NCBI RefSeq assembly: GCF_900537075.1
Contig: NZ_UNRA01000001.1
Coordinates: forward strand, 620,001 to 684,000
Reading direction: 5' to 3'
Length of the DNA stretch: 64,000 nucleotides
From: Tropicibacter sp. Alg240-R139
GTDB taxonomy: Bacteria > Pseudomonadota > Alphaproteobacteria > Rhodobacterales > Rhodobacteraceae
In this document: one piece after another, positions 1 through 64,000 of the stretch
Position numbering within the stretch: position 1 is the stretch's first letter
How the letters are laid out: each line of letters begins with the position of its first letter
The notes under the pieces: model-generated
The model's database searches: none
Seen by the model: the letters and a program-made list of their open reading frames with translations, nothing else
Told to the model about the DNA's origin: nothing
Made by a program: the position numbers and the translations under genes

Positions 1-472
1 TCCACATCCGATTGAATAGCCGGGCTGCCAGTGGCCAGTCGCCAGACTGCATCGCCTCTTGATATGGTTGCGCTATCCGGTTGTGTTCGGCCACAATATC
101 TGGCGCATCCTGCAAGGCGACGGCGAAAAACACCGGTTCGATCAATGTAAGGCTTCGAACCAGATCAGGGCGCTCCACCGCGACGCGTAAGGCAACAGTG
201 GCCCCAAAGGAATGGCCTACCACGTCCATTGGTCGCTCCAGAACCGTCAGCGCGGCTTCAACATTGCGGTCCTGAAAGTCACCTAGGCCATCCCAATCGG
301 CGCTCTTGCCATGAGACAGCATGTCAAAGGCATGGAACGTGGCCTCTTCACTTAACAGTGACGCCAAACGTTTCCACGCCCCCGAATGCGCGATAGTGCA
401 ATGAATGGCCAAGACATCACGCGCGCCCTTTCCAATAGAACGCACGTGAATCGGTTGTGTAAGGTCGCGCAT
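1..472 (-). CDS. Alpha/beta hydrolase, 3' end beyond window
   Basis: The minus strand reads an open frame from an ATG at 472 leftwards off the window edge, about 157 codons visible. The product shows an alpha/beta-hydrolase N-terminus: a strand ending in HCTIAHSG (oxyanion-type loop) and the nucleophile elbow GHSFG followed by a helix (ATVALRVAVERP). The catalytic Asp and His would lie beyond the edge. Its ATG overlaps the stop of the upstream isomerase gene by one base (TGATG), so the two are probably translationally coupled. Substrate unknown; the fold assignment is solid, the role is not. Confidence 0.85.
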   Translation of the reverse strand, partial: MRDLTQPIHVRSIGKGARDVLAIHCTIAHSGAWKRLASLLSEEATFHAFDMLSHGKSADWDGLGDFQDRNVEAALTVLERPMDVVGHSFGATVALRVAVERPDLVRSLTLIEPVFFAVALQDAPDIVAEHNRIAQPYQEAMQSGDWPLAARLFNRMW

Positions 473-1065
473 CAACGGCTCAGATGTGTAGCCAGATCCG
501 ACAGACGGTCTTGCCCCCAGAACCGTTGCCCATCTTCGGTGACATAAAACGGAGAGCCAAAGACGCCCCGCTTGACGGCCTCTTCCAGGTTGGCAGCATA
601 GGTTTCTGCCCCTACGAGCATACCGCTGTCGGCCAGCGATGGGTCAAACCCGGCCGCAGTCAGGCATTCACGAACCACGACGTCTTCGGCAATATCCTTC
701 TCTTCCGCCCAGCAGGCGCGCAGGATCAGGCGCACTAGCAGTCCTACGTCGCCTCCACCCGCATCGGCGGCCGCAATGATCGCATACGACGACGGGGCCG
801 CATTGGTTGGCCAGTGGGCGGGCTTGAGATTGAAATCCATGCCCAGGTTTGCCGACCGACGCAACAGATCCTGTGCCCGGTATTCAATCCGCGCGGGATG
901 CCGATCCTTGGGCGGTGTGCCCCCGGTGCGGCCAAACAGCGTCATGATATCGACGGGTTTATAAGTGATTGACGCACCATGTCTGGCGGCTATCTGCTCC
1001 AGGCCATCCCCCGCCAGATAGGCATAGGGTGAAAGTGTCGCAAAATAGTAGTCGATTTGGGCCAT
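472..1065 (-). CDS. 2-hydroxychromene-2-carboxylate isomerase family (DsbA/GST-kappa fold)
   Basis: About 197 residues starting [20 protein letters not shown], the typical opening of the HCCA isomerase/GST-kappa branch of the DsbA thioredoxin superfamily, ending with the family-like segment [22 protein letters not shown]. Known members isomerise 2-hydroxychromene-2-carboxylate in naphthalene breakdown using glutathione; many roseobacter copies have no known substrate. I chose the ATG at 1065 because a GGAG lies about nine bases upstream; an ATG at 1071 is possible. The open frame continues upstream only as an antisense shadow of prs. It is coupled to the downstream hydrolase by a one-base overlap and is divergent from prs. 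Confidence 0.8.
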
Positions 1066-1171
1066 GTTCATTTTCTCCGCAGCGTTACCTTTGCGGGACG
1101 GTAAGCCCATGCTAAGCGGTGTCAACATCACGAATCTGTCACATAGTCCTTGCTGCCCGGGATCTCTGCCA

Positions 1172-2191
1172 ATGCCGACACTCACCGAACCCAAGCTTAT
1201 CTCTGGGAACGCCAACCTTCCACTTGCCGAAGCCATCTCGCGCCGGATGAGCCTGTACAGAGGTGTAGACCAGGGATTGGTCGATGCCCGCGTCGAACGG
1301 TTCAATGACGGCGAGATTTTCGTCGAGGTGTTCGAGAACGTCCGCGGCGAGGACATGTTCATCATCCAGCCGACCTCGAACCCGGCCAACGACAACCTGA
1401 TGGAACTGCTGATCATCTGCGACGCCCTGCGTCGTTCGTCAGCACAACGCATCACCGCCGTCATCCCCTACTTTGGCTACGCACGACAAGATCGTCGCAC
1501 CAAGGCGCGCACCCCGATTAGCGCCAAGCTGGTCGCAAACATGATGGTCGAAGCAGGCGTCGAGCGGGTTCTGACCATGGACCTGCACGCCGCTCAGATC
1601 CAGGGCTTCTTCGACATTCCTGTCGACAACCTCTATGCCAGCCCGGTCTTTGCCCTGGACGTCAAGAACCAGTTCAAAGGCCGCATGGACGAGCTGATGG
1701 TGGTGTCTCCGGACGTGGGTGGTGTGGCCCGTGCACGTGAGCTTGCCAAGCGCATCAACGCCCCGCTGTCGATCGTGGACAAACGCCGCGAAAAACCCGG
1801 TGAAGTGGCCGAGATGACCGTGATCGGTGATGTCACCGGCAAGACCTGCCTGATCGTGGATGACATGTGCGACACCGCCGGTACGCTCTGCAAGGCAGCT
1901 CAGGTGCTGCTGGATAACGGCGCCAAGGAAGTGCATTCCTACATCACCCACGGCGTCATGAGCGGCCCTGCTGTCGAGCGTGTGACCAATTCGGTGATGA
2001 AATCGCTGGTGATCACGGATTCGATCCAACCAACCGAAGCGATCTTGAACACACCCAACATCCGCGTGGTCCCAACCGCTCCGATCTTTACGCAGGCCAT
2101 CCTGAACATCTGGAACGGCACCAGCGTCTCATCCTTGTTTGAGGACAAAACCCTGACCCCGATCTACGAGTCACTCTATCACATGGATTGA
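1172..2191 (+). CDS. prs: Ribose-phosphate pyrophosphokinase
   Basis: Makes PRPP from ribose 5-phosphate and ATP for purine, pyrimidine, His, Trp and NAD synthesis, in the cytosol. The protein (339 residues from the ATG at 1172) has the hallmarks: [10 protein letters not shown] near the N-terminus, the flexible-loop motif [18 protein letters not shown], the metal-binding [11 protein letters not shown], and the PRPP-binding loop [10 protein letters not shown]. An open frame extends upstream to 1064, but the extra 36 residues are not family-like. No strong Shine-Dalgarno is visible before 1172. A clear intrinsic terminator follows the stop. Confidence 0.97.
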
Positions 2192-2216
2192 GTGTATGCT
2201 CGAATTCGGAAACAAG

Positions 2217-2242
2217 AAAAGGCGGCCCATGAGCCGCCTTTT
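2217..2242 (+). terminator. Rho-independent terminator of prs
   Basis: A GC-rich hairpin with arms GGCGGC (2221-2226) and GCCGCC (2233-2238) and a 6-base loop, extended by an AAAA/TTTT pairing and followed by T residues, 25 bases after the prs stop. The IS element begins about 45 bases further on. Confidence 0.8.
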
Positions 2243-2287
2243 CTATGGCCAGGACTCAAATAGGTGATTGGTACAAAAGTCCGCTTT

Positions 2288-3813
2288 GCGGAGATACTGT
2301 TGAAGAAGTCGGTGTTTTGGCGGGCTTGATGTTGATCAAGAAACAGGCCAGCCGCGTTTCCCTTCACGCAGGCGCTGGTGTTGGCAGCAATTTAGCCAGT
2401 TTGCGGAGGTTTTGGGCTGTTGCTGCGAGTTGGAACTGTTCTGTTGCATCTTTGGGTCCGCGAAGCCGCATCATCCGCAGGCCGATGTATCGTTTTAGGT
2501 GCGCAAATAGCATCTCGACCTTTCGTCGCTGGATGAACGAGGTAATGTAGGCGTCTGTCTTGCGGATATCGCGGGCGACATCGCGTGCAGCTTCATGAAC
2601 CGAGCGGAGCAAATTTCGCGCCGGTTGGGTTGGGCAGCACATTGGCTTCAAGGGGCATGCGTCGCAATCCAGTTTGGATGCGCGGTATTTGATGAACCCG
2701 TCTTTTCCGCCGTTCGCAACACGCGGCTTTGAGAACTTCCTTCGGTACGTCTGAAGCGATTGGCCTCCTGGGCAAGAGTAGCTATCGGTCGCTGGATCAT
2801 ATGCAAAATCCTCACGTGAGAATGTTCCGTCGGTTCGTTTGGATTTGTCCCAGACCGGAATGTGGGGTTCGATTTGACGGTCCTCCACCAGCCAGCCCAA
2901 CATCTCGGCTGATCCATAGCCTGTATCACCCACAAGCTTATCGGGTTTGATCCCAAACCGATCCTGCACCCGGTCAATCATGTCCCTTGCGGCCCGCGCT
3001 TCAGCGGGCCGGATCGGGGCTGTCGGTTCGACATCCACAATGACCGCATTGTCCAAATCCACCAAGTAGTTGGTAGAATAAGCAAAGTATGCGGCACCTC
3101 CATCTGCTCCTGTCCAACGAGCAGCGGGATCGACCGGCGAGATGTATTTGGGGATTACCTTTGTCGCTGCCCCGAAAGCAACGTGATCGAGTGTCTCAAT
3201 ATATTCATCTACTGCGCGCGACGTCAGATTCGATGGCAATCCTTCTTTGCTATCAACCCCACGCGTCTGGTTCGCATTGGCCGGGATCAGACTGGCATCG
3301 ACACCAAAGCTGTGACCACCGACCAGCCCTTCATCCATGCAGCGCTGCAAAACCGTCTCGAACAGATGCCGGAACAGGCCACTTTCACGGAAACGGCCGT
3401 GACGGTTCTTCGAGAAGGTAGCATGATCCGGCACTGGATCGACCAGGTCCAGCCTACAAAACCAGCGGTAGGCCAGATTGACATGCACCTCTTCGCAAAG
3501 CCGCCGCTCGGACCGGATGCCCATGCAATAGCCAAGCAACAACATCCGGATCATCAGCTCAGGATCAATCAAAGGGCGGCCATGCAAACTGTAAAACGGC
3601 GAAAGCAACGGACGCACATCTGATAGGTCAAGAAACCGATCAATCCCCCGCATCGGGTGGTCCCGCGGCACAAACGATTCAATTGAGAACTCATAAAACA
3701 GCGCGCCTTGAGCCATCTGCCTTGGTCCCATCATCGCCGAACCCTCCACTTTCAAAACAAGTGAAGCAGAGCAACAACAACCAATCAAAGGACTTTTTCA
3801 ACAGGATCTCCGC
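2288..3813. mobile_element. IS1182-family insertion sequence, apparently complete
   Basis: A single transposase gene is flanked by matching terminal inverted repeats: 2288-2310 and 3791-3813. The ends read GCGGAGATACTGTTGAAGAA and, reverse-complemented, GCGGAGATCCTGTTGAAAAA, each followed by GTC, with two mismatches in 23 positions. The element is about 1526 bp, in the size range of IS1182. Exact outer ends and target duplication are uncertain because the next bases do not give an obvious direct repeat. It sits just past the prs terminator, so it disrupts no gene. Confidence 0.85.
2364..3734 (-). CDS. IS1182-family transposase
   Basis: A 456-residue protein starting MMGPRQMAQGALFYEFSIES. It has the DUF772-like N-terminal domain (PLIDPELMIRMLLLGYCMGI), a DDE-type domain with VDASLI and VGDTGYGSAEML, a Cys-rich insertion (CPGG, CDACPLKPMCC) and a C-terminal RRKVEMLFAHLKRYIGLRMMRLRG segment that supplies the catalytic Glu region. 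I chose the ATG pair at 3734/3731 because GGAGGG lies eight bases upstream; the frame is open to 3788. No frameshift or internal stop is seen, so the enzyme is probably intact. Confidence 0.92.
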   Translation of the reverse strand: MMGPRQMAQGALFYEFSIESFVPRDHPMRGIDRFLDLSDVRPLLSPFYSLHGRPLIDPELMIRMLLLGYCMGIRSERRLCEEVHVNLAYRWFCRLDLVDPVPDHATFSKNRHGRFRESGLFRHLFETVLQRCMDEGLVGGHSFGVDASLIPANANQTRGVDSKEGLPSNLTSRAVDEYIETLDHVAFGAATKVIPKYISPVDPAARWTGADGGAAYFAYSTNYLVDLDNAVIVDVEPTAPIRPAEARAARDMIDRVQDRFGIKPDKLVGDTGYGSAEMLGWLVEDRQIEPHIPVWDKSKRTDGTFSREDFAYDPATDSYSCPGGQSLQTYRRKFSKPRVANGGKDGFIKYRASKLDCDACPLKPMCCPTQPARNLLRSVHEAARDVARDIRKTDAYITSFIQRRKVEMLFAHLKRYIGLRMMRLRGPKDATEQFQLAATAQNLRKLAKLLPTPAPA

Positions 3814-3974
3814 ACCTCCGTCATTGATCAAGCCTAAGTATGCGCACTAAGACACCCAACCGGTCCGTGCCTTAGGCATACTCCAAGAGCGCCTTGGTCA
3901 AGCTGTCGCAGGGCGGGCTCGCATATCGCTCAATACGGGGTTTGTGGTCTAGTGGGTGACATACCATTCCCGAA

Positions 3975-4045
3975 GCGCTCCCGCCCGTCGGCGATGCCCC
4001 TTGCGGGACACCTTCTCCCGTTGGGCCGGGCGCCACGCTGCGCGC
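3975..4045 (-). repeat. Dispersed intergenic hairpin repeat, copy 1
   Basis: Shares its core with copies at 12016-12104 and 13041-13122: CTCCCGCCCGTCG, then a small hairpin, then TCTCCCGTTGGGC. Read on the minus strand the hairpin is GTCCC-GCAA-GGGGC with a GNRA-type loop. The longer palindrome next to the core is degraded here compared with the other two copies. It fills most of the gap between the IS and the GFA gene (3814-4175), which otherwise shows no gene. Confidence 0.65.
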
Positions 4046-4175
4046 GACGCGACACCGCTTGCGGCGGATGTTAACGATACTCGCACCCTGGGAGAGGGAA
4101 TGCACCATCGAATCTGAACCGTGCCGCTGGCGATATGCTATCGATGACAGTGGGGCGCGAGGAGAGAGGACACAC

Positions 4176-4541
4176 ATGATCAAGGTGACCGGCGGATGCC
4201 TGTGCGGCGAGGTTCGATTTGAGGCCCACGGATCGCCGCTCCGTGTGGGGGTTTGCCATTGCATGGATTGCCGCAAGCATCACGGCGCGCCGTTTCATGC
4301 CTCGGCGATCTATCTTCTGGAGGCGGTCATCGTTACTGGGCAGACGCAGCATTACGAGGGCAGGCATTTCTGTCCGTACTGCGGATCCTCGGTCTTTTCT
4401 TGTACGGAGGGTGAAATTGAGCTGCATCTGGGCGCATTGGATGAGCCCGACCTTTTCACGCCCACCTATGAACTCTGGACCATTCGGCGCGCGCATTGGC
4501 TCGCGCCGATCCTCGGGGCTACACCTCGTGACAGGAACTGA
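4176..4541 (+). CDS. GFA-domain (glutathione-dependent formaldehyde-activating-like) zinc protein
   Basis: A 121-residue protein with the GFA/CENP-V fold Cys pattern: GGCLCGEVRFEA at the start, CHCMDCRKHHGAPFHASA in the middle and FCPYCGSSVFS near residue 70; these cysteines bind structural and catalytic zinc in the family. Members carry the name of glutathione-dependent formaldehyde activation, but most have no proven substrate. The start at 4176 is supported by a purine-rich AGGAGAGAGGA just upstream; an earlier in-frame start at 4059 would translate intergenic sequence. It stands alone between the repeat copy and ihfB. Confidence 0.88.
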   Translation: MIKVTGGCLCGEVRFEAHGSPLRVGVCHCMDCRKHHGAPFHASAIYLLEAVIVTGQTQHYEGRHFCPYCGSSVFSCTEGEIELHLGALDEPDLFTPTYELWTIRRAHWLAPILGATPRDRN

Positions 4542-4732
4542 CAGACCGGAACCCGAGCGGTGAAGCGGGGTACGGTTTGGCGGCCTGCTTTGTACTGTGG
4601 AGGCACCGAATCATCTGATGCGAACCAGACGACTCGGGCCAATTGCGGCAATGCAGCACGTCTGTCGGTTGAAAATCTCTTAAACGCAGGGCGATAATTG
4701 TGGCGTCAATCCCAATTTTTCCCGGTATGGCT

Positions 4733-4761
4733 TTGACTTAACGTTCCCCAACGCCTTAGTT
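4733..4761 (+). promoter_or_regulatory. Possible sigma-70 promoter for ihfB-lapA-trpF
   Basis: TTGACT at 4733-4738, a 17-base spacer and TTAGTT at 4756-4761, about 60 bases upstream of the ihfB start. The -35 is good and the -10 weak. The rest of the 4542-4822 gap shows no gene. Confidence 0.35.
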
Positions 4762-4822
4762 TTCCTGTACGATCACAAAAATAGCCACGCGCCAACATGT
4801 TGCCTTGGGAGGGGAACTGACC

Positions 4823-5104
4823 ATGATCCGTTCGGAACTGATCCAAAAAATCGCCGATGAAAACCCACATCTGTATCAGCGGGACGTCGAACGGATCGTG
4901 AATACCGTCTTCGAAGAAGTGACAGGTGCTATGGCGCGCGGTGACCGGGTCGAGCTGCGTGGTTTTGGCGCATTCTCGGTGAAACAGCGTGACGCGCGGA
5001 TTGGTCGCAATCCAAGAACCGGAGAAACAGTGCATGTCGAAGAAAAGCATGTGCCGTTCTTCAAGACCGGCAAGCTGCTGCGGGATCGATTGAACGGAAA
5101 GTAA
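4823..5104 (+). CDS. ihfB: Integration host factor subunit beta
   Basis: A 93-residue HU/IHF-family DNA-bending protein. It begins [19 protein letters not shown] and carries the DNA-binding arm signature [20 protein letters not shown](GE) followed by [14 protein letters not shown] beta pairs with IHF alpha and bends DNA at specific sites in replication, recombination and transcription. The ATG at 4823 follows GAGGGG; the frame is open a little upstream (4805) but that is outside the usual length. lapA starts five bases after its stop, so the two share an mRNA. Confidence 0.95.
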
Positions 5105-5108
5105 CAAC

Positions 5109-5459
5109 ATGCGCTACATTCGCTACGCGTTTCTGGGGACCCTTGGCATTCTTTTGGTGTCAGTGTCGCTGGCAAACCGCAACTTTGTGACCCTCAAACT
5201 TGTGCCCGAGGATCTGGCCGGGCTGATTGGCTTTAACCTCTCCGTTTCTCTGCCGCTCTTTGTTGTGGTTTTGGGCGGTATTGCTGCTGGGATCATCATC
5301 GGGTTCGTTTGGGAATGGCTGCGCGAGCACAAGCACCGCAAAGAGGCTACGGTCAAACACCGTGAGGTCCGCAAGCTGGAACGCGAAGTGACCAAGCTCA
5401 AGGACAAGAGCAACGAAGGCAAGGACGAGGTGCTGGCCATCCTCGACGAGGCTAGCTGA
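5109..5459 (+). CDS. LapA-domain (DUF1049) inner-membrane protein
   Basis: A 116-residue protein with two membrane spans (about residues 5-22 and 45-66: GTLGILLVSVSLANRNF and LPLFVVVLGGIAAGIIIGFVW), followed by a charged, probably coiled-coil tail (EVRKLEREVTKLKDK). This is the LapA/DUF1049 architecture. In Escherichia coli LapA works with LapB in lipopolysaccharide assembly control, but the short alphaproteobacterial forms are not characterised. The four-base gap after ihfB and eight bases to trpF indicate one operon, an arrangement common in roseobacters. Confidence 0.88.
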   Translation: MRYIRYAFLGTLGILLVSVSLANRNFVTLKLVPEDLAGLIGFNLSVSLPLFVVVLGGIAAGIIIGFVWEWLREHKHRKEATVKHREVRKLEREVTKLKDKSNEGKDEVLAILDEAS

Positions 5460-5467
5460 TTTAGACC

Positions 5468-6124
5468 ATGTCTCAGACTGTCAGTGCAAAGATTTGCGGG
5501 GTTAAGTCGCCCGCGGATGTTGTGGCCGCAGCCCGGGCGCGCGCGCGCTATGTGGGTTTTGTGTTCTTTGCGAAATCGCCACGGTATCTGACGGTCAAGG
5601 AGGCTGCGGCATTGGCCGCCGAAGTGCCCCTTGGTGTCGCCAAGGTAGCGTTGACGGTGAATGCCACGGACGACGAACTGGATCAGATCACGGGCGCGGT
5701 GCCGCTCGACATGTTGCAACTGCACGGCAAGGAAAGCCCCGAGCGCGTGGCCGAGGTCAAGGCGCGTTATGGCCTGCCGGTGATGAAGGCAATCGGTATC
5801 GCCGATGCCGAGGATCTGCTACAGATCGATTTGTATTCGGATGTGGCCGACCAACTGCTGATCGATGCCAAACCGCCCAAGAACGCGGACCTGCCTGGCG
5901 GCAACGGTTTGGCGTTCGACTGGCGCCTGCTGGCGGGCCGCAAGTACTGGCAGACCCCGTGGATGCTGGCCGGTGGCCTGACGCCCGAAAACGTGGCCGA
6001 AGCCATTCGGATGACGGGCGCGCGCCAGGTTGATGTCTCGTCCGGGGTCGAAAGCGCCCCGGGTGTCAAAGATGCGGGTAAGATCCGCGCCTTTCTGGCC
6101 GCAACCGAAGCTCAGGATGCCTGA
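5468..6124 (+). CDS. trpF: Phosphoribosylanthranilate isomerase
   Basis: Catalyses the Amadori rearrangement of N-(5-phosphoribosyl)anthranilate to CdRP in tryptophan synthesis. The 218-residue TIM-barrel protein begins [13 protein letters not shown] (catalytic Cys in KICG), has [15 protein letters not shown], the LQLHG strand, and the phosphate-binding [13 protein letters not shown] and [15 protein letters not shown] with the general-acid Asp. All length and motif checks fit. It shares an operon with ihfB-lapA upstream, overlaps the next gene by eight bases, and lies in the same direction as trpB. Confidence 0.97.
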
Positions 6125-6503
6125 TCCTTACGATCTGTTGCTGGGCGAGCGTGACGACGTCACGCCGGATGACATCGACTTTTTCGCAGCAGATCCCGGA
6201 CGGTTGGAGTTGCTCCGCGCACGCGAAGGCGGGCGCGACAAACGCCTGATCACTTTGCTGGTCTGCGCCGTCGGGCTGATCGTTCTGTCCAAGATCATCG
6301 TCGCGCAATACCCAGACCAGGTCGAGCAATTGATCAGCGATGTCTTTGTCGATCTCTTCTTCGAATTGGGGGCTGCCCTGATCGGCGCGGCGGTCACCGT
6401 CTTGCTGATCAACCGCTCATCCGTACGCCAGACCCAAAAGAACCTGGAACTGAGGCGCGAGATCGAACGGCGGATCTCTGAAAGACAACACAGCAACAAC
6501 TGA
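6117..6503 (+). CDS. Small two-span membrane protein of unknown function
   Basis: A 128-residue protein from the ATG at 6117, which overlaps the end of trpF by eight bases. It has an acidic N-terminus ([18 protein letters not shown]), two hydrophobic segments ([19 protein letters not shown] and [18 protein letters not shown]) and a charged C-terminal helix rich in Arg, Glu and Gln. The overlap suggests translational coupling to trpF. I do not recognise the family, and nothing visible ties it to tryptophan synthesis. Confidence 0.75.
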
Positions 6504-6551
6504 TCCGACCCGCGCGCTCTGGCGTATCCCCTTTGACAGGAGGGCAAGGCG

Positions 6552-6887
6552 ATGATGGCAGCGATCGGTGGTGTAAGGTTGAAAAGCTGGCTGACAGCAC
6601 CTGAGTTCTTCTGGCGTGCGCGGCAGGCTTTGCAACAGGCCAAGGATAGCCCCGGATGCCACCACGCCATCGTTTTTCCCCGGGGTGACATCTATTTCTC
6701 GCTTAGCGTCTGGAACACGCCCGAAGACATGATCGCCTACGCGCACAGCGGCCCGCACGCACGTCTGCTCAAGGTCACGCCGCGTCTTGCGCATGTGCTC
6801 TATTTCCACCACTTCCCCTGCACTGACATCCCAGCCCCCAACGTCGCGTGGCAACTGTGGCGGCAACAGGGGCAATCCGCAGCTTGA
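6552..6887 (+). CDS. Conserved hypothetical protein, possible dimeric alpha-beta-barrel fold
   Basis: A 111-residue protein preceded by GGAGGG. The segment FFWRARQALQQAKDSPGC, then IYFSLSVWNTPEDMIAYAHSGPHARLL, resembles small ferredoxin-like (ABM/DUF3291-type) proteins in which a strand W-N-T-P-E-D and a helix containing His form a substrate or heme pocket. This is a fold-level impression only. It lies between the trpF-linked membrane protein and trpB in the same direction, so it is likely cotranscribed. Confidence 0.7.
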   Translation: MMAAIGGVRLKSWLTAPEFFWRARQALQQAKDSPGCHHAIVFPRGDIYFSLSVWNTPEDMIAYAHSGPHARLLKVTPRLAHVLYFHHFPCTDIPAPNVAWQLWRQQGQSAA

Positions 6888-6955
6888 TGCCTTTTTTGCA
6901 TGGCAAATCCGGCGCGCACCTCCTATGAACATCTGGCACGACGACGGAGACTCTC

Positions 6956-8203
6956 ATGGCCAACGACCTTTTTAACTCCTTCATGTCCGGCCCCGACGAA
7001 AGCGGGCGGTTCGGCATCTTTGGCGGACGGTTCGTCAGCGAAACCCTGATGCCGCTGATCCTGTCTCTGGAAGAAGAATACGAAAAGGCCAAGGACGATC
7101 CGACCTTCTGGGCCGAGATGGACGATCTCTGGGCCAACTACGTGGGTCGACCGTCGCCGCTCTATTATGCCGAGCGTCTGACCGAGCATCTGGGCGGGGC
7201 CAAGATTTACCTCAAGCGCGACGAGCTGAACCACACCGGCGCGCATAAGATCAACAATGTGCTCGGCCAGATCATCCTGGCACGTCGCATGGGCAAAACT
7301 CGGATCATCGCGGAAACCGGCGCCGGCCAGCATGGCGTCGCCACGGCCACTGTCTGCGCCAAGTTCGGCCTAAAATGCGTGGTCTACATGGGCGCACACG
7401 ACGTACAGCGTCAGGCGCCCAATGTCTTCCGTATGCGCCTGCTGGGCGCCGAGGTCATCCCCGTCACCTCTGGCCGTGGCACGCTCAAGGACGCGATGAA
7501 CGATGCCCTGCGCGACTGGGTCACCAACGTGCGCGACACCTTCTACTGCATCGGCACCGTAGCTGGCCCGCACCCCTATCCGGCGATGGTCCGCGATTTT
7601 CAGTCGATCATCGGCAAAGAGGCCAAAGAGCAGATGCATAAGGCCGAGGGCCGTCTGCCTGACACGCTGATTGCTGCCATCGGTGGTGGTTCAAACGCCA
7701 TGGGCCTGTTCTATCCCTTCCTTGACGACAAAGACGTCAATATCATCGGGGTTGAGGCCGGCGGCAAAGGCGTTAACGAAAAGATGGAGCATTGTGCCTC
7801 GCTCACCGGCGGCCGCCCCGGCGTGCTGCACGGCAACCGCACCTATCTGCTGCAGGACGACGACGGTCAGATCCTCGAAGGGTACTCGATCTCCGCCGGT
7901 CTCGACTATCCCGGCATCGGCCCCGAGCACGCCTGGTTAAACGACATCGGCCGCGCGCAATACGTCTCGATCACCGATATGGAAGCGCTAGAGGCGTTCC
8001 AGCTCTGCTGTTCGACCGAAGGCATCATCCCCGCGTTGGAGCCCTCTCACGCGCTGGCCCATGTGATGAAGATCGCGCCCGAACTGCCCGCCGATCACCT
8101 GATCTGCATGAACATGTGTGGTCGCGGAGACAAGGATGTGCAGACAGTCGCCAAACACCTGAACTTCGACATGTCCGACACCGAAGGGCGCGACGCGAGC
8201 TAA
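6956..8203 (+). CDS. trpB: Tryptophan synthase beta chain
   Basis: Joins indole and serine to give tryptophan in the alpha2-beta2 complex. The 415-residue protein shows the PLP lysine in [10 protein letters not shown] (Lys98), the substrate loop [14 protein letters not shown], the phosphate-binding GGGSNAMG and the C-terminal SGRGD-equivalent [15 protein letters not shown] precedes the ATG. The partner trpA lies 11 kb away on the opposite strand (19527-20318), so the usual trpFBA order is broken here. A hairpin terminator follows. Confidence 0.97.
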
Positions 8204-8237
8204 ATCGCCGCCCAGGCCGGTGCCTCAAGTTTCCGCC

Positions 8238-8273
8238 AAAGGCGGCGCAGCTGAAACAGGCTGTGCCGCCTTT
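8238..8273 (+). terminator. Probable terminator after trpB
   Basis: Arms AAAGGCGGCGCAG (8238-8250) and CTGTGCCGCCTTT (8261-8273) pair along 13 positions with one G-T wobble around a 10-base loop, followed by GACGTTTTGA. It stands 34 bases after the trpB stop. Confidence 0.6.
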
Positions 8274-8353
8274 GACGTTTTGACGCGCAGGAAGCGCTCC
8301 TTGCAAAGACGCTTGGTCGTAAGGTCGGAGTAGTATCAGAGGGGGTGTTGGCG

Positions 8354-9961
8354 TTAGGAGCCCGTCTCGGCAGCGTCGATCTGGGTCAAAAGATCGTCAC
8401 AACGTTCTGTTTGATAATCTGACCCCTCAACAAAGAATTTACGCGCGCGGGTCAAATGCATTCGCGCCTCTGCCAACAGGGCAGGATCGGGTTCAAGGTA
8501 ATAGCGCGCCAACGCCAGATCAGCGATGTTCCATTGGAGCCGAGCCCAGTCGAACGGAGCCCCCATTTCGAAGGCTAGACCCTCGCAGGCTGCATAGCCA
8601 TCGCGGGATTCTTGTAGCTCGGCCAAGTCGCTGGTGACGGCACCCAGCCATCGTTTTGCGAGGGCCAAGTTGCTTTGGGTTGCTCGCCACAGCGGTGAGT
8701 CGATCTCATTGTTTGTCAGAGCAAGGGCTTCGAAGAGCGCTTCTTCAGCAGCGCGCAACGTCTCAGCATCTTTGGTCAATTCACCGAGTGTCTGAAGTGC
8801 GTTCCCGAGATTATTCCAACGACCTTGGAGATCAGCACTTTTGGTCAGCTTGTTAACCTTCAAAGCGGCGCGTTGAACATCCATTGCTTGCCGCAATAAT
8901 CTTGCGTCATTGTAGCGCTCGCCCGTCACTCGAAGGACCGAGCCGAAAGCGCTTTTACGGGCAGCCCAATTCTTTGGCTCTTTCACCTTGCTGGCTTTCT
9001 TCACAGCTGCTTCTAGGGCACGACGCGCCTCGTTCAGATGCGCTTCCCCAGTGGATCGTTCCGCCAGACGAAAATGACACCAGCCAAGTGTATGAAGCGC
9101 GGATGCGGCCAGCGGTTTTTTGCTATTCACTTTGGCGTAATTGCCCTGCGCCAAAACCAATGCGACCTGCGAAGCAAATACATCACCGGTCTTGTCACCT
9201 TCGTCTCTCCAATCGTCAGCCGTGTTATCGACGGCCCAAAAAAGTTTCCCTTTTGGGAACTCACGCAGGTTTCTGACGATCCGTTCGGCGGCTAAATCGG
9301 GTCGGTTTCGCAGGCGGTCCTGATTGAGCTCTTTTTCCAGTTGCAACTCTGATAAACGTGCCAGCCGCTCTTTCTCTTCACGTAGCCAGTCTGCTTGTTG
9401 GGTAAGTTTGTCATTCGCCTCGTCAAATTCGCCCGCGTTGTTCAGAGCATCGACTTCTTTCATCAGCGCGGCGAATTGTGCAGCAGCGTTCCCAACCAGT
9501 TGGGCGATGTGTTCACTCGCCTTCAACCGTACCAACGCGGCTTCGACACTGCGATAGGCAGTTTCGCGATCCTTGTGGTCGCCTTCGGTGAAGTTGTTGG
9601 CCAGTTGGATCAGCAAGTCGTCCGACGCGCCCTCTGTCTTTCCTTCGCGGCGGAGACGATCAATGACGCGGTCGGCGTCCTGTTCAGATTTGGTTTCAAG
9701 GCTCTCGGCGGCGTCTTCGGTGTCGAGGAATTTGCCTATCCAAGCGTCATCCAAATTTAGCGCGATGCGGAAGCGCCCAACAGTGGTTGCGTTCAGCGCG
9801 TCCTTACGACCTTTTTCGACCTTCGAAATAAAGGAGGCCCCGACGGGTGGATCAAACTTTCCTCCCAAGGTTTTTTGGTCCTATCCCCTGAGTGCGCGAG
9901 CGTGTTTCACAGCCCTACCAAAGTCCTTCAGAATATCTGGGTCAATTTTAGGAAAGTTCTG
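8354..9961 (-). pseudogene. XRE-type HTH plus TPR protein interrupted by an amber codon
   Basis: The long downstream frame (9868-8354, about 504 residues) begins in the second half of an HTH domain (ASFISKVEKGRKDALNATTV), followed by a charged coiled region near residues 130-190 and a TPR-like helical C-terminus (WNNLGNALQTLGELTKDAETL). Upstream in the same frame the missing first half is readable, LKDFGRAVKHARALRG, then TAG at 9883-9881, then DQKTLGG. In HTH families a Trp often fills this position, so TGG to TAG is likely. The only start after the stop is a TTG without a ribosome site, and no ATG precedes the HTH half. Probably a recent pseudogene; readthrough or a sequencing error is possible. 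Confidence 0.7.
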
Positions 9962-10107
9962 TCAATCCATTGAAACTAAAGGCGATTTTTTGCTTTTGTG
10001 GTCATTTTTGAACGACTGCACCACTGCCTTCTGTCTTCCATATTTGTCCTGTCCGGACAACGTCTGAAACTCAGGCGGGGCCTCGCCGCATAGCAGGAGG
10101 TTATCCT

Positions 10108-10278
10108 ATGATGTGGTACGTGCAACTAATGATTGAGAGGACTGGAGCGTTGCTGGCCCAAGACGCGGTGTTCAATGCTGTGTTTGCGCTTTTGGCGCTA
10201 TGGTCCGCCTTTGGTCAGTCGCCGCGTGTTTGTGCGGTACTGACTGCGCTAGTGCATCTGTATCTTGTGGTGTCGTAG
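10108..10278 (+). CDS. Small hydrophobic protein, 56 residues
   Basis: A short frame with a perfect AGGAGG eight bases before tandem ATG codons at 10108. The product has two hydrophobic stretches (about residues 21-35, VFNAVFALLALWSAF, and 41-56, VCAVLTALVHLYLVVS) separated by GQSPR, as in a small hairpin membrane protein. It is divergent from the broken HTH-TPR gene. Family not recognised; the ribosome site is the main evidence. From its stop to 10370 nothing else is seen. Confidence 0.5.
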   Translation: MMWYVQLMIERTGALLAQDAVFNAVFALLALWSAFGQSPRVCAVLTALVHLYLVVS

Positions 10279-10370
10279 GAAATTTGTCGGAGGGCAGAAT
10301 TTGGTATTGTGTTGCAATGGCTTGTTTACCTGCGTCGTCGCTTCGGGGCAGGAGCACCGTTGATTTAGCG

Positions 10371-10739
10371 TTAGACGGAATGTTGCTGAAGGACATTCAG
10401 CGGCACGATCTCAAGTGCGCGTTTGTGGGTGGCAGCTAGATGCACTTCGGGCGCGCAACCCTCCTCGTGGGCCTGCATGAAGCGTGCGGCGCACAGGCAC
10501 CATTGATCACCGGGTTTCAATCCGGCAAAGCCGAACTCGGGCCGTGGGGTGCTGAGGTCGTTGCCCACATACTTTGAATACGCCAGAAACTCGGCCGTCA
10601 TCACGGCACAGACGGTATGGCTGCCCTGATCGGCGGCACATGTGTTGCAATGCCCGTCTCGAAAGAAGCCGGTCACCGGGTTCATCGAGCAGGGCGCCAG
10701 CGCCCCGCCCAGAACATTCACACTCTCATCACGTTCCAT
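10371..10739 (-). CDS. DUF2237 family protein
   Basis: A 122-residue protein with the DUF2237 pattern: NVLGGALAPCSMNPVTGFFRDGHCNT, then DQGSHTVCAVMTAEFLAYSKYVGNDLSTP and FPGL-equivalent FGFAGLKPGDQWCLCAARFMQA. Several conserved Cys and His residues suggest metal or cofactor binding, but the function is unknown. It begins nine bases after the serine hydrolase gene ends on the same strand, so they are probably cotranscribed. Confidence 0.9.
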   Translation of the reverse strand: MERDESVNVLGGALAPCSMNPVTGFFRDGHCNTCAADQGSHTVCAVMTAEFLAYSKYVGNDLSTPRPEFGFAGLKPGDQWCLCAARFMQAHEEGCAPEVHLAATHKRALEIVPLNVLQQHSV

Positions 10740-10748
10740 GGGCCCAAC

Positions 10749-11912
10749 CTACAGGCTCTGCGCGATCTTGCGGAACATTTCTACGTTCTGTTCGTTCACG
10801 CCCTTGTCGCGGAACTTGCGGTCAGCGCCAGTGGTCATGATCAGCACGCCACGCGACTGGTCAAAGTAAAGGTATTGGCCGTAAACCCCGCGTCCAAGGA
10901 ACTCGCCGTCATGTGCCCCCACTGGAATCCACCACTGATAGCCGTATCCGATTTTGCCCGGCGCGGTCGGCGCCGATGCGGCGGTGGAGTCGGCAATCCA
11001 GTCTGCAGGCACAACCTGTTGCCCGCCATATTCGCCATTCTGTAGGATCATTTGACCAAAGCGCGCAAAGTCGCGCGTGGTGAAGTTCAACCCACCCAGT
11101 ACAAATGCCACCCCGGCCCCGTCAGTGATGTAATACCCATCCCGTTCCAGCCCCAGAGGTGTCAGGATTTTCTCACTCAACAGTTCGGAAACTGAACGTC
11201 CGGTGGCACCCCGGATCACCATGCCGATGACATGGGTGTCGATCGACACATACTGCCAGGTGTCGCCCGGAGGCGCGAAGCTATCCTTGAGCGAGGCTGC
11301 GAAATCGTCAAGCTCTCCGCCCAGGGCGACGACGCGCCCCATCCTGTTGATGTCCGAATCAAAATCCAGATAATCCTCGTCAAAGACCACCCCGCTGGCC
11401 ATGTTCAGCACATTGCGGATCGTAGCCTGCTCATAGGCGCTGCCCTCGAGCTTGGGCGCATATTTGACAACCTTGTCGTCCAGCGAGGCAATCTTGCCTT
11501 CGGCGACAAGAACGCCAAAAAGCGCCGACAGGTAACTTTTGGCGATCGACCAAGAGATGCGTCGGTCGTCTGGGCCGGTACCCAGGAAATACCGTTCATA
11601 GCGGATCTGACCGTTTTGCATCACCAGCAAAGAGGTCACAGCACGCTCTTCGATCCACTGTTCGGCACCTGTGGGCAACTCGTATTCTGGGCCATACCCA
11701 ATTTCGGATGTGGGGCCATTCCCTCGCGGCAAGGTGGTCGTCAAAAACGCCGCGTCCATGTTCGAGAAGTTGTTGACGATTTTCTCCTCTGAAAACAGAG
11801 AGTTTACGGCCATTAGGCGCATGATCTCTTCGCGCTTCCAGACACCTACAACAACCACCGCAAGGATCAACGCAATTAAAACGCGACCCAGCCATTTTCC
11901 GAATGTGCGCAT
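10749..11912 (-). CDS. Serine hydrolase, beta-lactamase class C / penicillin-binding-like
   Basis: A 387-residue protein with an N-terminal membrane anchor (VLIALILAVVVVGVW) and a class C serine-hydrolase domain. The SxxK motif is SIAK in RRISWSIAKSYLSALFG; the Tyr motif is in TWQYVSIDTHV; the third motif region is GRGVYGQYLYFD. Family members are esterases, D-aminopeptidases or carboxypeptidases acting in the periplasm; the substrate is unknown. GGGGAGG precedes the ATG. DUF2237 follows nine bases later. Confidence 0.9.
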   Translation of the reverse strand: MRTFGKWLGRVLIALILAVVVVGVWKREEIMRLMAVNSLFSEEKIVNNFSNMDAAFLTTTLPRGNGPTSEIGYGPEYELPTGAEQWIEERAVTSLLVMQNGQIRYERYFLGTGPDDRRISWSIAKSYLSALFGVLVAEGKIASLDDKVVKYAPKLEGSAYEQATIRNVLNMASGVVFDEDYLDFDSDINRMGRVVALGGELDDFAASLKDSFAPPGDTWQYVSIDTHVIGMVIRGATGRSVSELLSEKILTPLGLERDGYYITDGAGVAFVLGGLNFTTRDFARFGQMILQNGEYGGQQVVPADWIADSTAASAPTAPGKIGYGYQWWIPVGAHDGEFLGRGVYGQYLYFDQSRGVLIMTTGADRKFRDKGVNEQNVEMFRKIAQSL

Positions 11913-12015
11913 GTTCGAAACCTCCCCGATTTGGTGTCATCCTGCGGGCGAGTTCAATTAAGCGCAACGGGAACGTGGCGGAAAGGCGGGCAGGTCAAAG
12001 ACGTTGATTTTGGGT

Positions 12016-12104
12016 GCGCTCCCGCCCGTCGTTGACGCCCCTTGCGGGACATCTCCTCCCGTTGGGCGACGCAGGTGCGGGCAAGGCCCGCACCTGCGTC
12101 GCCC
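12016..12104 (-). repeat. Dispersed intergenic hairpin repeat, copy 2, with 19-bp perfect palindrome
   Basis: The core CTCCCGCCCGTCG, a GACGCCCCTTGCGGGAC hairpin and CTCCTCCCGTTGGGC match copies 1 and 3. Directly adjacent is a long perfect inverted repeat with arms at 12064-12082 and 12086-12104 around AAG. It lies just downstream of pth, in the gap 11913-12170, where no gene is seen. Confidence 0.75.
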
Positions 12105-12170
12105 GCGGCGGGCCCTAGCGAAAGGGTTCGCAGGGTCTTTCTGGGTCGAGCGTCGTCAATTCCAACGGGA

Positions 12171-12860
12171 TCAGTTGAACCGATCCAAAAGCTTTTGGAT
12201 CGGAGAACGGGCCCCTTTCGCAGGCTCGGTTTCAGCGTTCTTGGGCTTCGCTGCCGTTTCAACTTTGGGGGCGGGTGATTTCGATGAACGCGGTGGCGCT
12301 GTGCGCAGGGCCACGGCATTCATAAATCTACCGCTGTCTCCGTCAGCCAAATGTGGGGCCCCGTCAGACACGCCCCGCAGCACATTGTCCAACCAGTCTT
12401 CATCCGCTTTGGCGAAATCATGCAGGACATAGCCCGCGACCAGCTCTTTGCGACCGGGATGGCCGATGCCCAATCGCACCCGGTCATAGGTAGCACCGAT
12501 GTGTTCATGGATTGACCGCAGCCCATTGTGGCCCGCATGCCCGCCGCCTGCCTTGGCGCGCACTTTGCCGGGCGCCAGATCCAACTCGTCATGCAGTACA
12601 GTCACATCGGTGCTGTCGAGCTTGTAAAACCGCATCGCCTCACCCACGGATTGCCCCGAGCGGTTCATGAAGGTCTCGGGTTTCAGTAGCAGCACCTTTT
12701 CGCCTCCCAATCGACCCTCGGCAATCTGGCCCTGAAACTTGCTCTTCCACGGTCCAAACCCGTGATCGCGTGCAATTTCGTCCAATGCCATAAAACCGAT
12801 GTTGTGTCGGTTGCGGGCATATTTGCCGCCCGGATTTCCCAATCCGACAAAAAGTTTCAT
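12171..12860 (-). CDS. pth: Peptidyl-tRNA hydrolase
   Basis: Frees tRNA from prematurely released peptidyl-tRNA. The N-terminus [20 protein letters not shown] contains the catalytic His19; further motifs are [26 protein letters not shown] and [13 protein letters not shown]. At 229 residues it is longer than the usual 190-200; the extra C-terminal tail (about residues 188-229) is rich in Ala, Pro, Lys and Ser, as often in roseobacters. The last codons contain a perfect 22-bp palindrome (12181-12202). In many alphaproteobacteria rplY, pth and ychF adjoin; here they are split by other genes. Confidence 0.96.
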
Positions 12861-13040
12861 GGCGCGCCTCGCAGGTCTGTCACGGTTGCGGCGTCTAAAT
12901 GCACTGAAACCACTGAAAAGGCCAGCGTGGGAGGTCCAGAAATATCAACCGTGTTTTCTGACTTGGCTTTCGGTGCGTACATATTCGAAGAGCTCCCGCG
13001 CCCGAGCGATCCCGACTGCGTCGGTACCGCTAGCGGTCTT

Positions 13041-13122
13041 GGGCCGGGCACTGCGCTTTGCGCAGTGCCCGGCCCAACGGGAGGAGGTGTTTCGTCAGAA
13101 ACATCGACGACGGGCGGGAGTG
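13041..13122 (+). repeat. Dispersed intergenic hairpin repeat, copy 3 (inverted), with 16-bp perfect palindrome
   Basis: On the plus strand a perfect inverted repeat (arms 13041-13056 and 13060-13075, loop TTT) is followed by AACGGGAGGAGGT, a GTTTC-GTCA-GAAAC hairpin (13089-13102) and CGACGGGCGGGAG. It is the reverse complement of copies 1 and 2; the small hairpin has changed both arms and still pairs. It occupies the gap between pth and the DUF3604 gene (12861-13156), where no convincing gene is seen. Confidence 0.75.
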
Positions 13123-13156
13123 TTCCGGGACACTCAAACACCTCTGGCCCGAAATT

Positions 13157-15073
13157 TCACCCTTCCGGCGTGTACCAGATGGGTGAGGTATAGGCGCGCT
13201 CGGTTGTGACCATGGGCACCGTCTCATCCATCTGCACCTCAAATCGCTTTGCCTCATAGGCAGTCCAGCGAGGGGTGGGAATCTCGATCACACGAACGTA
13301 GTAGAACGCGCGTAAAGTGGGGTCGAAATCGGGGTCCTGCCAGTAGGTGATCAGTTCGGGCGCACCGATTGTGTTGGTCCAGGTCGCATTGGCCACATCA
13401 ACCGTATTTCCCACTGACGGCAACTTACCATCCGCACCAGGTGCACGATCTCCGCTCCAGGCCACGTCATAGACCTTTTCACCCCGAGTGCCATCCTCGT
13501 TCAGCCAACCCTTGATCACCTGCACCCGGTCCAGATTTCCGCTGAATGGGTCCTTGAGCGCCGCGATCAGGAAATTCGGCCCTTCGTCACCGTTTCGTGC
13601 GGGCAAATCGGCGCCCATCGGCACACCCTTGGCATAGCCCAGATCGGCCGGCAGGCGGGACAGGGCGTCAGCCTCGGTAAAGTCCCAACCGCCAAAGAAC
13701 CGAACCATGATCCGCGAGCCGGTGGTGCCATAAACCTCACGCCGTTCCAGCGCGTCAAAAATGGCGGCTCGGGTGTTTTCGGTCGCCCAAACGGCCGCAT
13801 ATCCGCCTGAGGCCTGCTGCCAACCATAGATCGAAAATTCCGGATCCGGTGCTTCGATCACCAGATGCTCCCAGCGGTTTGGTTCGGGTTCAACCCCTGA
13901 ATGCTTGCCAAAGAAGTTGTCTTCCTCAACTGCCGCCATGCCGGTATGCGCATCTGTCGAACCGATTTGACCCACCTTGTAAGGGTTGATGCCCAACTGT
14001 GACTCCAGAAGCAGCCCGGTCTTGTAGGCTTCGCGCGAATATTCGTACTGCAACATATCTTCGGTTTTGGCCTCGGTCCCGTTGAGGTTCGAGGCATCCC
14101 AGGTGTCGAAGTCCGCAAACTCGTCGCCCGGGCTCAGAAACGGATGCGCCTCGCTGTCGCCCTTAATCTGGGTGGTCTCGATCACTGGTTCGAACCGTGC
14201 GCGAAGGCGGGCGTTTTCTTCTGTGAGCGGGGTTTCGTCAAAGTTTGACACCGAAAACAGTCGGCCGTTTGAAAGGTTGCCATTGTGCGGGATGGCCAGA
14301 ACGTCACCGCCGGTGCGCTCCTCATAGGCTGCCAGATGTCGCCATAGATCCTCGGGGTTTTTGCTGTCGAACTGCGAAAATGGCACCACCGCATTGGCCA
14401 TGCTGGCATCGTCCCGAAAGATCACGTTTCGGTGGATGTTATCGCCACCTTCCGATGTCCATTCATACCCGATCAAAGACGTGAAGCGGCCCGGATCGTT
14501 GAACTGGTCCGCCAGCGCCGTGTAGGTCTGCCAGGCCTTCTTGGTGGCTTTTGGGTTGTCGATCGGGGGGGTGTCTGTGGACAATGAGGCAACGATTTCC
14601 ATCGCTGTGTTAAAGATCCTGTCAGGGTCACCCGAAACCAGCTCATCATACCAGGCTTTGCCCTGCGGGTTTGACAGGATTTCTGGATCGCCGCTGAGCA
14701 ACTGCGGCATCAATCCGTACATCTCTGCGTGATCTGACACCACAAGCCAATCCAGTGGCCGCCCCAGCTTTGCTTGCAACCCGTGTGTGGTGGTAATTTC
14801 CTCACCTCGCGCAAACCGAAAGGCATCTTCCTGACCGACGGTTGTCATGGTGCCCGCATCAACCGACACTTCGGTGTGCAGATGGGTGTCGCCCCACAAA
14901 AGCTGCGTTGGAAAGGTTCGCCCCGCATGTGGCGAAAAATGATCCGTTACGAACTTTTGGGACACATCGTCCTTGTCCGGCAGTAGGTCTTGAACCTGTG
15001 CGATTCCAGTAGAGCTCATCGCAATCAACGCCGCAACAGACGCGCCACAGGCGCGATTCAAAGTGCTTGTCAT
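13157..15073 (-). CDS. DUF3604 secreted protein, PHP-like metal-dependent fold
   Basis: A 638-residue protein with a signal peptide (CGASVAALIAMSSTGIAQ), then the DUF3604 hallmark LLWGDTHLHTEVSVDAGTM and WLVVSDHAEMYGLMP, His-rich motifs resembling PHP phosphoesterases; also GSTDAHTGMAAVEEDNFFGK and the C-terminal FYYVRVIEIPTPRWTAYE. Function unknown; the metal-site motifs suggest a periplasmic hydrolase. GGGAGAG precedes the ATG. It lies between rplY and pth, genes usually adjacent, so it may be an insertion into that cluster. Confidence 0.9.
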   Translation of the reverse strand: MTSTLNRACGASVAALIAMSSTGIAQVQDLLPDKDDVSQKFVTDHFSPHAGRTFPTQLLWGDTHLHTEVSVDAGTMTTVGQEDAFRFARGEEITTTHGLQAKLGRPLDWLVVSDHAEMYGLMPQLLSGDPEILSNPQGKAWYDELVSGDPDRIFNTAMEIVASLSTDTPPIDNPKATKKAWQTYTALADQFNDPGRFTSLIGYEWTSEGGDNIHRNVIFRDDASMANAVVPFSQFDSKNPEDLWRHLAAYEERTGGDVLAIPHNGNLSNGRLFSVSNFDETPLTEENARLRARFEPVIETTQIKGDSEAHPFLSPGDEFADFDTWDASNLNGTEAKTEDMLQYEYSREAYKTGLLLESQLGINPYKVGQIGSTDAHTGMAAVEEDNFFGKHSGVEPEPNRWEHLVIEAPDPEFSIYGWQQASGGYAAVWATENTRAAIFDALERREVYGTTGSRIMVRFFGGWDFTEADALSRLPADLGYAKGVPMGADLPARNGDEGPNFLIAALKDPFSGNLDRVQVIKGWLNEDGTRGEKVYDVAWSGDRAPGADGKLPSVGNTVDVANATWTNTIGAPELITYWQDPDFDPTLRAFYYVRVIEIPTPRWTAYEAKRFEVQMDETVPMVTTERAYTSPIWYTPEG

Positions 15074-15188
15074 AATTTCTCTCCCAATTCGGCAACCAAG
15101 GGCGCCGCTAGATTCATTTAAATATTCGAATCATAGAAAGTGTAGCGGTCAGCCTGTGGCTGTTCAAAGTGGAGACTTCAAAACGAAA

Positions 15189-15217
15189 ACACCCCCTGAC
15201 CATCGGTCAGGGGGTGT
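15189..15217 (-). terminator. Intrinsic terminator of rplY
   Basis: A perfect 13-bp stem (15189-15201 with 15205-15217, loop of three) 43 bases after the rplY stop. On the minus strand it is followed by TTTTCGTTTT, a good U-rich tail. Confidence 0.85.
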
Positions 15218-15259
15218 CAAACTTAGCCTTGCCCAACATTGGGGCAATCGGCGCAGATT

Positions 15260-15904
15260 TTATTCTTCTGCGGCGACTTCGACTTCGGCCTCTTCGCCTT
15301 CACCTTCGCCATCTTCGTCATCCGACGATGCCAGACCCGTCGGAGCCGAGATGTTGGCAATCACGAAATCACGGTCGATGATCGGCTTGGAACCGCTCGG
15401 CAGGTCAACCGACGAGATGGTTGCCACATCACCAATGGCCATGCCGCTCAGATCAACCGTGATCTTCTCGGGGATCTCGCCTGCGGTAACCATCAGTTCA
15501 ACTTCGGGACGCACAACGGTCAGAACACCACCGCGCTTGATGCCGGGCGCTTCTTCTTCGTTGATGAACTCAACCGGAACAAACAGGTTGATGCGGGTCG
15601 TACGACGCAGGCGCATCAGGTCAAAGTGTGTCGGCAGGTCTTTGACGACGTCACGCTGAACATCGCGACAGATGACACGAACGTCTTCTGCGCCTTCGAT
15701 TTTCAGGTTGAACAGGGTCGACTTAAAGCGGCCTGCTTTCAGTTTCTTCAACAGAACGTTGAACGGGATCTGGATCGCCATCGGATCAACGTCACCGCCA
15801 AAAACAACACCCGGAACCATGCCAGCGCGACGCGCTGCGCGAGCGGCGCCCTTGCCTGTCCCCGCACGTTCTTGGCACTCAAGATCAGGAATCTGACCAG
15901 CCAT
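15260..15904 (-). CDS. rplY: 50S ribosomal protein L25/general stress protein Ctc
   Basis: Binds 5S rRNA in the large subunit. The protein (214 residues) starts [20 protein letters not shown] and has [13 protein letters not shown], the L25 N-terminal beta-barrel, and the C-terminal TL5/CTC domain ([21 protein letters not shown], then [12 protein letters not shown]), ending in a Glu-rich acidic tail. The ATG at 15904 follows GGAG; the frame is open to 15970 but the extra residues are not family-like. A strong terminator follows. Confidence 0.95.
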
Positions 15905-16036
15905 ATGAATTCTCCATAGATTAGGGCGGGAATCCTCCAAGGCTGTATCCCCGCGTGAAGCCGCGCTCATAGACTAGTTTTGGCTGGTTGGAAAGGGCTG
16001 AATCAGGGTCTCGCCGGGCTGAGCCCCCTCAGAGCG

Positions 16037-17188
16037 TCACAATATCATGTCTGCCGTGGCTTTTGGATGATCTGTGATCTGTTCATAACCCTCTTCAGTG
16101 ATGATGAAACTGTCGCCCACTTGTGCGCGGAACGTGTCTGTTGTGACCGAGCCGTCCACTGCAAACACCATGCCAGGCTGTAAGACCGTGGTATCCCCGG
16201 TCACCAGTTGCGGATGTTCCAGATAACTGAACCCCGTCGCACGACCACAGCGGAACGGGTATTCAAACCCCGCCCCTTGGATCACATCCGCATAAGCCGC
16301 ATGCACGCTTTCGGCTGTCACACCTGGCCCCAAAGCGCGCAGCGCTGCGGCTTGGCTTTCGACTGCAATTTCATAGACACGCTCCTGCGTCGGATCACCG
16401 ATCTCGCCGATCCAAAAGGTCCGATCAAAGCCCAGCTTGAAGCGGTGAAAATTGGTCATCCCGCAAAAGCACAGAAACACAGGTTCCCCCCGCCGCATGA
16501 TCCGGGTCGAGGCACGGTGATGCGTCTTGGTGATCTCTTTGCCGGACGCCATGATCTGCAGGAAATGCGTGTTGGGCGACATGTCTGTATCATCATAGTG
16601 CGCCTCGAGCAGCTCGGCCGCTTTGCGGGTTCCGGCCTGCGACGTGGCAATCGCCACTTCGAACTCGGGCACCCCATCGCCAATGGCCGCGCGACCCGCA
16701 GCCATCATCGCGCCCGCAACCTGTCCGGCATGGCGTGCCAGTTGCAGCTCTTGCGCCGACTTGATCATGCGCATGTTGGCAAGCAGGGGCGAGACTGATG
16801 TGATACGCTCGATCGACACCAATTCATCGACATAAGCGCGCACCAAGGGTGGCATATGATCCGGCTCGATGCCGACCCGGCCAGCGCTGCCAAGCGCACC
16901 CGGCAACTCGGCCCGCCACTCGGCACCCATCCCGTCGTTCCAGGCCGCAATCCGGTCCACATGTGCCGCCGCCTTCGCCGCATTCAGGTCGATGGTCGGG
17001 GTGATTAGCAGACTGTCGCCGTTTCTTGACACCACCAGGATCGTAGGCCGCCCAAATTCCATATGCAGATAGTCGTAGTATCCGGTCAGGTAATAGACAT
17101 TGTCATCATCCGTCACTAACGCCACGTCGATTCCTGTTTCGGTCAGACGCTCGCAAAAGCTGTTCATACTGTGTGCATATTGGCTCAT
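16037..17188 (-). CDS. M24-family creatinase/Xaa-Pro dipeptidase-like protein
   Basis: A 383-residue pita-bread protein: an N-terminal creatinase domain (VALVTDDDNVYYLTGYYDYLHMEFGRPTI) and a C-terminal M24 domain. Several metal ligands expected in metallo-M24 enzymes look replaced: the GHGIG His region reads RCGRATGFSYLEHP, and the terminal Glu regions read FAVDGSV and VGDSFII. That is closer to metal-free creatinase-type hydrolases of small guanidino or cyclic N compounds than to prolidases. GGGGAGAGAG precedes the ATG at 17188; the frame is open further upstream without motif. Substrate unknown. Confidence 0.85.
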   Translation of the reverse strand: MSQYAHSMNSFCERLTETGIDVALVTDDDNVYYLTGYYDYLHMEFGRPTILVVSRNGDSLLITPTIDLNAAKAAAHVDRIAAWNDGMGAEWRAELPGALGSAGRVGIEPDHMPPLVRAYVDELVSIERITSVSPLLANMRMIKSAQELQLARHAGQVAGAMMAAGRAAIGDGVPEFEVAIATSQAGTRKAAELLEAHYDDTDMSPNTHFLQIMASGKEITKTHHRASTRIMRRGEPVFLCFCGMTNFHRFKLGFDRTFWIGEIGDPTQERVYEIAVESQAAALRALGPGVTAESVHAAYADVIQGAGFEYPFRCGRATGFSYLEHPQLVTGDTTVLQPGMVFAVDGSVTTDTFRAQVGDSFIITEEGYEQITDHPKATADMIL

Positions 17189-17419
17189 CTTGTTCGCTCT
17201 CTCCCCGGCTGCGTGGTCATGGGTGAATGTGGTCAGCTTATCGCATCGGGGCGGTTGCGGGCGTTCATTCGCGACACGTGAAAGGCCGGGTATCAAACAC
17301 AAACCCGCTGCTTCCGGGATCAGGAAGTTGAAAAAATGGCGTCGGACCGACGGAAATGCAAAGGACGTGCGTTTTAATCTACAATCAGACTGACAACAAT
17401 CGATGATGGGAATGGCACT

Positions 17420-18214
17420 ATGCTGAACGGTTTCACGGCTATGTCTTCGCAGCTGGCGAGACGGGGTGCGGTGGCTTGTACACTGGGTCTCACGCAGGTT
17501 CTGTTCGCGCCACCCTTGGCATCAGAAAGCGTTTCCGCTGACCAGACCTGCTTGCGCAAGTCACTGGCCGATCTGGGGTTCAAGGATCTGATATCGGCCG
17601 AAGAACGCCTCGCTCTCGAGGCGAAAGGTCTGCCCAAAGCGGTCTACACCTGCTTCTTTACCGATCCCGACATGAACGAAGCGGATCACTGCGGGTTTAC
17701 GGATGAATCCTCTTCCGGGCCCTATTTCGTTGCCAACACCCCCGTTGCACTTGATGGAAACATCAACCCCACGAACGAGCCCGGCGATCCGATGCAACTG
17801 ACCATCCGGGTGTTTGATGGCGAAACAGGGAAACCCATTTCAGGCGCCAAGATCGAATCTTATACCGTCGATGCGAAAGGTGAATATTATCCCTATGCGC
17901 CGGGGTTTGCCGAAGATTTTGATGACATTCGCATGCGCGCAACCCTATTGGCCAACTCGGACGGCGCTGCGGTCGCTCATTCGATTGTTCCGGCTCCCTA
18001 TGAAAACCGGCGGCGGCACATACACTATTATTTTTCCGCCCCGGGCTATCTGCCCTTTTTCACGCAGAGCTATTGGGCCGGTGATCCGGCCACTTCTGGT
18101 GATCCGGTTGACCGGAACACGGAACCGTGCCGAACTATAGAATTTGCCGACATCGATGGTGTTTCAACGGGCACATTCGATGTGTATATGCGCCCGGACG
18201 CCGGGGTGAACTAG
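17420..18214 (+). CDS. Secreted intradiol ring-cleavage dioxygenase-like protein
   Basis: A 264-residue protein with a signal-like N-terminus (VACTLGLTQVLFAPPLAS) and an intradiol dioxygenase beta-sandwich: SGPYFVANTPVALDGNI, LTIRVFDGETGKPISGAKI, GEYYPYAPGF, and PYENRRRHIHYYFSAPGY followed by FTQSYWAGD. The Tyr and the two His of RRRHIH match the non-heme Fe(III) ligands of catechol/protocatechuate dioxygenases. Exported forms are poorly understood; catechol-type cleavage in the periplasm is possible but unproven. Its stop lies four bases before the convergent lldD stop. Confidence 0.75.
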   Translation: MLNGFTAMSSQLARRGAVACTLGLTQVLFAPPLASESVSADQTCLRKSLADLGFKDLISAEERLALEAKGLPKAVYTCFFTDPDMNEADHCGFTDESSSGPYFVANTPVALDGNINPTNEPGDPMQLTIRVFDGETGKPISGAKIESYTVDAKGEYYPYAPGFAEDFDDIRMRATLLANSDGAAVAHSIVPAPYENRRRHIHYYFSAPGYLPFFTQSYWAGDPATSGDPVDRNTEPCRTIEFADIDGVSTGTFDVYMRPDAGVN

Positions 18215-18218
18215 GGAC

Positions 18219-19382
18219 TTAACTCCAGCGTCCGCCGAACCCCTCTGGCACCAGCAGATTGTCGCGGTTCAAACCCGCAACTGACCGCTCGCCGCACAGC
18301 GCCATGGTGGTGTCCAGCTCCTTGTGGATGATCTCTAGCGCAGAGGTGACGCCAGCCTGTCCCATCGCCCCCAGACCATAGACAAAGGCGCGCCCGATAT
18401 AGGTGCCCTTGGCCCCCATCGCCATCGCCTTGAGCACGTCCTGACCCGAGCGGATGCCGCTATCCAGATGCACTTCGACGTCATCGCCCACCGCATCCAA
18501 AATTTCGGGCAGCATGCGGATCGAGCTCAGCGCACCGTCCAACTGACGCCCACCGTGGTTCGACACAACAATGGCATCGGCCCCAACCTTGGCGGCCATC
18601 TTGGCGTCCTCGGCGTCCAAAATGCCCTTCAGGATCACCTTGCCGCCCCACTCATTCATCAGCTTTTCGATCTTGCCCCAGTCAAGGCTGGGATCGAATT
18701 GCTCAGCCGTCCATGCACCAAGCGAAGAGGCGTCCGAGATTCCGTCAACATGGCCCACGATATTGCCAAACTCGCGCCGATGCGCGCGGGCCATCCCGGC
18801 CAGCCAACCCCATTTCGTGGCCAGGTTCAATAGGGTCGAGGGTGTCAACTTTGGCGGAGCCGACAGCCCGTTTTTCAGGTCCTTGTGCCGCTGACCCAGG
18901 ATCTGCAGATCCAGCGTGATCACCAAGGCCGAGCATTTTGCATTTTTGGCCCGCTGGATCAACCGGCTGACATAATCGGTGTCCTTCATGGTGTAGAGCT
19001 GAAACCAGAACGGCTTGGTGGTGTAGCTGGCCACATCCTCGATCGAGTTGATCGACATGGTCGACAGCGTAAACGGCACACCGAAATCTTCGGCGGCCTT
19101 TGCGGCCTTCATCTCGCCATCGGCATGTTGCATTCCAGTCAGACCCACAGGGGCCAGCGCCACTGGCATGGCGACATCCTCGCCGATCATCTGGGTCGCG
19201 GTGCTGCGCCCGGTCATGTCCACAGCCACGCGCTGGCGCAGACGGATCTGGTCAAAATCGGATGTGTTCTCGCGGAAGGTCTGCTCGGTCCAGCTGCCGC
19301 TTTCGGCATAGTCATAAAACATCCGTGGGACGCGGCGCTGATACAGACGCTTGAGGTCATCGATGTTGGTAATCACGGGCAT
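18219..19382 (-). CDS. lldD: FMN-dependent L-lactate dehydrogenase / alpha-hydroxy-acid oxidase
   Basis: Oxidises L-lactate (or a related 2-hydroxy acid) to the keto acid, passing electrons to the quinone pool. The 387-residue TIM-barrel protein shows VALAPVGLTGMQHADGE (FMN site), PFWFQLYTMKD, LVITLDLQILGQRHKD, the catalytic VVSNHGGRQLDGA and HLDSGIRSGQDVLKAMAMGAKG. It is full length. An inverted repeat resembling GntR/LldR operators sits 18 bases upstream of its ATG. No regulator gene adjoins it. Confidence 0.92.
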   Translation of the reverse strand: MPVITNIDDLKRLYQRRVPRMFYDYAESGSWTEQTFRENTSDFDQIRLRQRVAVDMTGRSTATQMIGEDVAMPVALAPVGLTGMQHADGEMKAAKAAEDFGVPFTLSTMSINSIEDVASYTTKPFWFQLYTMKDTDYVSRLIQRAKNAKCSALVITLDLQILGQRHKDLKNGLSAPPKLTPSTLLNLATKWGWLAGMARAHRREFGNIVGHVDGISDASSLGAWTAEQFDPSLDWGKIEKLMNEWGGKVILKGILDAEDAKMAAKVGADAIVVSNHGGRQLDGALSSIRMLPEILDAVGDDVEVHLDSGIRSGQDVLKAMAMGAKGTYIGRAFVYGLGAMGQAGVTSALEIIHKELDTTMALCGERSVAGLNRDNLLVPEGFGGRWS

Positions 19383-19399
19383 GACAGATTCCGATCCAG

Positions 19400-19424
19400 A
19401 ATTGGTTAGAACTTTTTACCAATT
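19400..19424. promoter_or_regulatory. Possible GntR-type operator upstream of lldD
   Basis: AATTGGT (19400-19406) and ACCAATT (19418-19424) form an inverted repeat with an 11-base spacer. Known LldR/PdhR-type operators use the same half-sites with a three-base spacer, so the match is in the half-sites, not the spacing. Confidence 0.4.
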
Positions 19425-19526
19425 ATGGATTTGTTGCGCAAGTGGCCTGAATCCTAAGGTTCACAACGCAATACGGCGCAGGAGAGAGCTCCCGCGCCGT
19501 GCGAAAAAAGGCTTGAAATCCGTAAG

Positions 19527-20318
19527 TTAGGCGGCGTGCGCCCCGTCTGACAGCGACTTCACAAACTCCAGCACTTCGCCAACCGGTTTGCCCGCGCCGA
19601 TCTGGCTGACGATGGCCGACCCCACAACAGCCCCGTCCGAGATGCTGGCGATGGCTTGCGATTTCGCGGGCGTGTTAATGCCGAAACCTACGATGACCGG
19701 CAGGTCGGTGGCCGACTTGATGCGGGCCACTTCGGGGCCAACATCGGTGGCTTCGGCCTCGGCCGCACCCGTGATGCCGGTGATCGAGACATAATAGACG
19801 AAACCGGACGTGTTCTGCAAAACGCGCGGCAGGCGATTGTCGTCGGTGGTCGGTGTTGCCAAGCGGATAAAGTTCAGACCGGCGTTCTGCGCCGGAATAC
19901 ACAGCTCGTCGTCCTCTTCGGGCGGTAGGTCGACAACGATCAACCCATCAATGCCGGCAGCCTTGGCTTGGCTCAAAAAGGTGTCCACTCCACGGCTGTA
20001 GATCGGGTTGTAATATCCCATCAATACGATTGGGGTGGTGTCGTCGTCCTTGCGGAATTCAGTCGCCAGCTCCAGCGTGCGATCCAGCGTCATGCCCGCC
20101 TCAAGCGCGCGCTGACCGGCCAGCTGAATGGTCGGGCCATCCGCCATCGGATCGGTAAACGGCAGGCCCAGCTCGATCACATCCACACCGGCACCCGGCA
20201 GACCCTTGACCAGCTCCAAAGAGCTGTCGAAATCGGGGTCGCCCGCCATGACATAAGAAACAAAGGCTTTCTTGCCTTGGGCTTTGAGCGCGGCGAATTT
20301 GGCGTCGATCCGAGTCAT
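19527..20318 (-). CDS. trpA: Tryptophan synthase alpha chain
   Basis: Cleaves indole-3-glycerol phosphate to indole, which is channelled to TrpB. The protein (263 residues from 20318) has [17 protein letters not shown], the catalytic Glu in [19 protein letters not shown], the [14 protein letters not shown] strand and catalytic Asp, and the phosphate site [14 protein letters not shown] and [15 protein letters not shown] precedes the ATG; the frame is open to 20375 without support. It is separated from trpB by about 11 kb and lies on the other strand. Confidence 0.96.
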
Positions 20319-20396
20319 TTTGATCCCCTGAGAGCTGTTCCTGCCCGGTTTGGCCGAACATGGCCGGGAAATCAATGCCTGCTGAGGGTTGGGTCA

Positions 20397-21095
20397 TCAA
20401 TCCGGGACATCGGTTGCCGGAAAGAACTTCAACCCTTGGGTCTTGATCTTGGCCTCATCAATGGCGCATTTCAGGCGGTCCGAGAAAAAGATACGTCTCT
20501 TGTACTTGGGATCCCCCCACATATCGGCGCCGTTGACTGCGGTCGCCCGCAATGCGGGGACGTCTTCGCCACGAATATCTCGTTTCCAGAGCGTATCGGG
20601 GTGTTGCGGCGTGTCCGCATGTGGCCCAATCGGTTTGACGTGTTCTGAGGCTTCGGGAACAAAGGCCGATTTCTTCTCGGTCACGTGCAACACGTAATGC
20701 GGCGGATACCGGCTGGGGTCCTTCTTCTTCTCGCTCTTGTAGATCGGAACTTCGATCAACTGGCTTGTCCCAAGATCAAATTGCGCCATCACGTCTCTGA
20801 GCCTGGGCGAGACAATCATCAGCCCGTTGTGGATACGGAACGCGTCAGCGGTGTTTTCACGGATCTTTAGGCCCTTGTTAAAAAACAGGAACGTCGACCA
20901 TCGGCTTTGGTCAATCGGCCGCATGCCAACGCTAGCATCAATGAACTCAATTTGTTGCTTGAGGAGAATGGCTGCATCTATCTCGGGCGGGTAGTCGATT
21001 TGAAAATCAAGATTTTGAATTGAGTCTGTTTCACTCATGAAGCGCGTGAACCAGATTTTCGGCAGGGCGGGATCGGGGGCGTTTGGCGCGGTCAT
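20397..21095 (-). CDS. Imm11-like (DUF1629) protein
   Basis: A 232-residue soluble protein. The C-terminal part (ALRATAVNGADMWGDPKYKRRIFFSDRLKCAIDEAKIKTQGLKF) resembles the DUF1629/Imm11 pattern of D-x-W..., FFSD-x-hK..., then a final LKFFP. Members act as immunity proteins beside polymorphic toxins in some genomes, but many are orphan. No toxin gene is visible next to it. It lies 78 bases upstream of trpA on the same strand. The assignment rests on weak motif resemblance. Confidence 0.55.
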   Translation of the reverse strand: MTAPNAPDPALPKIWFTRFMSETDSIQNLDFQIDYPPEIDAAILLKQQIEFIDASVGMRPIDQSRWSTFLFFNKGLKIRENTADAFRIHNGLMIVSPRLRDVMAQFDLGTSQLIEVPIYKSEKKKDPSRYPPHYVLHVTEKKSAFVPEASEHVKPIGPHADTPQHPDTLWKRDIRGEDVPALRATAVNGADMWGDPKYKRRIFFSDRLKCAIDEAKIKTQGLKFFPATDVPD

Positions 21096-21238
21096 CTAAA
21101 TCTCTTGCTGCAAAATGCATGTGCACAAAAGACAGCCCAGTGGCGAAAATCAAGCTAACTGAGTGCTTTTAGGTTGAATGTGCTTCAATAGAACTCGTTT
21201 GTGACCCTGGCTGGCCAAAGGCCGCACCTGCAGACCAA

Positions 21239-21727
21239 TCAAAAGGACAGGTGATAGCGCAGCAGCACCGCGTTGACGCCGGGATTGAACGACGAAACCG
21301 AGGCATTGGATTTATGCGTGATGGCCAGTGACAGGGCGTCGCCGCCGTCAAACCGATAGCCAAGGCCCAACAGGCTGCGCACCTCGAACTTGCTGCCCAG
21401 GTCGTTGGCGTTGTCCGCCTCAATGAACACGCCCGGCAAAACGCTGGCCTCGATGAACCAATCCTTGTTCAGCTTGTATTCTGCCGCGATCCCGACGCCC
21501 AGATGAACGTCGCCATTGGCATGAATTGACGCGGCCCCGGCAAAGGCGGCGCTGAACCGTTCGCGTTGGTGAAACGGCGTGTGCTGATATTCGATGGACG
21601 CCAGCGCTTGATCGGATGAGCCCGAGAATTCAAAGTCGGCATAGCCAAGCCCCAGGATCAGCGATTGCGCGTGCAGCGGAGAGGTGAGTGTCAGGGCCAG
21701 AACAAAGGTTGAAGGGGTCAGTTTCAT
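21239..21727 (-). CDS. PagL-like lipid A 3-O-deacylase (acyloxyacyl hydrolase)
   Basis: A 162-residue outer-membrane beta-barrel candidate: a signal peptide (TFVLALTLTSPLHA), amphipathic strands, and the PagL signature near the C-terminus, LGYRFDGGDALSLAITHKSNASVSSFNPGVNAVLLRYHLSF, which holds the catalytic His-Ser pair (HKSNA) and ends in Phe as barrel proteins do. PagL removes the 3-position acyl chain of lipid A and so alters LPS. It is divergent from ychF; a 12-bp palindrome lies between them. Confidence 0.75.
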   Translation of the reverse strand: MKLTPSTFVLALTLTSPLHAQSLILGLGYADFEFSGSSDQALASIEYQHTPFHQRERFSAAFAGAASIHANGDVHLGVGIAAEYKLNKDWFIEASVLPGVFIEADNANDLGSKFEVRSLLGLGYRFDGGDALSLAITHKSNASVSSFNPGVNAVLLRYHLSF

Positions 21728-21766
21728 TGCGGTATTCCAGTCAGGTGTTGATGGAACTCATGTGTT

Positions 21767-21778
21767 TACCGATCGGTA
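21767..21778. promoter_or_regulatory. Perfect 12-bp palindrome TACCGATCGGTA, possible operator
   Basis: It sits 40 bases upstream of the PagL-like start and about 140 upstream of ychF. The form is typical of TetR-family sites. No regulator gene adjoins it. Confidence 0.3.
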
Positions 21779-21920
21779 CAGTTGCAATGCGCATCCCTTC
21801 ACATTCCCGTCTCATCAACGTGATCTGAATATGACGGCGGGTGACTTGTGCGACCGCGTGGCTTGCCTATTTGGACAGGCCCGCCTAGAAGCCCCATTTG
21901 AATGACAGCAGGAGTCGGTC

Positions 21921-23018
21921 ATGGGCTTTAAAATGGGTATCGTGGGTCTGCCGAATGTGGGCAAGTCGACCCTGTTCAACGCGCTGACCAAAACAGCAGC
22001 AGCGCAGGCGGCAAACTTTCCGTTCTGCACCATTGAACCCAACGTGGGCGAAGTGGGCGTGCCTGACGCGCGTCTGGACAAGCTGGCCGCGATTGCAAGC
22101 TCGAAACAGATCATCCCGACCCGCATGACGTTCGTCGACATCGCCGGTCTGGTCAAAGGTGCCTCCAAGGGCGAAGGCCTGGGCAACCAGTTCCTGGCCA
22201 ACATCCGCGAAACCGACGCGATCGCCCATGTGCTGCGCTGCTTTGAAGACGGCGACGTGACCCACGTGGACGGTCGCGTTGACCCTGTAGCCGATGCCGA
22301 AACGATTGAGACCGAACTGATGCTCGCCGATCTGGAAAGCATCGAAAAGCGCCGTGCCAACCTGGTGCGCAAGCTCAAGGGCAACGACAAAGAAGCACAG
22401 CAGCAAGATCGTCTGCTGGCCGAGGCTCAGGCAATGCTTGAAGATGGCAAACCGGCCCGTCTGGTCGAGGTCGACGCCGAGGATGCCAAGGCCTGGAAAC
22501 TGCTGCAACTGCTCAGCACCAAGCCTGTGCTCTATGTCTGCAACGTCGGCGAATCCGAGGCGGCAGAGGGCAATGCACATTCCGCGAAGGTGGCGGAAAT
22601 GGCCGCGGCACAGGGCAACAGCCACGTCATCATCTCGGCCCAGATCGAAGAAGAGATCAGCCAGTTAGAGGATGATGAAGCTGAGATGTTCCTGTCGGAA
22701 ATGGGATTGGAAGAAGCCGGCCTCGATCGTCTGATCAAGGCGGGCTACGAGTTGCTGCATCTTGAAACCTATTTCACCGTCGGCCCGAAAGAGGCACGCG
22801 CCTGGACCATTCGTCAGGGCACCGCAGCACCGCAGGCCGCTGGCGTAATCCACGGGGATTTTGAAAAGGGTTTCATCCGCGCCGAGACCATTGCGTATGA
22901 TGACTACATCGCCAGTAATGGTGAAAGTGGCGCTAAGGATGCAGGCAAGATGCGGGCCGAAGGGAAAAGCTACATCGTCAAAGATGGCGATGTGATGCAC
23001 TTCTTGTTCAACACCTGA
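21921..23018 (+). CDS. ychF: Redox-regulated ribosome-binding ATPase YchF (Obg family)
   Basis: The 365-residue protein has the P-loop [18 protein letters not shown], switch [22 protein letters not shown], the coiled-coil insertion (about residues 135-190) and the C-terminal TGS domain ([29 protein letters not shown]). YchF prefers ATP over GTP and binds ribosomes; the NVGE and [10 protein letters not shown]-like region takes the place of the NKxD guanine motif. CAGGAG precedes the ATG. Confidence 0.96.
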
Positions 23019-23055
23019 TCGGGCCTGTTCCTGCGCCCAATATGGGTGAGGGGAC

Positions 23056-23838
23056 ATGGACCGGCCGTACGACAGCTACATCATCTGCACCAATCCCCGG
23101 TCGGGCAGCACTCTGTTGTGTGGATTGCTGGCACAGACCGGAGTTGCCGGAAAACCGGATTCATTTTTTCGCGGTCCATCGCGGCGGTGGTGGGCGGATC
23201 ACTTGCAGGTGCGCGAAGCCGTCGATCTGAACGATCCGGCTTTTTGTGCCGCCTTTCTGTCCGCCGCACAGACCGAAGGGAAGGGGGCAGGCACCCTCTT
23301 TGGCTTCCGCCTGATGCACGAAAGCTTGTCTGACCTGATGGCAATGGTCAGCTGCCTCCATCCCAACCTGAATGGTGACAACGCGCGGATATCGGCAATC
23401 TTTGGGCGCACGGCTTTTGTGCATCTGACGCGCGAGGACAAGGTGGCTCAGGCGGTTTCGTATGTTCGGGCCGAACAGACCGGAACCTGGCACCTGGCAC
23501 CAGATGGACGGGCGATAGAGAACAAGGAAGCGCCTTTGCCACCACGTTACGACTTCGATCGGATTCACGCTCAAGTCTTGGAATTTGAACGACATGAGGC
23601 CGCTTGGCTCGCGTGGTTCGATCAGATTGGTGTGTCTCCGCTCACCGTTCGTTATTGTGATTTGGCGTCAGATCACGACAACGTAATGGGGCGCATATTA
23701 GGGCACTTGGGCGTGCCTGCCCCGACAGGCAATAAGCCTGTGCCGGAGGTGCGCAAGCTGGCTGGTGGACTGAACGAGGAATGGGCCGCGCTTTACCGGG
23801 GGGACCGAATTGTGCGCACGACCCATTCACTATCCTAG
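23056..23838 (+). CDS. Stf0-type sulfotransferase
   Basis: A 260-residue protein with the PAPS 5'-phosphosulfate loop TNPRSGSTLLCGLLAQTG, a Stf0-like FFRGPSRRWWADHL, the 3'-phosphate region HLTREDKVAQAVSYVRAEQTGTWH and a C-terminal VRYCDLASDHDNVMGRILGHLGVP. Stf0 enzymes transfer sulfate from PAPS to sugars such as trehalose; the acceptor here is unknown. It starts 37 bases after ychF, so may be read from the same promoter. Confidence 0.88.
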   Translation: MDRPYDSYIICTNPRSGSTLLCGLLAQTGVAGKPDSFFRGPSRRWWADHLQVREAVDLNDPAFCAAFLSAAQTEGKGAGTLFGFRLMHESLSDLMAMVSCLHPNLNGDNARISAIFGRTAFVHLTREDKVAQAVSYVRAEQTGTWHLAPDGRAIENKEAPLPPRYDFDRIHAQVLEFERHEAAWLAWFDQIGVSPLTVRYCDLASDHDNVMGRILGHLGVPAPTGNKPVPEVRKLAGGLNEEWAALYRGDRIVRTTHSLS

Positions 23839-23850
23839 ACGAGGTTGACC

Positions 23851-24087
23851 TCAACGCCGCCCGGATTCGAAATTCCGCTCTACCGGCCCGCCGTATTCCA
23901 GACGGACAAGTTTTGAATAGGATCGGCCCGCTTGTGACTCGGGGTTGTGGGGCCAGTTCGACCAGCGCGGGTCATCGTCTGGCACAATTTTTTCACCCTT
24001 GGTTTGAGTTTGTGGCTCACCGTTGGCCACAGCAAACGTTGGCAAATTCATGGCTGCAATTACCAGGATGGGTGTCAGTCGTTTCAT
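23851..24087 (-). CDS. Small secreted protein of unknown function
   Basis: A 78-residue protein with a signal peptide (LTPILVIAAMNLPTFAVA), then a short polar mature part with DDDPRWSNWPHNPES and LVRLEYGG. A strong GGAGG precedes the ATG at 24087. It ends 12 bases from the convergent sulfotransferase stop. Family not recognised. The 24088-24349 gap after it shows no gene. Confidence 0.6.
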   Translation of the reverse strand: MKRLTPILVIAAMNLPTFAVANGEPQTQTKGEKIVPDDDPRWSNWPHNPESQAGRSYSKLVRLEYGGPVERNFESGRR

Positions 24088-24349
24088 GTCAGGAACCTCC
24101 GATACGGCCTGTTGGGACCGGTTGAAATGAGTCTGTTCTTACCAAAAGCCGATGTCCCAAACCTGCGCTTGTTGAGCCGTTTGGGCAAATCAACGACATT
24201 CACCGCTGCGTGAGGAGCCGACTTATTTCGGGCAAGTGCGTGCCAAAAGTGCTGTGATACCAATGGCAGTGATCGGTAGGCAATTTGGAAGTGCTGTATT
24301 GAAAGCCCTCGTGCCGGTTCAGCCATATTTGTGAATCAAGGGAGTTATT

Positions 24350-24685
24350 GTGGTTCTGCCGGGGTCCGACCCGGATCGCTATGTACCCCAGATGGTCCAA
24401 ACCAGCGAGCAGATGAAGTTCGAGGATGATAACGGCCATGCGGGTTTTTGCATGACCAAGCAGCACATTCAGGTCGAAAGGGTCAAAACCACGACCAACC
24501 CGCTGTTGTGGAACATGCTCATTGGGGACAACGCCAAGACCTTGATGGTGGGGCAGGTCGGCGCGCTGAAAGTGAAATACGAGACAGAGGAATTCGTGGT
24601 CTGGCACCGCGTTGGCAATTTCGAACAAGATGAAGAGCTTGAGATGCTCGAAAACTATACAAAGGTCATCAAAGCCATTTCCTGA
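24350..24685 (+). pseudogene. Internally deleted remnant of an LLM-class flavin monooxygenase
   Basis: The 111-codon frame aligns with the intact monooxygenase at 53970-55103 in two blocks. Codons 5-73 match residues about 22-89 (GFCMTKQHIQVE against GFCLTEHHMQVE; TTTNPLLWNM against CTTNPLFWNM; MVGQVG against KVGQLG). The last about 33 codons match the C-terminus (EFVVWHRVGNF against EFFVWHHVNYF). About 250 residues between are gone, and the conserved EHH is TKQH. It starts at GTG with GGGAG upstream, so a short product could still be made, but it cannot be an active enzyme of this family. Confidence 0.75.
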
Positions 24686-24819
24686 ACCTTGCTCGCTGGA
24701 TGTTCTGTATTCGCGCACAACCGCTGTGCGCAGGCGTTGTTGTGTTCTTCTTGCGTAAAGTTTAAATATGACTAAATTACTCAGGTAAAGTTCGTGACGA
24801 TGAATGCAGGAGTATGACA

Positions 24820-25599
24820 ATGGCGCAAGCAGAAGGACGTGCGTTGCAGGTTCTCAAGGCATGGAACCTGACACCAAACATGCGGCGCGTGGTTCTGGGC
24901 GGTGATGACTTGCACGGGTTTCCCGAGGGTAGCGAAAGCGGCTATATCAAGCTGATTTTCCCCGACGCGCCGCGCCCGCGACCCGACCGCCCGGCGATGC
25001 GGACCTTTACGGTTCGCGCCTTTGACCGTGCCGAAAACCAACTGACGGTCGATTTCGCCCTGCACGATGACACAGGCGGTTTGGCCGCCGCTTGGGCCAA
25101 AAAGGCTAAACTGGGCGATGACATTCTGATCTCAGGCCCGGGCAAGATCAAATGGATCGACACCTCTTCGGACTGGCTGCTGCTGGCAGGCGACATGACC
25201 GCGCTGCCCGCGCTTTTGTGTAACTTGGAGGCTCTGCCTTCAGACGCCACCGGCGACGTTGTGATGGAACTCACCAGTTCTGAGGACGCGCCAGAGGTGT
25301 CCCTGCCCGAAGGCATGACCCTGCATCTGATCATCAATCCGCACCCGGATGGGACGTCGACCACCTTTGTTGACAAGATCCGCTCGCTGACCTGGCACGA
25401 CGGCGCCGTATCTGTGTGGGCGGCATGTGAGTTTAAGTCCATGCAGCAACTGCGGACATACTTCCGAAACGAGCGCGGGATGGATCGGACCAAGATCTAC
25501 CTGTCCAGCTATTGGAAAGCGGGCGTGGCTGAAGACGAGCACAAGAAGATCAAAGGGCAGGATGCAGCCCGCCAGCAGGAACTGGAAGCGGCGGGCTGA
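24820..25599 (+). CDS. Siderophore-interacting / FAD-binding ferric reductase family protein
   Basis: A 259-residue two-domain flavoprotein: an N-terminal FAD barrel with the RTFTVR motif (RPAMRTFTVRAFDRAENQL) and FALHDDTGGLAAAWA, then a C-terminal SIP domain with DWLLLAGDMTALPAL and VWAACEFKSMQQLRTYFRNERG and the terminal LSSYWKAGVAEDEH typical of NAD(P)H-dependent ferric-siderophore reductases such as YqjH. AGGAG before the tandem ATGs favours 24820. No siderophore transporter is nearby. Confidence 0.9.
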   Translation: MAQAEGRALQVLKAWNLTPNMRRVVLGGDDLHGFPEGSESGYIKLIFPDAPRPRPDRPAMRTFTVRAFDRAENQLTVDFALHDDTGGLAAAWAKKAKLGDDILISGPGKIKWIDTSSDWLLLAGDMTALPALLCNLEALPSDATGDVVMELTSSEDAPEVSLPEGMTLHLIINPHPDGTSTTFVDKIRSLTWHDGAVSVWAACEFKSMQQLRTYFRNERGMDRTKIYLSSYWKAGVAEDEHKKIKGQDAARQQELEAAG

Positions 25600-25633
25600 C
25601 AGGGACGGCCCGAGCAGGGCTGTCCGCAAGATT

Positions 25634-26782
25634 TTAGAGCGCAGCTTCGCTGCCCAGAACAGCGGTGTACTCGTTCGAGAATGTGCCGCCGTTGCCGTGC
25701 GCGATGGCGATGTTGACGTCATCCATCTGTCGCTTACCACCGTCCCCACGGATCTGCGTCGCGGCCTCGATCAGGCAGAACAGACCGTACATGCCGGGGT
25801 GCACGCAGCTCAGGCCGCCGCCATTGGTGTTCACCGGCAACGAGCCACCCGGCGCGATATGGCCATCGGCCACAAAGGCGCCAGCTTCACCCTTCTTCAC
25901 GAACCCCATATCCTCAAGGAACAGCAGCGTGTTGATGGTAAAGGCGTCATACAGCTCGACTACATCCACATCCTTGGTGGTGATCCCCGCCATCTCAAAC
26001 GCACGTTTTGAGCTTTCCGCCGCGCAAGTGGTGGTCAGCGTCGCGGCCTGCGCAATCTCGCGGTGTGAAATCGCGTTGCCACCACCCAGGAAATAGGCAG
26101 GCTTTTCCTGATAATCCTTGGCGCGGTCGGCCGAGGTCACGATGATCGCAGCGCCACCATCCGACATCAGGCAGCAGTCCAGAACCGTCAGCGGGTCTGC
26201 CACACTGGGCGAGGCCAGGTATTCTTCCATCGTCAAGTCGGCCTGCAGGGTCGCATCAGGGTTCAGCTGCGCCCATTTGCGGGCCGAGATAGCGACGTGG
26301 CCAAAGTGCTCCTTGGGTACGTTGAACTCGTGCATGTAACGCTGAGCGGTGAAGGCGTAGCCCGGAACCGGAACCATCGGCTCGTATGCGCGCTCCCACT
26401 GGGGTGTTTCGATCAACCCGTTCAGATCGCGCGCGGATTTCGCGTTTGAGCCATAGCAGATCAGCACGGTCTTACACAGGCCAGCCTGGATCGCCATGGT
26501 CGCCTCAACCATATACGACATGAAGGACGAACCGCCCACCATGTCCGAGTTCGCCCATGTGGGTTTGATGCCCAGATACTCGGCAATCGAGAGGGTGGGA
26601 AAGAAGTGATAGAAGGTGCCGCCACAGATGCCGTCGATTTCCGACAAGTCCATTCCAGCGTCGGCTAGGGCGTTCTGTGTTGCCTTGCCGATCAGTTCCA
26701 TGGGCGAGGTGTTGGGCGTCTTGCCCAGACCCCAATAGCCTTTGCCGACGATTGCGGATTTGCCGCGCAGTGTGTGTGCCAT
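25634..26782 (-). CDS. Thiolase-like protein (SCP-x/Ltp type) lacking the nucleophilic Cys
   Basis: A 382-residue thiolase-fold protein. The segment that normally holds the acyl-accepting Cys (NCSTGS in SCP2 thiolases) reads SDMVGGSSFMSYMVEA, without Cys. The C-terminal motifs are kept: DVVELYDAFTINTLLFLEDMG, PVNTNGGGLSCVHPGMYG and AHGNGGTFS. Cys-less thiolases paired with a DUF35 protein (for example the steroid side-chain Ltp2-ChsH2 aldolase) cleave beta-hydroxyacyl-CoA by retro-aldol rather than thiolysis. Its neighbour is exactly a DUF35 protein, 12 bases upstream. It is the last gene of the fcs operon. Confidence 0.85.
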   Translation of the reverse strand: MAHTLRGKSAIVGKGYWGLGKTPNTSPMELIGKATQNALADAGMDLSEIDGICGGTFYHFFPTLSIAEYLGIKPTWANSDMVGGSSFMSYMVEATMAIQAGLCKTVLICYGSNAKSARDLNGLIETPQWERAYEPMVPVPGYAFTAQRYMHEFNVPKEHFGHVAISARKWAQLNPDATLQADLTMEEYLASPSVADPLTVLDCCLMSDGGAAIIVTSADRAKDYQEKPAYFLGGGNAISHREIAQAATLTTTCAAESSKRAFEMAGITTKDVDVVELYDAFTINTLLFLEDMGFVKKGEAGAFVADGHIAPGGSLPVNTNGGGLSCVHPGMYGLFCLIEAATQIRGDGGKRQMDDVNIAIAHGNGGTFSNEYTAVLGSEAAL

Positions 26783-26794
26783 GTGTGTAACTCC

Positions 26795-27205
26795 TTACGC
26801 GGGCTTGAAAAATACGGCGGGTTCGCCGGATTTGGCGTTGGGGCCAAAATCGGGGGTCATGACAACGGCCTGAACCTTCATGCCGATCTCGATCGCCTCG
26901 TTGTCGCAGTCGATGATGCGGGTGAACAGGCGCGGACCTTCGTCAAGATCGACCAGAACGTTGTTGATGTCGCCGCCGTATTTGGCCGGGCGACGGATGA
27001 TGGTACTGGCGTAAACGGTGCCTTTGCCCGATGCCTCAACCCACTCCAGATCGTCGGCACCCGTGGTGGGCGACAGCGCGCGGGGGTAGAAATTGTATGC
27101 GCCGGTGGTCGTGGACCGCTGGATCAGGAACTTGCCAGCAGCCAGGCCTGCGCGGAACGCCGCGTCGGCCTGTGGGCTGGCTTCGGGGAGTGCAAAGTCA
27201 GTCAT
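26795..27205 (-). CDS. DUF35 OB-fold protein with degenerate zinc ribbon
   Basis: A 136-residue partner of thiolase-like enzymes. The OB-fold half is normal (SGKGTVYASTIIRRPAKYGG, then NVLVDLDEGPRLFTRI). In the N-terminal rubredoxin-like ribbon the four usual Cys are absent: IQRSTTTGAYNFYPRALSPTTG has Ser or Thr where CxxC...CxxC is expected, so it probably does not bind zinc. AAGGAAG precedes the ATG. It sits between the acyl-CoA dehydrogenase and thiolase-like genes; the pair likely forms one complex. Confidence 0.82.
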   Translation of the reverse strand: MTDFALPEASPQADAAFRAGLAAGKFLIQRSTTTGAYNFYPRALSPTTGADDLEWVEASGKGTVYASTIIRRPAKYGGDINNVLVDLDEGPRLFTRIIDCDNEAIEIGMKVQAVVMTPDFGPNAKSGEPAVFFKPA

Positions 27206-27219
27206 GTTGCTTCCTTGGG

Positions 27220-28848
27220 TTAAGCGGCGAACAGCGCCGCGTCATGTGTGGGTTCAGGGTTGAGGATGCGCCGCCGCAGCAGAGCAGCCTCGGGCAGCAG
27301 GCGGCAGCGCACATGGGCAGCAGCGGCCCGCAGCAACGCGGGTTCGGGGGCGCTGTAAGCGGCCAGTTCCATGTCGGCCCAGACCCGGCCGAAATAGACC
27401 AATCCGGTCAGGCGCATGTAATCGTTGACCGACGGCCCGATGTCGCCGCGCGGCTGCATCGCAGCGGTCGCCTGACGCCAGTCTTCGATTGCACCGGCCA
27501 ACTCCATCGACGTCTCGCCGGTCGAAACCAGATCGTCGAACGCGGTCGCTGCCGCGCCGTCTTTGGTCCGGATGGCGCGACGGGCAACGCCGGTGGCCAA
27601 AACTCCATTGGCGCCTTCATAAATTGCCATGATCCGTGCATCGCGCATGATCTGTTCGACCCGGTATTCCTTGCAGAAACCGTATCCGCCGTGGATCTGC
27701 ACGGCGAGGCTGCTTGTGGAATTTACCGCGTCAGTCGCAAAGGTCTTGCAGGTTGGTGTCAGGATATCAAGCAGGCCCTGATCGGCCCCCAGATCCATAT
27801 CCACAAAGGTCTTATAAATCATCGCACGGCAGCCCATCGTATGGGCGTAGATGTCCAACAGCATCCGCTGCACGTCACCATGCTGGGTGATCAGCGTGGT
27901 GCCTTCCGCAGTTGTGCCCTGGCGGCGACCGGCGGCATGGGCGCGGGACCGTTGGAAGGCCACATCCATCTGACCCACAGCCTGCAACGACACGTCCAGA
28001 CGCTCGGCGTTCATCATGGTGAACATTGCGGCAAGGCCCTTGCCTTCTTCGCCCAGCAACTCTCCACGCGCGCCGTCAAACGCCATCTGGCAGGTGGGCG
28101 AGCCATGCATGCCCATCTTGTCCTCAAGCCGCACGGTCTGCACCGTGTTACGTGTGCCGTCGGGCAGGACAGCAGGGCAGGCAAAGAGGCTCAGGCCCCG
28201 CACACCCGGTGCCGCGTCCGGCGTCCGCGCCAGCACCAGATGCACAACGTTGTCGGTATAATCATGATCGCCGCCCGAGATGAAAATCTTGGCCCCGCTG
28301 ACCGCATAACCATCACCATCCGGAACAGCCATCGTCTTGATCCGGCCCAGGTCTGAACCCGCATCCGGTTCCGTGAGGCACATCGACGCCATCCATTCGC
28401 CCGACACCAGCTGTGGCAGCAACCGCGCCTTTTGGTCGTCGGTGCCAGAAGCTTTGATAGTGCGAATGCAGCCCTGCGCCAGGCTCAGCACCATTTCATA
28501 GGAAATGCACGCACCTGCCAGCATATCCGCCAGCACCGCGCCAAAGACATGGGGCAGGTCCATGCCGCCGAACTCTTCCGGCGCACACAGACCGGGCCAA
28601 CCCGCCTCGGCATAGCGTTTGTAGGCGATCACCATCTCGGGTGGCATCCGCACCCGACCGTTTTCCAATTTCGCGCCGACCTCATCCCCGATCACGTCCA
28701 AGGGGGCAATCTCGGCGTTGATGAATTTGGCCAGCGCCGGGATCAGGTCTTCGGCCAGATCATCGCTCCAATCGGGCAGGCGCTCGGGCCGCCCGATGTG
28801 TTTCAGAACAAAGGCAATCTCGGCCTCGGATGCGGTATAATCGATCAT
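27220..28848 (-). CDS. Acyl-CoA dehydrogenase family protein
   Basis: A 542-residue flavoenzyme, longer than the ~385-residue core and like the FadE/AidB-type forms with a C-terminal extension. Seen: an N-terminal helical domain (APEEFGGMDLPHVFGAV), the FAD/substrate motif ASMCLTEPDAGSDLGRIKTMA, EDKMGMHGSPTCQMAFDGARGELLGEEGKGLAAMF, and the C-terminal VQIHGGYGFCKEYRVEQIMRDARIMAIYEGANGV. The ATG at 28848 overlaps the fcs stop by four bases (ATGA), so it is coupled to fcs. It would oxidise an acyl-CoA made by the upstream synthetase; chain and substrate are unknown. Confidence 0.92.
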   Translation of the reverse strand: MIDYTASEAEIAFVLKHIGRPERLPDWSDDLAEDLIPALAKFINAEIAPLDVIGDEVGAKLENGRVRMPPEMVIAYKRYAEAGWPGLCAPEEFGGMDLPHVFGAVLADMLAGACISYEMVLSLAQGCIRTIKASGTDDQKARLLPQLVSGEWMASMCLTEPDAGSDLGRIKTMAVPDGDGYAVSGAKIFISGGDHDYTDNVVHLVLARTPDAAPGVRGLSLFACPAVLPDGTRNTVQTVRLEDKMGMHGSPTCQMAFDGARGELLGEEGKGLAAMFTMMNAERLDVSLQAVGQMDVAFQRSRAHAAGRRQGTTAEGTTLITQHGDVQRMLLDIYAHTMGCRAMIYKTFVDMDLGADQGLLDILTPTCKTFATDAVNSTSSLAVQIHGGYGFCKEYRVEQIMRDARIMAIYEGANGVLATGVARRAIRTKDGAAATAFDDLVSTGETSMELAGAIEDWRQATAAMQPRGDIGPSVNDYMRLTGLVYFGRVWADMELAAYSAPEPALLRAAAAHVRCRLLPEAALLRRRILNPEPTHDAALFAA

Positions 28849-30689
28849 GCGTGCACCTTGACCGAGGCGATGACGCGCTCGGGCCCTTCGTAAAGTTCGC
28901 ACACCGCCGCATCGCGCAATTCCAGCGCCAGACGCTGGTTGATATAGCCTTTGTCGGTGATTTCATTTTTCTCGACCGACGGCGCGTCGGTCTGGACCAA
29001 AACCCGTCTCACGCGCGTCGCGCTTCCGGTCTGGCCCGCGTTATAGGCGCTCAACCGTTCCTCGATGAACGCGCGCACCGCCGGGTCACTGGCATAGCCC
29101 GCCAGATCGTCGACGCGACCGGCCAGCGACTTGCATTCATCCGCATTCAGAAACAGCAACGCACCGATGTCATTGCGGTTGTGCCCGGTGATGACTGCAT
29201 CCGACACGATGGGCTTCAAGGCATCCAGCAGTGCAATCCGCAGGTTGCCCACGGCCACCCAAGTCCCGGTCATCAGCTTGAAGTTCTCGGACGTGCGCCC
29301 GTCGAAAAAGATGCCCTTGCTCAGGTCACCCTCATCCACCAGACGCCCCGCGTCCCCGGTCAGGTAAAACCCGTCTTCGTCAAAGGCCTCGGCCGTCTTT
29401 TCGGCGTTGTTCATATAGCCCGACGTCACATGCGGCCCGCGCACGCGCATTTCCAGCTTGCTGCCGTTGGGCAGGAATTTCAGCTCATATCCCGGTGTCG
29501 GCAGGCCGATCACGTCCGCACTTGGCACCGGGAAATGAACACAGGTGATCAACATCGCCTCGGTCGCGCCCCAGGCGCTGACGAACGGTACCTTCTCGCC
29601 CCGCTCGGCCACACCCAGCTCTTCGAGGCCTTCCCACAGGTGATCCGGCAGACCCGCGCCCGAGAAGAAAATCAACTGCAGCCGTTCAAAAAACGCCTTA
29701 CGCAGGGCTGCATCCTCGCGCATCACCGGCAGCATCATGTCAAAGCCCTTGGGCACATTGAAATAGAGCGTCGGTGACACATCGCGGATATTGCGCATGG
29801 TCTTTTCAATCTCGCCGGGCACCGGCTTGCCGTCGTCGATATAAAATGTGCCGCCGTTCCATAGGATCTGGTTGAAGTTGAAGTTGCCACCAAAGGTGTG
29901 GTTCCACGGCAGCCAATCCACGATCACTGGCGGCTCGGCCTCAAGAAACGGCCAGATCTGCACCAGCGCCTGTTGGCTGGCCATCATCATTTCCTGATTG
30001 ACGATCACGCCCTTGGGCATGCCGGTCGAACCAGAGGTAAAGAGGATCTTGGCAACCGTCTTGGGGCCCACGTTGGCCGCCGCCTTAACCACCGCATCAC
30101 TCACTGGCGTGGCCAGCGCTGCGCCATAGCTCAGGTCACCATTGTCCGACAGCAGGGCAATGCCCTCACCACCCAGATAGTCAAACGCATTTGAAAACAC
30201 CTGCTGATCCGCTGCATAAGCTATTCCCGGCGCAGTCACCGATACGATGTGGCGTAGCTTGGCCAGCGTCTTGTCATGCAGCGAGTAGGGGACAGAGACC
30301 GGCACAACCGGAATGCCCACATGCATCGCCGCCAGAGCCAAAACCCCGTGACGCACCGAGTTGGCCGACAGGATCAACAGTGGCTTTTCCGGCCCCAACC
30401 CCTGTTCCAGAAGAAACGCCGCCAAGGCCCGCACCTGCGCATGCGCCTCGCCATAGCTCACGCCGCTCCAGACATCGCCGGTGTCGCGCTCCATCAGGAA
30501 CTCTCGGTCCGGTGCCTCAACCGCCCAATGATCCAGCTTCTCTGACAGGTTCTGCACTGCAATCTTAAAAGGCTGCGGGCTGCTCAAGGTAAACGCGCCA
30601 TCCCCCAACTCGGTGCGCACCACCTCGGCTGGGGCAAACTTGGTGGCTGGGTAGGCCGATGTCATCGTCTCGCGACCATCTGTGGTCAT
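28845..30689 (-). CDS. fcs: Feruloyl-CoA synthase-type acyl-CoA synthetase
   Basis: A 614-residue ANL-superfamily enzyme that adenylates a carboxylic acid and ligates CoA. Motifs: the P-loop ILFTSGSTGMPKGVIVNQ, WLPWNHTFGGNFNFNQIL (typical of the feruloyl-CoA synthase branch), SAWGATEAMLITCVHFP, GFYLTGDAGRLVDEGD and the C-terminal EITDKGYINQRLAL with a catalytic Lys. Family assignment is good; ferulate as substrate is inferred from branch resemblance only. It heads a four-gene operon (fcs, acyl-CoA dehydrogenase, DUF35, thiolase-like) and is divergent from the SDR/crotonase genes; the shared promoter region holds motifs A and B. Confidence 0.85.
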   Translation of the reverse strand: MTTDGRETMTSAYPATKFAPAEVVRTELGDGAFTLSSPQPFKIAVQNLSEKLDHWAVEAPDREFLMERDTGDVWSGVSYGEAHAQVRALAAFLLEQGLGPEKPLLILSANSVRHGVLALAAMHVGIPVVPVSVPYSLHDKTLAKLRHIVSVTAPGIAYAADQQVFSNAFDYLGGEGIALLSDNGDLSYGAALATPVSDAVVKAAANVGPKTVAKILFTSGSTGMPKGVIVNQEMMMASQQALVQIWPFLEAEPPVIVDWLPWNHTFGGNFNFNQILWNGGTFYIDDGKPVPGEIEKTMRNIRDVSPTLYFNVPKGFDMMLPVMREDAALRKAFFERLQLIFFSGAGLPDHLWEGLEELGVAERGEKVPFVSAWGATEAMLITCVHFPVPSADVIGLPTPGYELKFLPNGSKLEMRVRGPHVTSGYMNNAEKTAEAFDEDGFYLTGDAGRLVDEGDLSKGIFFDGRTSENFKLMTGTWVAVGNLRIALLDALKPIVSDAVITGHNRNDIGALLFLNADECKSLAGRVDDLAGYASDPAVRAFIEERLSAYNAGQTGSATRVRRVLVQTDAPSVEKNEITDKGYINQRLALELRDAAVCELYEGPERVIASVKVHA

Positions 30690-30770
30690 TTCGTCTCACT
30701 CCCTGGCGCCTTCTGCCGGAATCACGCCCGTGACGCCGGTTTTGTCAGAATTAGACTACCCAATAGATTG

Positions 30771-30782
30771 TTAGTATGCAAA
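30771..30782. promoter_or_regulatory. Motif A site in the fcs/SDR divergent promoter
   Basis: TTAGTATGCAAA matches TTNGTATRCNAA, an imperfect palindrome shared with sites at 35558, 35660 and 46585. It is seven bases from a motif B site, so this promoter may respond to both signals. Candidate binder: the MarR protein at 38051-38479 (inference). Confidence 0.55.
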
Positions 30783-30788
30783 TGTATT

Positions 30789-30805
30789 ATTGAGCGTTCA
30801 CTTAG
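30789..30805. promoter_or_regulatory. Motif B site in the fcs/SDR divergent promoter
   Basis: ATTGAGCGTTCACTTAG contains TGANCGNTCA (30791-30800) with a CT flank on one side, matching sites at 46865, 53835, 53936 and 63377. Candidate binder: one of the TetR proteins at 52-53.7 kb (inference). Confidence 0.55.
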
Positions 30806-30899
30806 GTTCGTAAATCGAGATAATTCGCCCAAAGGGACAGCGCAAGCCGATGGCAGATGTGCCGTTGTGTACCTTGGGCCGGGATATGAGGAGTTCGAA

Positions 30900-31661
30900 A
30901 TGAAAATCGAAAACGCATCCGCGATCGTAACAGGCGGGGCTTCGGGGCTGGGCTTTGCCACCGCCAAAGCGTTAACCGAAAAGGGGGCCAAGGTGGCCCT
31001 CTTTGACTTGCCGGGCGACAAGCTTGAGGCATCGGCCAAAGAACTGGGCGCCGTAGCCGCGTCTTGCGATGTCACCTGCCCCGAAGGGGTCGCCGCCGCA
31101 TTGGAAGCCACCATCACCGCCAACGGCCTGCCGCGTGTGGCGGTTAACTGTGCGGGTGTCACCCATGGCGAACGCATCGTCGGTCGCAACGGGGCGGCTT
31201 CGCTTGATGGATTTGCCCGCACGGTACAGATCAACCTGATCGGCACATTCAATGTCATGCGTCTGGTGGCAGAAAAGATGGGTCAGAACGACCCGCTCGA
31301 CGACAACGAACGGGGCGTGATCATCAACACGTCGTCTGCCGCTGCCTTCGAAGGCCAAATCGGACAAGCGGCCTATGCTGCGTCCAAGGGCGGCGTTGCC
31401 AGCCTAACCTTGCCAGCAGCACGTGAGTTCGCGCGCATGGGTGTGAGGGTGTTGGCGATCGCACCGGGCATCTTCTCGACCCCGATGATGGATCTGCTGC
31501 CGCAGGACATTCAGGACAGCCTCGGTGCCAAGGTTCCGTTCCCCTCGCGCCTTGGCAAACCGGGCGAATTCGCGCAGCTTGCGGCCCATATGATCGAGAA
31601 CACCATGCTCAACGGGGAATGCGTGCGCCTGGACGGTGCCATCCGTCTTGAGCCGAAATAA
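30900..31661 (+). CDS. Short-chain dehydrogenase, 3-hydroxyacyl-CoA dehydrogenase (HSD10-like)
   Basis: A 253-residue SDR with the NAD site TGGASGLGFATAK, the NCAG motif (VAVNCAGVTHGE), catalytic Ser in INTSSAAAFEGQIGQAAYAASKGG (Tyr and Lys in YAASK) and the terminal RLDGAIRLEP. It most resembles type II 3-hydroxyacyl-CoA dehydrogenases, which oxidise L-3-hydroxyacyl-CoA with NAD. AGGAG precedes the ATG at 30900; the frame is open to 30768 without motif. A crotonase follows after 11 bases, giving two consecutive beta-oxidation steps. Confidence 0.9.
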   Translation: MKIENASAIVTGGASGLGFATAKALTEKGAKVALFDLPGDKLEASAKELGAVAASCDVTCPEGVAAALEATITANGLPRVAVNCAGVTHGERIVGRNGAASLDGFARTVQINLIGTFNVMRLVAEKMGQNDPLDDNERGVIINTSSAAAFEGQIGQAAYAASKGGVASLTLPAAREFARMGVRVLAIAPGIFSTPMMDLLPQDIQDSLGAKVPFPSRLGKPGEFAQLAAHMIENTMLNGECVRLDGAIRLEPK

Positions 31662-31672
31662 GGACGCCAGCA

Positions 31673-32443
31673 ATGGAATACACCCATATCACCAGCGAGA
31701 CCGACGGCAATATCGGTATCCTGACGCTCGACCGCCCGGCCAAGTTCAACGCCATCAACCACGGGCTGCTGCATGAGATCGAAAATTATTTCGAAACCTT
31801 GCCCGATGAGATCGGCGCAGTGGTGATCCGCTCCTCAGGCCAGCATTTCTGCGCCGGTCTCGACCTGCTGGAACATTCCATGCGCGATGCCGCAGGCGCC
31901 ATGCACGAATGCCGCCTCTGGCACCGGATTTTCGACAATATCGAATACGGCCGAGTGCCGGTCGTGGCCGCGATGAACGGCGGCGTTCTGGGTGGCGGGA
32001 TGGAGCTGGCCATGACTGCCCACATCCGTGTGAGCCAAGAGGACACGTTCTATGAACTGCCCGAAGGCCGCCGCGCCATCTTTGTCGGCGGCGGGGCCAC
32101 CGTCCGCGTGGGCCGGATCATCGGTGCCAGCCGCATGATGGAGATGATGCTGACCGGTCGGCGCTATCTGTCGCAGCAGGGCATGGACCTGGGGCTGGCT
32201 CACTACGTGGAATCCAATGGCACAGTCTTTGACAAGGCGATGGAACTGGCCCGCCGCGTGACCGAGAATGCGCCGCTGTCGAACTATATGATGATGCAGG
32301 CCATTACCCGTATCAACGACATGTCCGCCAGCGACGGTTTGTTCACTGAAAGCCTGGCTGCTGCCATCGCCCAATCCTCGCCCGAAGCGCGCGCCGGGAT
32401 GGAAGCGTTTCTGGTCAAAACAGGCAAGCGCGATAATGAGTAA
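31673..32443 (+). CDS. Enoyl-CoA hydratase/isomerase (crotonase) family protein
   Basis: A 256-residue crotonase: LTLDRPAKFNAINHGLL at the N-terminus, the oxyanion-hole SSGQHFCAGLDLLEH, the second oxyanion motif AAMNGGVLGGGMELAMTAHIRV, and the acid/base region TFYELPEGRRAIFVGGGATVRVGR. It likely hydrates an enoyl-CoA, with the preceding SDR oxidising the product. Crotonases of the hydroxycinnamoyl-CoA hydratase-lyase type are a possible alternative given the fcs next door, but the sequence does not decide it. Confidence 0.88.
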   Translation: MEYTHITSETDGNIGILTLDRPAKFNAINHGLLHEIENYFETLPDEIGAVVIRSSGQHFCAGLDLLEHSMRDAAGAMHECRLWHRIFDNIEYGRVPVVAAMNGGVLGGGMELAMTAHIRVSQEDTFYELPEGRRAIFVGGGATVRVGRIIGASRMMEMMLTGRRYLSQQGMDLGLAHYVESNGTVFDKAMELARRVTENAPLSNYMMMQAITRINDMSASDGLFTESLAAAIAQSSPEARAGMEAFLVKTGKRDNE

Positions 32444-32698
32444 CTTCGCTCAGCGTCTGTGACCTAAGGCGAGGCCCACGGCCTTGCCAAATTTTTGTTT
32501 GACGGCGACTGGCGAGATATGGCCGGGTGTTCTCTGGATCTGCAAGAACTTGATTTGAAATGAAATAACCAACCGAGCGGCTGTTTTGTCCTAGTGAATC
32601 GAGCCGTCGACCCTTTTGCTTGCCTTCTCGTATCGACCATTTTGTGGTACGCTGCTCTTATTGTTGAAGTTCATTTTAGTAACGATAGGAGATGGATT

Positions 32699-33787
32699 AT
32701 GTGTCTCTGCCACAATCCGATTAACTGTATTGTCCCCCCTCATATGCTGGATGTGATGTTGCTGCGCGGGGACAAATCCGTGCGCAAGATGGCTGAAAGC
32801 CTTCTCAAGATTGGCGAAAGCACGCGTGAAGACCGCGCCGCGAGCATGGGCTCGGGGGTGGTTCCGGCCAATGACGGTAGCGGGACATTTGTGTCCCATG
32901 CCATGGCCATGGGTGCGCCAGGCGCTCATACCTGCAACCGCGAGGTTTATGACGGTGAGGAAAAAGCCGCACTTCCCGGTGTTCTGGTGCGCGGTGAAGG
33001 TGACCCGCCCACGGGTGATGTCGAAGTGGACCGCGCCTATGAAGGGGCCGGGGCGGTGTTTGATCTTTACTCCGAGGAGTTTAACCGCAACTCGATCGAC
33101 GGGTTCGGAATGACGATGATTCAGACGGTGCATCACCGTCGCAATTACAACAATGCTTTCTGGAATGGATTGCAGATGGCCTATGGCGATGGAGATGGGC
33201 GGATTTTCCAGACTTTCACCGAACTGTCGGTGATCGCGCATGAGATATCGCACGGGGTCGTGCAGCATTCAGGCGGGTTGATTTATCAGGGTCAATCCGG
33301 CGCGCTGAACGAAAGCTATGCTGACGTCTTTGGTGCAATGACGCAGCAGCGTAGGCTAGGGCAGACGGTTTACGAGGCCGATTGGCTGGTTGGGCGTGGT
33401 ATACTGGGCCCCGAGATCAATGGCGTCGCGTTGCGGTCGATGAAAGCGCCGGGGACCGCTTATTCCGACGCGCTGCTGGGACAGGACCCGCAGCCTTATC
33501 ACATGGATTTCTACGTCAACACGACATCCGACAACGGCGGGGTGCACATCAATTCGGGCATCCCGAACCACGCGTTCTACCTGTATTGTATGTACATGGG
33601 CGGCAACGCATGGGAGAAGCCGGGCCAAATCTGGTACAGGGCGCTTCAGCAAATCAACAATCCCCACGCAACTTTTGGCGACTGGGCGGCGCAAACGCTG
33701 GATGCGTCGATTTCGCTTTATGGAGCAGGCAGTTATGAAATGCTGATGCTGCGCCGCGCGTGGAACCTTGTTGGGATAGACGTCTGA
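32699..33787 (+). CDS. M4-family (thermolysin/protealysin-like) metallopeptidase
   Basis: A 362-residue zinc protease with no signal peptide and a short N-terminal propeptide (MCLCHNPINCIVPPHML), as in protealysin-like cytoplasmic M4 enzymes. Zinc and catalytic residues are clear: ELSVIAHEISHGVVQHSG (HExxH) and GALNESYADVFGAM (third ligand Glu); also NTTSDNGGVHINSGIPNHAFYL. AGGAG precedes the ATG at 32699; the frame is open from 32594 without support. The next gene encodes an emfourin-type inhibitor. The 32444-32698 gap before it shows no gene. Confidence 0.93.
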   Translation: MCLCHNPINCIVPPHMLDVMLLRGDKSVRKMAESLLKIGESTREDRAASMGSGVVPANDGSGTFVSHAMAMGAPGAHTCNREVYDGEEKAALPGVLVRGEGDPPTGDVEVDRAYEGAGAVFDLYSEEFNRNSIDGFGMTMIQTVHHRRNYNNAFWNGLQMAYGDGDGRIFQTFTELSVIAHEISHGVVQHSGGLIYQGQSGALNESYADVFGAMTQQRRLGQTVYEADWLVGRGILGPEINGVALRSMKAPGTAYSDALLGQDPQPYHMDFYVNTTSDNGGVHINSGIPNHAFYLYCMYMGGNAWEKPGQIWYRALQQINNPHATFGDWAAQTLDASISLYGAGSYEMLMLRRAWNLVGIDV

Positions 33788-33832
33788 CGTTAGGCTTATG
33801 TCATGGGGTTTGTGACGGCAGGGTGTCTGGTG

Positions 33833-34126
33833 ATGATGATCAAGATCAGCACGTCCGGTGGATTTGGCGGGTTGTCGATGGCCGGTGTGAGCAGGGTAGC
33901 AATGGTCGAGGATTTGCCAGCGGCGCAGCTCGACGTTTATTGCAAGGCATTCGCGCCGGACGCGCTTCAAGCCATGGCGCAGACTTCCCCGCCTGCTGGT
34001 CGTGCCGATACGGTGACCTATCAGATCACGGTGACCGACGCAGATGGCGCGCATCAGTTCGAGCTCGACGAAACCCAACTGCCTCCGGATCTGCTCGACC
34101 TGATTGACGCTCTGCCGCAGGACTGA
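33833..34126 (+). CDS. Emfourin-type inhibitor of the M4 protease
   Basis: A 97-residue protein starting MMIKISTSGGFGGLSMAGV, resembling emfourin, the partner inhibitor found beside protealysin-like genes, with the SGGFxG motif near the N-terminus and a predicted ferredoxin-like alternation (VTYQITVTDADGAHQFELDE). AGGGTG lies upstream of tandem ATGs at 33833; the frame is open to 33803. In known pairs the inhibitor binds and blocks the intracellular protease. The 34127-34383 gap after it holds only an inverted repeat. Confidence 0.75.
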   Translation: MMIKISTSGGFGGLSMAGVSRVAMVEDLPAAQLDVYCKAFAPDALQAMAQTSPPAGRADTVTYQITVTDADGAHQFELDETQLPPDLLDLIDALPQD

Positions 34127-34309
34127 TTGTGAGCGAACTTGGAATTCAAAAACGGCCAGCAATGGATGTGCTGACTGGTTGAGATTTGATGTCCCTGAAG
34201 TATGCCAGAGCTGATCGGGGAGGAAGAAATGGGGAAAGCTGGAAGAGAGTTTGCTTTCCCCTGAACGCGACCGGAGCAAAGGGAGAAGCCGGTCTGCATT
34301 CGATTTCGG

Positions 34310-34354
34310 AACACCGGGACCTCATGTGAGAGCTTGAGAAAAGGTCCCGGTGTT
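34310..34354. repeat. 12-bp perfect inverted repeat between emfourin and fpr
   Basis: AACACCGGGACC (34310-34321) and its complement (34343-34354) flank a 21-base loop. It lies between convergent genes and could end transcription from both sides, but no T tract follows on either strand. Confidence 0.4.
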
Positions 34355-34383
34355 TGGATCAAGGACCGAGGCCCTTGAAGTCA

Positions 34384-35190
34384 CTAGTCCACGAAGGCGC
34401 GTTCCACCACAAAGGTCGACGGCTTGTTGTTGGCGCCTTCGTCCAGGCCGAACCCTTCGAGGGCGGCCTTGGTGTCCTTGAGCATTTCCATCGAACCACA
34501 GATCATGCCGCGGTCGGTTTCGGGCGAGATCCGCGGAACGCCCAAGTCCTCGAACACTTTGCCGCTGGCCATCAGGTCAGTGATCCGGCCTTTGAACGGG
34601 TAATCTTCGCGGGTGACGGTGCAGTAGTGGCGCAGGTTCTGGGCCATCTGACCGACCAGCGGATCCTCTTTTAGGACTTTGACCAGCTTTTTACCGTATT
34701 CCAGTTCGTTCACATCCCGGCAGGTGTGGGTCAGGATGACCTCGTCAAATTTTTCATAGGTTTCCGGGTCGCGGATGAGCGAGGCAAAGGGCGCGATGCC
34801 GGTGCCGGTCGAGAACATCCAGAGGCGTTTGCCAGGTAGCAGCGCATCGTTGACCAGCGTGCCGGTGGGTTTTTTGCGCATCAGCACAGTGTCGCCCACC
34901 TTGATCTTTTGCAGATGCTCGGTCAGCGGACCGTCCGGCACCTTGATCGAGTAGAATTCGATCTCTTCATCCCAGCTGGGCGAGGCGATGGAGTAGGCGC
35001 GGAACACCGGCTTTTCGGCGTTCGGCAGGCCGATCATCACAAACTCACCCGAGCGGAAGCGGAAGGTTGAAGGGCGCGTAATGCGGAATTTGAACAGCCG
35101 GTCCGTGAAATGCTCGACCGAGGTTACGGTCTGCGCAAAGACGCCAGCGGGGATCGGGAATTCGGTCTTGGGGGTTGCGTCAAGCGACAT
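34384..35190 (-). CDS. fpr: Ferredoxin-NADP reductase
   Basis: A 268-residue flavoenzyme of the bacterial FPR subclass: the FAD motif VFRAYSIASPSWDEEIEFYSI, the NADP site MFSTGTGIAPFASLIRDPE and the C-terminal DRGMICGSMEMLKDTKAALEGFGLDEG...PSTFVVERAFVD typical of alphaproteobacteria. It moves electrons between NADPH and ferredoxin. It starts 17 bases after fdxA on the same strand, so the two form an operon behind a motif A site. In this setting it could supply reduced ferredoxin to the 6-hydroxynicotinate-reductase-like enzyme (inference). Confidence 0.93.
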   Translation of the reverse strand: MSLDATPKTEFPIPAGVFAQTVTSVEHFTDRLFKFRITRPSTFRFRSGEFVMIGLPNAEKPVFRAYSIASPSWDEEIEFYSIKVPDGPLTEHLQKIKVGDTVLMRKKPTGTLVNDALLPGKRLWMFSTGTGIAPFASLIRDPETYEKFDEVILTHTCRDVNELEYGKKLVKVLKEDPLVGQMAQNLRHYCTVTREDYPFKGRITDLMASGKVFEDLGVPRISPETDRGMICGSMEMLKDTKAALEGFGLDEGANNKPSTFVVERAFVD

Positions 35191-35207
35191 GGGTCTCTCC
35201 GTAGCGG

Positions 35208-35540
35208 TCAGGCGGCAGCCGGGGTTTCGGACAACAGGCCCAGTTTGCCTTCTTTGCCGTTCCAATTGTCGGCGTCGGGCAGGGGGTCTTTCCTTTCGGT
35301 GATGACCGGCCAATGATCGGCATATTTGCGGTTCATCTCGACCCAGGGTTCGGCGTCATCATCGGTGTCAGGACGGATTGCATCGGCAGGGCATTCGGGT
35401 TCGCAAACGCCACAGTCGATGCACTCATCAGGGTGGATGACCAGGGTGTTCTCACCTTCGTAAAAGCAATCCACTGGGCATACTTCGACGCAGTCGGTGA
35501 ATTTGCAGTTGATGCAGTTGTCGGTCACCACATAGGTCAT
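35208..35540 (-). CDS. fdxA: 7Fe ferredoxin (FdxA type)
   Basis: A 110-residue ferredoxin beginning [26 protein letters not shown], then [18 protein letters not shown], the 3Fe-4S plus 4Fe-4S pattern of FdxA. The ATG at 35540 follows AGGAC; the frame is open to 35633 but without motif. FdxA is usually a stand-alone housekeeping gene; here it is joined to fpr and preceded by a motif A operator 17 bases before its start, shared with the ring-reduction genes. Confidence 0.95.
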
Positions 35541-35557
35541 CGGCGCTCGTCCTTTCG

Positions 35558-35569
35558 TTTGTATACCAA
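35558..35569. promoter_or_regulatory. Motif A site upstream of fdxA-fpr
   Basis: TTTGTATACCAA fits TTNGTATRCNAA. It is 18 bases from the fdxA start, where a repressor would overlap the initiation region. Confidence 0.55.
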
Positions 35570-35659
35570 TGAATAATAGACTCGGGAAACAGCTGTCAAT
35601 ACGTTTGTTTACGTTCAATAAACCAAAGCGCATGGCGCTTGACGGATGCTATGTTTATA

Positions 35660-35671
35660 TTAGTATGCAAA
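35660..35671. promoter_or_regulatory. Motif A site upstream of the enamidase gene
   Basis: TTAGTATGCAAA, identical to the site at 30771. It is 33 bases before the enamidase ATG. The divergent intergenic region thus carries two motif A sites, one for each direction. Confidence 0.6.
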
Positions 35672-35704
35672 CAATAATTGAGCAGAAACCAATCGGAGGA
35701 ACCC

Positions 35705-36871
35705 ATGTCCGCAAAGCTTGTCATCAAGAACATCGGCCTGTTGTTGTCGGGCAAAATGGAGGAGCCGATTCTGGACGGCGACTGCTTGATTGCCATTGAT
35801 GGTAAGATTCACGAGTGGGGATATGAAAAAGATCTGGACTGCGAAGGCGCGGACACTGTTGTGGATGCCAATGGCGTCACCCTCGCGCCCGGTCTGATCG
35901 ACAGTCACATTCACCCGGTCGTGGGCGATTACACTCCGCGCCAGCACCAGATGCACTGGATCGATTCCACCCTGCATGGCGGTGTGACCACTCTGATCTC
36001 GGCCGGTGAGGTGCACATGCCCGGTCGCCCCAAGGATATCGTCGGCCTCAAGGCGATGGCGATTGCGGCGCAGCGTTGGTACGAGAACTTCCGCCCCTCG
36101 GGCATGAAAGTCCACGCTGGCGCACCGGTGATCGAACACGGTATGGTCGAAGAAGACTTCAAGGAAATGGCCGATGCTGGTGTCAAACTGTTGGGCGAGG
36201 TCGGTTTGGGCACCGTCAAGGACGGCAAAACAGCCAAACAGATGGTCGATTGGGCCCGCAAATACGGCATTCAATCCACCATCCACACCGGCGGCCCCTC
36301 GATTCCGGGTTCGGGCTTGATTGATGCGGACATGGTTCTGGAAACCGGCACGGATGTAATCGGCCACATCAACGGCGGCCATTCCGCGCTGCCCGATGAT
36401 CAGATCATGTGCCTGTGTGAAAGCTGCACCGCAGGTTTGGAGATCGTGCACAACGGCAACGAGCGCGCGGCATTGCTAACGCTGAATACCGCGCGCGAGT
36501 TGAAACAGATGGACCGGATCATTCTGGGCACTGACGGCCCGGCCGGTTCGGGTGTGCAGCCCTTGGGCATCATGCGCATGGTGGCGATGCTGTCGTCGCT
36601 CGGCGATGTCCCGGCTGAGATCGCGTTCTGCTTTGCCAACGGCAACACAGCGCGGCAGCGCGAATTGGACACGGGCCTGATCAATCAGGGCATGTGCGCC
36701 GATTTCGTTCTCATGGATCAAGCGCAGCACGCGCCGGGCAAGGACATTCTGGAATCGGTGCAACTGGGCAATCTGCCGGGCGTTGGCATGACCATCATCG
36801 ACGGCAAGGTGACGTCGGAACGCAGCCGAAACACACCGCCCGCAACGCGCCTGCCACAGGTTGTAAGCTAA
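35705..36871 (+). CDS. ena: Enamidase-like amidohydrolase (6-oxo-tetrahydronicotinate ring opening)
   Basis: A 388-residue amidohydrolase. Metal motif GLIDSHIHPVVGDYTPRQ, HGGVTTLISAGEVHMPGRPKD, the bridging-residue region GEVGLGTVKD, IHTGGPSIPGSGLID, GHINGGHSALP, LGTDGPAGSGVQPLG and the terminal SRNTPPATR closely match what I recall of the Eubacterium barkeri enamidase, which hydrolyses 1,4,5,6-tetrahydro-6-oxonicotinate to 2-formylglutarate and ammonia. GGAGG precedes the ATG at 35705. A CoA-transferase follows in the same direction. Substrate by family resemblance, not shown. Confidence 0.85.
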   Translation: MSAKLVIKNIGLLLSGKMEEPILDGDCLIAIDGKIHEWGYEKDLDCEGADTVVDANGVTLAPGLIDSHIHPVVGDYTPRQHQMHWIDSTLHGGVTTLISAGEVHMPGRPKDIVGLKAMAIAAQRWYENFRPSGMKVHAGAPVIEHGMVEEDFKEMADAGVKLLGEVGLGTVKDGKTAKQMVDWARKYGIQSTIHTGGPSIPGSGLIDADMVLETGTDVIGHINGGHSALPDDQIMCLCESCTAGLEIVHNGNERAALLTLNTARELKQMDRIILGTDGPAGSGVQPLGIMRMVAMLSSLGDVPAEIAFCFANGNTARQRELDTGLINQGMCADFVLMDQAQHAPGKDILESVQLGNLPGVGMTIIDGKVTSERSRNTPPATRLPQVVS

Positions 36872-36943
36872 GGCAAAAAACTCCCCGAACTGACCCTCAG
36901 ATGGCTTGCGCCGCCGAGGGATATTATTGAAAGGCACCTGAAT

Positions 36944-38056
36944 ATGAGCGCACCCTTGCAAGGTCTCAAAGTTGTGGAGCTGGCCCGCATTCTGGCAGGA
37001 CCATGGATCGGGCAGACGCTGGCTGATCTGGGGGCCGAGGTGCTAAAGGTCGAAAGCCCGGATGGCGACGACACCCGCAAATGGGGCCCGCCGTTCATCG
37101 AACGGGACGGGGACAAGACGGCGGCTTATTTTCATGGTGCCAACCGTGGAAAAGACAGCATCGCGCTGGATTTCGGGGATGCAGGTGATCGGGCCAAGCT
37201 TCTGGATCTGATCCGGGATGCGGATGTGTTGATTGAAAACTTCAAGGTTGGCGGTCTGAAAAAGTTCGGCCTCGATTATGAAAATGTCAAAGCGCTTAAT
37301 CCGCGCCTGATTTATGCGTCGGTCACTGGCTTTGGTCAGGACGGGCCTTATGCGCGTCGGGCGGGCTATGATTTCCTGATTCAGGGAATGAGCGGCATCA
37401 TGGATCTGACAGGTGATCCGGCGGGCGAGCCGCAAAAGATTGGTGTCGCCTTTGCCGATATCTTCACTGGGCTTTATGGCGTCATTGGCATTCAGGCGGC
37501 GCTGGCTGAGCGAGAACAGTCGGGGCTGGGACAGCACGTGGACCTGAGCCTGTTGGACTGCATGACGGGCGTTTTGGCCAATCAGGCGATGAACTTCCTT
37601 GCCTCGGGCAACTGCCCAACACGTTTGGGCAATGCGCACCCCAACATCGTGCCCTATCAGGTGTTCCCGGTGGCAGACGGTCACATCATCATCGCCTGCG
37701 GCAATGACAGGCAATATGCCACGCTCTGCGCTATTCTCGATGTGCCAGAGTTGATCGAAGACGCGCGTTTTGTGGCCAATTCCGACCGTGTTGGGAACCG
37801 TGATGCTTTGACCGAGCTGCTGACCGAAGCCTGCCTGAAATGGGGTAAATTGGACCTGTTGGCGGCGCTTGAAAAGGGCGGTGTACCGGGTGGGCCAATC
37901 AACTCGGTTGCCGAGGCGTTGAGCGATCCCCAAGTGCAGCATCGCGAGATGCAGATTGCACCCGAGGGCGTGCCCGGCCTACGCACCCCGATCCGCTTTT
38001 CGCGGTCCAAGTTGCAGCTGGACAAGGCATCGCCCAAGCGGCCTGTCAGGTCATGA
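36944..38056 (+). CDS. Class III (CaiB/BaiF) CoA-transferase
   Basis: A 370-residue protein with the family opening GLKVVELARILAGPWIGQTLADLGAEVLKVE, the catalytic Asp in RAGYDFLIQGMSGIMDLTG (Asp143), GLGQHVDLSLLDCMTGV and GNAHPNIVPYQVF. Such enzymes move CoA between carboxylates by an aspartyl-anhydride route. It is 72 bases after the enamidase gene. If the pathway runs through formylglutarate to glutarate, a glutarate CoA-transferase would be the natural role (inference). Its stop overlaps the convergent MarR stop by six bases. Confidence 0.9.
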   Translation: MSAPLQGLKVVELARILAGPWIGQTLADLGAEVLKVESPDGDDTRKWGPPFIERDGDKTAAYFHGANRGKDSIALDFGDAGDRAKLLDLIRDADVLIENFKVGGLKKFGLDYENVKALNPRLIYASVTGFGQDGPYARRAGYDFLIQGMSGIMDLTGDPAGEPQKIGVAFADIFTGLYGVIGIQAALAEREQSGLGQHVDLSLLDCMTGVLANQAMNFLASGNCPTRLGNAHPNIVPYQVFPVADGHIIIACGNDRQYATLCAILDVPELIEDARFVANSDRVGNRDALTELLTEACLKWGKLDLLAALEKGGVPGGPINSVAEALSDPQVQHREMQIAPEGVPGLRTPIRFSRSKLQLDKASPKRPVRS

Positions 38057-38479
38057 CAGTTTGCGCAGGATCTTGACCAGGTTGCGCTGTTCCGCGGCTG
38101 TCAGAGGTTTCAGCGACTCTGCCGTGATCTCGCGCCCGACTTCTTTCATTCGCGTGACCACTTCTTCGCCTTCAGAAGAGAGCGAAATCATCGTGCGGCG
38201 CTTGTCGTTGGGGTCGGGGGCCGTGACCGTCAATCCCTTTTGACGGAGCCGGTCGACCACTCCTTTGATTGTGGCCACATCCATCGCCGCCAGACGGCCA
38301 AGATGGTTTTGCGAACAGGTGCCTTGTTCTGAAATCCGGATCAGGGCCGAAAACTGCGTCGGTGTCAGGCTGTTGATGGTTTTCGATTGAAATATCGTGG
38401 CGTGGCGTTGGCTGGCCAATCGTAAGAGATACCCGACCTGGTCATCCAGTCGATAGTCTGTATCTGCCACTTCTGTCAT
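38051..38479 (-). CDS. MarR-family transcriptional regulator
   Basis: A 142-residue winged-helix protein: YRLDDQVGYLLRLASQRHATIF, then SLTPTQFSALIRISEQGTCSQNHLGRLAAMDVATIKGVVDRLRQKGL and the wing PDPNDKRRTMISLSSEG. The ATG at 38479 gives normal MarR length; the frame is open upstream to 38626. MarR proteins of aromatic pathways often sense CoA thioesters or aromatic acids and bind short palindromes. Its place inside the cluster makes it the best candidate for motif A (inference). Confidence 0.9.
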   Translation of the reverse strand: MTEVADTDYRLDDQVGYLLRLASQRHATIFQSKTINSLTPTQFSALIRISEQGTCSQNHLGRLAAMDVATIKGVVDRLRQKGLTVTAPDPNDKRRTMISLSSEGEEVVTRMKEVGREITAESLKPLTAAEQRNLVKILRKLS

Positions 38480-38750
38480 CCACTCATCCGCCAATTGAAA
38501 AACCATTAGAAGTATAACAAAAACCTGCATATCCACAACGGGTATTCCGGGCAGAGTACTACCTGGGCAGGTGTCAGAACGCCAAACAATTGCTTGAGAT
38601 TTCAGGGTTCTGATCAACGCCTTCAAAGGCCCAGTCGTAGCAGACCGAACCGGTCTTGATGATATAGGTCTGGCCCGATACGGGCCGCGCTAAGTGCGGG
38701 TTCATGTGTCAAAGCGATCGCGAGCTCCAACCATTTCAAACCGCCTTAGG

Positions 38751-39435
38751 TTAATTCGGAACAGGCGAGCGGCCTGCTTGGTCATTGACACCAAGTCCAG
38801 CAGCGCTAACGACGTAGGCGGCAATGAGCGTGGTGACCATCATAACGACCAGATTGACGAACATAACGACCAGATTGACGAATTGCAGAACAATTGAAGT
38901 CTGCGGAAAGACAAGGATGGCAAAGGCATTGAGTACAAATGTCAGAACGGCGGCCACAAAGACTTCGCCACTGATCCGCTGATCCATTGACCCACCTACA
39001 GGCTGACGGCTTTATTTGGGATATTCAGGGCACCGCCCAGATCGGTCAGAAAAGCACTCGGAACAAAGGCGGCAGAAATGCGCCATGCCTGACTGATGCC
39101 AAGCACTCCGGTCATCTCGCGGCCTTGGGGGCCGAACGGACAAGAACACCTAAACGGGTTATGTGGAAGAGAAGCCAAATGCCCAACAGAACTGAGGAAC
39201 CAATGGTGATCAGCGCCAGGTCATGTTCGGTGATGCGGATAGCGGTGGCCGGATCGCCCGTGTCATCGCGGCCAACCAATTTGAGTTGCTTGCTCTCGGT
39301 CACACTTGCAGCGTCGAGCTGTTCGATCCTCAGCTGCCAACCCTTCATTTTGAGTTTGGCAACGGTAGGCACGCGGTGGCTGTTTACCTCACCGATAGAG
39401 GCAGTGACCGCGACCTGGGCGAACTGCGGGTCTAA
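38751..39435 (-). pseudogene. Possible decayed membrane protein (DUF2975-like impression)
   Basis: Three partial frames on the minus strand follow each other: 39435-39112 (polar stretch, then the span LALITIGSSVLLGIWLLFHITRL), 39178-38996 (short, ending LNIPNKAVSL) and 38987-38751 (spans VFVAAVLTFVLNAFAILVF and a repeated FVNLVVM). Together they look like one ~200-residue four-span protein broken by frameshifts or stops. The assignment is weak. The 38480-38750 stretch shows nothing coding that I can support. Confidence 0.3.
38841..38882. repeat. 21-bp perfect tandem duplication
   Basis: Two identical 21-bp units, 38841-38861 and 38862-38882, each starting CATAACGACCAGATTGACG. On the minus strand they encode FVNLVVM twice in frame inside a membrane segment. 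Confidence 0.8.
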
Positions 39436-39483
39436 CTAATCACAGGCAGCGCTGAATGCGCGCCCAGAACGGCACGTCATCTG

Positions 39484-40068
39484 CTACCGCAGGCCGTCTT
39501 TGCCTTCGGCATCTTCGCGGGTCAAACCGCCGACGCGGGGCAGGGGGCGGCCGCTGTCGGTGACGGCGACGGCCACCATGATTTCATTGGCGCGCGGCGC
39601 ATCGTTCAGGCGCACCTCGATGCCGTCAAAGTGGCTGCGCACGTAAGCGGCGTCTTTGTGCCCAAGCGGCACGTCGAGTACCTGGCCGGGGCTGCCCATC
39701 TTCTTGGACGACGGCACCAGGGCAGCGCCCTTTTCGACCTCTTTGCGCAACGGGGCGCCAAGTTTGGGGTGCAACAGGGCCGCGGCATGTTCCAACTCGC
39801 CGTTTTCGCCGACCATGGCGGATTTGCCGTAGCTTTCGGCCTGCTCGGGTGTGATCCTTAGAGCTTCGACGCATTTCTTGCCCAGAATAGCCCCCAACTC
39901 TGCGCCCATGTCCATCAGGGGCGTCAGGTCTTCCTCATAGGTCCCAGCATAGGGATTGGCGATCACTGCTACGGCCACCGCTTTGCGGGTGGCGGGTGCG
40001 ATGTTGCGCCCCGCTTCAATATGGGTTTCTTCGACGTTTACGGCAATTTTGCGAATGTCCATTGTCAT
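39484..40068 (-). CDS. DUF1185 (AA_synth) protein, paralogue 1
   Basis: A 194-residue protein of the so-called amino acid synthesis family: IRKIAVNVEETHIEAG, VAVAVIANPYAGTYEEDL, ESYGKSAMVGENGELEHAAALLHPKLGAPLRK, LVPSSKKMGSPGQVLDVPLGHKDAAYVRSHFD and MVAVAVTDSGRPLPRVGGL. Function unknown despite the family name. Its ATG overlaps the stop of paralogue 2 by four bases. It is the last gene of the six-gene hydroxylase/reductase operon, where two DUF1185 copies in tandem suggest a heteromer or two related steps. Confidence 0.88.
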   Translation of the reverse strand: MTMDIRKIAVNVEETHIEAGRNIAPATRKAVAVAVIANPYAGTYEEDLTPLMDMGAELGAILGKKCVEALRITPEQAESYGKSAMVGENGELEHAAALLHPKLGAPLRKEVEKGAALVPSSKKMGSPGQVLDVPLGHKDAAYVRSHFDGIEVRLNDAPRANEIMVAVAVTDSGRPLPRVGGLTREDAEGKDGLR

Positions 40069-40646
40069 CTCAGACCGTCCTCTCCCTTTATGTCCCAGAC
40101 CTCGAGCCCGCCCGAGCGTGAATGAATGCGCGGTCCGGTGCTCATCACCAGCGCAAAGGCCAGTTCGTCTGCGCGCGGCGCGTCGTTGCACCCCACTTCC
40201 ATGCTGTCGAAATGCGACCGAACGTAAGAGGCGTTGACGTGGGTGATGGGCACGTCCAGACGCGCGCCAACGCCGCCGACTTTCTTGGATGAGGGTACGA
40301 TGGCGTTTGCATTGCCCAACAGTTGCCGCATGGCATAGCCGCCCGGAGCGTGCCACAGCGCGCCATGCTCCAATTCGCCGCCTTCGCCGACAAGTGAGCC
40401 TTTGCCATAGCCTTGGATGTCTTCCGGGCCGCCCAGGGTGTCGAGCAGCTTTTGCGCCATTTGGAGGCCGAGCGGTTTCAGATCTTCCATAAAGCCCTGG
40501 ATGTTTGCCTCGTACCGGCCGGCAAAGGGGTTCTTAATGATGGCCAGAACGGCGGCGCGGCGCTGCGGCGTTTCGGGGGCGGGACCGCCTTCGTGAAAGA
40601 TCTCTTCGTAAGACGCGATTGTTTTTCTTAGAATGACGTCAGGCAT
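40065..40646 (-). CDS. DUF1185 (AA_synth) protein, paralogue 2
   Basis: A 193-residue paralogue of the next gene, sharing IIKNPFAGRYEANI, YGKGSLVGEGGELEHGALWHAPGG, IVPSSKKVGGVGARLDVPITHVNASYVRSHFD and NDAPRADELAFAL. It overlaps the UPF0280 gene by eight bases upstream and paralogue 1 by four bases downstream. The conserved GE(G/N)GELEH and PSSKK motifs look like an active or binding site; no reaction is known to me. Confidence 0.88.
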   Translation of the reverse strand: MPDVILRKTIASYEEIFHEGGPAPETPQRRAAVLAIIKNPFAGRYEANIQGFMEDLKPLGLQMAQKLLDTLGGPEDIQGYGKGSLVGEGGELEHGALWHAPGGYAMRQLLGNANAIVPSSKKVGGVGARLDVPITHVNASYVRSHFDSMEVGCNDAPRADELAFALVMSTGPRIHSRSGGLEVWDIKGEDGLR

Positions 40647-41502
40647 TTAGCAGTGTCCGTTTGTTTTGTTGTCCGGTCAGACCGGAAGGTCCTGCATGAC
40701 GAGATTCGCCTTGCAGGTGAAGGGATGCCGCGCGGATCAATCCGGCGTCGCGCATTTTTTCGGCGACGATCAGACCGCTTTGCAGCGCATGGTGAATATC
40801 GGGTTGCGCAAGCGGCGCACAGTGCGTGGTGACCAACTGATCGCCCAGGTCACTGGCGTCTTGCAGATCGCTGGCGGGTCGGCGTGTGATTGCCGGGTGA
40901 TCGGGCAGGTTGACGGCGTTGGCAATCAGGGTTGCGGCCACATCAGCCAGAGCGGCCGTGCGCGCCAAAACGGTGACGCTGTCGGCAATCCCCAAGGATA
41001 GGCTGCGACCACCACGGCCAGATGTGGCAATACCGCCGATCCGATCCCGCGAGGCGACCTTGATCCGGCCCAGATCGTGGCCTTCAACCGAAGCCATGGC
41101 AGACGTGAAAGTCTCACCGGGTGCCAGGTGCAACGCAATGTCGCCACCGTTGTTTACGTAGGCGCGTCGTAGAGGAGTAGCCTGTCGCATGGCGTTCAGG
41201 ATTTCGTCGGCCACTGCGCCAGCCACCGCCGCCATGGGGGTTACAAAGGTCAGATTATGGGGCCGAACCGCGCGCGCCATACGGCGGGCAATGCGCCCGA
41301 CAAAGAGCGCACGTTCCAGTGTCATGGGCTGGCGAAGTTGATCCAGCTCGCGAACGAGTTCTTGCAGCACGGTCTGAAACCGAGCTTCTGCCGCATCAAA
41401 CGCCACCTGCCGTGCGCCGTCTGCGCCGATGATCAGGTCAATCGGACCGTGCTGCAAATGCAGTCGGGTGCCACAGGGCAATATGGCGGCGACAGGGTTC
41501 AT
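40639..41502 (-). CDS. UPF0280 / ApbE-like protein
   Basis: A 287-residue protein related to the ApbE flavin-transferase fold: LTFVTPMAAVAGAVADEILNAM, RRAYVNNGGDIALHLAPGE, GGIATSGRGGRSLSLGIADSVTVLA and ADVAATLIANAVN. ApbE attaches FMN covalently to proteins. The ATG at 41502 overlaps the reductase stop (ATGA). I recall the clostridial 6-hydroxynicotinate reductase being a flavin/Fe-S enzyme; a role in its flavin loading is a reasonable but unproven guess. Confidence 0.85.
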   Translation of the reverse strand: MNPVAAILPCGTRLHLQHGPIDLIIGADGARQVAFDAAEARFQTVLQELVRELDQLRQPMTLERALFVGRIARRMARAVRPHNLTFVTPMAAVAGAVADEILNAMRQATPLRRAYVNNGGDIALHLAPGETFTSAMASVEGHDLGRIKVASRDRIGGIATSGRGGRSLSLGIADSVTVLARTAALADVAATLIANAVNLPDHPAITRRPASDLQDASDLGDQLVTTHCAPLAQPDIHHALQSGLIVAEKMRDAGLIRAASLHLQGESRHAGPSGLTGQQNKRTLLNA

Positions 41503-42986
41503 TTGGCCCAACGATAGTTGGTGGCGGCCATCGGGTCGGGTTGGTTTTCGAACTGCGAGATTTTGCGGGTTTCATCCGACACAATCTCGGCCACCGGTTT
41601 GATCTCGTCCATGTGCCCGCCAAGGGTGCCATAGTCGCTGACGCGCATGGTGAACTCGATGGGCGCAACCAGGGCCGGGGTGGGGACATAGCCGAACGAG
41701 CCTGTCGGCATGTCGAGCACGTCCACCATCACCGTGATGCCGCCGCCGGGCCAGACATAGGCTTCGGCCCCGCCGCAAGACACAAAGGTCAGCGAGTCCT
41801 TGACGGACTTGGTCAGGCGCACGGGGTTTTCGGTCACACCGGCGCGCAAGCTACCGCCTGCGCCACCCATGAACAGCACCGAACAGACCGAGGGTTCGCA
41901 GTTCTCGGCGATCAATTCGGCGGACGCCTTGAGAGGCGCCGGGGTGTCGACCGGTTGCGGTTTCAGATCGCCGTCCAGCTCGAAATAGGCGTATTGCTCG
42001 CCGGTGGTCGACACCATTAGCAGCTTCATGCCTTCTTTGGCGAACTTTGGGCTGAAATCGCCCAGGATCTTGAGTGGATCTTCGATGTCCGTGCCGCCCC
42101 AGCCGGTGCCGGGTTCAGCGACCTGGAAGTAACGACCGGGGGTCGAGCGGCGACCGTTGATCTTGATGCCGGTTGCCTCGACGTCCAGCAGCTTGCCTGC
42201 CTGGTGTTCGGAAAGAACGCCGGTGATGTGGTCATCGACGACCACCACGTCATCCACGTGATCGACCCAGTGCTTGGCAAACATGCCGATGGTGGCCGAG
42301 CCGCAGCCCACGCGCATCAGCTTCTCTTCGACACCGTTGATGAAGGGGGCTTTGCCTGCCTCGACAATCACAGTTGTCTGGTGGGCCTCTTCGCCGATCA
42401 CCATTTCAACGGCCTCACGGTTGCAGAGCTTCAGCAGCGCATCACAGGTGACCCGGCCCTCTTTCTTGGAACCGCCGGTCAGGTGTTCAACACCGCCCAA
42501 AGACAACATCTTCGAACCGTATTCCGAGGTCATCACATGACCGATCGGCTCGCCTTCCACATAGACGACATCGCGTTCGTGGCCGATGTGACGATCTGTG
42601 TCGATCTTCACCTTGACCCCGCAGTACGAGAAGATGCCTTCGGTCACGACCGTGACCATGTCGACGCCCTGAACCTCTTGGCTGACGATAAAGGGCGCGG
42701 GCTTGTAGTCGGGGTAGGTGGTGCCAGCCCCAACCGCCGTCACGAACGGACGGTTGCCCTGCACGATGTCGCCATCCCAATCGCCGGGACCTTTGCCGTC
42801 CTTCATGAAGGGAACCAGCTTGGCCTCGTCGGTGTTTTCGATGATGGTCAGAGCATCGAGGCGCACAAGATCGCCGCCATGGTTGGCGTAGCGGTCACAG
42901 GCACCAGCCTTGCTGTCGGCGATAAAACACATCACCGGGCAAGCGTCGCAGCGGATTTTTTCGGGTTTGGCGCGGTCAGTTGCCAT
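41499..42986 (-). CDS. hnr: 6-hydroxynicotinate reductase family protein
   Basis: A 495-residue protein with a four-Cys Fe-S motif at the N-terminus (Cys13, 16, 20 and 30 in RCDACPVMCFIADSKAGAC), then VTVVTEGIFSYCGVKVKIDTD, SEYGSKMLSLGGVEHLTGG, MRVGCGSATIGMF and LFMGGAGGSLRAGVTENP. It belongs to the family of the Eubacterium barkeri enzyme that reduces 6-hydroxynicotinate to tetrahydro-6-oxonicotinate with ferredoxin. Finding it next to an oxygen-using gene set is notable. It overlaps the hydroxylase gene by 11 bases and UPF0280 by four. Confidence 0.85.
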   Translation of the reverse strand: MATDRAKPEKIRCDACPVMCFIADSKAGACDRYANHGGDLVRLDALTIIENTDEAKLVPFMKDGKGPGDWDGDIVQGNRPFVTAVGAGTTYPDYKPAPFIVSQEVQGVDMVTVVTEGIFSYCGVKVKIDTDRHIGHERDVVYVEGEPIGHVMTSEYGSKMLSLGGVEHLTGGSKKEGRVTCDALLKLCNREAVEMVIGEEAHQTTVIVEAGKAPFINGVEEKLMRVGCGSATIGMFAKHWVDHVDDVVVVDDHITGVLSEHQAGKLLDVEATGIKINGRRSTPGRYFQVAEPGTGWGGTDIEDPLKILGDFSPKFAKEGMKLLMVSTTGEQYAYFELDGDLKPQPVDTPAPLKASAELIAENCEPSVCSVLFMGGAGGSLRAGVTENPVRLTKSVKDSLTFVSCGGAEAYVWPGGGITVMVDVLDMPTGSFGYVPTPALVAPIEFTMRVSDYGTLGGHMDEIKPVAEIVSDETRKISQFENQPDPMAATNYRWAK

Positions 42987-45723
42987 TGTTCTTGTCCTTG
43001 ATTGCGGCGCGGACGCGGGACGGGGTGGCTGGCACCTGGGTCAGCCGTACGCCGCTGGCGTCTTTGATTGCGTTCAAAATGGCCGGAGCGGTGGGGATCA
43101 GAACGTGTTCACCCAGTCCCTTGGCCCCGTAGGGACCATGCGCGTCCGGTTCTTCGATAATGTGGGTTTCGATTGGGGGCATGTCGCCGATGGTCGGGAT
43201 CAAATAGTCGTGCAGGTTTTCTGTCCGGCCCGGCAGGTATTCTTCCATCAGTGCCATGCCCAAACCTTGGGCGATGCCGCCCTGAACCTGACCTTCGACC
43301 AGCATGGGGTTGATCGCCTTGCCGACATCATGGGCGGCCACAAACTTCAGCGGCTTGACGGTGCCCAGCTTGGTGTCGACCTCTACCACTACAAGATGCG
43401 CGGCGTAGCCGAATTGCGCATAGGGGATGCCCTGACCGTTTTCATCCAGCGGCCTGGTGGGCGGATCATAGGTTTCTTCGGCGCGCAGGACATACCCTTC
43501 GGCGTCAGGCGTCAGCGTGTCCAGGTCGATGACATGTTCGATGCCCTTATCGGTGATCTTGATCTGGCCGGTGCCGATGGTCAGCGCCGCCTCTTCGCTG
43601 GCATTTACACGCGCCAGGATCTGCGCCCGCATCGCCTCGCCCGATAGGCGAGACGCACTCCCGGAGACATACGTTTGACGCGAGGCTGAGGTTTTGCCAG
43701 CATCCGGCGTGACATCCGTGTCGGCCCCGATGATTTCAAGTTGGCTGACCGGAACGCCCAAAGCGGTGGCAAAGATCTGGCTGATCACGGTATTTGCGCC
43801 CTGACCAATATCCATCGCGCCCTGGTGCAACACCAGTGCGCCATCAGCCCGGATACCAGATTTGATGGTCGAGGGGTTGGGCAATGAGGTGTTGCCGCAG
43901 CCATACCAGCCGCCTGCAATGCCAACGCCGCGTTTCAGCGTGTCATTGTTGGCGTTGAAGGTCGCTACGGCCGCGCGTTCGTCATTCCACGCGGTGCGCA
44001 GAGCCTCAAAACACGGTTTAATGCCGACACCTTGCTCGAACACCTGCCCACAGACAGTTGGTATATGGTTTTCCAAAGAGTTGGTGATGCGGAAGTCCAG
44101 CCGGTCCATTCCCAACTTGTCGGCCAACTCGTCAAACAGGCTTTCCTGCGCGATGGCCGATTGGGGAACACCAAAGCCACGAAACGCGCCAGCGGGTGGG
44201 CAGTTGGTGTGGATACCTTTGGATTCTGCACGGTAGTCGGCGATCTGATAGGGGCCGGATGCGTGGACCGGAACCCGGTTTGCCACGGTTGGTCCCCAGC
44301 TGGCGTAAGCGCCGGTGTTGAAATAGCCGAAGAAGTCGAAACCCTTGATCTTGCCGTCTTTAGTCGCACCGATCTTGAGAGTGATTTCCGACGGATGCCT
44401 CTTGGTGGTCGACTGCATGGACTCCGTCCGCGAATAGCAAATGCGCACCGGCTTGCCAGTCTTGAGCGCACCAAGCGCCAGATAGGGCTGCACCGAGATG
44501 TCCAGTTTAGAGCCGAACCCGCCCCCAACGCCCGTGGGAATGATGCGAATCTGATCACGGGGCATGCCCAGAATGATCTCCATCGAATCCAGATCCATAA
44601 TTGGGGCCTGGGTGCAGGCGTGGATCTCGATCCGGCCATTCACCACTTCGGCGAACCCGGCTTCGGGTTCGATATAGCCATGTTCAACGAAACCGCTGCG
44701 GAAGCTGCTTTCGACCGTGACGTCTGCCTCGGCGATTGCGGCCTTGGCGTCGCCGCACTGGACAAATCCACCGCACATAACGTTGCCATCTCGGCCCTCA
44801 TGAAGCAGTGCGGCTTCAGGCGTCATCGCAGTGTGCACGTCTTGAGCGGCGGCGCGCTCGTCCCACTCTACCGGGAAGGAGGTCGGATCAAAGTCACGCA
44901 AGAATTCCGGCGTGGCGACAACGGCAGCCACGGCCTCTCCCCGATAGCGGGTTTCCTCTTCGGTAAAGACGGGTTGATCCATAAAAGCGGGGATCACACC
45001 AAACACGTTGCGACCCGGAACATCGGCGGCGGTCAACACCGCTTCTATCCCGGATGTGTTTGTGAAGACGTCGAGATCACCAAAAGCGAAACCAGCGCGC
45101 GGGAACGGCGAGCGGATCACCATGACCTCGAGCGTGCCCGCAGGGGCCACGTCATCGCCAAAAGCCTCAGTGCCCTGCACCTTGCCCATCCCGTCCAGGC
45201 GGCGAATGCTCTCACCTGCGTGACCGTCGTCTTGAACGGGCACGTCGGCCCGGCCGGCGGCAACCACTGCGTCGATGATCATGCGGTATCCAGTGCAACG
45301 GCAAAGGACACCGCCAAGAGCGTCCTGCACCTGTTCTTCGCTCGGCGTTTCGGTGTCACGCAACAAGGCAACGGCAGCGGTCATCATGCCTGGCGTGCAG
45401 ATCCCGCATTGCGCCGCGCCAAAGTTCTGAAAGCTCTCAGACAGGCGCTGGGTGATCTCGTCTTCGGTGGCCATACCGCCCAATGTTTCGACGGAGCGTC
45501 CAGCAGCCTGCTGCGCTGGCATCAGACAGGCGCAAACCGGATCGCCATCCACCAGAACGGTGCAGGCTCCGCAGTCACCTGCGTTACAGCCGATTTTGAC
45601 GTCGCGTGCGCCCAAACGTTCGCGCAAGGTCTCGGACAAGCGCTCGCCCGCGACTGGTGTGACGCTGACGTGATCGCCGTTAAGGATGAAATCGGTCACG
45701 GCTTCACTCACGCGCTTATCCAT
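42976..45723 (-). CDS. Molybdenum hydroxylase, fused 2Fe-2S and Mo-cofactor subunits
   Basis: A 915-residue xanthine-dehydrogenase-family enzyme in which the small iron-sulfur subunit (residues 1-155; clusters from GCNAGDCGACTVLVDGDPVC and CGICTPGMM...GVLCRCTGY) is fused to the Mo-binding large subunit (about 175-915; GVGGGFGSKLDISVQPY, PAGAFRGFGVPQSAIAQESL, and the catalytic Glu region YGAKGLGEHVLIPTAP). It lacks the FAD domain, which the preceding gene supplies. These enzymes insert an OH from water into N-heterocycles next to the ring N. GGAGG precedes the ATG at 45723. Nicotinate is the likely type of substrate given the next gene (inference). Confidence 0.9.
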   Translation of the reverse strand: MDKRVSEAVTDFILNGDHVSVTPVAGERLSETLRERLGARDVKIGCNAGDCGACTVLVDGDPVCACLMPAQQAAGRSVETLGGMATEDEITQRLSESFQNFGAAQCGICTPGMMTAAVALLRDTETPSEEQVQDALGGVLCRCTGYRMIIDAVVAAGRADVPVQDDGHAGESIRRLDGMGKVQGTEAFGDDVAPAGTLEVMVIRSPFPRAGFAFGDLDVFTNTSGIEAVLTAADVPGRNVFGVIPAFMDQPVFTEEETRYRGEAVAAVVATPEFLRDFDPTSFPVEWDERAAAQDVHTAMTPEAALLHEGRDGNVMCGGFVQCGDAKAAIAEADVTVESSFRSGFVEHGYIEPEAGFAEVVNGRIEIHACTQAPIMDLDSMEIILGMPRDQIRIIPTGVGGGFGSKLDISVQPYLALGALKTGKPVRICYSRTESMQSTTKRHPSEITLKIGATKDGKIKGFDFFGYFNTGAYASWGPTVANRVPVHASGPYQIADYRAESKGIHTNCPPAGAFRGFGVPQSAIAQESLFDELADKLGMDRLDFRITNSLENHIPTVCGQVFEQGVGIKPCFEALRTAWNDERAAVATFNANNDTLKRGVGIAGGWYGCGNTSLPNPSTIKSGIRADGALVLHQGAMDIGQGANTVISQIFATALGVPVSQLEIIGADTDVTPDAGKTSASRQTYVSGSASRLSGEAMRAQILARVNASEEAALTIGTGQIKITDKGIEHVIDLDTLTPDAEGYVLRAEETYDPPTRPLDENGQGIPYAQFGYAAHLVVVEVDTKLGTVKPLKFVAAHDVGKAINPMLVEGQVQGGIAQGLGMALMEEYLPGRTENLHDYLIPTIGDMPPIETHIIEEPDAHGPYGAKGLGEHVLIPTAPAILNAIKDASGVRLTQVPATPSRVRAAIKDKNNGN

Positions 45724-46579
45724 TTCCACCTCCGGCCTGCTTGATGGCCCGCAGGCATTGTTCGGCGACGGCGTCTAGGCGGTAATCTCCGCTGCCGCGC
45801 ACGTCGTCGATGGGAGAAAGAGAAGCAAGATGTGCTTCAGTGATCTCGACCTGATCAAGTGTCTTGCCAAGCAGATCACATTCCAGCGCGGTCAGTCGTT
45901 GTGCGACGGGCGAGCAGGCCCCAACAGCAACGCGCGCATGGTCGATGCGACCGTCTGTGTCCAGTCCGATGACAGTCGCGGTCATGGTGATAGAGATTAC
46001 CAGATACCGGCGCGAGCCCAATTTCTCAAAGGCGCTGTGCGCGTGAGCGGGCGGTTCGGGTAGAACTATAGCGGTGACAAGCTCGTCGCTGTGCAGGTCC
46101 GTCTTGCGGACGCCCATGATGAAGTCGGACAGGGCAACCATGCGGATGCCGCGGGTCGACCCGATCTCAACCTGAGCGTCCAGGGTGAGAAGCGGTGGCA
46201 CGCCGTCGGCCGCAGGCGAAGCGTTGCAGAGGTTGCCGGCAATGGTGCCTGCATTCTGAATTTGCAGGCTGCCTACTTCGCGCGCGGCGCTCTGTAGCCC
46301 GGCGAATGCGGCGGGCAGGTCGGCGCGAAAAACCTCGCTCCATCGGGTTGTCGCGCCGATGCGCCAGCCGTTCCGAGTTTGAGTGATACCCCTCAGGCCC
46401 GCAATGCGTGTTACGTCCAGAAGATCGGAATTGAGCGGCCCTTGCGGTCGCGTGGGATAAAAGTCGGTTCCCCCTGCAATGATGTCGACATTGCGCGCGC
46501 TCAGTCGGTCAAATGCATCGTCCAGGGTCGTGGGCGAAATGTAATCCAAGGTGCGAATTCCCAGTTGGAAGCGTGCCAT
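45716..46579 (-). CDS. Molybdenum hydroxylase FAD-binding subunit (CoxM type)
   Basis: A 287-residue subunit with the FAD motifs VDIIAGGTDFYP, NGWRIGATTRWSEV and QIQNAGTIAGNLCNASPAADGVPPLLTL, then the C-terminal CO-dehydrogenase flavoprotein domain (ARVAVGACSPVAQRLTALE). It passes electrons from the Fe-S clusters to the final acceptor. It is the first gene of the operon and overlaps the fused subunit gene by eight bases. A motif A site lies only five bases upstream of the ATG, so the transcript is nearly leaderless or the repressor sits on the initiation region. Confidence 0.92.
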   Translation of the reverse strand: MARFQLGIRTLDYISPTTLDDAFDRLSARNVDIIAGGTDFYPTRPQGPLNSDLLDVTRIAGLRGITQTRNGWRIGATTRWSEVFRADLPAAFAGLQSAAREVGSLQIQNAGTIAGNLCNASPAADGVPPLLTLDAQVEIGSTRGIRMVALSDFIMGVRKTDLHSDELVTAIVLPEPPAHAHSAFEKLGSRRYLVISITMTATVIGLDTDGRIDHARVAVGACSPVAQRLTALECDLLGKTLDQVEITEAHLASLSPIDDVRGSGDYRLDAVAEQCLRAIKQAGGGNG

Positions 46580-46584
46580 TGTTG

Positions 46585-46596
46585 TTTGTATGCTAA
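46585..46596. promoter_or_regulatory. Motif A site upstream of the hydroxylase/reductase operon
   Basis: TTTGTATGCTAA fits TTNGTATRCNAA. It begins six bases upstream of the FAD-subunit ATG. The rest of the 46580-46956 gap is AT-rich and holds a motif B site for the divergent importer operon. Confidence 0.6.
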
Positions 46597-46864
46597 TGAT
46601 ATTGCCGGAATTTGAATTTTGTCAATGCAAAGTTTGAAAGAGCCATGGCATTGAACTGATCGAGCAATCTCTGTCAGAGCTGTGAATTCCCCAAACAGAG
46701 TTTGAACGCACGCGCGTCGTATAGGAAAAGACTCTGAGCTAACCCCACGTCACGACTTAGCTGGTCAATTGCATTTCTTAACGGTTGCGCTGAGGATAAA
46801 TATTACGTGTTACTCATATTTTGTCAAAATAGATCGTTGACACACAAACGATTAATTCCAAAAG

Positions 46865-46880
46865 TAGTGAGCGATCACTA
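46865..46880. promoter_or_regulatory. Motif B site upstream of the ABC importer operon
   Basis: TAGTGAGCGATCACTA: perfect TAGTGA/TCACTA arms around GCGA, the most symmetric of the motif B sites. It lies 76 bases before the binding-protein ATG. A TTGACA at 46837-46842 could be the -35 element. Confidence 0.65.
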
Positions 46881-46956
46881 ACTAATAGTTGGCAAGATCA
46901 AGCGCATGGGCACCAATCCTTCCACGCGCAAAATCAAACCCTTAGGGAGGGAATAA

Positions 46957-48204
46957 ATGAATAAGTTCAAGTCGTTGCTGGTCGGTGCGGTCGTTGCTGG
47001 TTTGGGGGCAACCTCAGCCATGGCGCAGGAGAAAATCCGAATCGCGTTTATCGACCCGCTGTCGGGGCCTTTTGCATCTACAGGCAACCAGGGGTTGTCC
47101 ATCTACCGTCACGCGGTTGATGAGTTGGTCAACAAAAGGGGCGTTTTGCTGAATGGCGCGGCCGAGTTTGAGATTGTGCCGTTCGATAACAAGATCAGCG
47201 CCAAGGAATCCCTGATTCAGTTGCAGGTCGCCATTGATCAAGGCATCCGCTTTATTGCGCAGGGTGCCTCGTCGGGGGTTGCCAACGCGCTGACAGATGC
47301 GATCAAGAAGCACAACAAGCGCAACCCGGACAGCCAGGTGATCTTCCTGAACCATTCGGCGGTTGACCCGGCGCTGACCAACGACAAGTGCAACTTCTGG
47401 CACTTCCGTTTTGACGCCAACGCCGACATCAAGATGGACGCGCTGACCGACGACATCGCCGGAAACGAGGACATCAAAAAGGTCTATATCATCGGCCAGG
47501 ACTATTCGTTCGGCAAAGCGGTTGCGGCCGCCGCTGTTCGTTTCCTGGGTGAAAAGCGCCCCGACATCGAAATCGTCGGAAACGAGTTGCACCCGATCGG
47601 CAAGGTCAAGGATTTCACTCCTTATGCGCGCAAGGTAATTGCCAGCGAAGCGGATGCCGTGATCACTGGCAACTGGGGCGGTGACATGGTTGGCCTGGGC
47701 AAGGCGGTCATGGGCGCAGGTTTTACCAAGCCGATCTACACCTACTATGGCGCCACATCGGGTATCACTGCGAACTTTGGTGACCAGGGCGACGGGATTG
47801 TGAAACTGGCAGGTGCCGGTCAGGTCAATCCGCCTCTTTCGGCAGATGCCGAAGCCTTCACCACGTCTTACTATGAGAAGTTCCCGGAACTGGATCTGGG
47901 TCAGCCGCAGATGGCAAACGTTGCCCCGATGCTGGCCGTAGCCATCAATGAAGTGGGCAATGCCGATGACGTCAAAGCCATCGCATATGCCTTGGAAGGT
48001 ATGGAGTATGACGGCATCCTGACTGGTAAGACCGTGATGCGCGAAAGCGATCACCAAGCGATCCAAACTGTGACTGTTCAGGGTCAAACCAGCGAAGGTT
48101 TGACTTTTGACTATGACAACTCGGGCCACGGCATGATTGCCGAGACCATCGTCGAGCTGGCCTCGGCAGATGCGCCAACCACCTGCAAGATGAAGCGCCC
48201 GTAA
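46957..48204 (+). CDS. Branched-chain-type ABC importer, periplasmic binding protein
   Basis: A 415-residue Leu/Ile/Val-binding-family protein with a signal peptide (LLVGAVVAGLGATSAMAQ, cut after AMA), then IRIAFIDPLSGPFASTGNQG, the ligand region RFIAQGASSGVANAL and VYIIGQDYSFGKAVAAAA. This family also carries aromatic acids, urea and amides, so the ligand need not be an amino acid; its place beside the hydroxylase operon suggests an N-heterocyclic acid. GGGAGGG precedes the ATG. A hairpin between it and the permease probably keeps its expression higher. Confidence 0.92.
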   Translation: MNKFKSLLVGAVVAGLGATSAMAQEKIRIAFIDPLSGPFASTGNQGLSIYRHAVDELVNKRGVLLNGAAEFEIVPFDNKISAKESLIQLQVAIDQGIRFIAQGASSGVANALTDAIKKHNKRNPDSQVIFLNHSAVDPALTNDKCNFWHFRFDANADIKMDALTDDIAGNEDIKKVYIIGQDYSFGKAVAAAAVRFLGEKRPDIEIVGNELHPIGKVKDFTPYARKVIASEADAVITGNWGGDMVGLGKAVMGAGFTKPIYTYYGATSGITANFGDQGDGIVKLAGAGQVNPPLSADAEAFTTSYYEKFPELDLGQPQMANVAPMLAVAINEVGNADDVKAIAYALEGMEYDGILTGKTVMRESDHQAIQTVTVQGQTSEGLTFDYDNSGHGMIAETIVELASADAPTTCKMKRP

Positions 48205-48234
48205 CGCTTCGTCATCGCATTAAAGGTTGCCAGA

Positions 48235-48265
48235 TTGTCCCGTCAGGGGTTTCCTGACGGGACAA
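48235..48265 (+). terminator. Intercistronic hairpin between binding-protein and permease genes
   Basis: A perfect 13-bp stem (TTGTCCCGTCAGG, 48235-48247, with 48253-48265) and five-base loop, 30 bases after the binding-protein stop and with no strong T tract. Likely a partial terminator or RNA-stabilising hairpin, as is common after binding-protein genes. Confidence 0.65.
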
Positions 48266-48306
48266 GACCGACAAAAAACGAAAATCTCATCAGGGAGCCG
48301 ACAACG

Positions 48307-49263
48307 ATGGCATTGTTCCTCGTTAATATTTTGGATGGCTTGGTTACGGGGCTATTGCTGTTCATGCTGTGCAGTGGCCTTACGCTCATCTTTTCGATGA
48401 TGGGTGTTCTGAACTTTGCGCACGCCAGTTTCTACATGCTGGGGGCGTATTTCGCCTACCAGATCAGCACTATAACCGGGTTTTGGATGGGCCTTCTGGT
48501 CGCTCCGATCATTGTTGGCGTCTTTGGCGCCGCCATCGAGCGATACGGGCTTAGGCGCGTTCATAAATACGGCCATGTGCCCGAACTGATCTTTACTTTT
48601 GGTCTGGCGTTGCTAATCGAAGAGGTGATCCAGTTCTTCTGGGGCAAAAGCCAAATGGCTTACTCTGAGCCCGAGGCACTGAATTTTGCGGCCTTTGCAA
48701 TCGCTGGAAACTCTTTCCCAGCTTACAAAGTCTTCATGATCTTTGTCGCGATGGGGTTGTTCCTGACGCTGCTTTACATCCTGACCAAGACCCGCATCGG
48801 CATGACCATTCAGGCTGCGCTTAGCTATCCTGAAACCGTACAAAACCTAGGCCACAATGTGCCGCTGGTGTTCATGGGGGTCTTTGGTGTGGGAACCGCA
48901 ATGGCCGGTCTGGCCGGGGTGATTGCCGGGCCGGTTCTGGGGACGTTCCCAGGTATGGCGGTTCAGTTGGGTTCGATCGTCTTCGTGACCATCGTCATTG
49001 GTGGTCTGGGTTCTCTCTGGGGCGCATTGGTTGCCTCGTTGATCATCGGTTGGCTGCAGACCTTTGCCGCCGCTTACAACGTCGCGATGGAGGACATCCT
49101 GACAGCGGTCGGCTTTACCAAACCTGAAAACATTTGGGACCATCCGCTGCAGGATCTTTGGACCCTGACCTTGCCGCAGATCGGGCCGATCCTGCCGTAT
49201 CTGCTAATGGTCTTTGTCCTTGTGCTGCGTCCGCAGGGCCTGATGGGGAAACGTGAGACATGA
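48307..49263 (+). CDS. livH: Branched-chain-type ABC importer permease (LivH family)
   Basis: A 318-residue polytopic protein: LDGLVTGLLLFMLCSGLTLIFSMMGVLNFAHASFYMLGAYFAYQ (the LivH opening), several further spans, TRIGMTIQAALSYPETVQNLGHNV (EAA-like loop) and GGLGSLWGALVASLIIGWLQTF. GGGAG precedes the ATG at 48307. It overlaps livM by four bases. Confidence 0.93.
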   Translation: MALFLVNILDGLVTGLLLFMLCSGLTLIFSMMGVLNFAHASFYMLGAYFAYQISTITGFWMGLLVAPIIVGVFGAAIERYGLRRVHKYGHVPELIFTFGLALLIEEVIQFFWGKSQMAYSEPEALNFAAFAIAGNSFPAYKVFMIFVAMGLFLTLLYILTKTRIGMTIQAALSYPETVQNLGHNVPLVFMGVFGVGTAMAGLAGVIAGPVLGTFPGMAVQLGSIVFVTIVIGGLGSLWGALVASLIIGWLQTFAAAYNVAMEDILTAVGFTKPENIWDHPLQDLWTLTLPQIGPILPYLLMVFVLVLRPQGLMGKRET

Positions 49264-50552
49264 GTACCGCAAGCAAAACGCAAGCCGTGTCCAATCCCAA
49301 TCGGCGGCTTATCTCGCTGTCCAACCTGCTGCCTTGGGCTTTTGCCGCGCTGTTTCTGCTGTGCCTGCCGCTGATCTTTCAGTCCAGCTCGGCGCTCACT
49401 ATCATGAACCAGATGGCGATCACCATCGTCTTTGCGCTCAGCTACAACATGTTGCTGGGGCAGGGGGGCATGCTGTCTTTTGGTCATGCGGTTTACATGG
49501 GCCTTGGCGGGTTCTTTGCCATGCACGTCATGAACATGGTGGAATACGAGGGGCTTTGGCTGCCTTTGCCATTCCTGCCCGTGATTGGCGGTCTGTTCGG
49601 AATGTTCTTTGCTTTCCTGATTGGCAGTTTTTCAACGCGTCGGGCTGGCACCGTGTTTGCGATGATTTCATTGGGCGTGGGCGAGCTTATCGCTGCATGC
49701 TCGATCATCATCGTAGTGTTCTTTGGCGGAGAAGAGGGGATTTCGGGCGACCGAACTATGGGTCCTGAAGTTCTTGGCGTCGATTTCGCGGCCCAGTCCG
49801 AGGTGTACTATCTGACTGTGATCTGGCTCTTGATCGCGACTGTACTGATGTACTTGTTTTCGCGTACACCCATCGGCCGAATTGCCAATGCAGTGCGAGA
49901 CAACGAAGAGCGGGCAGAGTTTTTGGGTTATTCTCAGCGACGCGTGCGCTGGATGTCTTTCATCGCGTCGGGATTCTTTGCTGGTATCGCGGGTTCGCTG
50001 TTCGCCATCAACTTTGAGATCCTGACTGAGGAAAACCTAAACCTCGCCACGTCTGGCTCGATCCTGCTGATCACCTTTCTGGGTGGCGTCGGCTTTTTTG
50101 TCGGGCCGATCATTGGGGCGATTGTGTTCACTTTGCTGCAGACGGTTCTGGGCCTATATACCGAGATCTGGTCGCTCTACTTGGGCATCCTGTTTGTGTC
50201 CTGCGTGATGTTCTTTCCCGGTGGTTTCGCTGGGATCATCGCAATGCACCGACGCCCTTTGGCGCTTGGCAAGCTCAACTTGCTGTTCGGGCCATACCTT
50301 AAGGTGGTAATCCCGGCGCTCACCAGCGTACTGTCGCTGGCAGCGATCCTTGAGATCAGTTTCCATAAACGCCATTCGTTCGGCGATGATCACGAGATGA
50401 GCCTATACGGGATCACCTTTGACAGTCACGGTTATCAGGCCCTTGGGTTTACGATCGTGATCGCAGCCATCTCGCTGTTTCTGGTCTCGCGCATCCTGCC
50501 GTCGATCAAGGCGGCCTGGGACGAAGCCAATCATGCAGGAGACGCCCAATGA
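49260..50552 (+). CDS. livM: Branched-chain-type ABC importer permease (LivM family) with C-terminal extension
   Basis: A 430-residue permease: ALSYNMLLGQGGMLSFGHAVYMGLGGFFAM, the cytoplasmic TPIGRIANAVRDNEERAEFLGYSQRRVR, and FLGGVGFFVGPIIGAIVFTLLQTVLGLY. About 80 residues past the usual end follow, with two more likely spans (VVIPALTSVLSLAAILEI and FTIVIAAISLFLVSRILP) separated by a polar loop. Overlaps livH and livG by four bases each. Confidence 0.93.
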   Translation: MSTASKTQAVSNPNRRLISLSNLLPWAFAALFLLCLPLIFQSSSALTIMNQMAITIVFALSYNMLLGQGGMLSFGHAVYMGLGGFFAMHVMNMVEYEGLWLPLPFLPVIGGLFGMFFAFLIGSFSTRRAGTVFAMISLGVGELIAACSIIIVVFFGGEEGISGDRTMGPEVLGVDFAAQSEVYYLTVIWLLIATVLMYLFSRTPIGRIANAVRDNEERAEFLGYSQRRVRWMSFIASGFFAGIAGSLFAINFEILTEENLNLATSGSILLITFLGGVGFFVGPIIGAIVFTLLQTVLGLYTEIWSLYLGILFVSCVMFFPGGFAGIIAMHRRPLALGKLNLLFGPYLKVVIPALTSVLSLAAILEISFHKRHSFGDDHEMSLYGITFDSHGYQALGFTIVIAAISLFLVSRILPSIKAAWDEANHAGDAQ

Positions 50553-51313
50553 CTGTCCCCGCAATCGAACTGCGCAATCTGGATAAGAGTTTTGGCTTGG
50601 CCAAAATCATCCAGGGCGTCGATCTCAAGATCGAAAAGGGCGAGCGTCATGCTGTGATTGGCCCAAACGGGGCGGGCAAGTCCACCCTGTTCAACCTGAT
50701 CACCGGTCGCTTTGCACCGACTTCGGGCGGGGTGTACCTGCATGGCGAGGATGTCAGCGGCATGCAGCCGTTCGAGATCAACCGCCGCGGCCTGAGCCGG
50801 TCTTTCCAGATCACCAACATTTTCCCCAACATGACCGTGTTCGAAAACATTCGCTGCGGTCTGCTGTGGACGATGGGTTACAAGTACTCGTTCTGGCACA
50901 TGATCAACGGTCAACGTGATGTGACCGAAAAGGCCGAGCAGATCCTGGAAGAGATCAACCTGACTGCGCGCCGCGATCTGCTGGCCGGTACCTTGGCCTA
51001 CGCTGAACAGCGCGCACTGGAAATCGGTATCACCATCGCCGGTGGTGCCGACATCATCCTGCTGGACGAGCCGTGCGCAGGCATGAGCCATTCGGAAACT
51101 GATCTGATTGTGGATCTGATCCGCAAGGTGACCGAGGACAAGACGCTGATGATTGTGGAGCACGACATGGGCGTGATCTTTGATCTGGCCGACAAGATTT
51201 CGGTTCTGGTTTACGGTGAGATTATCGAGTCGGACGTGCCGGATGCCGTACGCGCGTCTGCCAAGGTGAAAGAGGCCTATCTGGGCACAACGCTGGAAGA
51301 AGAGGAGGCGTGA
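50549..51313 (+). CDS. livG: Branched-chain-type ABC importer ATPase (LivG family)
   Basis: A 254-residue ABC ATPase: Walker A GPNGAGKSTLFNLITG, the LivG-type insertion (GLSRSFQITNIFPNMTVFENIRCGLLW), a signature region reading LAGTLAYAEQRALEIGITIAGG rather than LSGGQ, Walker B IILLDEPCAGM and switch His VEHDMGVIF. It overlaps livM by four bases and ends one base before livF. Confidence 0.94.
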   Translation: MTVPAIELRNLDKSFGLAKIIQGVDLKIEKGERHAVIGPNGAGKSTLFNLITGRFAPTSGGVYLHGEDVSGMQPFEINRRGLSRSFQITNIFPNMTVFENIRCGLLWTMGYKYSFWHMINGQRDVTEKAEQILEEINLTARRDLLAGTLAYAEQRALEIGITIAGGADIILLDEPCAGMSHSETDLIVDLIRKVTEDKTLMIVEHDMGVIFDLADKISVLVYGEIIESDVPDAVRASAKVKEAYLGTTLEEEEA

Positions 51314-51314
51314 A

Positions 51315-52016
51315 ATGCTCAAGGTAAATGATCTTCACGCATATTACGGCAAAAGCCACATCCTGCAGGGCGTCAATCTAGAGATCGGCGAAGGCGAGAT
51401 TGTCTCGCTGCTTGGGCGCAACGGGGTGGGGCGTTCCACCACTTGCAAGGCCATCATGGGAGAGGTCGAACCCCAAGGTTCGATCGAGTTCCGTGGCGAG
51501 CAAATCGCGGGCCGAAAAAGCTATGAAATTGCAAAGAAGGGTATCGGTTATGTGCCTGAAAATCGTGATATTTTTCCAGGTCTAACTACCCGACAGAACC
51601 TGATCCTGGGACTTAAGCCAGGACAGAAGGACGGTGATGGGCGTTGGAGCATGGAGGACATGTTCGACATGTTCCCCAACCTGCGGACCCGTGCCGATGT
51701 CGATGCATCCGTGATGTCGGGTGGCGAGAAACAGATGCTGACCGTCTGCCGTGCACTGATGGGTGATCCAGATTTCATCATGATCGACGAGCCAACCGAA
51801 GGTTTGGCGCCCAAGATCGTAGAGCAAGTGGGGGATCTGCTGCTGCAGATCGCCGAGCGGGGTGTATCGATCCTATTGGTGGAGCAAAAGCTAACCATCG
51901 CCATGCGTGTAACCAACCGTGTTTACGTAATGGGCCATGGTCATATGGTGTTCGAAGGTACGCCGGAGGATCTGAAAAACAACGCTGAAATTCGGCAGGA
52001 ATGGCTTGAAGTCTGA
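51315..52016 (+). CDS. livF: Branched-chain-type ABC importer ATPase (LivF family), Walker A Lys replaced by Arg
   Basis: A 233-residue ABC ATPase: IVSLLGRNGVGRSTTCKAIMG (Walker A with Arg in place of the usual Lys), GIGYVPENRDIFPGLTTRQNL (Q-loop), signature SGGEKQMLTVCRALM, Walker B FIMIDEPTEGLAP and VEQKLTIAM. The Lys-to-Arg change usually weakens ATP hydrolysis, so this half may bind rather than hydrolyse well; LivG keeps a normal Walker A. A terminator follows. Confidence 0.93.
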   Translation: MLKVNDLHAYYGKSHILQGVNLEIGEGEIVSLLGRNGVGRSTTCKAIMGEVEPQGSIEFRGEQIAGRKSYEIAKKGIGYVPENRDIFPGLTTRQNLILGLKPGQKDGDGRWSMEDMFDMFPNLRTRADVDASVMSGGEKQMLTVCRALMGDPDFIMIDEPTEGLAPKIVEQVGDLLLQIAERGVSILLVEQKLTIAMRVTNRVYVMGHGHMVFEGTPEDLKNNAEIRQEWLEV

Positions 52017-52043
52017 CCACTAACCGACTGTGAAGTAAAACAG

Positions 52044-52067
52044 CGGCCAGCAACGTTCTGCTGGCCG
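52044..52067. terminator. Bidirectional terminator between liv operon and TetR gene
   Basis: CGGCCAGCA (52044-52052), loop ACGTTC and TGCTGGCCG (52059-52067), followed by TTTGTTG on the plus strand. It separates livF from the convergent TetR gene at 52089. Confidence 0.75.
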
Positions 52068-52088
52068 TTTGTTGTCGGCATCTTGGGT

Positions 52089-52679
52089 TCAATCAATGTC
52101 GCGCAGTGATTTGGCCAGACGCAAAGATGCGAAGTACGACGAATGAGCCCATTCAGACGGCGGATTGAGCGGTGACAGGGAATCCATCGCCAGATAAAGC
52201 CCGACGACACCTTGAGCAACGATATCACATTCGGCCTTGGTGGCGTGTGGATGATTTCGCTGCATGACCTCGCTGGCCAAGTCAAAGAATGACTGCATCA
52301 CGGCAATCAGTTCCTCGCGCAGGCCAGGATAGCTGTCTGCGGAATGCGTCAGTGATTGATACACGATGTTCAATCGTGGGTCTGTTTTGCTTTGTGGGGT
52401 GTACAACGCATCGATAAAGTCTTTCGCGGTCGGATACCCTTCGAGCGCCTCACGCATACCTGCGACCAAGGTATTGATCTCGGTCACCACATATTCTGAC
52501 AACGCTTTGACCATGTCGTCGCGGTTGCCAAGGTGGTGCCTGATTAGCGGACGTTTCAAGCCCGCCTCGGTGGCGATACGCTCTAACGTTGCACCTTCGA
52601 TCCCGAATTTTGACGCACAAGTCAGAAAGGCATCCAGAACTTCGGCTTTACGCTGCTTTTGTACCGACGGTCGACCCAT
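52089..52679 (-). CDS. TetR-family regulator 1
   Basis: A 196-residue protein with an N-terminal HTH (EVLDAFLTCASKFGIEGATLERIATEAGLKRPLIRHHLGNRDDMVKAL) and a helical ligand domain. It is convergent with the ABC importer operon and lies 96 bases downstream of the larger TetR gene on the same strand. It could act on motif B, or on the importer alone; nothing in the sequence decides between the two TetR proteins. Confidence 0.92.
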   Translation of the reverse strand: MGRPSVQKQRKAEVLDAFLTCASKFGIEGATLERIATEAGLKRPLIRHHLGNRDDMVKALSEYVVTEINTLVAGMREALEGYPTAKDFIDALYTPQSKTDPRLNIVYQSLTHSADSYPGLREELIAVMQSFFDLASEVMQRNHPHATKAECDIVAQGVVGLYLAMDSLSPLNPPSEWAHSSYFASLRLAKSLRDID

Positions 52680-52775
52680 CTTTGTGAAATGCCTCTTCCA
52701 AAAATTTCGTAAACGCCAGTTTCCCGGCCTTATTAATCAATTGTTTCCAACGCTCATCTACCAGCGCGTCAATTG

Positions 52776-53747
52776 TTAACTTTCCACTTTCATCAAGCCT
52801 GTCAAGACAAACTCGTGTAGCGCGGTTTTTACTTCGGCGACGGGAAAGTGCCCGATGCTCCAGTGTCGCAGAGCCCAGACGGTACACAGAAAGTAGATGA
52901 AATTGGACAGAAGCTCGGTGTTTACAGGGCGGAAAACACCCTTGTCGACGCCATCGTCTATGATGGCCTGCCAACGGCGCATGAAATCGCGTTCGGTGTC
53001 GAAAACCTTCATGCGGTTTTCGGCGCTCAGTGACCGGGTTTCCGAGTATACAAGGTTGATATATTTGCGGTTTTCCCCGATGTAGTCGATGTACGTATCC
53101 ACTGCACTGATCAGGTTTTCATCAGCGTTACCTGAGCTGAACTCCTGACTATCAAAGAAGGTGAACATGCCCTGCATGTTCACCGTCATGATCAAGTACA
53201 GGATGTCATCCTTGTCCTTGATGTATTTGTACATCAACGGCACAGAAAGCCCGGCTTCGCGGGCAATTTCGCGCATGGTCGAATTTCCGAACCCATGTCG
53301 GGCGATGACTTTGCACGCCCCCTCGAAGATTTGCAGACGGCGCATTTCAGCGGTGCTCGAAGGGGATTCTTTCCCGGCACCGGCAGCCTTTTCGGCCTTG
53401 TCCGCCACAACTGACTGATCCCCAAGGGCAAGTTTCTTGACCTGAAACACGCACAGTGCTTCGGCCACGTTGCGCTTTTCGGATGATCCTTCTGTCAATT
53501 GCGAAAGGATCACACGGCACACTTGCTGGTCGGCGCCTTGGGTGGACAGACGTGTTGATTTTGCAACAAGCGATTCCCCCGACGGGGTTGCCAGGGTCGA
53601 TACGGTGCTGGTGATCAGCAGAAGTTCACCGTCGCAGTCACGCTCCAATTCATGGCGCGCGGCCTGGAGAGCCAGAGATGAAAAAGCGCTATCACTTTGT
53701 TTTCTTGATATGAAATCAGCCATCTGAGCTGAAGAGTACGAATGCAT
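52776..53747 (-). CDS. TetR-family regulator 2 with unusual 130-residue N-terminal extension
   Basis: A 323-residue protein. The TetR HTH starts only near residue 135 (RRLQIFEGACKVIARHGFGNSTMREIAREAGLSVPLMYKYIKDKDDIL), followed by a normal ligand domain ending HEFVLTGLMKVES. The N-terminal part (AARHELERDCDGELLLITSTVSTL..., VAEALCVFQVKKLAL) is not a family I know and has no Cys cluster or span. An internal start at the HTH lacks a ribosome site, so the long form looks real. A motif B site lies about 90 bases upstream, suggesting autoregulation; the divergent flavin monooxygenase operon has another. Confidence 0.88.
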   Translation of the reverse strand: MHSYSSAQMADFISRKQSDSAFSSLALQAARHELERDCDGELLLITSTVSTLATPSGESLVAKSTRLSTQGADQQVCRVILSQLTEGSSEKRNVAEALCVFQVKKLALGDQSVVADKAEKAAGAGKESPSSTAEMRRLQIFEGACKVIARHGFGNSTMREIAREAGLSVPLMYKYIKDKDDILYLIMTVNMQGMFTFFDSQEFSSGNADENLISAVDTYIDYIGENRKYINLVYSETRSLSAENRMKVFDTERDFMRRWQAIIDDGVDKGVFRPVNTELLSNFIYFLCTVWALRHWSIGHFPVAEVKTALHEFVLTGLMKVES

Positions 53748-53834
53748 TTTCGTCCCAGGTCCTCTTATGTTCCGCCCATACGATGCGTGTCATAGCGATG
53801 GTTGTCCAGCAACATTCAATTGGCTGGATGAGGC

Positions 53835-53854
53835 TTAAGTGACCGTTCAATTAA
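53835..53854. promoter_or_regulatory. Motif B site nearer the TetR 2 gene
   Basis: TTAAGTGACCGTTCAATTAA, with core TGACCGTTCA at 53840-53849, 88 bases before the TetR 2 start and 100 bases from the other site in this divergent region. Confidence 0.6.
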
Positions 53855-53935
53855 TTCCGTTGCGACCCGTCATTCCAAAGCTTCTGTAACGCATCAATAA
53901 ATTTTGTTTGACGGCACGGCGATTTTAAGTAAAAG

Positions 53936-53953
53936 TTAGTGAACGTTCAGTTA
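53936..53953. promoter_or_regulatory. Motif B site upstream of the flavin monooxygenase operon
   Basis: TTAGTGAACGTTCAGTTA, with perfect palindromic core TGAACGTTCA, 17 bases before the monooxygenase ATG and close to its ribosome site, a position suited to repression. Confidence 0.6.
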
Positions 53954-53969
53954 TCTTGAGGAGCGCGCC

Positions 53970-55103
53970 ATGAAATTCAAGATTCTTGCCATCCCGTTCG
54001 CTCGGCAGCATGGCGAAGACGCCCAGCTTGCCGGCCGCGATCCAGGGCGGTTCAACAAGATGATGCACACGCTGCGCGACCAGATGGTTCTGGCCGAAGA
54101 GCTGGGATACGAGGGTTTCTGCCTGACCGAGCATCACATGCAGGTCGAAGGGGTGGAATGCACCACTAACCCACTGTTCTGGAACATGTACATCGCGCAG
54201 CACACCAAGAATTTTAAGGTGGGTCAGTTGGGCATGAACCTGACCGCGATGAACCCAATCACCACGGCGGAAAACATCGCGATGCTCGATCACATGACCG
54301 GTGGTCGTGTGTTTGCTGGCTTCTCGCGCGGCAACACCCCGCGCTGGACCGCGACCATGGGTCAGCATCTGGACATCACCTCGGCTGAATCCGACAAGTC
54401 CGAGGCGGATCAGCGCAACCGTCGCGCGATGTATGAAAACTGGCACCTGATCAAATCGCTCTGGACGGACGATCTGACCGAGCATCAGGGCGAGTTCTGG
54501 AACTTCCCGTCAAATGTGGAGTGGGAGTTCAACCCGACCAAGCTCTGGGGTGGTGACAACCCGGTTGATGAAAACAAGATCCTGCGCAAGTCGGGCATCG
54601 TTCCGCGTCCGCTGCAGCAACCGCATCCCAAGGTCTACGCGCCGTTCTCCTATTCAATGGAAACCGCGCGGTTCTGGGCATCTGAGGGTGCCAAGATGGT
54701 GTCCTTTGTGACGGCGGACAAAGAAGAATTCATGCCCGTTATTCTGGACCAGTGTCTGGAAGCGGCACACGAGAAGGGTCTGACAGAGACAACAAACAAC
54801 GATGTTCTGGCGTTGGGGGGTCATCTGTTGATGGGCAAAACGCCTGAAAAGACCATGCAGTATCGCGGTATGTTCGACGAGCTGTGGGGCAAGGCCTATG
54901 ACGCGCCGCCCTATCACGTGCCTTTGGGCCGTGTCTGGGACGGCTCGCGTCAGCAGGTCGTGGATCAGATCAGCGAACTGGCCGAGCGTTATCAGATCGA
55001 CGAATTCTTCGTCTGGCATCACGTCAACTACTTCGGCGATGACATCGAACAGGAAGCCCTGATCGAATTTTCCGAGGGTGTCATCAAGCAGGTCAACGGC
55101 TGA
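53970..55103 (+). CDS. LLM-class flavin-dependent monooxygenase
   Basis: A 377-residue luciferase-like TIM-barrel oxygenase: LAEELGYEGFCLTEHHMQVEG, GQLGMNLTAMNPITTAENIAMLDHMTGGRVFAGFSRGN (FMN region), LIKSLWTDDLTEHQGEFW and PRPLQQPHPKVYAPFSYSMETARFWA. It uses reduced FMN and O2; the flavin reductase gene follows, making a two-component system. Related systems open or hydroxylate N-heterocycles such as pyridine or pyrimidines. GAGGAG precedes the ATG. A broken copy of the same gene lies at 24350. Confidence 0.92.
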   Translation: MKFKILAIPFARQHGEDAQLAGRDPGRFNKMMHTLRDQMVLAEELGYEGFCLTEHHMQVEGVECTTNPLFWNMYIAQHTKNFKVGQLGMNLTAMNPITTAENIAMLDHMTGGRVFAGFSRGNTPRWTATMGQHLDITSAESDKSEADQRNRRAMYENWHLIKSLWTDDLTEHQGEFWNFPSNVEWEFNPTKLWGGDNPVDENKILRKSGIVPRPLQQPHPKVYAPFSYSMETARFWASEGAKMVSFVTADKEEFMPVILDQCLEAAHEKGLTETTNNDVLALGGHLLMGKTPEKTMQYRGMFDELWGKAYDAPPYHVPLGRVWDGSRQQVVDQISELAERYQIDEFFVWHHVNYFGDDIEQEALIEFSEGVIKQVNG

Positions 55104-55153
55104 TTGCCACGGTCGGGCCAATAGGTCCGGCCCCTAAGATAGCGGAGGTCGCC

Positions 55154-55654
55154 ATGACCCAAGACACCACCCAGGAGATGTTCAAGCAGGGCATGCAACT
55201 GCTGGCGGCCTCTACCACCATCATCACGTCCGAGCATGAAGGCGCGCGCGCCGGTATGGCGGCCACGGCCGTCACCTCGCTGGCCGCCGATCCGCCATCG
55301 TTGCTGATTTGCACCAACCGGACCGCGCGCACGTTCGACTACATCATGGGATCGGGCAAATTCGCCGTGAACGTGGTGCCTGACAGCCTGACCGACGTCG
55401 TCGGCGCGTTCTCGTCAAAAGAGGACAAGGAAAAGCAGTTTCAGATGGCCGGCACATGGGACCGGTCGGCCAGCGGCTTGCCGATCCTGAAAGAGGCGGT
55501 GGCGTCTTTTGAATGCGCGGTCAGCGAATGGACGGACGCACACACGCACCGGGTGTTCTTTGGCCTGGTGGATGCGGTGCACCTGAACCCCGATGCCTCG
55601 GCGCTGATTTACGCGCAGCGCGGCTTTTTCAAACTCGCCCCCGTGGCGGCCTGA
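55154..55654 (+). CDS. Flavin reductase component
   Basis: A 166-residue FMN-binding split-barrel protein: GMAATAVTSLAADPPSLLICTNRTARTFDYI, KFAVNVVPDSLTDVVGAFSS and HRVFFGLVDAVHLNPDASALIYAQRGFFKL. It reduces FMN with NAD(P)H and hands it to the LLM monooxygenase encoded 50 bases upstream. GGAGG precedes the ATG. Confidence 0.93.
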   Translation: MTQDTTQEMFKQGMQLLAASTTIITSEHEGARAGMAATAVTSLAADPPSLLICTNRTARTFDYIMGSGKFAVNVVPDSLTDVVGAFSSKEDKEKQFQMAGTWDRSASGLPILKEAVASFECAVSEWTDAHTHRVFFGLVDAVHLNPDASALIYAQRGFFKLAPVAA

Positions 55655-55673
55655 AAGACAAAGGATCCAAAAG

Positions 55674-56051
55674 ATGCCGGATATCGCAGTGATCGAAGCG
55701 ATGATGCAGGACTATATGATTGGCCTGCATGAGGGCGACGTTGCCGCCATCGACAAACAGTTCCTGCCGGAATGTGACCTGTGCTGCACGAACGAAGATG
55801 GCAGCTATATCCACATGGCTCTGCAGCAATACAAGGATCTGGTTGAGGGCCGCAGAAGCCCCAAGGAACTAGGTTATCCCGTCTATGGCCACGTCGTGCA
55901 CATCGACCAGTCCGGCCCCAACACCGCGTTCGTGAAAATCGACTGCGCAGTGCAGCCCAAGTACTTCATCGACTATCTGTCGTTGATCAAGACCAACGGC
56001 GAATGGAAGATCGCGTCCAAGGTCTACTACGCCAAGAAGTACGAAGAGTAA
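55674..56051 (+). CDS. SnoaL/NTF2-like (lumazine-binding type) small protein
   Basis: A 125-residue alpha-beta cone-fold protein: VIEAMMQDYMIGLHEGDVAAIDKQFLPECDLCC, then SKVYYAKKYEE at the end, like the Lumazine_bd_2 branch of the NTF2 superfamily. Members act as small enzymes or binding proteins. It sits between the flavin reductase (19 bases upstream) and the amidase, so it probably acts on the same intermediate. Confidence 0.82.
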   Translation: MPDIAVIEAMMQDYMIGLHEGDVAAIDKQFLPECDLCCTNEDGSYIHMALQQYKDLVEGRRSPKELGYPVYGHVVHIDQSGPNTAFVKIDCAVQPKYFIDYLSLIKTNGEWKIASKVYYAKKYEE

Positions 56052-56078
56052 CAATCCCTTAACTTGTCCGAGACGATT

Positions 56079-57467
56079 ATGACGGAATCCGTGCCCCATC
56101 TTTCTGCGGTCGAAATGACCGATCTGTTCCGCCGCCGCGAACTTTCGCCGGTCGAGGCCTTGGCCGCGACCTTGGCGCGGATCGAAGAGGTCAATCCAAA
56201 GATCAACGCGATCTATCACACCGACCGCGAAGGGGCGCTAGTGCAGGCTAAGGCATCTGAACTCCGTTGGCGTGACGGCGCACCCTTGGGTTGGCTCGAT
56301 GGGGTGCCAACCACGATCAAGGATGCGCTGGAAGCCAACGGAATGCCGACTTATCGTGGGTCGGCCGCCGGTAGCGGTGTGGTCCACTCCTCCGATCATC
56401 CCACTGTCGCCAGAATGCGCGACACCGGTGCAGTGATCGTGGGTAAGAACACAATGTGCGACTACGGCATCCTGGCATCCGGCGTCAGCTCGTACCACGG
56501 TGTCACCCGCAACCCGTGGAACCTGAGCAAATCTCCCGGTGCGTCGTCTTCGGGCGCGGCGGCCAGTGTCTGTGCGGGAATCGAACCGGTGTCGGTCGGC
56601 ACCGACATCGTGGGCTCTATCCGCTTGCCAGCGTCCTACTGTGGACTGGCGGGGCACAAGCCGTCTTATGGCCGTGTGCCGTACTACTTTCAGGGCAGTC
56701 CAGTGCTTGTTGCCGGTCCTCTGGCCCGTTCGGTTACAGACGTTGCTTTGCACATGAATGTGCTGACCGGGACTGATATGCGTGACTTTTCTGCTTTGCC
56801 GCGTGATGGCGTCGACTACGTGGCGGAACTCGACCGGTATGATCCCGCATGCAAGCGCGCCCTCGTCATTACCGAGCTGGGTATCGGTGAGCCTGTGGCC
56901 GTGGATGTTGCCAATGCAACCGTCCGCGCGAGCGAGGCGATGCGCGGGCAGGGCGTTCAGGTCGATCGCCTGGACACGCCACCGTTTGAGCGCGGCGAAT
57001 GGGAACCGGCTGAACTGTTTTACATGGTCCGCACCCTCAGCGAGCTGAGCCGACACCCAGGCGCCGAACAGCGCAAGACGCCAGTGATCTACGATTGGAC
57101 CCGCCGGGCGCTGGATTTGACAGCGCTGGACCATCACGCGAATTTTGTCGCCACTCAGTTCTTGCGCGAGCGGACGCTGAAACTGATCGAAGGGTATGAT
57201 TTTCTGATCCTGCCTTCGGCCCCCGACACGGCCTTTGATGCCGAGCTACCCGGCTCAGACCCGACCCGTATTTTTGAGAGCTGGGCCAACACCTTCCTGT
57301 TCAATCTGACTGAACAACCGGGATCGAACGTGCCCATGGGGCTGGATCGCTATGGTCTGCCCATCGGCGTGCAGATCATCGGTCAACGTTATGACGATGT
57401 GGGTGTCCTGGGCCTGAGCCACGTCCTGGAACAGGCCGTCGGACGCCTGAAACCACCAGAACTCTGA
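56079..57467 (+). CDS. Amidase (amidase-signature family)
   Basis: A 462-residue Ser-cisSer-Lys hydrolase: WLDGVPTTIKDALEANGMPT (Lys), ARMRDTGAVIVGKNTMCDYG, NLSKSPGASSSGAAASVCAG (cis-Ser) and SVGTDIVGSIRLPASYCGLAGHKPS (nucleophile Ser). It hydrolyses a C-N amide. In this operon it could cleave the amide made by oxidative ring opening, as the amidohydrolase does in pyridine breakdown (inference). The ATG at 56079 is preferred over a TTG at 56064. Confidence 0.92.
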   Translation: MTESVPHLSAVEMTDLFRRRELSPVEALAATLARIEEVNPKINAIYHTDREGALVQAKASELRWRDGAPLGWLDGVPTTIKDALEANGMPTYRGSAAGSGVVHSSDHPTVARMRDTGAVIVGKNTMCDYGILASGVSSYHGVTRNPWNLSKSPGASSSGAAASVCAGIEPVSVGTDIVGSIRLPASYCGLAGHKPSYGRVPYYFQGSPVLVAGPLARSVTDVALHMNVLTGTDMRDFSALPRDGVDYVAELDRYDPACKRALVITELGIGEPVAVDVANATVRASEAMRGQGVQVDRLDTPPFERGEWEPAELFYMVRTLSELSRHPGAEQRKTPVIYDWTRRALDLTALDHHANFVATQFLRERTLKLIEGYDFLILPSAPDTAFDAELPGSDPTRIFESWANTFLFNLTEQPGSNVPMGLDRYGLPIGVQIIGQRYDDVGVLGLSHVLEQAVGRLKPPEL

Positions 57468-58495
57468 AGCCTATCGAAACCTGAACATCCCCCTGCCGGG
57501 TGTGATGAGCATCTTTCGACACGCTATGCGCGCCCGTCAGCGCGAACGCCCGCAAGGGCGCGCAGATGGCAGACTTGCAAACCGCGTTGCGGGATGCCGC
57601 GACAGGGTTGGGTCGGTGCGCCAACTGGCTGCGGTTGACCGTACGGGCGACGTCTTGTTAGGGGCCAGTGATTGCCTTGAGGTGGTCGCGCTGTCTTTCT
57701 CGGCTTGGATGGCCACGCGCAACGCAAGGGCCGCTCAAGAAAGGGCAGGGGCGCAGTCTTTTCCTGGTTGGGTGCGTTAAATGCCGTAAGAAACTTTCCG
57801 CGAGTTGGTGAATGGCGATCCGGTGCTGGAAACCTCTACGGAACCCATGCTTTGGGCCAGAGGTCGCTCTGCGACAGGAACTTGCAACCTTTGAGAAGCA
57901 GGTGCACCAGCTCGTACAATGCCGTGGCCGGATGTTGCAATGGTTGCGTTGGCGCGCCGTATTGCTGTCATCTTCCATTGAAATTGGGTTGATGGAGCCA
58001 TATTCCAGCAGGATCAGCACTGAAAATAACTTGATCCTGCCTCCACTCTACGCTTCGTCTGCCTGGTCGCAGGTTTTGGGCCCCGCAGGGACGTGGTTCT
58101 GATGATGCCCCTCACATGATTTGCTTTGCGAACCACTGCCGGGCGGCGGAGGTCAGTTCAGTTGCTGACTTCTGTCAAGCACGCCTATGCGAAGGGCACA
58201 ACGGACTTACATCGAACCAGCATCATGTTGGCAACCGCAGCGCTGACCATGAACCGAAGCATGGACGCGAAAGACTTCAGCCCAAGGCGGAGACGGTAAG
58301 CAGGGTGGCAAGAAAAAAGGTCAAAGTCACCGCCTCGGTGGATCAGTCATTCTGCACAAAACCGCTTGACCGGAGCGGCCCCTTTCGAAGTCCAGAGCCT
58401 GAAGCGCAGGCCTGTGGCAAGCCCAGGTCGCAGTCGCGGGTTGTGTCATTCAAAATGAAGATTAGGTACCACCTGCGAGCGAAGAAGGAAGCGCT
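57468..58495. other. Long non-coding or decayed stretch before the cyclase gene
   Basis: About 1 kb between amidase and cyclase with no frame that has both a ribosome site and a recognisable product. The plus-strand frames are short and broken by stops; one piece (57928-58023) resembles a transposase C-terminus. The stretch looks like decayed mobile DNA. Confidence 0.5.
57928..58023 (+). mobile_element. Possible remnant of an IS110/IS116-type transposase
   Basis: The plus-strand reading PDVAMVALARRIAVIFH, a stop, then NWVDGAIFQ resembles the conserved C-terminal ALARKLAVILHxMWVDGTxF segment of IS110-group transposases. Only about 30 codons match, with an internal stop, so the element is dead. 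The match is from memory of the family pattern. Confidence 0.35.
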
Positions 58496-59092
58496 ATGGC
58501 CGAATGGGTCGACCTAAGTTTTGATCTCAACCCCGAGATGTGGATTTATTCAGCTGTCAATTATTCCGATCCGCCGTTTGGCGCGATGAAATGGACCGAC
58601 TCTGAAACCAGCCGCTACGAGGTTTGGGCGCTGTCGATGGGCACGCAAATGGGCACCCATATGGATGCCCCGTGCCATTTCGTACCGGGTGCGGCCACCA
58701 TGGATGCTTTTGACCCACAACTTTGCGTTGGCCGGTTTCGCAGAGTGGATGTAGCACGGCCCAAGACGGATATGACGCCTGAAGATTGGGTGGGGGTCAC
58801 CCATTTGCTATTGGACGCACGGACAGATCACCTGACAACGGTCGAGGTGATCGAGGCGCTGCTGGCGCTGCCGGTGCCGATCTGGGTGATGGCAGGTGGT
58901 GTTCGGGTCGATCACCCGGATGACTTGTGGTTCCATCAGCGCATCGCTGAGGCGGGCAAGTTTCTGGTCGAAGATCTAAATTCAGATGATGCAGGTGTAT
59001 TGCCGGATGAAGGCGAGATCGTTGCGACGCCCCTGAAACTCACGGGACTGAGCGGTTCGCCTACTCGGGTTCTGATCCGCGGAAACTCGTAA
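58496..59092 (+). CDS. Cyclase-family metal-dependent hydrolase (kynurenine formamidase-like)
   Basis: A 198-residue protein with the cyclase/KynB-type motif MGTQMGTHMDAPCHFVPGAATMD (metal ligands HxDxxxH) and MAGGVRVDHPDDLWFHQRIAEAGKFLVEDLNSDD (second shell). Family members hydrolyse N-formylkynurenine, isatin or cyclic amides. A purine-rich AAGAAGGAAG precedes the ATG. Given the amidase and oxygenase upstream, an N-formyl or lactam intermediate is a plausible substrate. Confidence 0.85.
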   Translation: MAEWVDLSFDLNPEMWIYSAVNYSDPPFGAMKWTDSETSRYEVWALSMGTQMGTHMDAPCHFVPGAATMDAFDPQLCVGRFRRVDVARPKTDMTPEDWVGVTHLLLDARTDHLTTVEVIEALLALPVPIWVMAGGVRVDHPDDLWFHQRIAEAGKFLVEDLNSDDAGVLPDEGEIVATPLKLTGLSGSPTRVLIRGNS

Positions 59093-59594
59093 CCGAGGCC
59101 AGGCAAATGCACGACACCAGCCGAAGGGTCATCTGGTGTTACTCGGAAGAAAATGTCGAGTTTGCCGCCTGCTCAAGTATTGCGCTTCTGCGCTTCGGGT
59201 TTCGACGAGTGCAAGCCAAATTTGCAACGCGCGGCGTCGCCGGGGATCAGCATGTTGTCGCCATCGCGTTGATTGCCCTCTCACCGTGAGCGGCCACCAA
59301 CTGTTTGCGAAAACTCCGTCAGATTTCCCAGTTGGGTTTGCCAAACATTCGGCTGAACTTGGGCTGGTTTTTTTGGGGGGATAGTTGAACTGACCTGAAA
59401 ACCAGGCTTCGACACCCTGGTTGCTGACGATTTTCAGGAATTTCTGATCGACCCTAAGCGTGGCTTGCATCTGAAATCGGTTGGCGTCTTCCAATGAGAT
59501 ATTCATGTTGATGGCCGCCACTGTCAAACACACTGCTCCAACAACAAAGACCCCGCCTAAGCGGGGCTCTTGCGTGGTTCTTTGCCTACGCCAG
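59093..59594. other. Gap without a supported gene
   Basis: Between the cyclase and DUF2141 stops I see no credible gene. A minus-strand frame (59533-59129) is open but has no recognisable motif. The only clear element is the terminator of the DUF2141 gene at 59551-59566. Confidence 0.5.
59551..59566 (-). terminator. Intrinsic terminator of the DUF2141 gene
   Basis: CCCCGC (59551-59556), loop CTAA and GCGGGG (59561-59566). On the minus strand it is followed by TCTTTGTTG, 29 bases after the stop. Confidence 0.75.
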
Positions 59595-60029
59595 TTACTT
59601 AGGGGCGTAGTTCATTCTCATCGAGGGGGCATTGTCGCCGGAGTATTCGAACGCAGCCTCTTCATACGTCGGAACACCGGTTGCGCCCGCGTTGTTGGAA
59701 TAGCCCCAGCCTTCTTCGGGAACGGGGCCTTTCATTTCCATCTGCCCATTGTCGTTGGCATCGTGGTGCAGCATGATCGCATAGGTGCCAGCTTCGAGGC
59801 CGGGAAGAGTGCCGGTCACTGTGCCTTCGGCGGCCGGGATTTTCACATAGCTCACCATCTTGGCGAACATGTTATTTTCGAACGCGCGTTGGTCGTTGAA
59901 CGCCAAAACGTGGATCGCACCACCGGATGCATTGACGCCGTCGATGGTCACCTCCATGTCGGCCAGGGCGGCTGTTGTCGGCAAGGCCAATGCGAACAGC
60001 GCGCCGCTCAGGATAGGTGTCAGTTTCAT
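59595..60029 (-). CDS. DUF2141 secreted protein
   Basis: A 144-residue protein with a signal peptide (LSGALFALALPTTAALA) and a DUF2141 beta-sandwich: GAIHVLAFNDQRAFENN, TVTGTLPGLEAGTYAIMLHHDANDNGQMEMKGPVPEEGWGYSNNAG and AAFEYSGDNAPSMRMNYAPK. Function unknown; a periplasmic or surface role is likely. GAGGAAAAG precedes the ATG at 60029. Confidence 0.88.
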   Translation of the reverse strand: MKLTPILSGALFALALPTTAALADMEVTIDGVNASGGAIHVLAFNDQRAFENNMFAKMVSYVKIPAAEGTVTGTLPGLEAGTYAIMLHHDANDNGQMEMKGPVPEEGWGYSNNAGATGVPTYEEAAFEYSGDNAPSMRMNYAPK

Positions 60030-60067
60030 AGTCTTTTCCTCACTTGCTATGTTGAACGGGTCTGGGA

Positions 60068-60376
60068 TCAGAACCCGTATGGGTTCACACCAACCAACTG
60101 AGAGATGTCGAAGTAGATGCCGAACAACCTCCACGCGAGGTCCTGAACCACGTAGTAGGCTCCTAGAAAGAACCACATCACGGTGACGGTCCAGAACAGG
60201 GGCGGGTTCTCGCGAACAGTCACGATTTCCCCGATAAAGGCCTCACCCGCGATGAACGAAGTGTAGGCCCACCACAGGAACAGCGATCCCCAGACCCAGA
60301 AATGGCCAAAAAGCGTCGCCAGAATGAGCGCGACAACGGTCAGCCAAGTGACCGGGTGGTTGGTTAGGTATTTCAT
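60068..60376 (-). CDS. Small multi-span membrane protein
   Basis: A 102-residue protein with hydrophobic segments at about residues 10-37 (VTWLTVVALILATLFGHFWVWGSLFLWW) and 60-80 (LFWTVTVMWFFLGAYYVV), ending ISQLVGVNPYGF. Family not recognised. It starts nine bases after the aldehyde dehydrogenase stop and precedes DUF2141 on the same strand, so the three are probably one operon. Confidence 0.75.
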   Translation of the reverse strand: MKYLTNHPVTWLTVVALILATLFGHFWVWGSLFLWWAYTSFIAGEAFIGEIVTVRENPPLFWTVTVMWFFLGAYYVVQDLAWRLFGIYFDISQLVGVNPYGF

Positions 60377-60385
60377 TGAATTCCC

Positions 60386-61825
60386 TTACTTCTTCAGCAT
60401 CGGCGCGATGGCCTTCTTGAATTTTTCGCCAAAGGGCGCGCGCAGCGGCTTGAACGGGCCGTCCATATTGATCTGCTTGTAGACGGCCTTTTCATGACTG
60501 AAGAGTTTGAAGCCGTGATGCCCGTGGTAGGCGCCCATGCCCGAGGGGCCGACGCCGCCAAAGGGCAGGCTCTGCTGCGTGGAATGCATGATTGTGTCGT
60601 TGATGCAGGCACCGCCCGAGGTGGTGTTGCCCAGAACCTTGTCCTGCTCGCCCGCGTCTTTTGAAAAGACATACAAGGCCAGCGGACGGGGGCGGGCGTT
60701 CACAAAGGTTATGGCTTGTTCGACCGTGTCATAGGGGATGACCGGCAGGATCGGGCCAAATATCTCGTCGGTCATCACGTCCAGTTCGGGCGACGGATCA
60801 ACGATGATCGTGGGCGGCATGACCTTTTCATTCGACCCATCAAAGCTCTCGTTTGCCGGGTTCACCTCGATCACTTCGGCACCTTTGTCGCGCGCCTGTT
60901 GCACCAGCGCCTTGAGGCGGGCGTGCTGGCTGTCAGACACGATATGCGTGTAGTCCGTGTTACCCTGCAGGGTCGGGTAAGCGGCGGCCATCTTGTTTTT
61001 GACTTGATCCACAAAGTCACCGACCTTGGCGCGGGGTACCAGGGCGTAGTCGGGCGCCAGGCAGACCTGGCCTGCGTTGAACAGTTTGCCAGCCGTGATG
61101 CGCGAGGTGGCGACATCCATGTCGGCATTGTCGGTCACGATGGCGGGCGACTTGCCGCCCAGTTCCAATGTCACCGGCACCAAGTTGTCTGCCGCTGCAT
61201 GCAGGATGTGCTTACCGATCGAGGTCGCGCCAGTGAATAGCATATGATCAAACGGCAACTTGGTGAAATTGACACCGGTCTCCACGCCACCAGTGACGAC
61301 CACTGCTTCAGTAGGTGGGAACTTTTCTTCGATCAATTGTTTCATCAAGGTTGACGTGGCTGGGGTGAACTCGGACGGTTTCAGCATGACCGAGTTGCCT
61401 GCGGCGAACGCCTCGCCCATTGGGCCGATCGCTAGATAAATGGGGAAGTTCCACGGGGAAACGATCCCAATGACACCCAACGGTTGGTACTGGATCCGGG
61501 CCTTGCCACCGAACAATCTCAGCGGGAAATCAACCTTTGCCTTGGTCGGTTTCATCCACTGCGCCAGGTGCGACTTGGCGTGTTTGAGCTCGCTCAGCGT
61601 GCCACCGATATCGGCAATTAGCGTTTCGGCTTTGCTACGGTTGCCAAAGTCGGCAGACACGGCGTTACACAGGGCGTTCTGATTGTCGGCAATCAGATCG
61701 ATCAGACGGGTGATACGATCGATCCGTTCGTCCAGCGAGGGGGCTCCGGTATTCAGGAAATTTGAACGCTGCGCTTCGAGCAGACTCAGCATGTCTGCAT
61801 CCAGAATTGGGTCATGCTTGGACAT
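60386..61825 (-). CDS. calB: Coniferyl-aldehyde-dehydrogenase-type ALDH
   Basis: A 479-residue NAD(P)-dependent aldehyde dehydrogenase: GVIGIVSPWNFPIYLAIGPM, MLFTGATSIGKHILHAAADNLVPVTLELGGKSPAIV (catalytic Glu), LFNAGQVCLAPDYALV (catalytic Cys) and LPFGGVGPSGMGAYHGHHGFKLFSHEKAV. The short N-terminus and the CLAPDY motif place it in the coniferyl aldehyde dehydrogenase branch; the true aldehyde is not shown. It could oxidise a phenylpropenal or a semialdehyde of the pathway. Confidence 0.87.
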   Translation of the reverse strand: MSKHDPILDADMLSLLEAQRSNFLNTGAPSLDERIDRITRLIDLIADNQNALCNAVSADFGNRSKAETLIADIGGTLSELKHAKSHLAQWMKPTKAKVDFPLRLFGGKARIQYQPLGVIGIVSPWNFPIYLAIGPMGEAFAAGNSVMLKPSEFTPATSTLMKQLIEEKFPPTEAVVVTGGVETGVNFTKLPFDHMLFTGATSIGKHILHAAADNLVPVTLELGGKSPAIVTDNADMDVATSRITAGKLFNAGQVCLAPDYALVPRAKVGDFVDQVKNKMAAAYPTLQGNTDYTHIVSDSQHARLKALVQQARDKGAEVIEVNPANESFDGSNEKVMPPTIIVDPSPELDVMTDEIFGPILPVIPYDTVEQAITFVNARPRPLALYVFSKDAGEQDKVLGNTTSGGACINDTIMHSTQQSLPFGGVGPSGMGAYHGHHGFKLFSHEKAVYKQINMDGPFKPLRAPFGEKFKKAIAPMLKK

Positions 61826-61889
61826 TTAGGTCTCCCTTTGGGATCTTTTGACGATGTTCAGACAGAGTCGGCACCGCAAATGGAACTCG

Positions 61890-63320
61890 TTAGTTGTTCG
61901 CGCTGGCTTTTGTGTTCAACATCTCCTCAAATTGTTTTTTGTCAATATTGTAAAACAAAAGAAAGGCGATGGACGCTGCGTAGATTACAACGGTGAGCAG
62001 CGCATAGTTCAGGCCAAGGCTGCTGATGATCGCTGGTGTGAGGTTGCTCTGATCGGGTGCAGACGGAAAGCCCACGAAGGCCAGGAACATCCCCGAAACG
62101 GCCAGACCACCGGCAGTGCCTGCTTTGAGGATGAAGGTGATCGATGCTGTAATGATCCCCTCGTTCTGGAAACCAGATTTATTCAGACCAACTTCGACCA
62201 CATCTGCTGTCATCGACGAGAGCACCGACGAAGCCCAAACAATCAGTCCCACCTGAAGGATGCCGTGCACAAACAAGACATAGATCAGGGCATCCGTGCC
62301 GTTGGCCGGAAACACATCCAACCAACGCAGCAGATAGGGGCCAGCGCCAACGATGGTCGACAGGATTGACAGGTTGATCGCAGTCGCCTTTTTGTTATCG
62401 CGTTTCGACACAAGTTTGATCGAGAAACCTGCGAGCAGCGCGCCAACTAGGTTGGCCACCAAAATCAGCGAGATCTGATCGTTGCTGAGTTCCCAGTAAA
62501 AACTCATCAAATACGTCCACAAGGCCGCCCCGACGCCCGCCCCGATGGCATAGGTTGCTGAAGACAGGAATACGGCCCGCAACGCAGGCAACCCGGCGGC
62601 CGAAGCGAACTGACGGAAAAAACCGCCCGCGCTTTTGGTGGGCTCATGGGCAATTTCAGTCATCTGCCCTTTGTAGGAAAGCAGGCCTAAGGCGGAAATC
62701 AGGATGGCACCTGCGATGAGAAATGCGCTGACAAGTCCGGCCTCTTGATAACCTGCCTGATTGAGGATGCCATACGGCATAAAATCAGTCGGCACGAGCC
62801 AGATGGTATACATGGCAATCACGATGATCTGCCCGGCAATCCACGTTACCGATACCTTGTGCCCAGACAGCAACGTGCGCGCGTTATAGTCACTGGTCAG
62901 TTCGGGAAGCATGGCGTTGTGGGGAACGTCATACAGCGTCATCGACAAGCGAAGGCCAATGGTAGTCAGCAGCAGGAACCAGAACAGTTGATCATCGGTG
63001 GTTAGGGATGCAGGCGGGTTCCAGATCAGCCAGAACAGAAATGCGGTCGGCACAATTGACAGAAAAATAAACGGATGCCGCTTGCCCAGTCGTGATTTCC
63101 AGTTGTCGGACAGGTAGCCCACCACCGGATCCGAAATGGCGTCAAACACCAATGCAATAGAAAGAGCAAAACCCACAACTTCGGCCGGAAGACCGATCAC
63201 AAGGTTATAGTAAATGAGCAGAAAGAAGCTGAGCCCGTTTGAAAATACGCCGTTGGCGACACCGCCCAACCCGTAGAACAGTTGCATCTTGCCGGACACA
63301 TTGGCGGTTTGGGTTATCAT
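61890..63320 (-). CDS. GPH-family (MFS_2) sugar/cation symporter-like transporter
   Basis: A 476-residue protein with about twelve spans: LFYGLGGVANGVFSNGLSFFLLIYYNLVIGLPAEVVG, the family motif VFDAISDPVVGYLSDNWKSRLGKRHPFIF, LTTIGLRLSMTLYDVPHNAMLPELT, and the central loop QMTEIAHEPTKSAGG. The GPH family moves glycosides, pentosides and hexuronides, but roseobacter members sit in many catabolic islands. A motif B site lies about 55 bases upstream, shared with the divergent Rieske gene. Confidence 0.9.
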   Translation of the reverse strand: MITQTANVSGKMQLFYGLGGVANGVFSNGLSFFLLIYYNLVIGLPAEVVGFALSIALVFDAISDPVVGYLSDNWKSRLGKRHPFIFLSIVPTAFLFWLIWNPPASLTTDDQLFWFLLLTTIGLRLSMTLYDVPHNAMLPELTSDYNARTLLSGHKVSVTWIAGQIIVIAMYTIWLVPTDFMPYGILNQAGYQEAGLVSAFLIAGAILISALGLLSYKGQMTEIAHEPTKSAGGFFRQFASAAGLPALRAVFLSSATYAIGAGVGAALWTYLMSFYWELSNDQISLILVANLVGALLAGFSIKLVSKRDNKKATAINLSILSTIVGAGPYLLRWLDVFPANGTDALIYVLFVHGILQVGLIVWASSVLSSMTADVVEVGLNKSGFQNEGIITASITFILKAGTAGGLAVSGMFLAFVGFPSAPDQSNLTPAIISSLGLNYALLTVVIYAASIAFLLFYNIDKKQFEEMLNTKASANN

Positions 63321-63376
63321 TTTCTTTCCTCTTTGGTCCTGCTCGCAGGAATTTTCTCACAGTTGATCTTATTTAT

Positions 63377-63394
63377 TTAGTGATCGTTCAGTAA
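63377..63394. promoter_or_regulatory. Motif B site between the MFS and Rieske genes
   Basis: TTAGTGATCGTTCAGTAA, with core TGATCGTTCA at 63381-63390. It is 57 bases before the MFS start and about 105 before the Rieske start, within an AT-rich divergent promoter region. Confidence 0.6.
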
Positions 63395-63499
63395 TTTCAG
63401 TTTACACATAGGTTGAATTGTTTGTCAAAGATGATTATTTGTCATTAATGATGATTAATTACTGAAGACCCGCGCCAGATGAAAAGAGAGGAGATTCTC

Positions 63500-64000
63500 G
63501 TGACTTTAGATTGCTCTATGCCAGAACGCGCCACCCAGATTCTGCCGCCTGAGGCCTATACCTCGCAGGAGTGGTTCGACCGCGAGATGAAGGAATTGTT
63601 CGCCAAAACCTGGGGATTCGCTGGTTTGGTCAAGGATGTCGCCAACCCCGGCGACTATATGACCGCGCAGGTAGGGACTTTTACTCTCTTCGTAATTCGG
63701 GGCTCGGACGGCGAACTGCGCGCGTTCCACAACATTTGCCGCCACCGCGGGACCGAGCTGGTTGATCGCGGCTGTGGCAACAAAGGCAAGACCATCGTTT
63801 GCCCCTATCACCGCTGGACCTTTGGTCTGGAGGGTGCGTTGCGCGGGGTACCGGATCAAAAGGCGCTTTTCCCGGACTTCAACAAAGAGAAGAACGGCCT
63901 GCACCGCGCGTCAGTGGGTGAATTCAAAGGCCTGGTTTTTGTCAGCCCTGAACCTGATCTGAGCTTTGACGGTTATCTGAGCACCATCCCCGAAGTGGCC
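63500..64000 (+). CDS. Rieske oxygenase alpha subunit, 3' end beyond window
   Basis: About 167 codons are visible. The Rieske motif is complete: FHNICRHRGTELVDRGCGNKGKTIVCPYHRWTFGLEGAL (CxH...CxxH), preceded by PPEAYTSQEWFDREMKELFAKTWGFAGLVKDV, typical of ring-hydroxylating and betaine/carnitine-type oxygenase alpha subunits. The catalytic iron domain lies past the edge, so the substrate class cannot be judged. I chose the GTG at 63500 because GAGAGGAG lies upstream; an ATG at 63479 or 63518 is possible. Confidence 0.88.
   Translation, partial: MTLDCSMPERATQILPPEAYTSQEWFDREMKELFAKTWGFAGLVKDVANPGDYMTAQVGTFTLFVIRGSDGELRAFHNICRHRGTELVDRGCGNKGKTIVCPYHRWTFGLEGALRGVPDQKALFPDFNKEKNGLHRASVGEFKGLVFVSPEPDLSFDGYLSTIPEVA

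What the first reader, a model, noticed from the sequence alone, without database searches (positions are those of the whole stretch)
35541..46600. Reductive N-heterocycle pathway set in an apparently aerobic marine bacterium
Seen: a Mo hydroxylase, a 6-hydroxynicotinate-reductase-family protein and an enamidase-like protein within 11 kb, with a CoA-transferase, and operators shared between them. Known: this enzyme trio defines the fermentative nicotinate pathway of Eubacterium barkeri, and a reductive nicotinate route ending in glutarate has been described in Azorhizobium. Inference: this roseobacter hydroxylates a pyridine carboxylate, reduces the ring, opens it and activates the dicarboxylate as a CoA ester, instead of the usual maleamate route. 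The genes for 2-formylglutarate reduction and methyleneglutarate mutase of the clostridial route are not in this window, so the lower part must differ.
Basis: partly seen in the sequence, partly recalled or inferred. Interest (0 to 1): 0.85.

Follow-up and report, generated by a model that had tools for sequence, protein, structure and literature searches.

The report
Roseobacter reductive nicotinate degradation gene cluster
This marine bacterium very probably breaks down vitamin B3 by first reducing its ring, a route known from soil bacteria, and comparing many relatives suggests that they open the reduced ring with either of two unrelated, interchangeable enzymes.

Summary
Window 34.4-46.6 kb encodes an XDH-family Mo hydroxylase, a 6-hydroxynicotinate-reductase (HNR) family protein, an enamidase 44% identical to 2VUN with the same metal-site residues, and a glutarate-type CoA-transferase. 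The shared operator is real: two exact sites (0.02 expected) and an imperfect third. The regulator is a BpsR relative keeping 3 of 4 residues that bind 6-hydroxynicotinate. Best reading: reductive nicotinate catabolism through tetrahydro-oxonicotinate, 2-formylglutarate and glutarate, with electrons from a co-regulated ferredoxin and reductase. The route is not new: it is published for aerobic Azorhizobium and Bradyrhizobiaceae, and HNR occurs in 68 of 385 sampled genomes of the class. New from the comparison: HNR genomes split 30 enamidase, 36 HyuAB (ATP-lactamase-like), 0 both, 2 neither (70% and 86% complete). The type changes at least seven times on the HNR tree and both types carry the operator, so the modules probably do one job, though Hyu-type regulators differ at one ligand residue in 10 of 18. 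A UPF0280 protein of ApbE-like fold stands beside HNR in 109 of 118 loci; ApbE's catalytic His and target motif are absent and its role is open. No function was tested experimentally.

The parts
34384..35190 (-). ferredoxin--NADP reductase (second copy of the genome)
   Evidence: best NCBIfam hit PRK10926 ferredoxin--NADP(+) reductase, E 4.9e-38, 131 of the 390 bits needed; the other genomic copy is 62% identical
35208..35540 (-). FdxA-like ferredoxin, probable electron carrier for HNR
   Evidence: cysteine motifs seen in the translation (name recalled); operator just upstream; orthologs with the operator in relatives
35557..35572 (+). operator before ferredoxin/FNR
   Evidence: exact match to GTTTGTATRCYAATGA
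35659..35674 (-). imperfect operator before enamidase
   Evidence: 14 of 16 alike to the opposite strand of the site at 46584
35705..36871 (+). enamidase
   Evidence: 2VUN, E 4.3e-107, 44% identity, same metal-site residues
36944..38056 (+). class III CoA-transferase, glutarate type
   Evidence: SucGlutTfsCaiB 511 bits, cut-off 750
38051..38479 (-). MarR regulator, BpsR-like
   Evidence: 2NNN E 8.6e-37, 6PCP E 7e-24; Y, R and H of the 6HNA site kept, one H is Y
39484..40068 (-). DUF1185 (AA_synth) paralog b, tied to enamidase clusters
   Evidence: PF06684 E 1.4e-71; in 46 of 50 enamidase-type and 4 of 31 Hyu-type loci
40065..40646 (-). DUF1185 (AA_synth) paralog a
   Evidence: 3BYQ E 1.4e-57; PF06684 over cut-off
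40639..41502 (-). UPF0280 (name recalled; DUF375), ApbE-like fold
   Evidence: PRK04334.1-2 over cut-off; AlphaFold pLDDT 92 and Foldseek to 2O34, then ApbE/FmnB
41499..42986 (-). HNR-family reductase
   Evidence: 26 plasmid relatives, 17 of them annotated 6-hydroxynicotinate reductase; CxxCxxxCx9C and nine cysteines at least 98% conserved
42976..45729 (-). Mo hydroxylase, Fe-S and Mo domains fused
45716..46579 (-). Mo hydroxylase FAD subunit
   Evidence: FAD_binding_5 and CO_deh_flav_C
46584..46599 (+). operator before the Mo hydroxylase-HNR operon
   Evidence: exact match
46957..52016 (+). branched-chain-type ABC transporter (binding protein, two permeases, two ATPases), candidate uptake system
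   Evidence: names from reading the translations; binding-protein ortholog at the same place in 11 of 58 loci

Best explanation
The cluster encodes reductive nicotinate (or a very close analogue) catabolism. The Mo hydroxylase makes the 6-hydroxy compound. HNR reduces the ring to 1,4,5,6-tetrahydro-6-oxonicotinate with electrons passed from NADPH by the co-regulated FNR and ferredoxin. Enamidase opens the ring to 2-formylglutarate and ammonia. Loss of CO2 and oxidation give glutarate, the CoA-transferase makes glutaryl-CoA, and a glutaryl-CoA dehydrogenase elsewhere in the genome leads to crotonyl-CoA. A BpsR-like MarR repressor, released by the 6-hydroxy intermediate, controls the three operons through a shared palindromic site. 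Homology, gene order, the operator and the regulator residues are shown; every catalytic step, the electron route and the inducer are inferred.
For: Enamidase homology and metal-site identity. HNR-enamidase co-occurrence: 30 of 31 enamidase genomes have HNR among 385. Six core genes in the same order and strand in 43 of 58 loci. Operator: 114 sites in 118 loci against 0.33 expected, placed before hydroxylase, ferredoxin, FNR, HNR and ring-opening genes, twice before NicA-type genes. The regulator keeps Y, R and H of the BpsR 6HNA site. The same kind of cluster was described for a 6-hydroxynicotinate degrader (PMC3511419, passages). Glutaryl-CoA dehydrogenase homolog in the genome and, in L027 and L160, beside HNR with a CoA-transferase.
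Against: No E. barkeri or Azorhizobium HNR sequence was at hand to compare directly. BpsR His23 is Tyr here. The Mo hydroxylase is nearer to aldehyde oxidoreductase structures (356 bits) than to the nicotinate dehydrogenase chain 3HRD (256 bits, a shorter chain). The CoA-transferase is below its model's cut-off. I saw no aldehyde dehydrogenase in the cluster; the best genomic match to the one in L027 is 55% identical. Enamidase is in the fetched stretch of only 27 of the 58 loci, and ferredoxin and FNR in 16 each. Nothing was tested in a cell.
Confidence: 0.8

Rival explanations
1. Same chemistry on another pyridine: an N-methylated betaine (trigonelline or homarine) or a picolinate or isonicotinate, with enamidase releasing methylamine or ammonia.
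For: Marine setting. The residue that contacts the ring N in BpsR (His32) is Ala or Asn in 10 of 18 Hyu-type regulators (6 of 14 when typed by the fetched stretch alone). A DUF1185 protein, TgnF, is named from trigonelline degradation (PMC7913881, passage and reference title read).
Against: In enamidase-type loci His32 is kept in 37 of 38 regulators, and in the window. Operator before NicA-type nicotinate dehydrogenase genes in HNR clusters, 2 sites. Enamidase is close to the 2VUN enzyme.
Confidence: 0.13
2. A purine or other xanthine-dehydrogenase-type pathway in which the HNR-like protein has an unrelated role.
For: The Mo hydroxylase's best NCBIfam model is selenium-dependent xanthine dehydrogenase (545 of the 830 bits needed).
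Against: I recognised no purine enzyme in the set; HNR, enamidase and the 6HNA-type regulator travel together.
Confidence: 0.04

Closest known systems
Azorhizobium and Bradyrhizobiaceae reductive nicotinate cluster (PMC3511419, passages read)
   Different: Some unnamed enamidase-type genomes of the class carry NicAB-type dehydrogenase genes in place of the window's fused Mo hydroxylase (L130, L164); the figure of the paper could not be seen, so its exact gene list was not compared
Eubacterium barkeri nicotinate fermentation (Alhapel 2006; paper not held, recalled)
   Same: Mo hydroxylase, HNR, enamidase
   Different: A CoA-transferase and a genomic glutaryl-CoA dehydrogenase homolog point to glutarate; the Mo subunit is one chain, not two (recalled).
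BpsR of Bordetella, 6-hydroxynicotinate sensor (PMC6837509, passages read)
   Same: MarR family, 3 of 4 ligand residues
   Different: His23 is Tyr; a reductive, not the oxidative, pathway is controlled
COG2122 protein of Desulfovibrio (PMC5764234, passages read), for UPF0280
   Same: 2O34 of D. vulgaris is the nearest structure (that it is COG2122 is recalled); there too it works with an enzyme and a ferredoxin-domain protein, and is distantly related to ApbE without its flavin-binding region
   Different: There it serves DUF39-dependent homocysteine synthesis; the DUF39 family (PF01837) was found in 0 of 299 genomes of the window's phylum
ATP-dependent lactamases OplAB and CapAB (PMC11033972, passages read), for the Hyu-type clusters elsewhere
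   Same: HyuA of these clusters matches N-methylhydantoinase and 5-oxoprolinase structures; OplAB hydrolyses the six-membered valerolactam
   Different: Stand in HNR clusters in place of enamidase; activity untested

Membership tests
reductive nicotinate pathway | enamidase with its bimetal site | tested here: met
   five of the six positions are in the invariant list of 24 sequences and all six agree with 2VUN; which residues bind metal is recalled
reductive nicotinate pathway | 6-hydroxynicotinate reductase ortholog | tested here: inconclusive
   named so in 17 of 26 plasmid matches, no curated model, reference sequence not at hand
reductive nicotinate pathway | Mo hydroxylase acting on nicotinate | tested here: inconclusive
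   family met, substrate not readable from sequence
reductive nicotinate pathway | tetrahydro-6-oxonicotinate as intermediate | not testable with these tools
   needs metabolite analysis
aerobic glutarate variant | genes for glutaryl-CoA formation and dehydrogenation | tested here: met
   by homology only: CoA-transferase below its model's cut-off; genomic homolog 77% identical to L027's glutaryl-CoA-dehydrogenase-like protein
BpsR-type regulator | Tyr15, His23, Arg26, His32 | tested here: inconclusive
   Y, Y, R, H: 3 of 4; Tyr is the commonest state at that place in enamidase-type loci, 21 of 38
ApbE flavin transferase (UPF0280) | ApbE fold | tested here: met
   Foldseek probability 1.00, E 1.1e-5 to FmnB, TM-scores of 0.40-0.53 to ApbE/FmnB among the 18 best rows
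ApbE flavin transferase (UPF0280) | catalytic His and D-x-x-[ST]-G-A-[ST] target motif | tested here: not met
   no invariant His in 48 rows; the place of the ApbE His holds Arg166 or Leu170 by two alignments, Arg166 in 47 of 48; motif in 0 of 41 HNR rows (features from PMC12052999)

The most novel reading that the evidence does not exclude
In HNR-bearing bacteria of this class the reduced nicotinate ring is opened by either of two unrelated, mutually exclusive modules: enamidase with its own DUF1185 partner, or an ATP-dependent HyuAB lactamase. They have replaced each other repeatedly, with at least seven changes on the HNR tree, while hydroxylase, HNR, UPF0280, regulator and operator stayed. 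UPF0280 would be a dedicated maturase of HNR, perhaps one that couples its flavin by chemistry unlike that of ApbE.
Probability: 0.4. Interest if true: 0.65.

Novelty: new member of a known kind. Interest (0 to 1): 0.45.

Why it matters
It places a ring-reducing nicotinate route in marine roseobacters, gives testable roles to families of unknown or uncertain function (UPF0280, DUF1185, the cluster HyuAB), and offers a defined operator and regulator with which to read the pathway from genomes. If the two ring-opening modules are equivalent, it is a clean case of repeated replacement of one enzyme by an unrelated, ATP-consuming one inside an otherwise fixed pathway.

Tried and rejected
The HNR structure model was poor (mean pLDDT 55) and its PDB search gave no match with E at or below 0.001; a profile of 41 HNR rows found no PDB chain better than E 1.2. 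A profile comparison of UPF0280 with this genome's own ApbE was not significant by hhalign (probability 0.7%, E 0.076), and UPF0280 matches no Pfam model up to E 10, so the relation to ApbE rests on the fold. The idea that HNR is a relative of DUF39, because both go with a COG2122-type protein and a ferredoxin, found no support: no such Pfam match in any of 41 HNR rows up to E 10; a direct comparison was not made. Readings of different substrates for the two modules were weighed: the repeated changes (9 by parsimony, at least 7 forced by supported branches) and the absence of genomes with both (0 of 68) speak for one role; the Ala or Asn at the ring-N contact of 10 of 18 Hyu-type regulators speaks against it. 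Because that count rose on re-check from 6 of 14, and because COG2122 has another described role, I lowered the novel case from 0.45 to 0.4. Stop codons reported inside some HNR matches lie at the natural gene ends in the three looked at. A literature search on homarine, Ruegeria and catabolism (9 papers, listing seen) showed nothing on this cluster.

Limits of the counts. The enamidase threshold (640 bits or more; next score 341) and the HyuA threshold (55% identity or more; highest in an enamidase genome 46%) were set after the scores were seen. One more genome, G127, has a HyuA piece of 66% identity cut off by a contig end and no HNR; I left it out of the 41, so 42 would be the strict count, and five others without HNR lie inside the 41. 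HyuA was scored for at most three candidates a genome. Fisher values treat genomes as independent. 37 of the 118 have neither module in what was searched and were left out of the two-type tree; 2 of the 81 typed loci were dropped there because their HNR match covers under 90%. The operator expectation is from three Markov resamplings of each locus, and the looser pattern was derived from sites already seen.

Full report
Observation. HNR itself matches no Pfam or NCBIfam model at E 0.001 and no PDB chain, but 26 plasmid records carry relatives covering at least 80% of it, 17 of them annotated 6-hydroxynicotinate reductase, in Sulfitobacter, Rhizobium and others. Enamidase is 44% identical over 384 residues to 2VUN, with H68, H70, E165, H194, H221 and D277 the same. 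The genome has one HNR.

The set is larger than listed. In 43 of 58 loci fetched from public genomes the six genes FAD subunit, Mo hydroxylase, HNR, UPF0280, DUF1185 a, DUF1185 b stand in this order on one strand; a MarR gene is in the stretch of 41, enamidase of 27, ferredoxin of 16 and FNR of 16 (stretches are at most about 21 kb). In the window the ferredoxin and FNR genes stand beside enamidase. FNR is a second copy, 62% identical to the other in this genome.

Regulation. The operator claim is right. Two exact copies of GTTTGTATRCYAATGA stand before ferredoxin/FNR and before the hydroxylase operon, and a third, 14 of 16 alike, before enamidase. With the looser form GTTNGTATRCNAAYGA and one mismatch, 118 loci hold 114 sites against 0.33 expected. 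In enamidase-type loci 20 of 58 sites lie before the FAD subunit, 13 before enamidase, 11 before ferredoxin and 3 before FNR; in Hyu-type loci 5 of 22 lie before HyuA, 4 before HNR, 4 before the FAD subunit, 2 before FNR and 1 before NicA; 15 of the 114 had no scored gene near. The MarR protein is a relative of 2NNN (E 8.6e-37) and of BpsR, 6PCP (E 7e-24). Of the four BpsR residues that hold 6-hydroxynicotinate (PMC6837509, passages) it keeps three; the fourth, His23, is Tyr. Over 80 MarR matches the Tyr and Arg are kept in 80 of 80; the ring-N contact His is kept in 37 of 38 enamidase-type, 24 of 24 untyped and 8 of 18 Hyu-type matches. The inducer here is therefore probably a 6-oxo pyridine carboxylate, which is inference.

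Lower pathway. The CoA-transferase belongs with the succinate--glutarate type, below the model's cut-off. In L027 and L160 such a gene stands beside an acyl-CoA dehydrogenase and the HNR cluster. The L027 dehydrogenase is nearest to 4W9U, an acyl-CoA dehydrogenase (E 2e-220), and then to glutaryl-CoA dehydrogenases (E 2.5e-178 to 3GNC), and this genome holds a 77% identical copy 0.7 Mb away on the same contig. An aldehyde dehydrogenase beside FNR in L027 has a 55% identical best match in this genome. Glutarate agrees with what PMC3511419 reports for Azorhizobium (passage).

Distribution. HNR is found in 68 of 385 genomes of the class and in 32 of 398 of the phylum sample, which share some genomes. 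Enamidase orthologs are in 31 of the 385, 30 of them with HNR. HyuA at 55% identity or more to the Neorhizobium cluster gene is in 41 (42 with a truncated one), 36 of them with HNR. Inside the 68 HNR genomes the split is 30 enamidase, 36 HyuA, 0 both and 2 neither; those two are 70% and 86% complete. On a tree of 80 HNR proteins of known type the label changes 9 times, at least 7 forced by supported branches, for instance between L144 and L151, between L160 and L147/L148/L152, and between L165 and L131. DUF1185 b follows enamidase (46 of 50 loci against 4 of 31). Two Hyu-type loci (L062, L165) also carry NicA/NicB genes, annotated as nicotinate dehydrogenase in L062. I take this as replacement within one pathway. 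OplAB of the same family hydrolyses delta-valerolactam with ATP (PMC11033972, passages), so a six-membered lactam such as the reduced nicotinate ring is plausible. This is inference, and the regulator residue just named is evidence against it. A literature search with nicotinate, hydantoinase, hydroxynicotinate and oxoprolinase (83 papers holding two or more terms, 20 listed) showed none on this link by title and abstract start.

UPF0280 (name recalled). It lies within 250 bases of HNR in 109 of 118 loci; of the other nine, four have it absent from the fetched stretch and five have it further off. Its model (pLDDT 92) matches DVU1097 (2O34) and then the flavin transferases ApbE and FmnB. E. 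barkeri HNR is recalled to hold covalent flavin (Alhapel 2006, not held). Against a simple ApbE role: no invariant His, Arg166 in 47 of 48 rows, and the flavinylation motif absent in 41 of 41 HNR rows, though Ser161, Asp187 and Thr191 are invariant. The Desulfovibrio COG2122 protein, which I recall to be the same family, is required for DUF39-dependent homocysteine synthesis, and its authors note that its likeness to ApbE does not reach the flavin-binding region (PMC5764234, passages). DUF39 itself was found in 0 of 299 genomes of the window's phylum, so here the partner is more likely HNR. No paper of the library holds the word UPF0280; of 34 papers holding DUF375, PRK04334, COG2122 or UPF0280, 15 were listed and one read in passages.

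Verdict. The window is a well-formed member of a published kind of pathway in a marine bacterium of the Ruegeria neighbourhood (nearest HNR relatives Falsiruegeria, Tropicibacter and Ruegeria). The new material is the two-module ring opening, the widely kept operator, and the UPF0280 link.

Noticed in passing
window 38504-39500: Scattered pieces about 75% identical to the LivHMGF transporter region that stands between DUF1185 b and the MarR gene in L002 (13.4-18.9 kb): apparently a decayed second transporter.
   Followed up: partly
window 46865-46880: Near-perfect palindrome TAGTGAGCGATCACTA before the transporter operon, a candidate site for the TetR-type regulator at 52089-52679.
   Followed up: no
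G000:C2:979225-979755 (L065, L180): Third DUF1185 gene of this genome, away from its only HNR.
   Followed up: no
L162 (8824-10205): The HNR gene of this Hyu-type genome is split into two frames.
   Followed up: partly
window 27220-32443: Neighbouring genes read as an acyl-CoA dehydrogenase, an AMP-forming ligase, an SDR and an enoyl-CoA hydratase (names from reading the translations); link to the nicotinate genes unknown.
   Followed up: no
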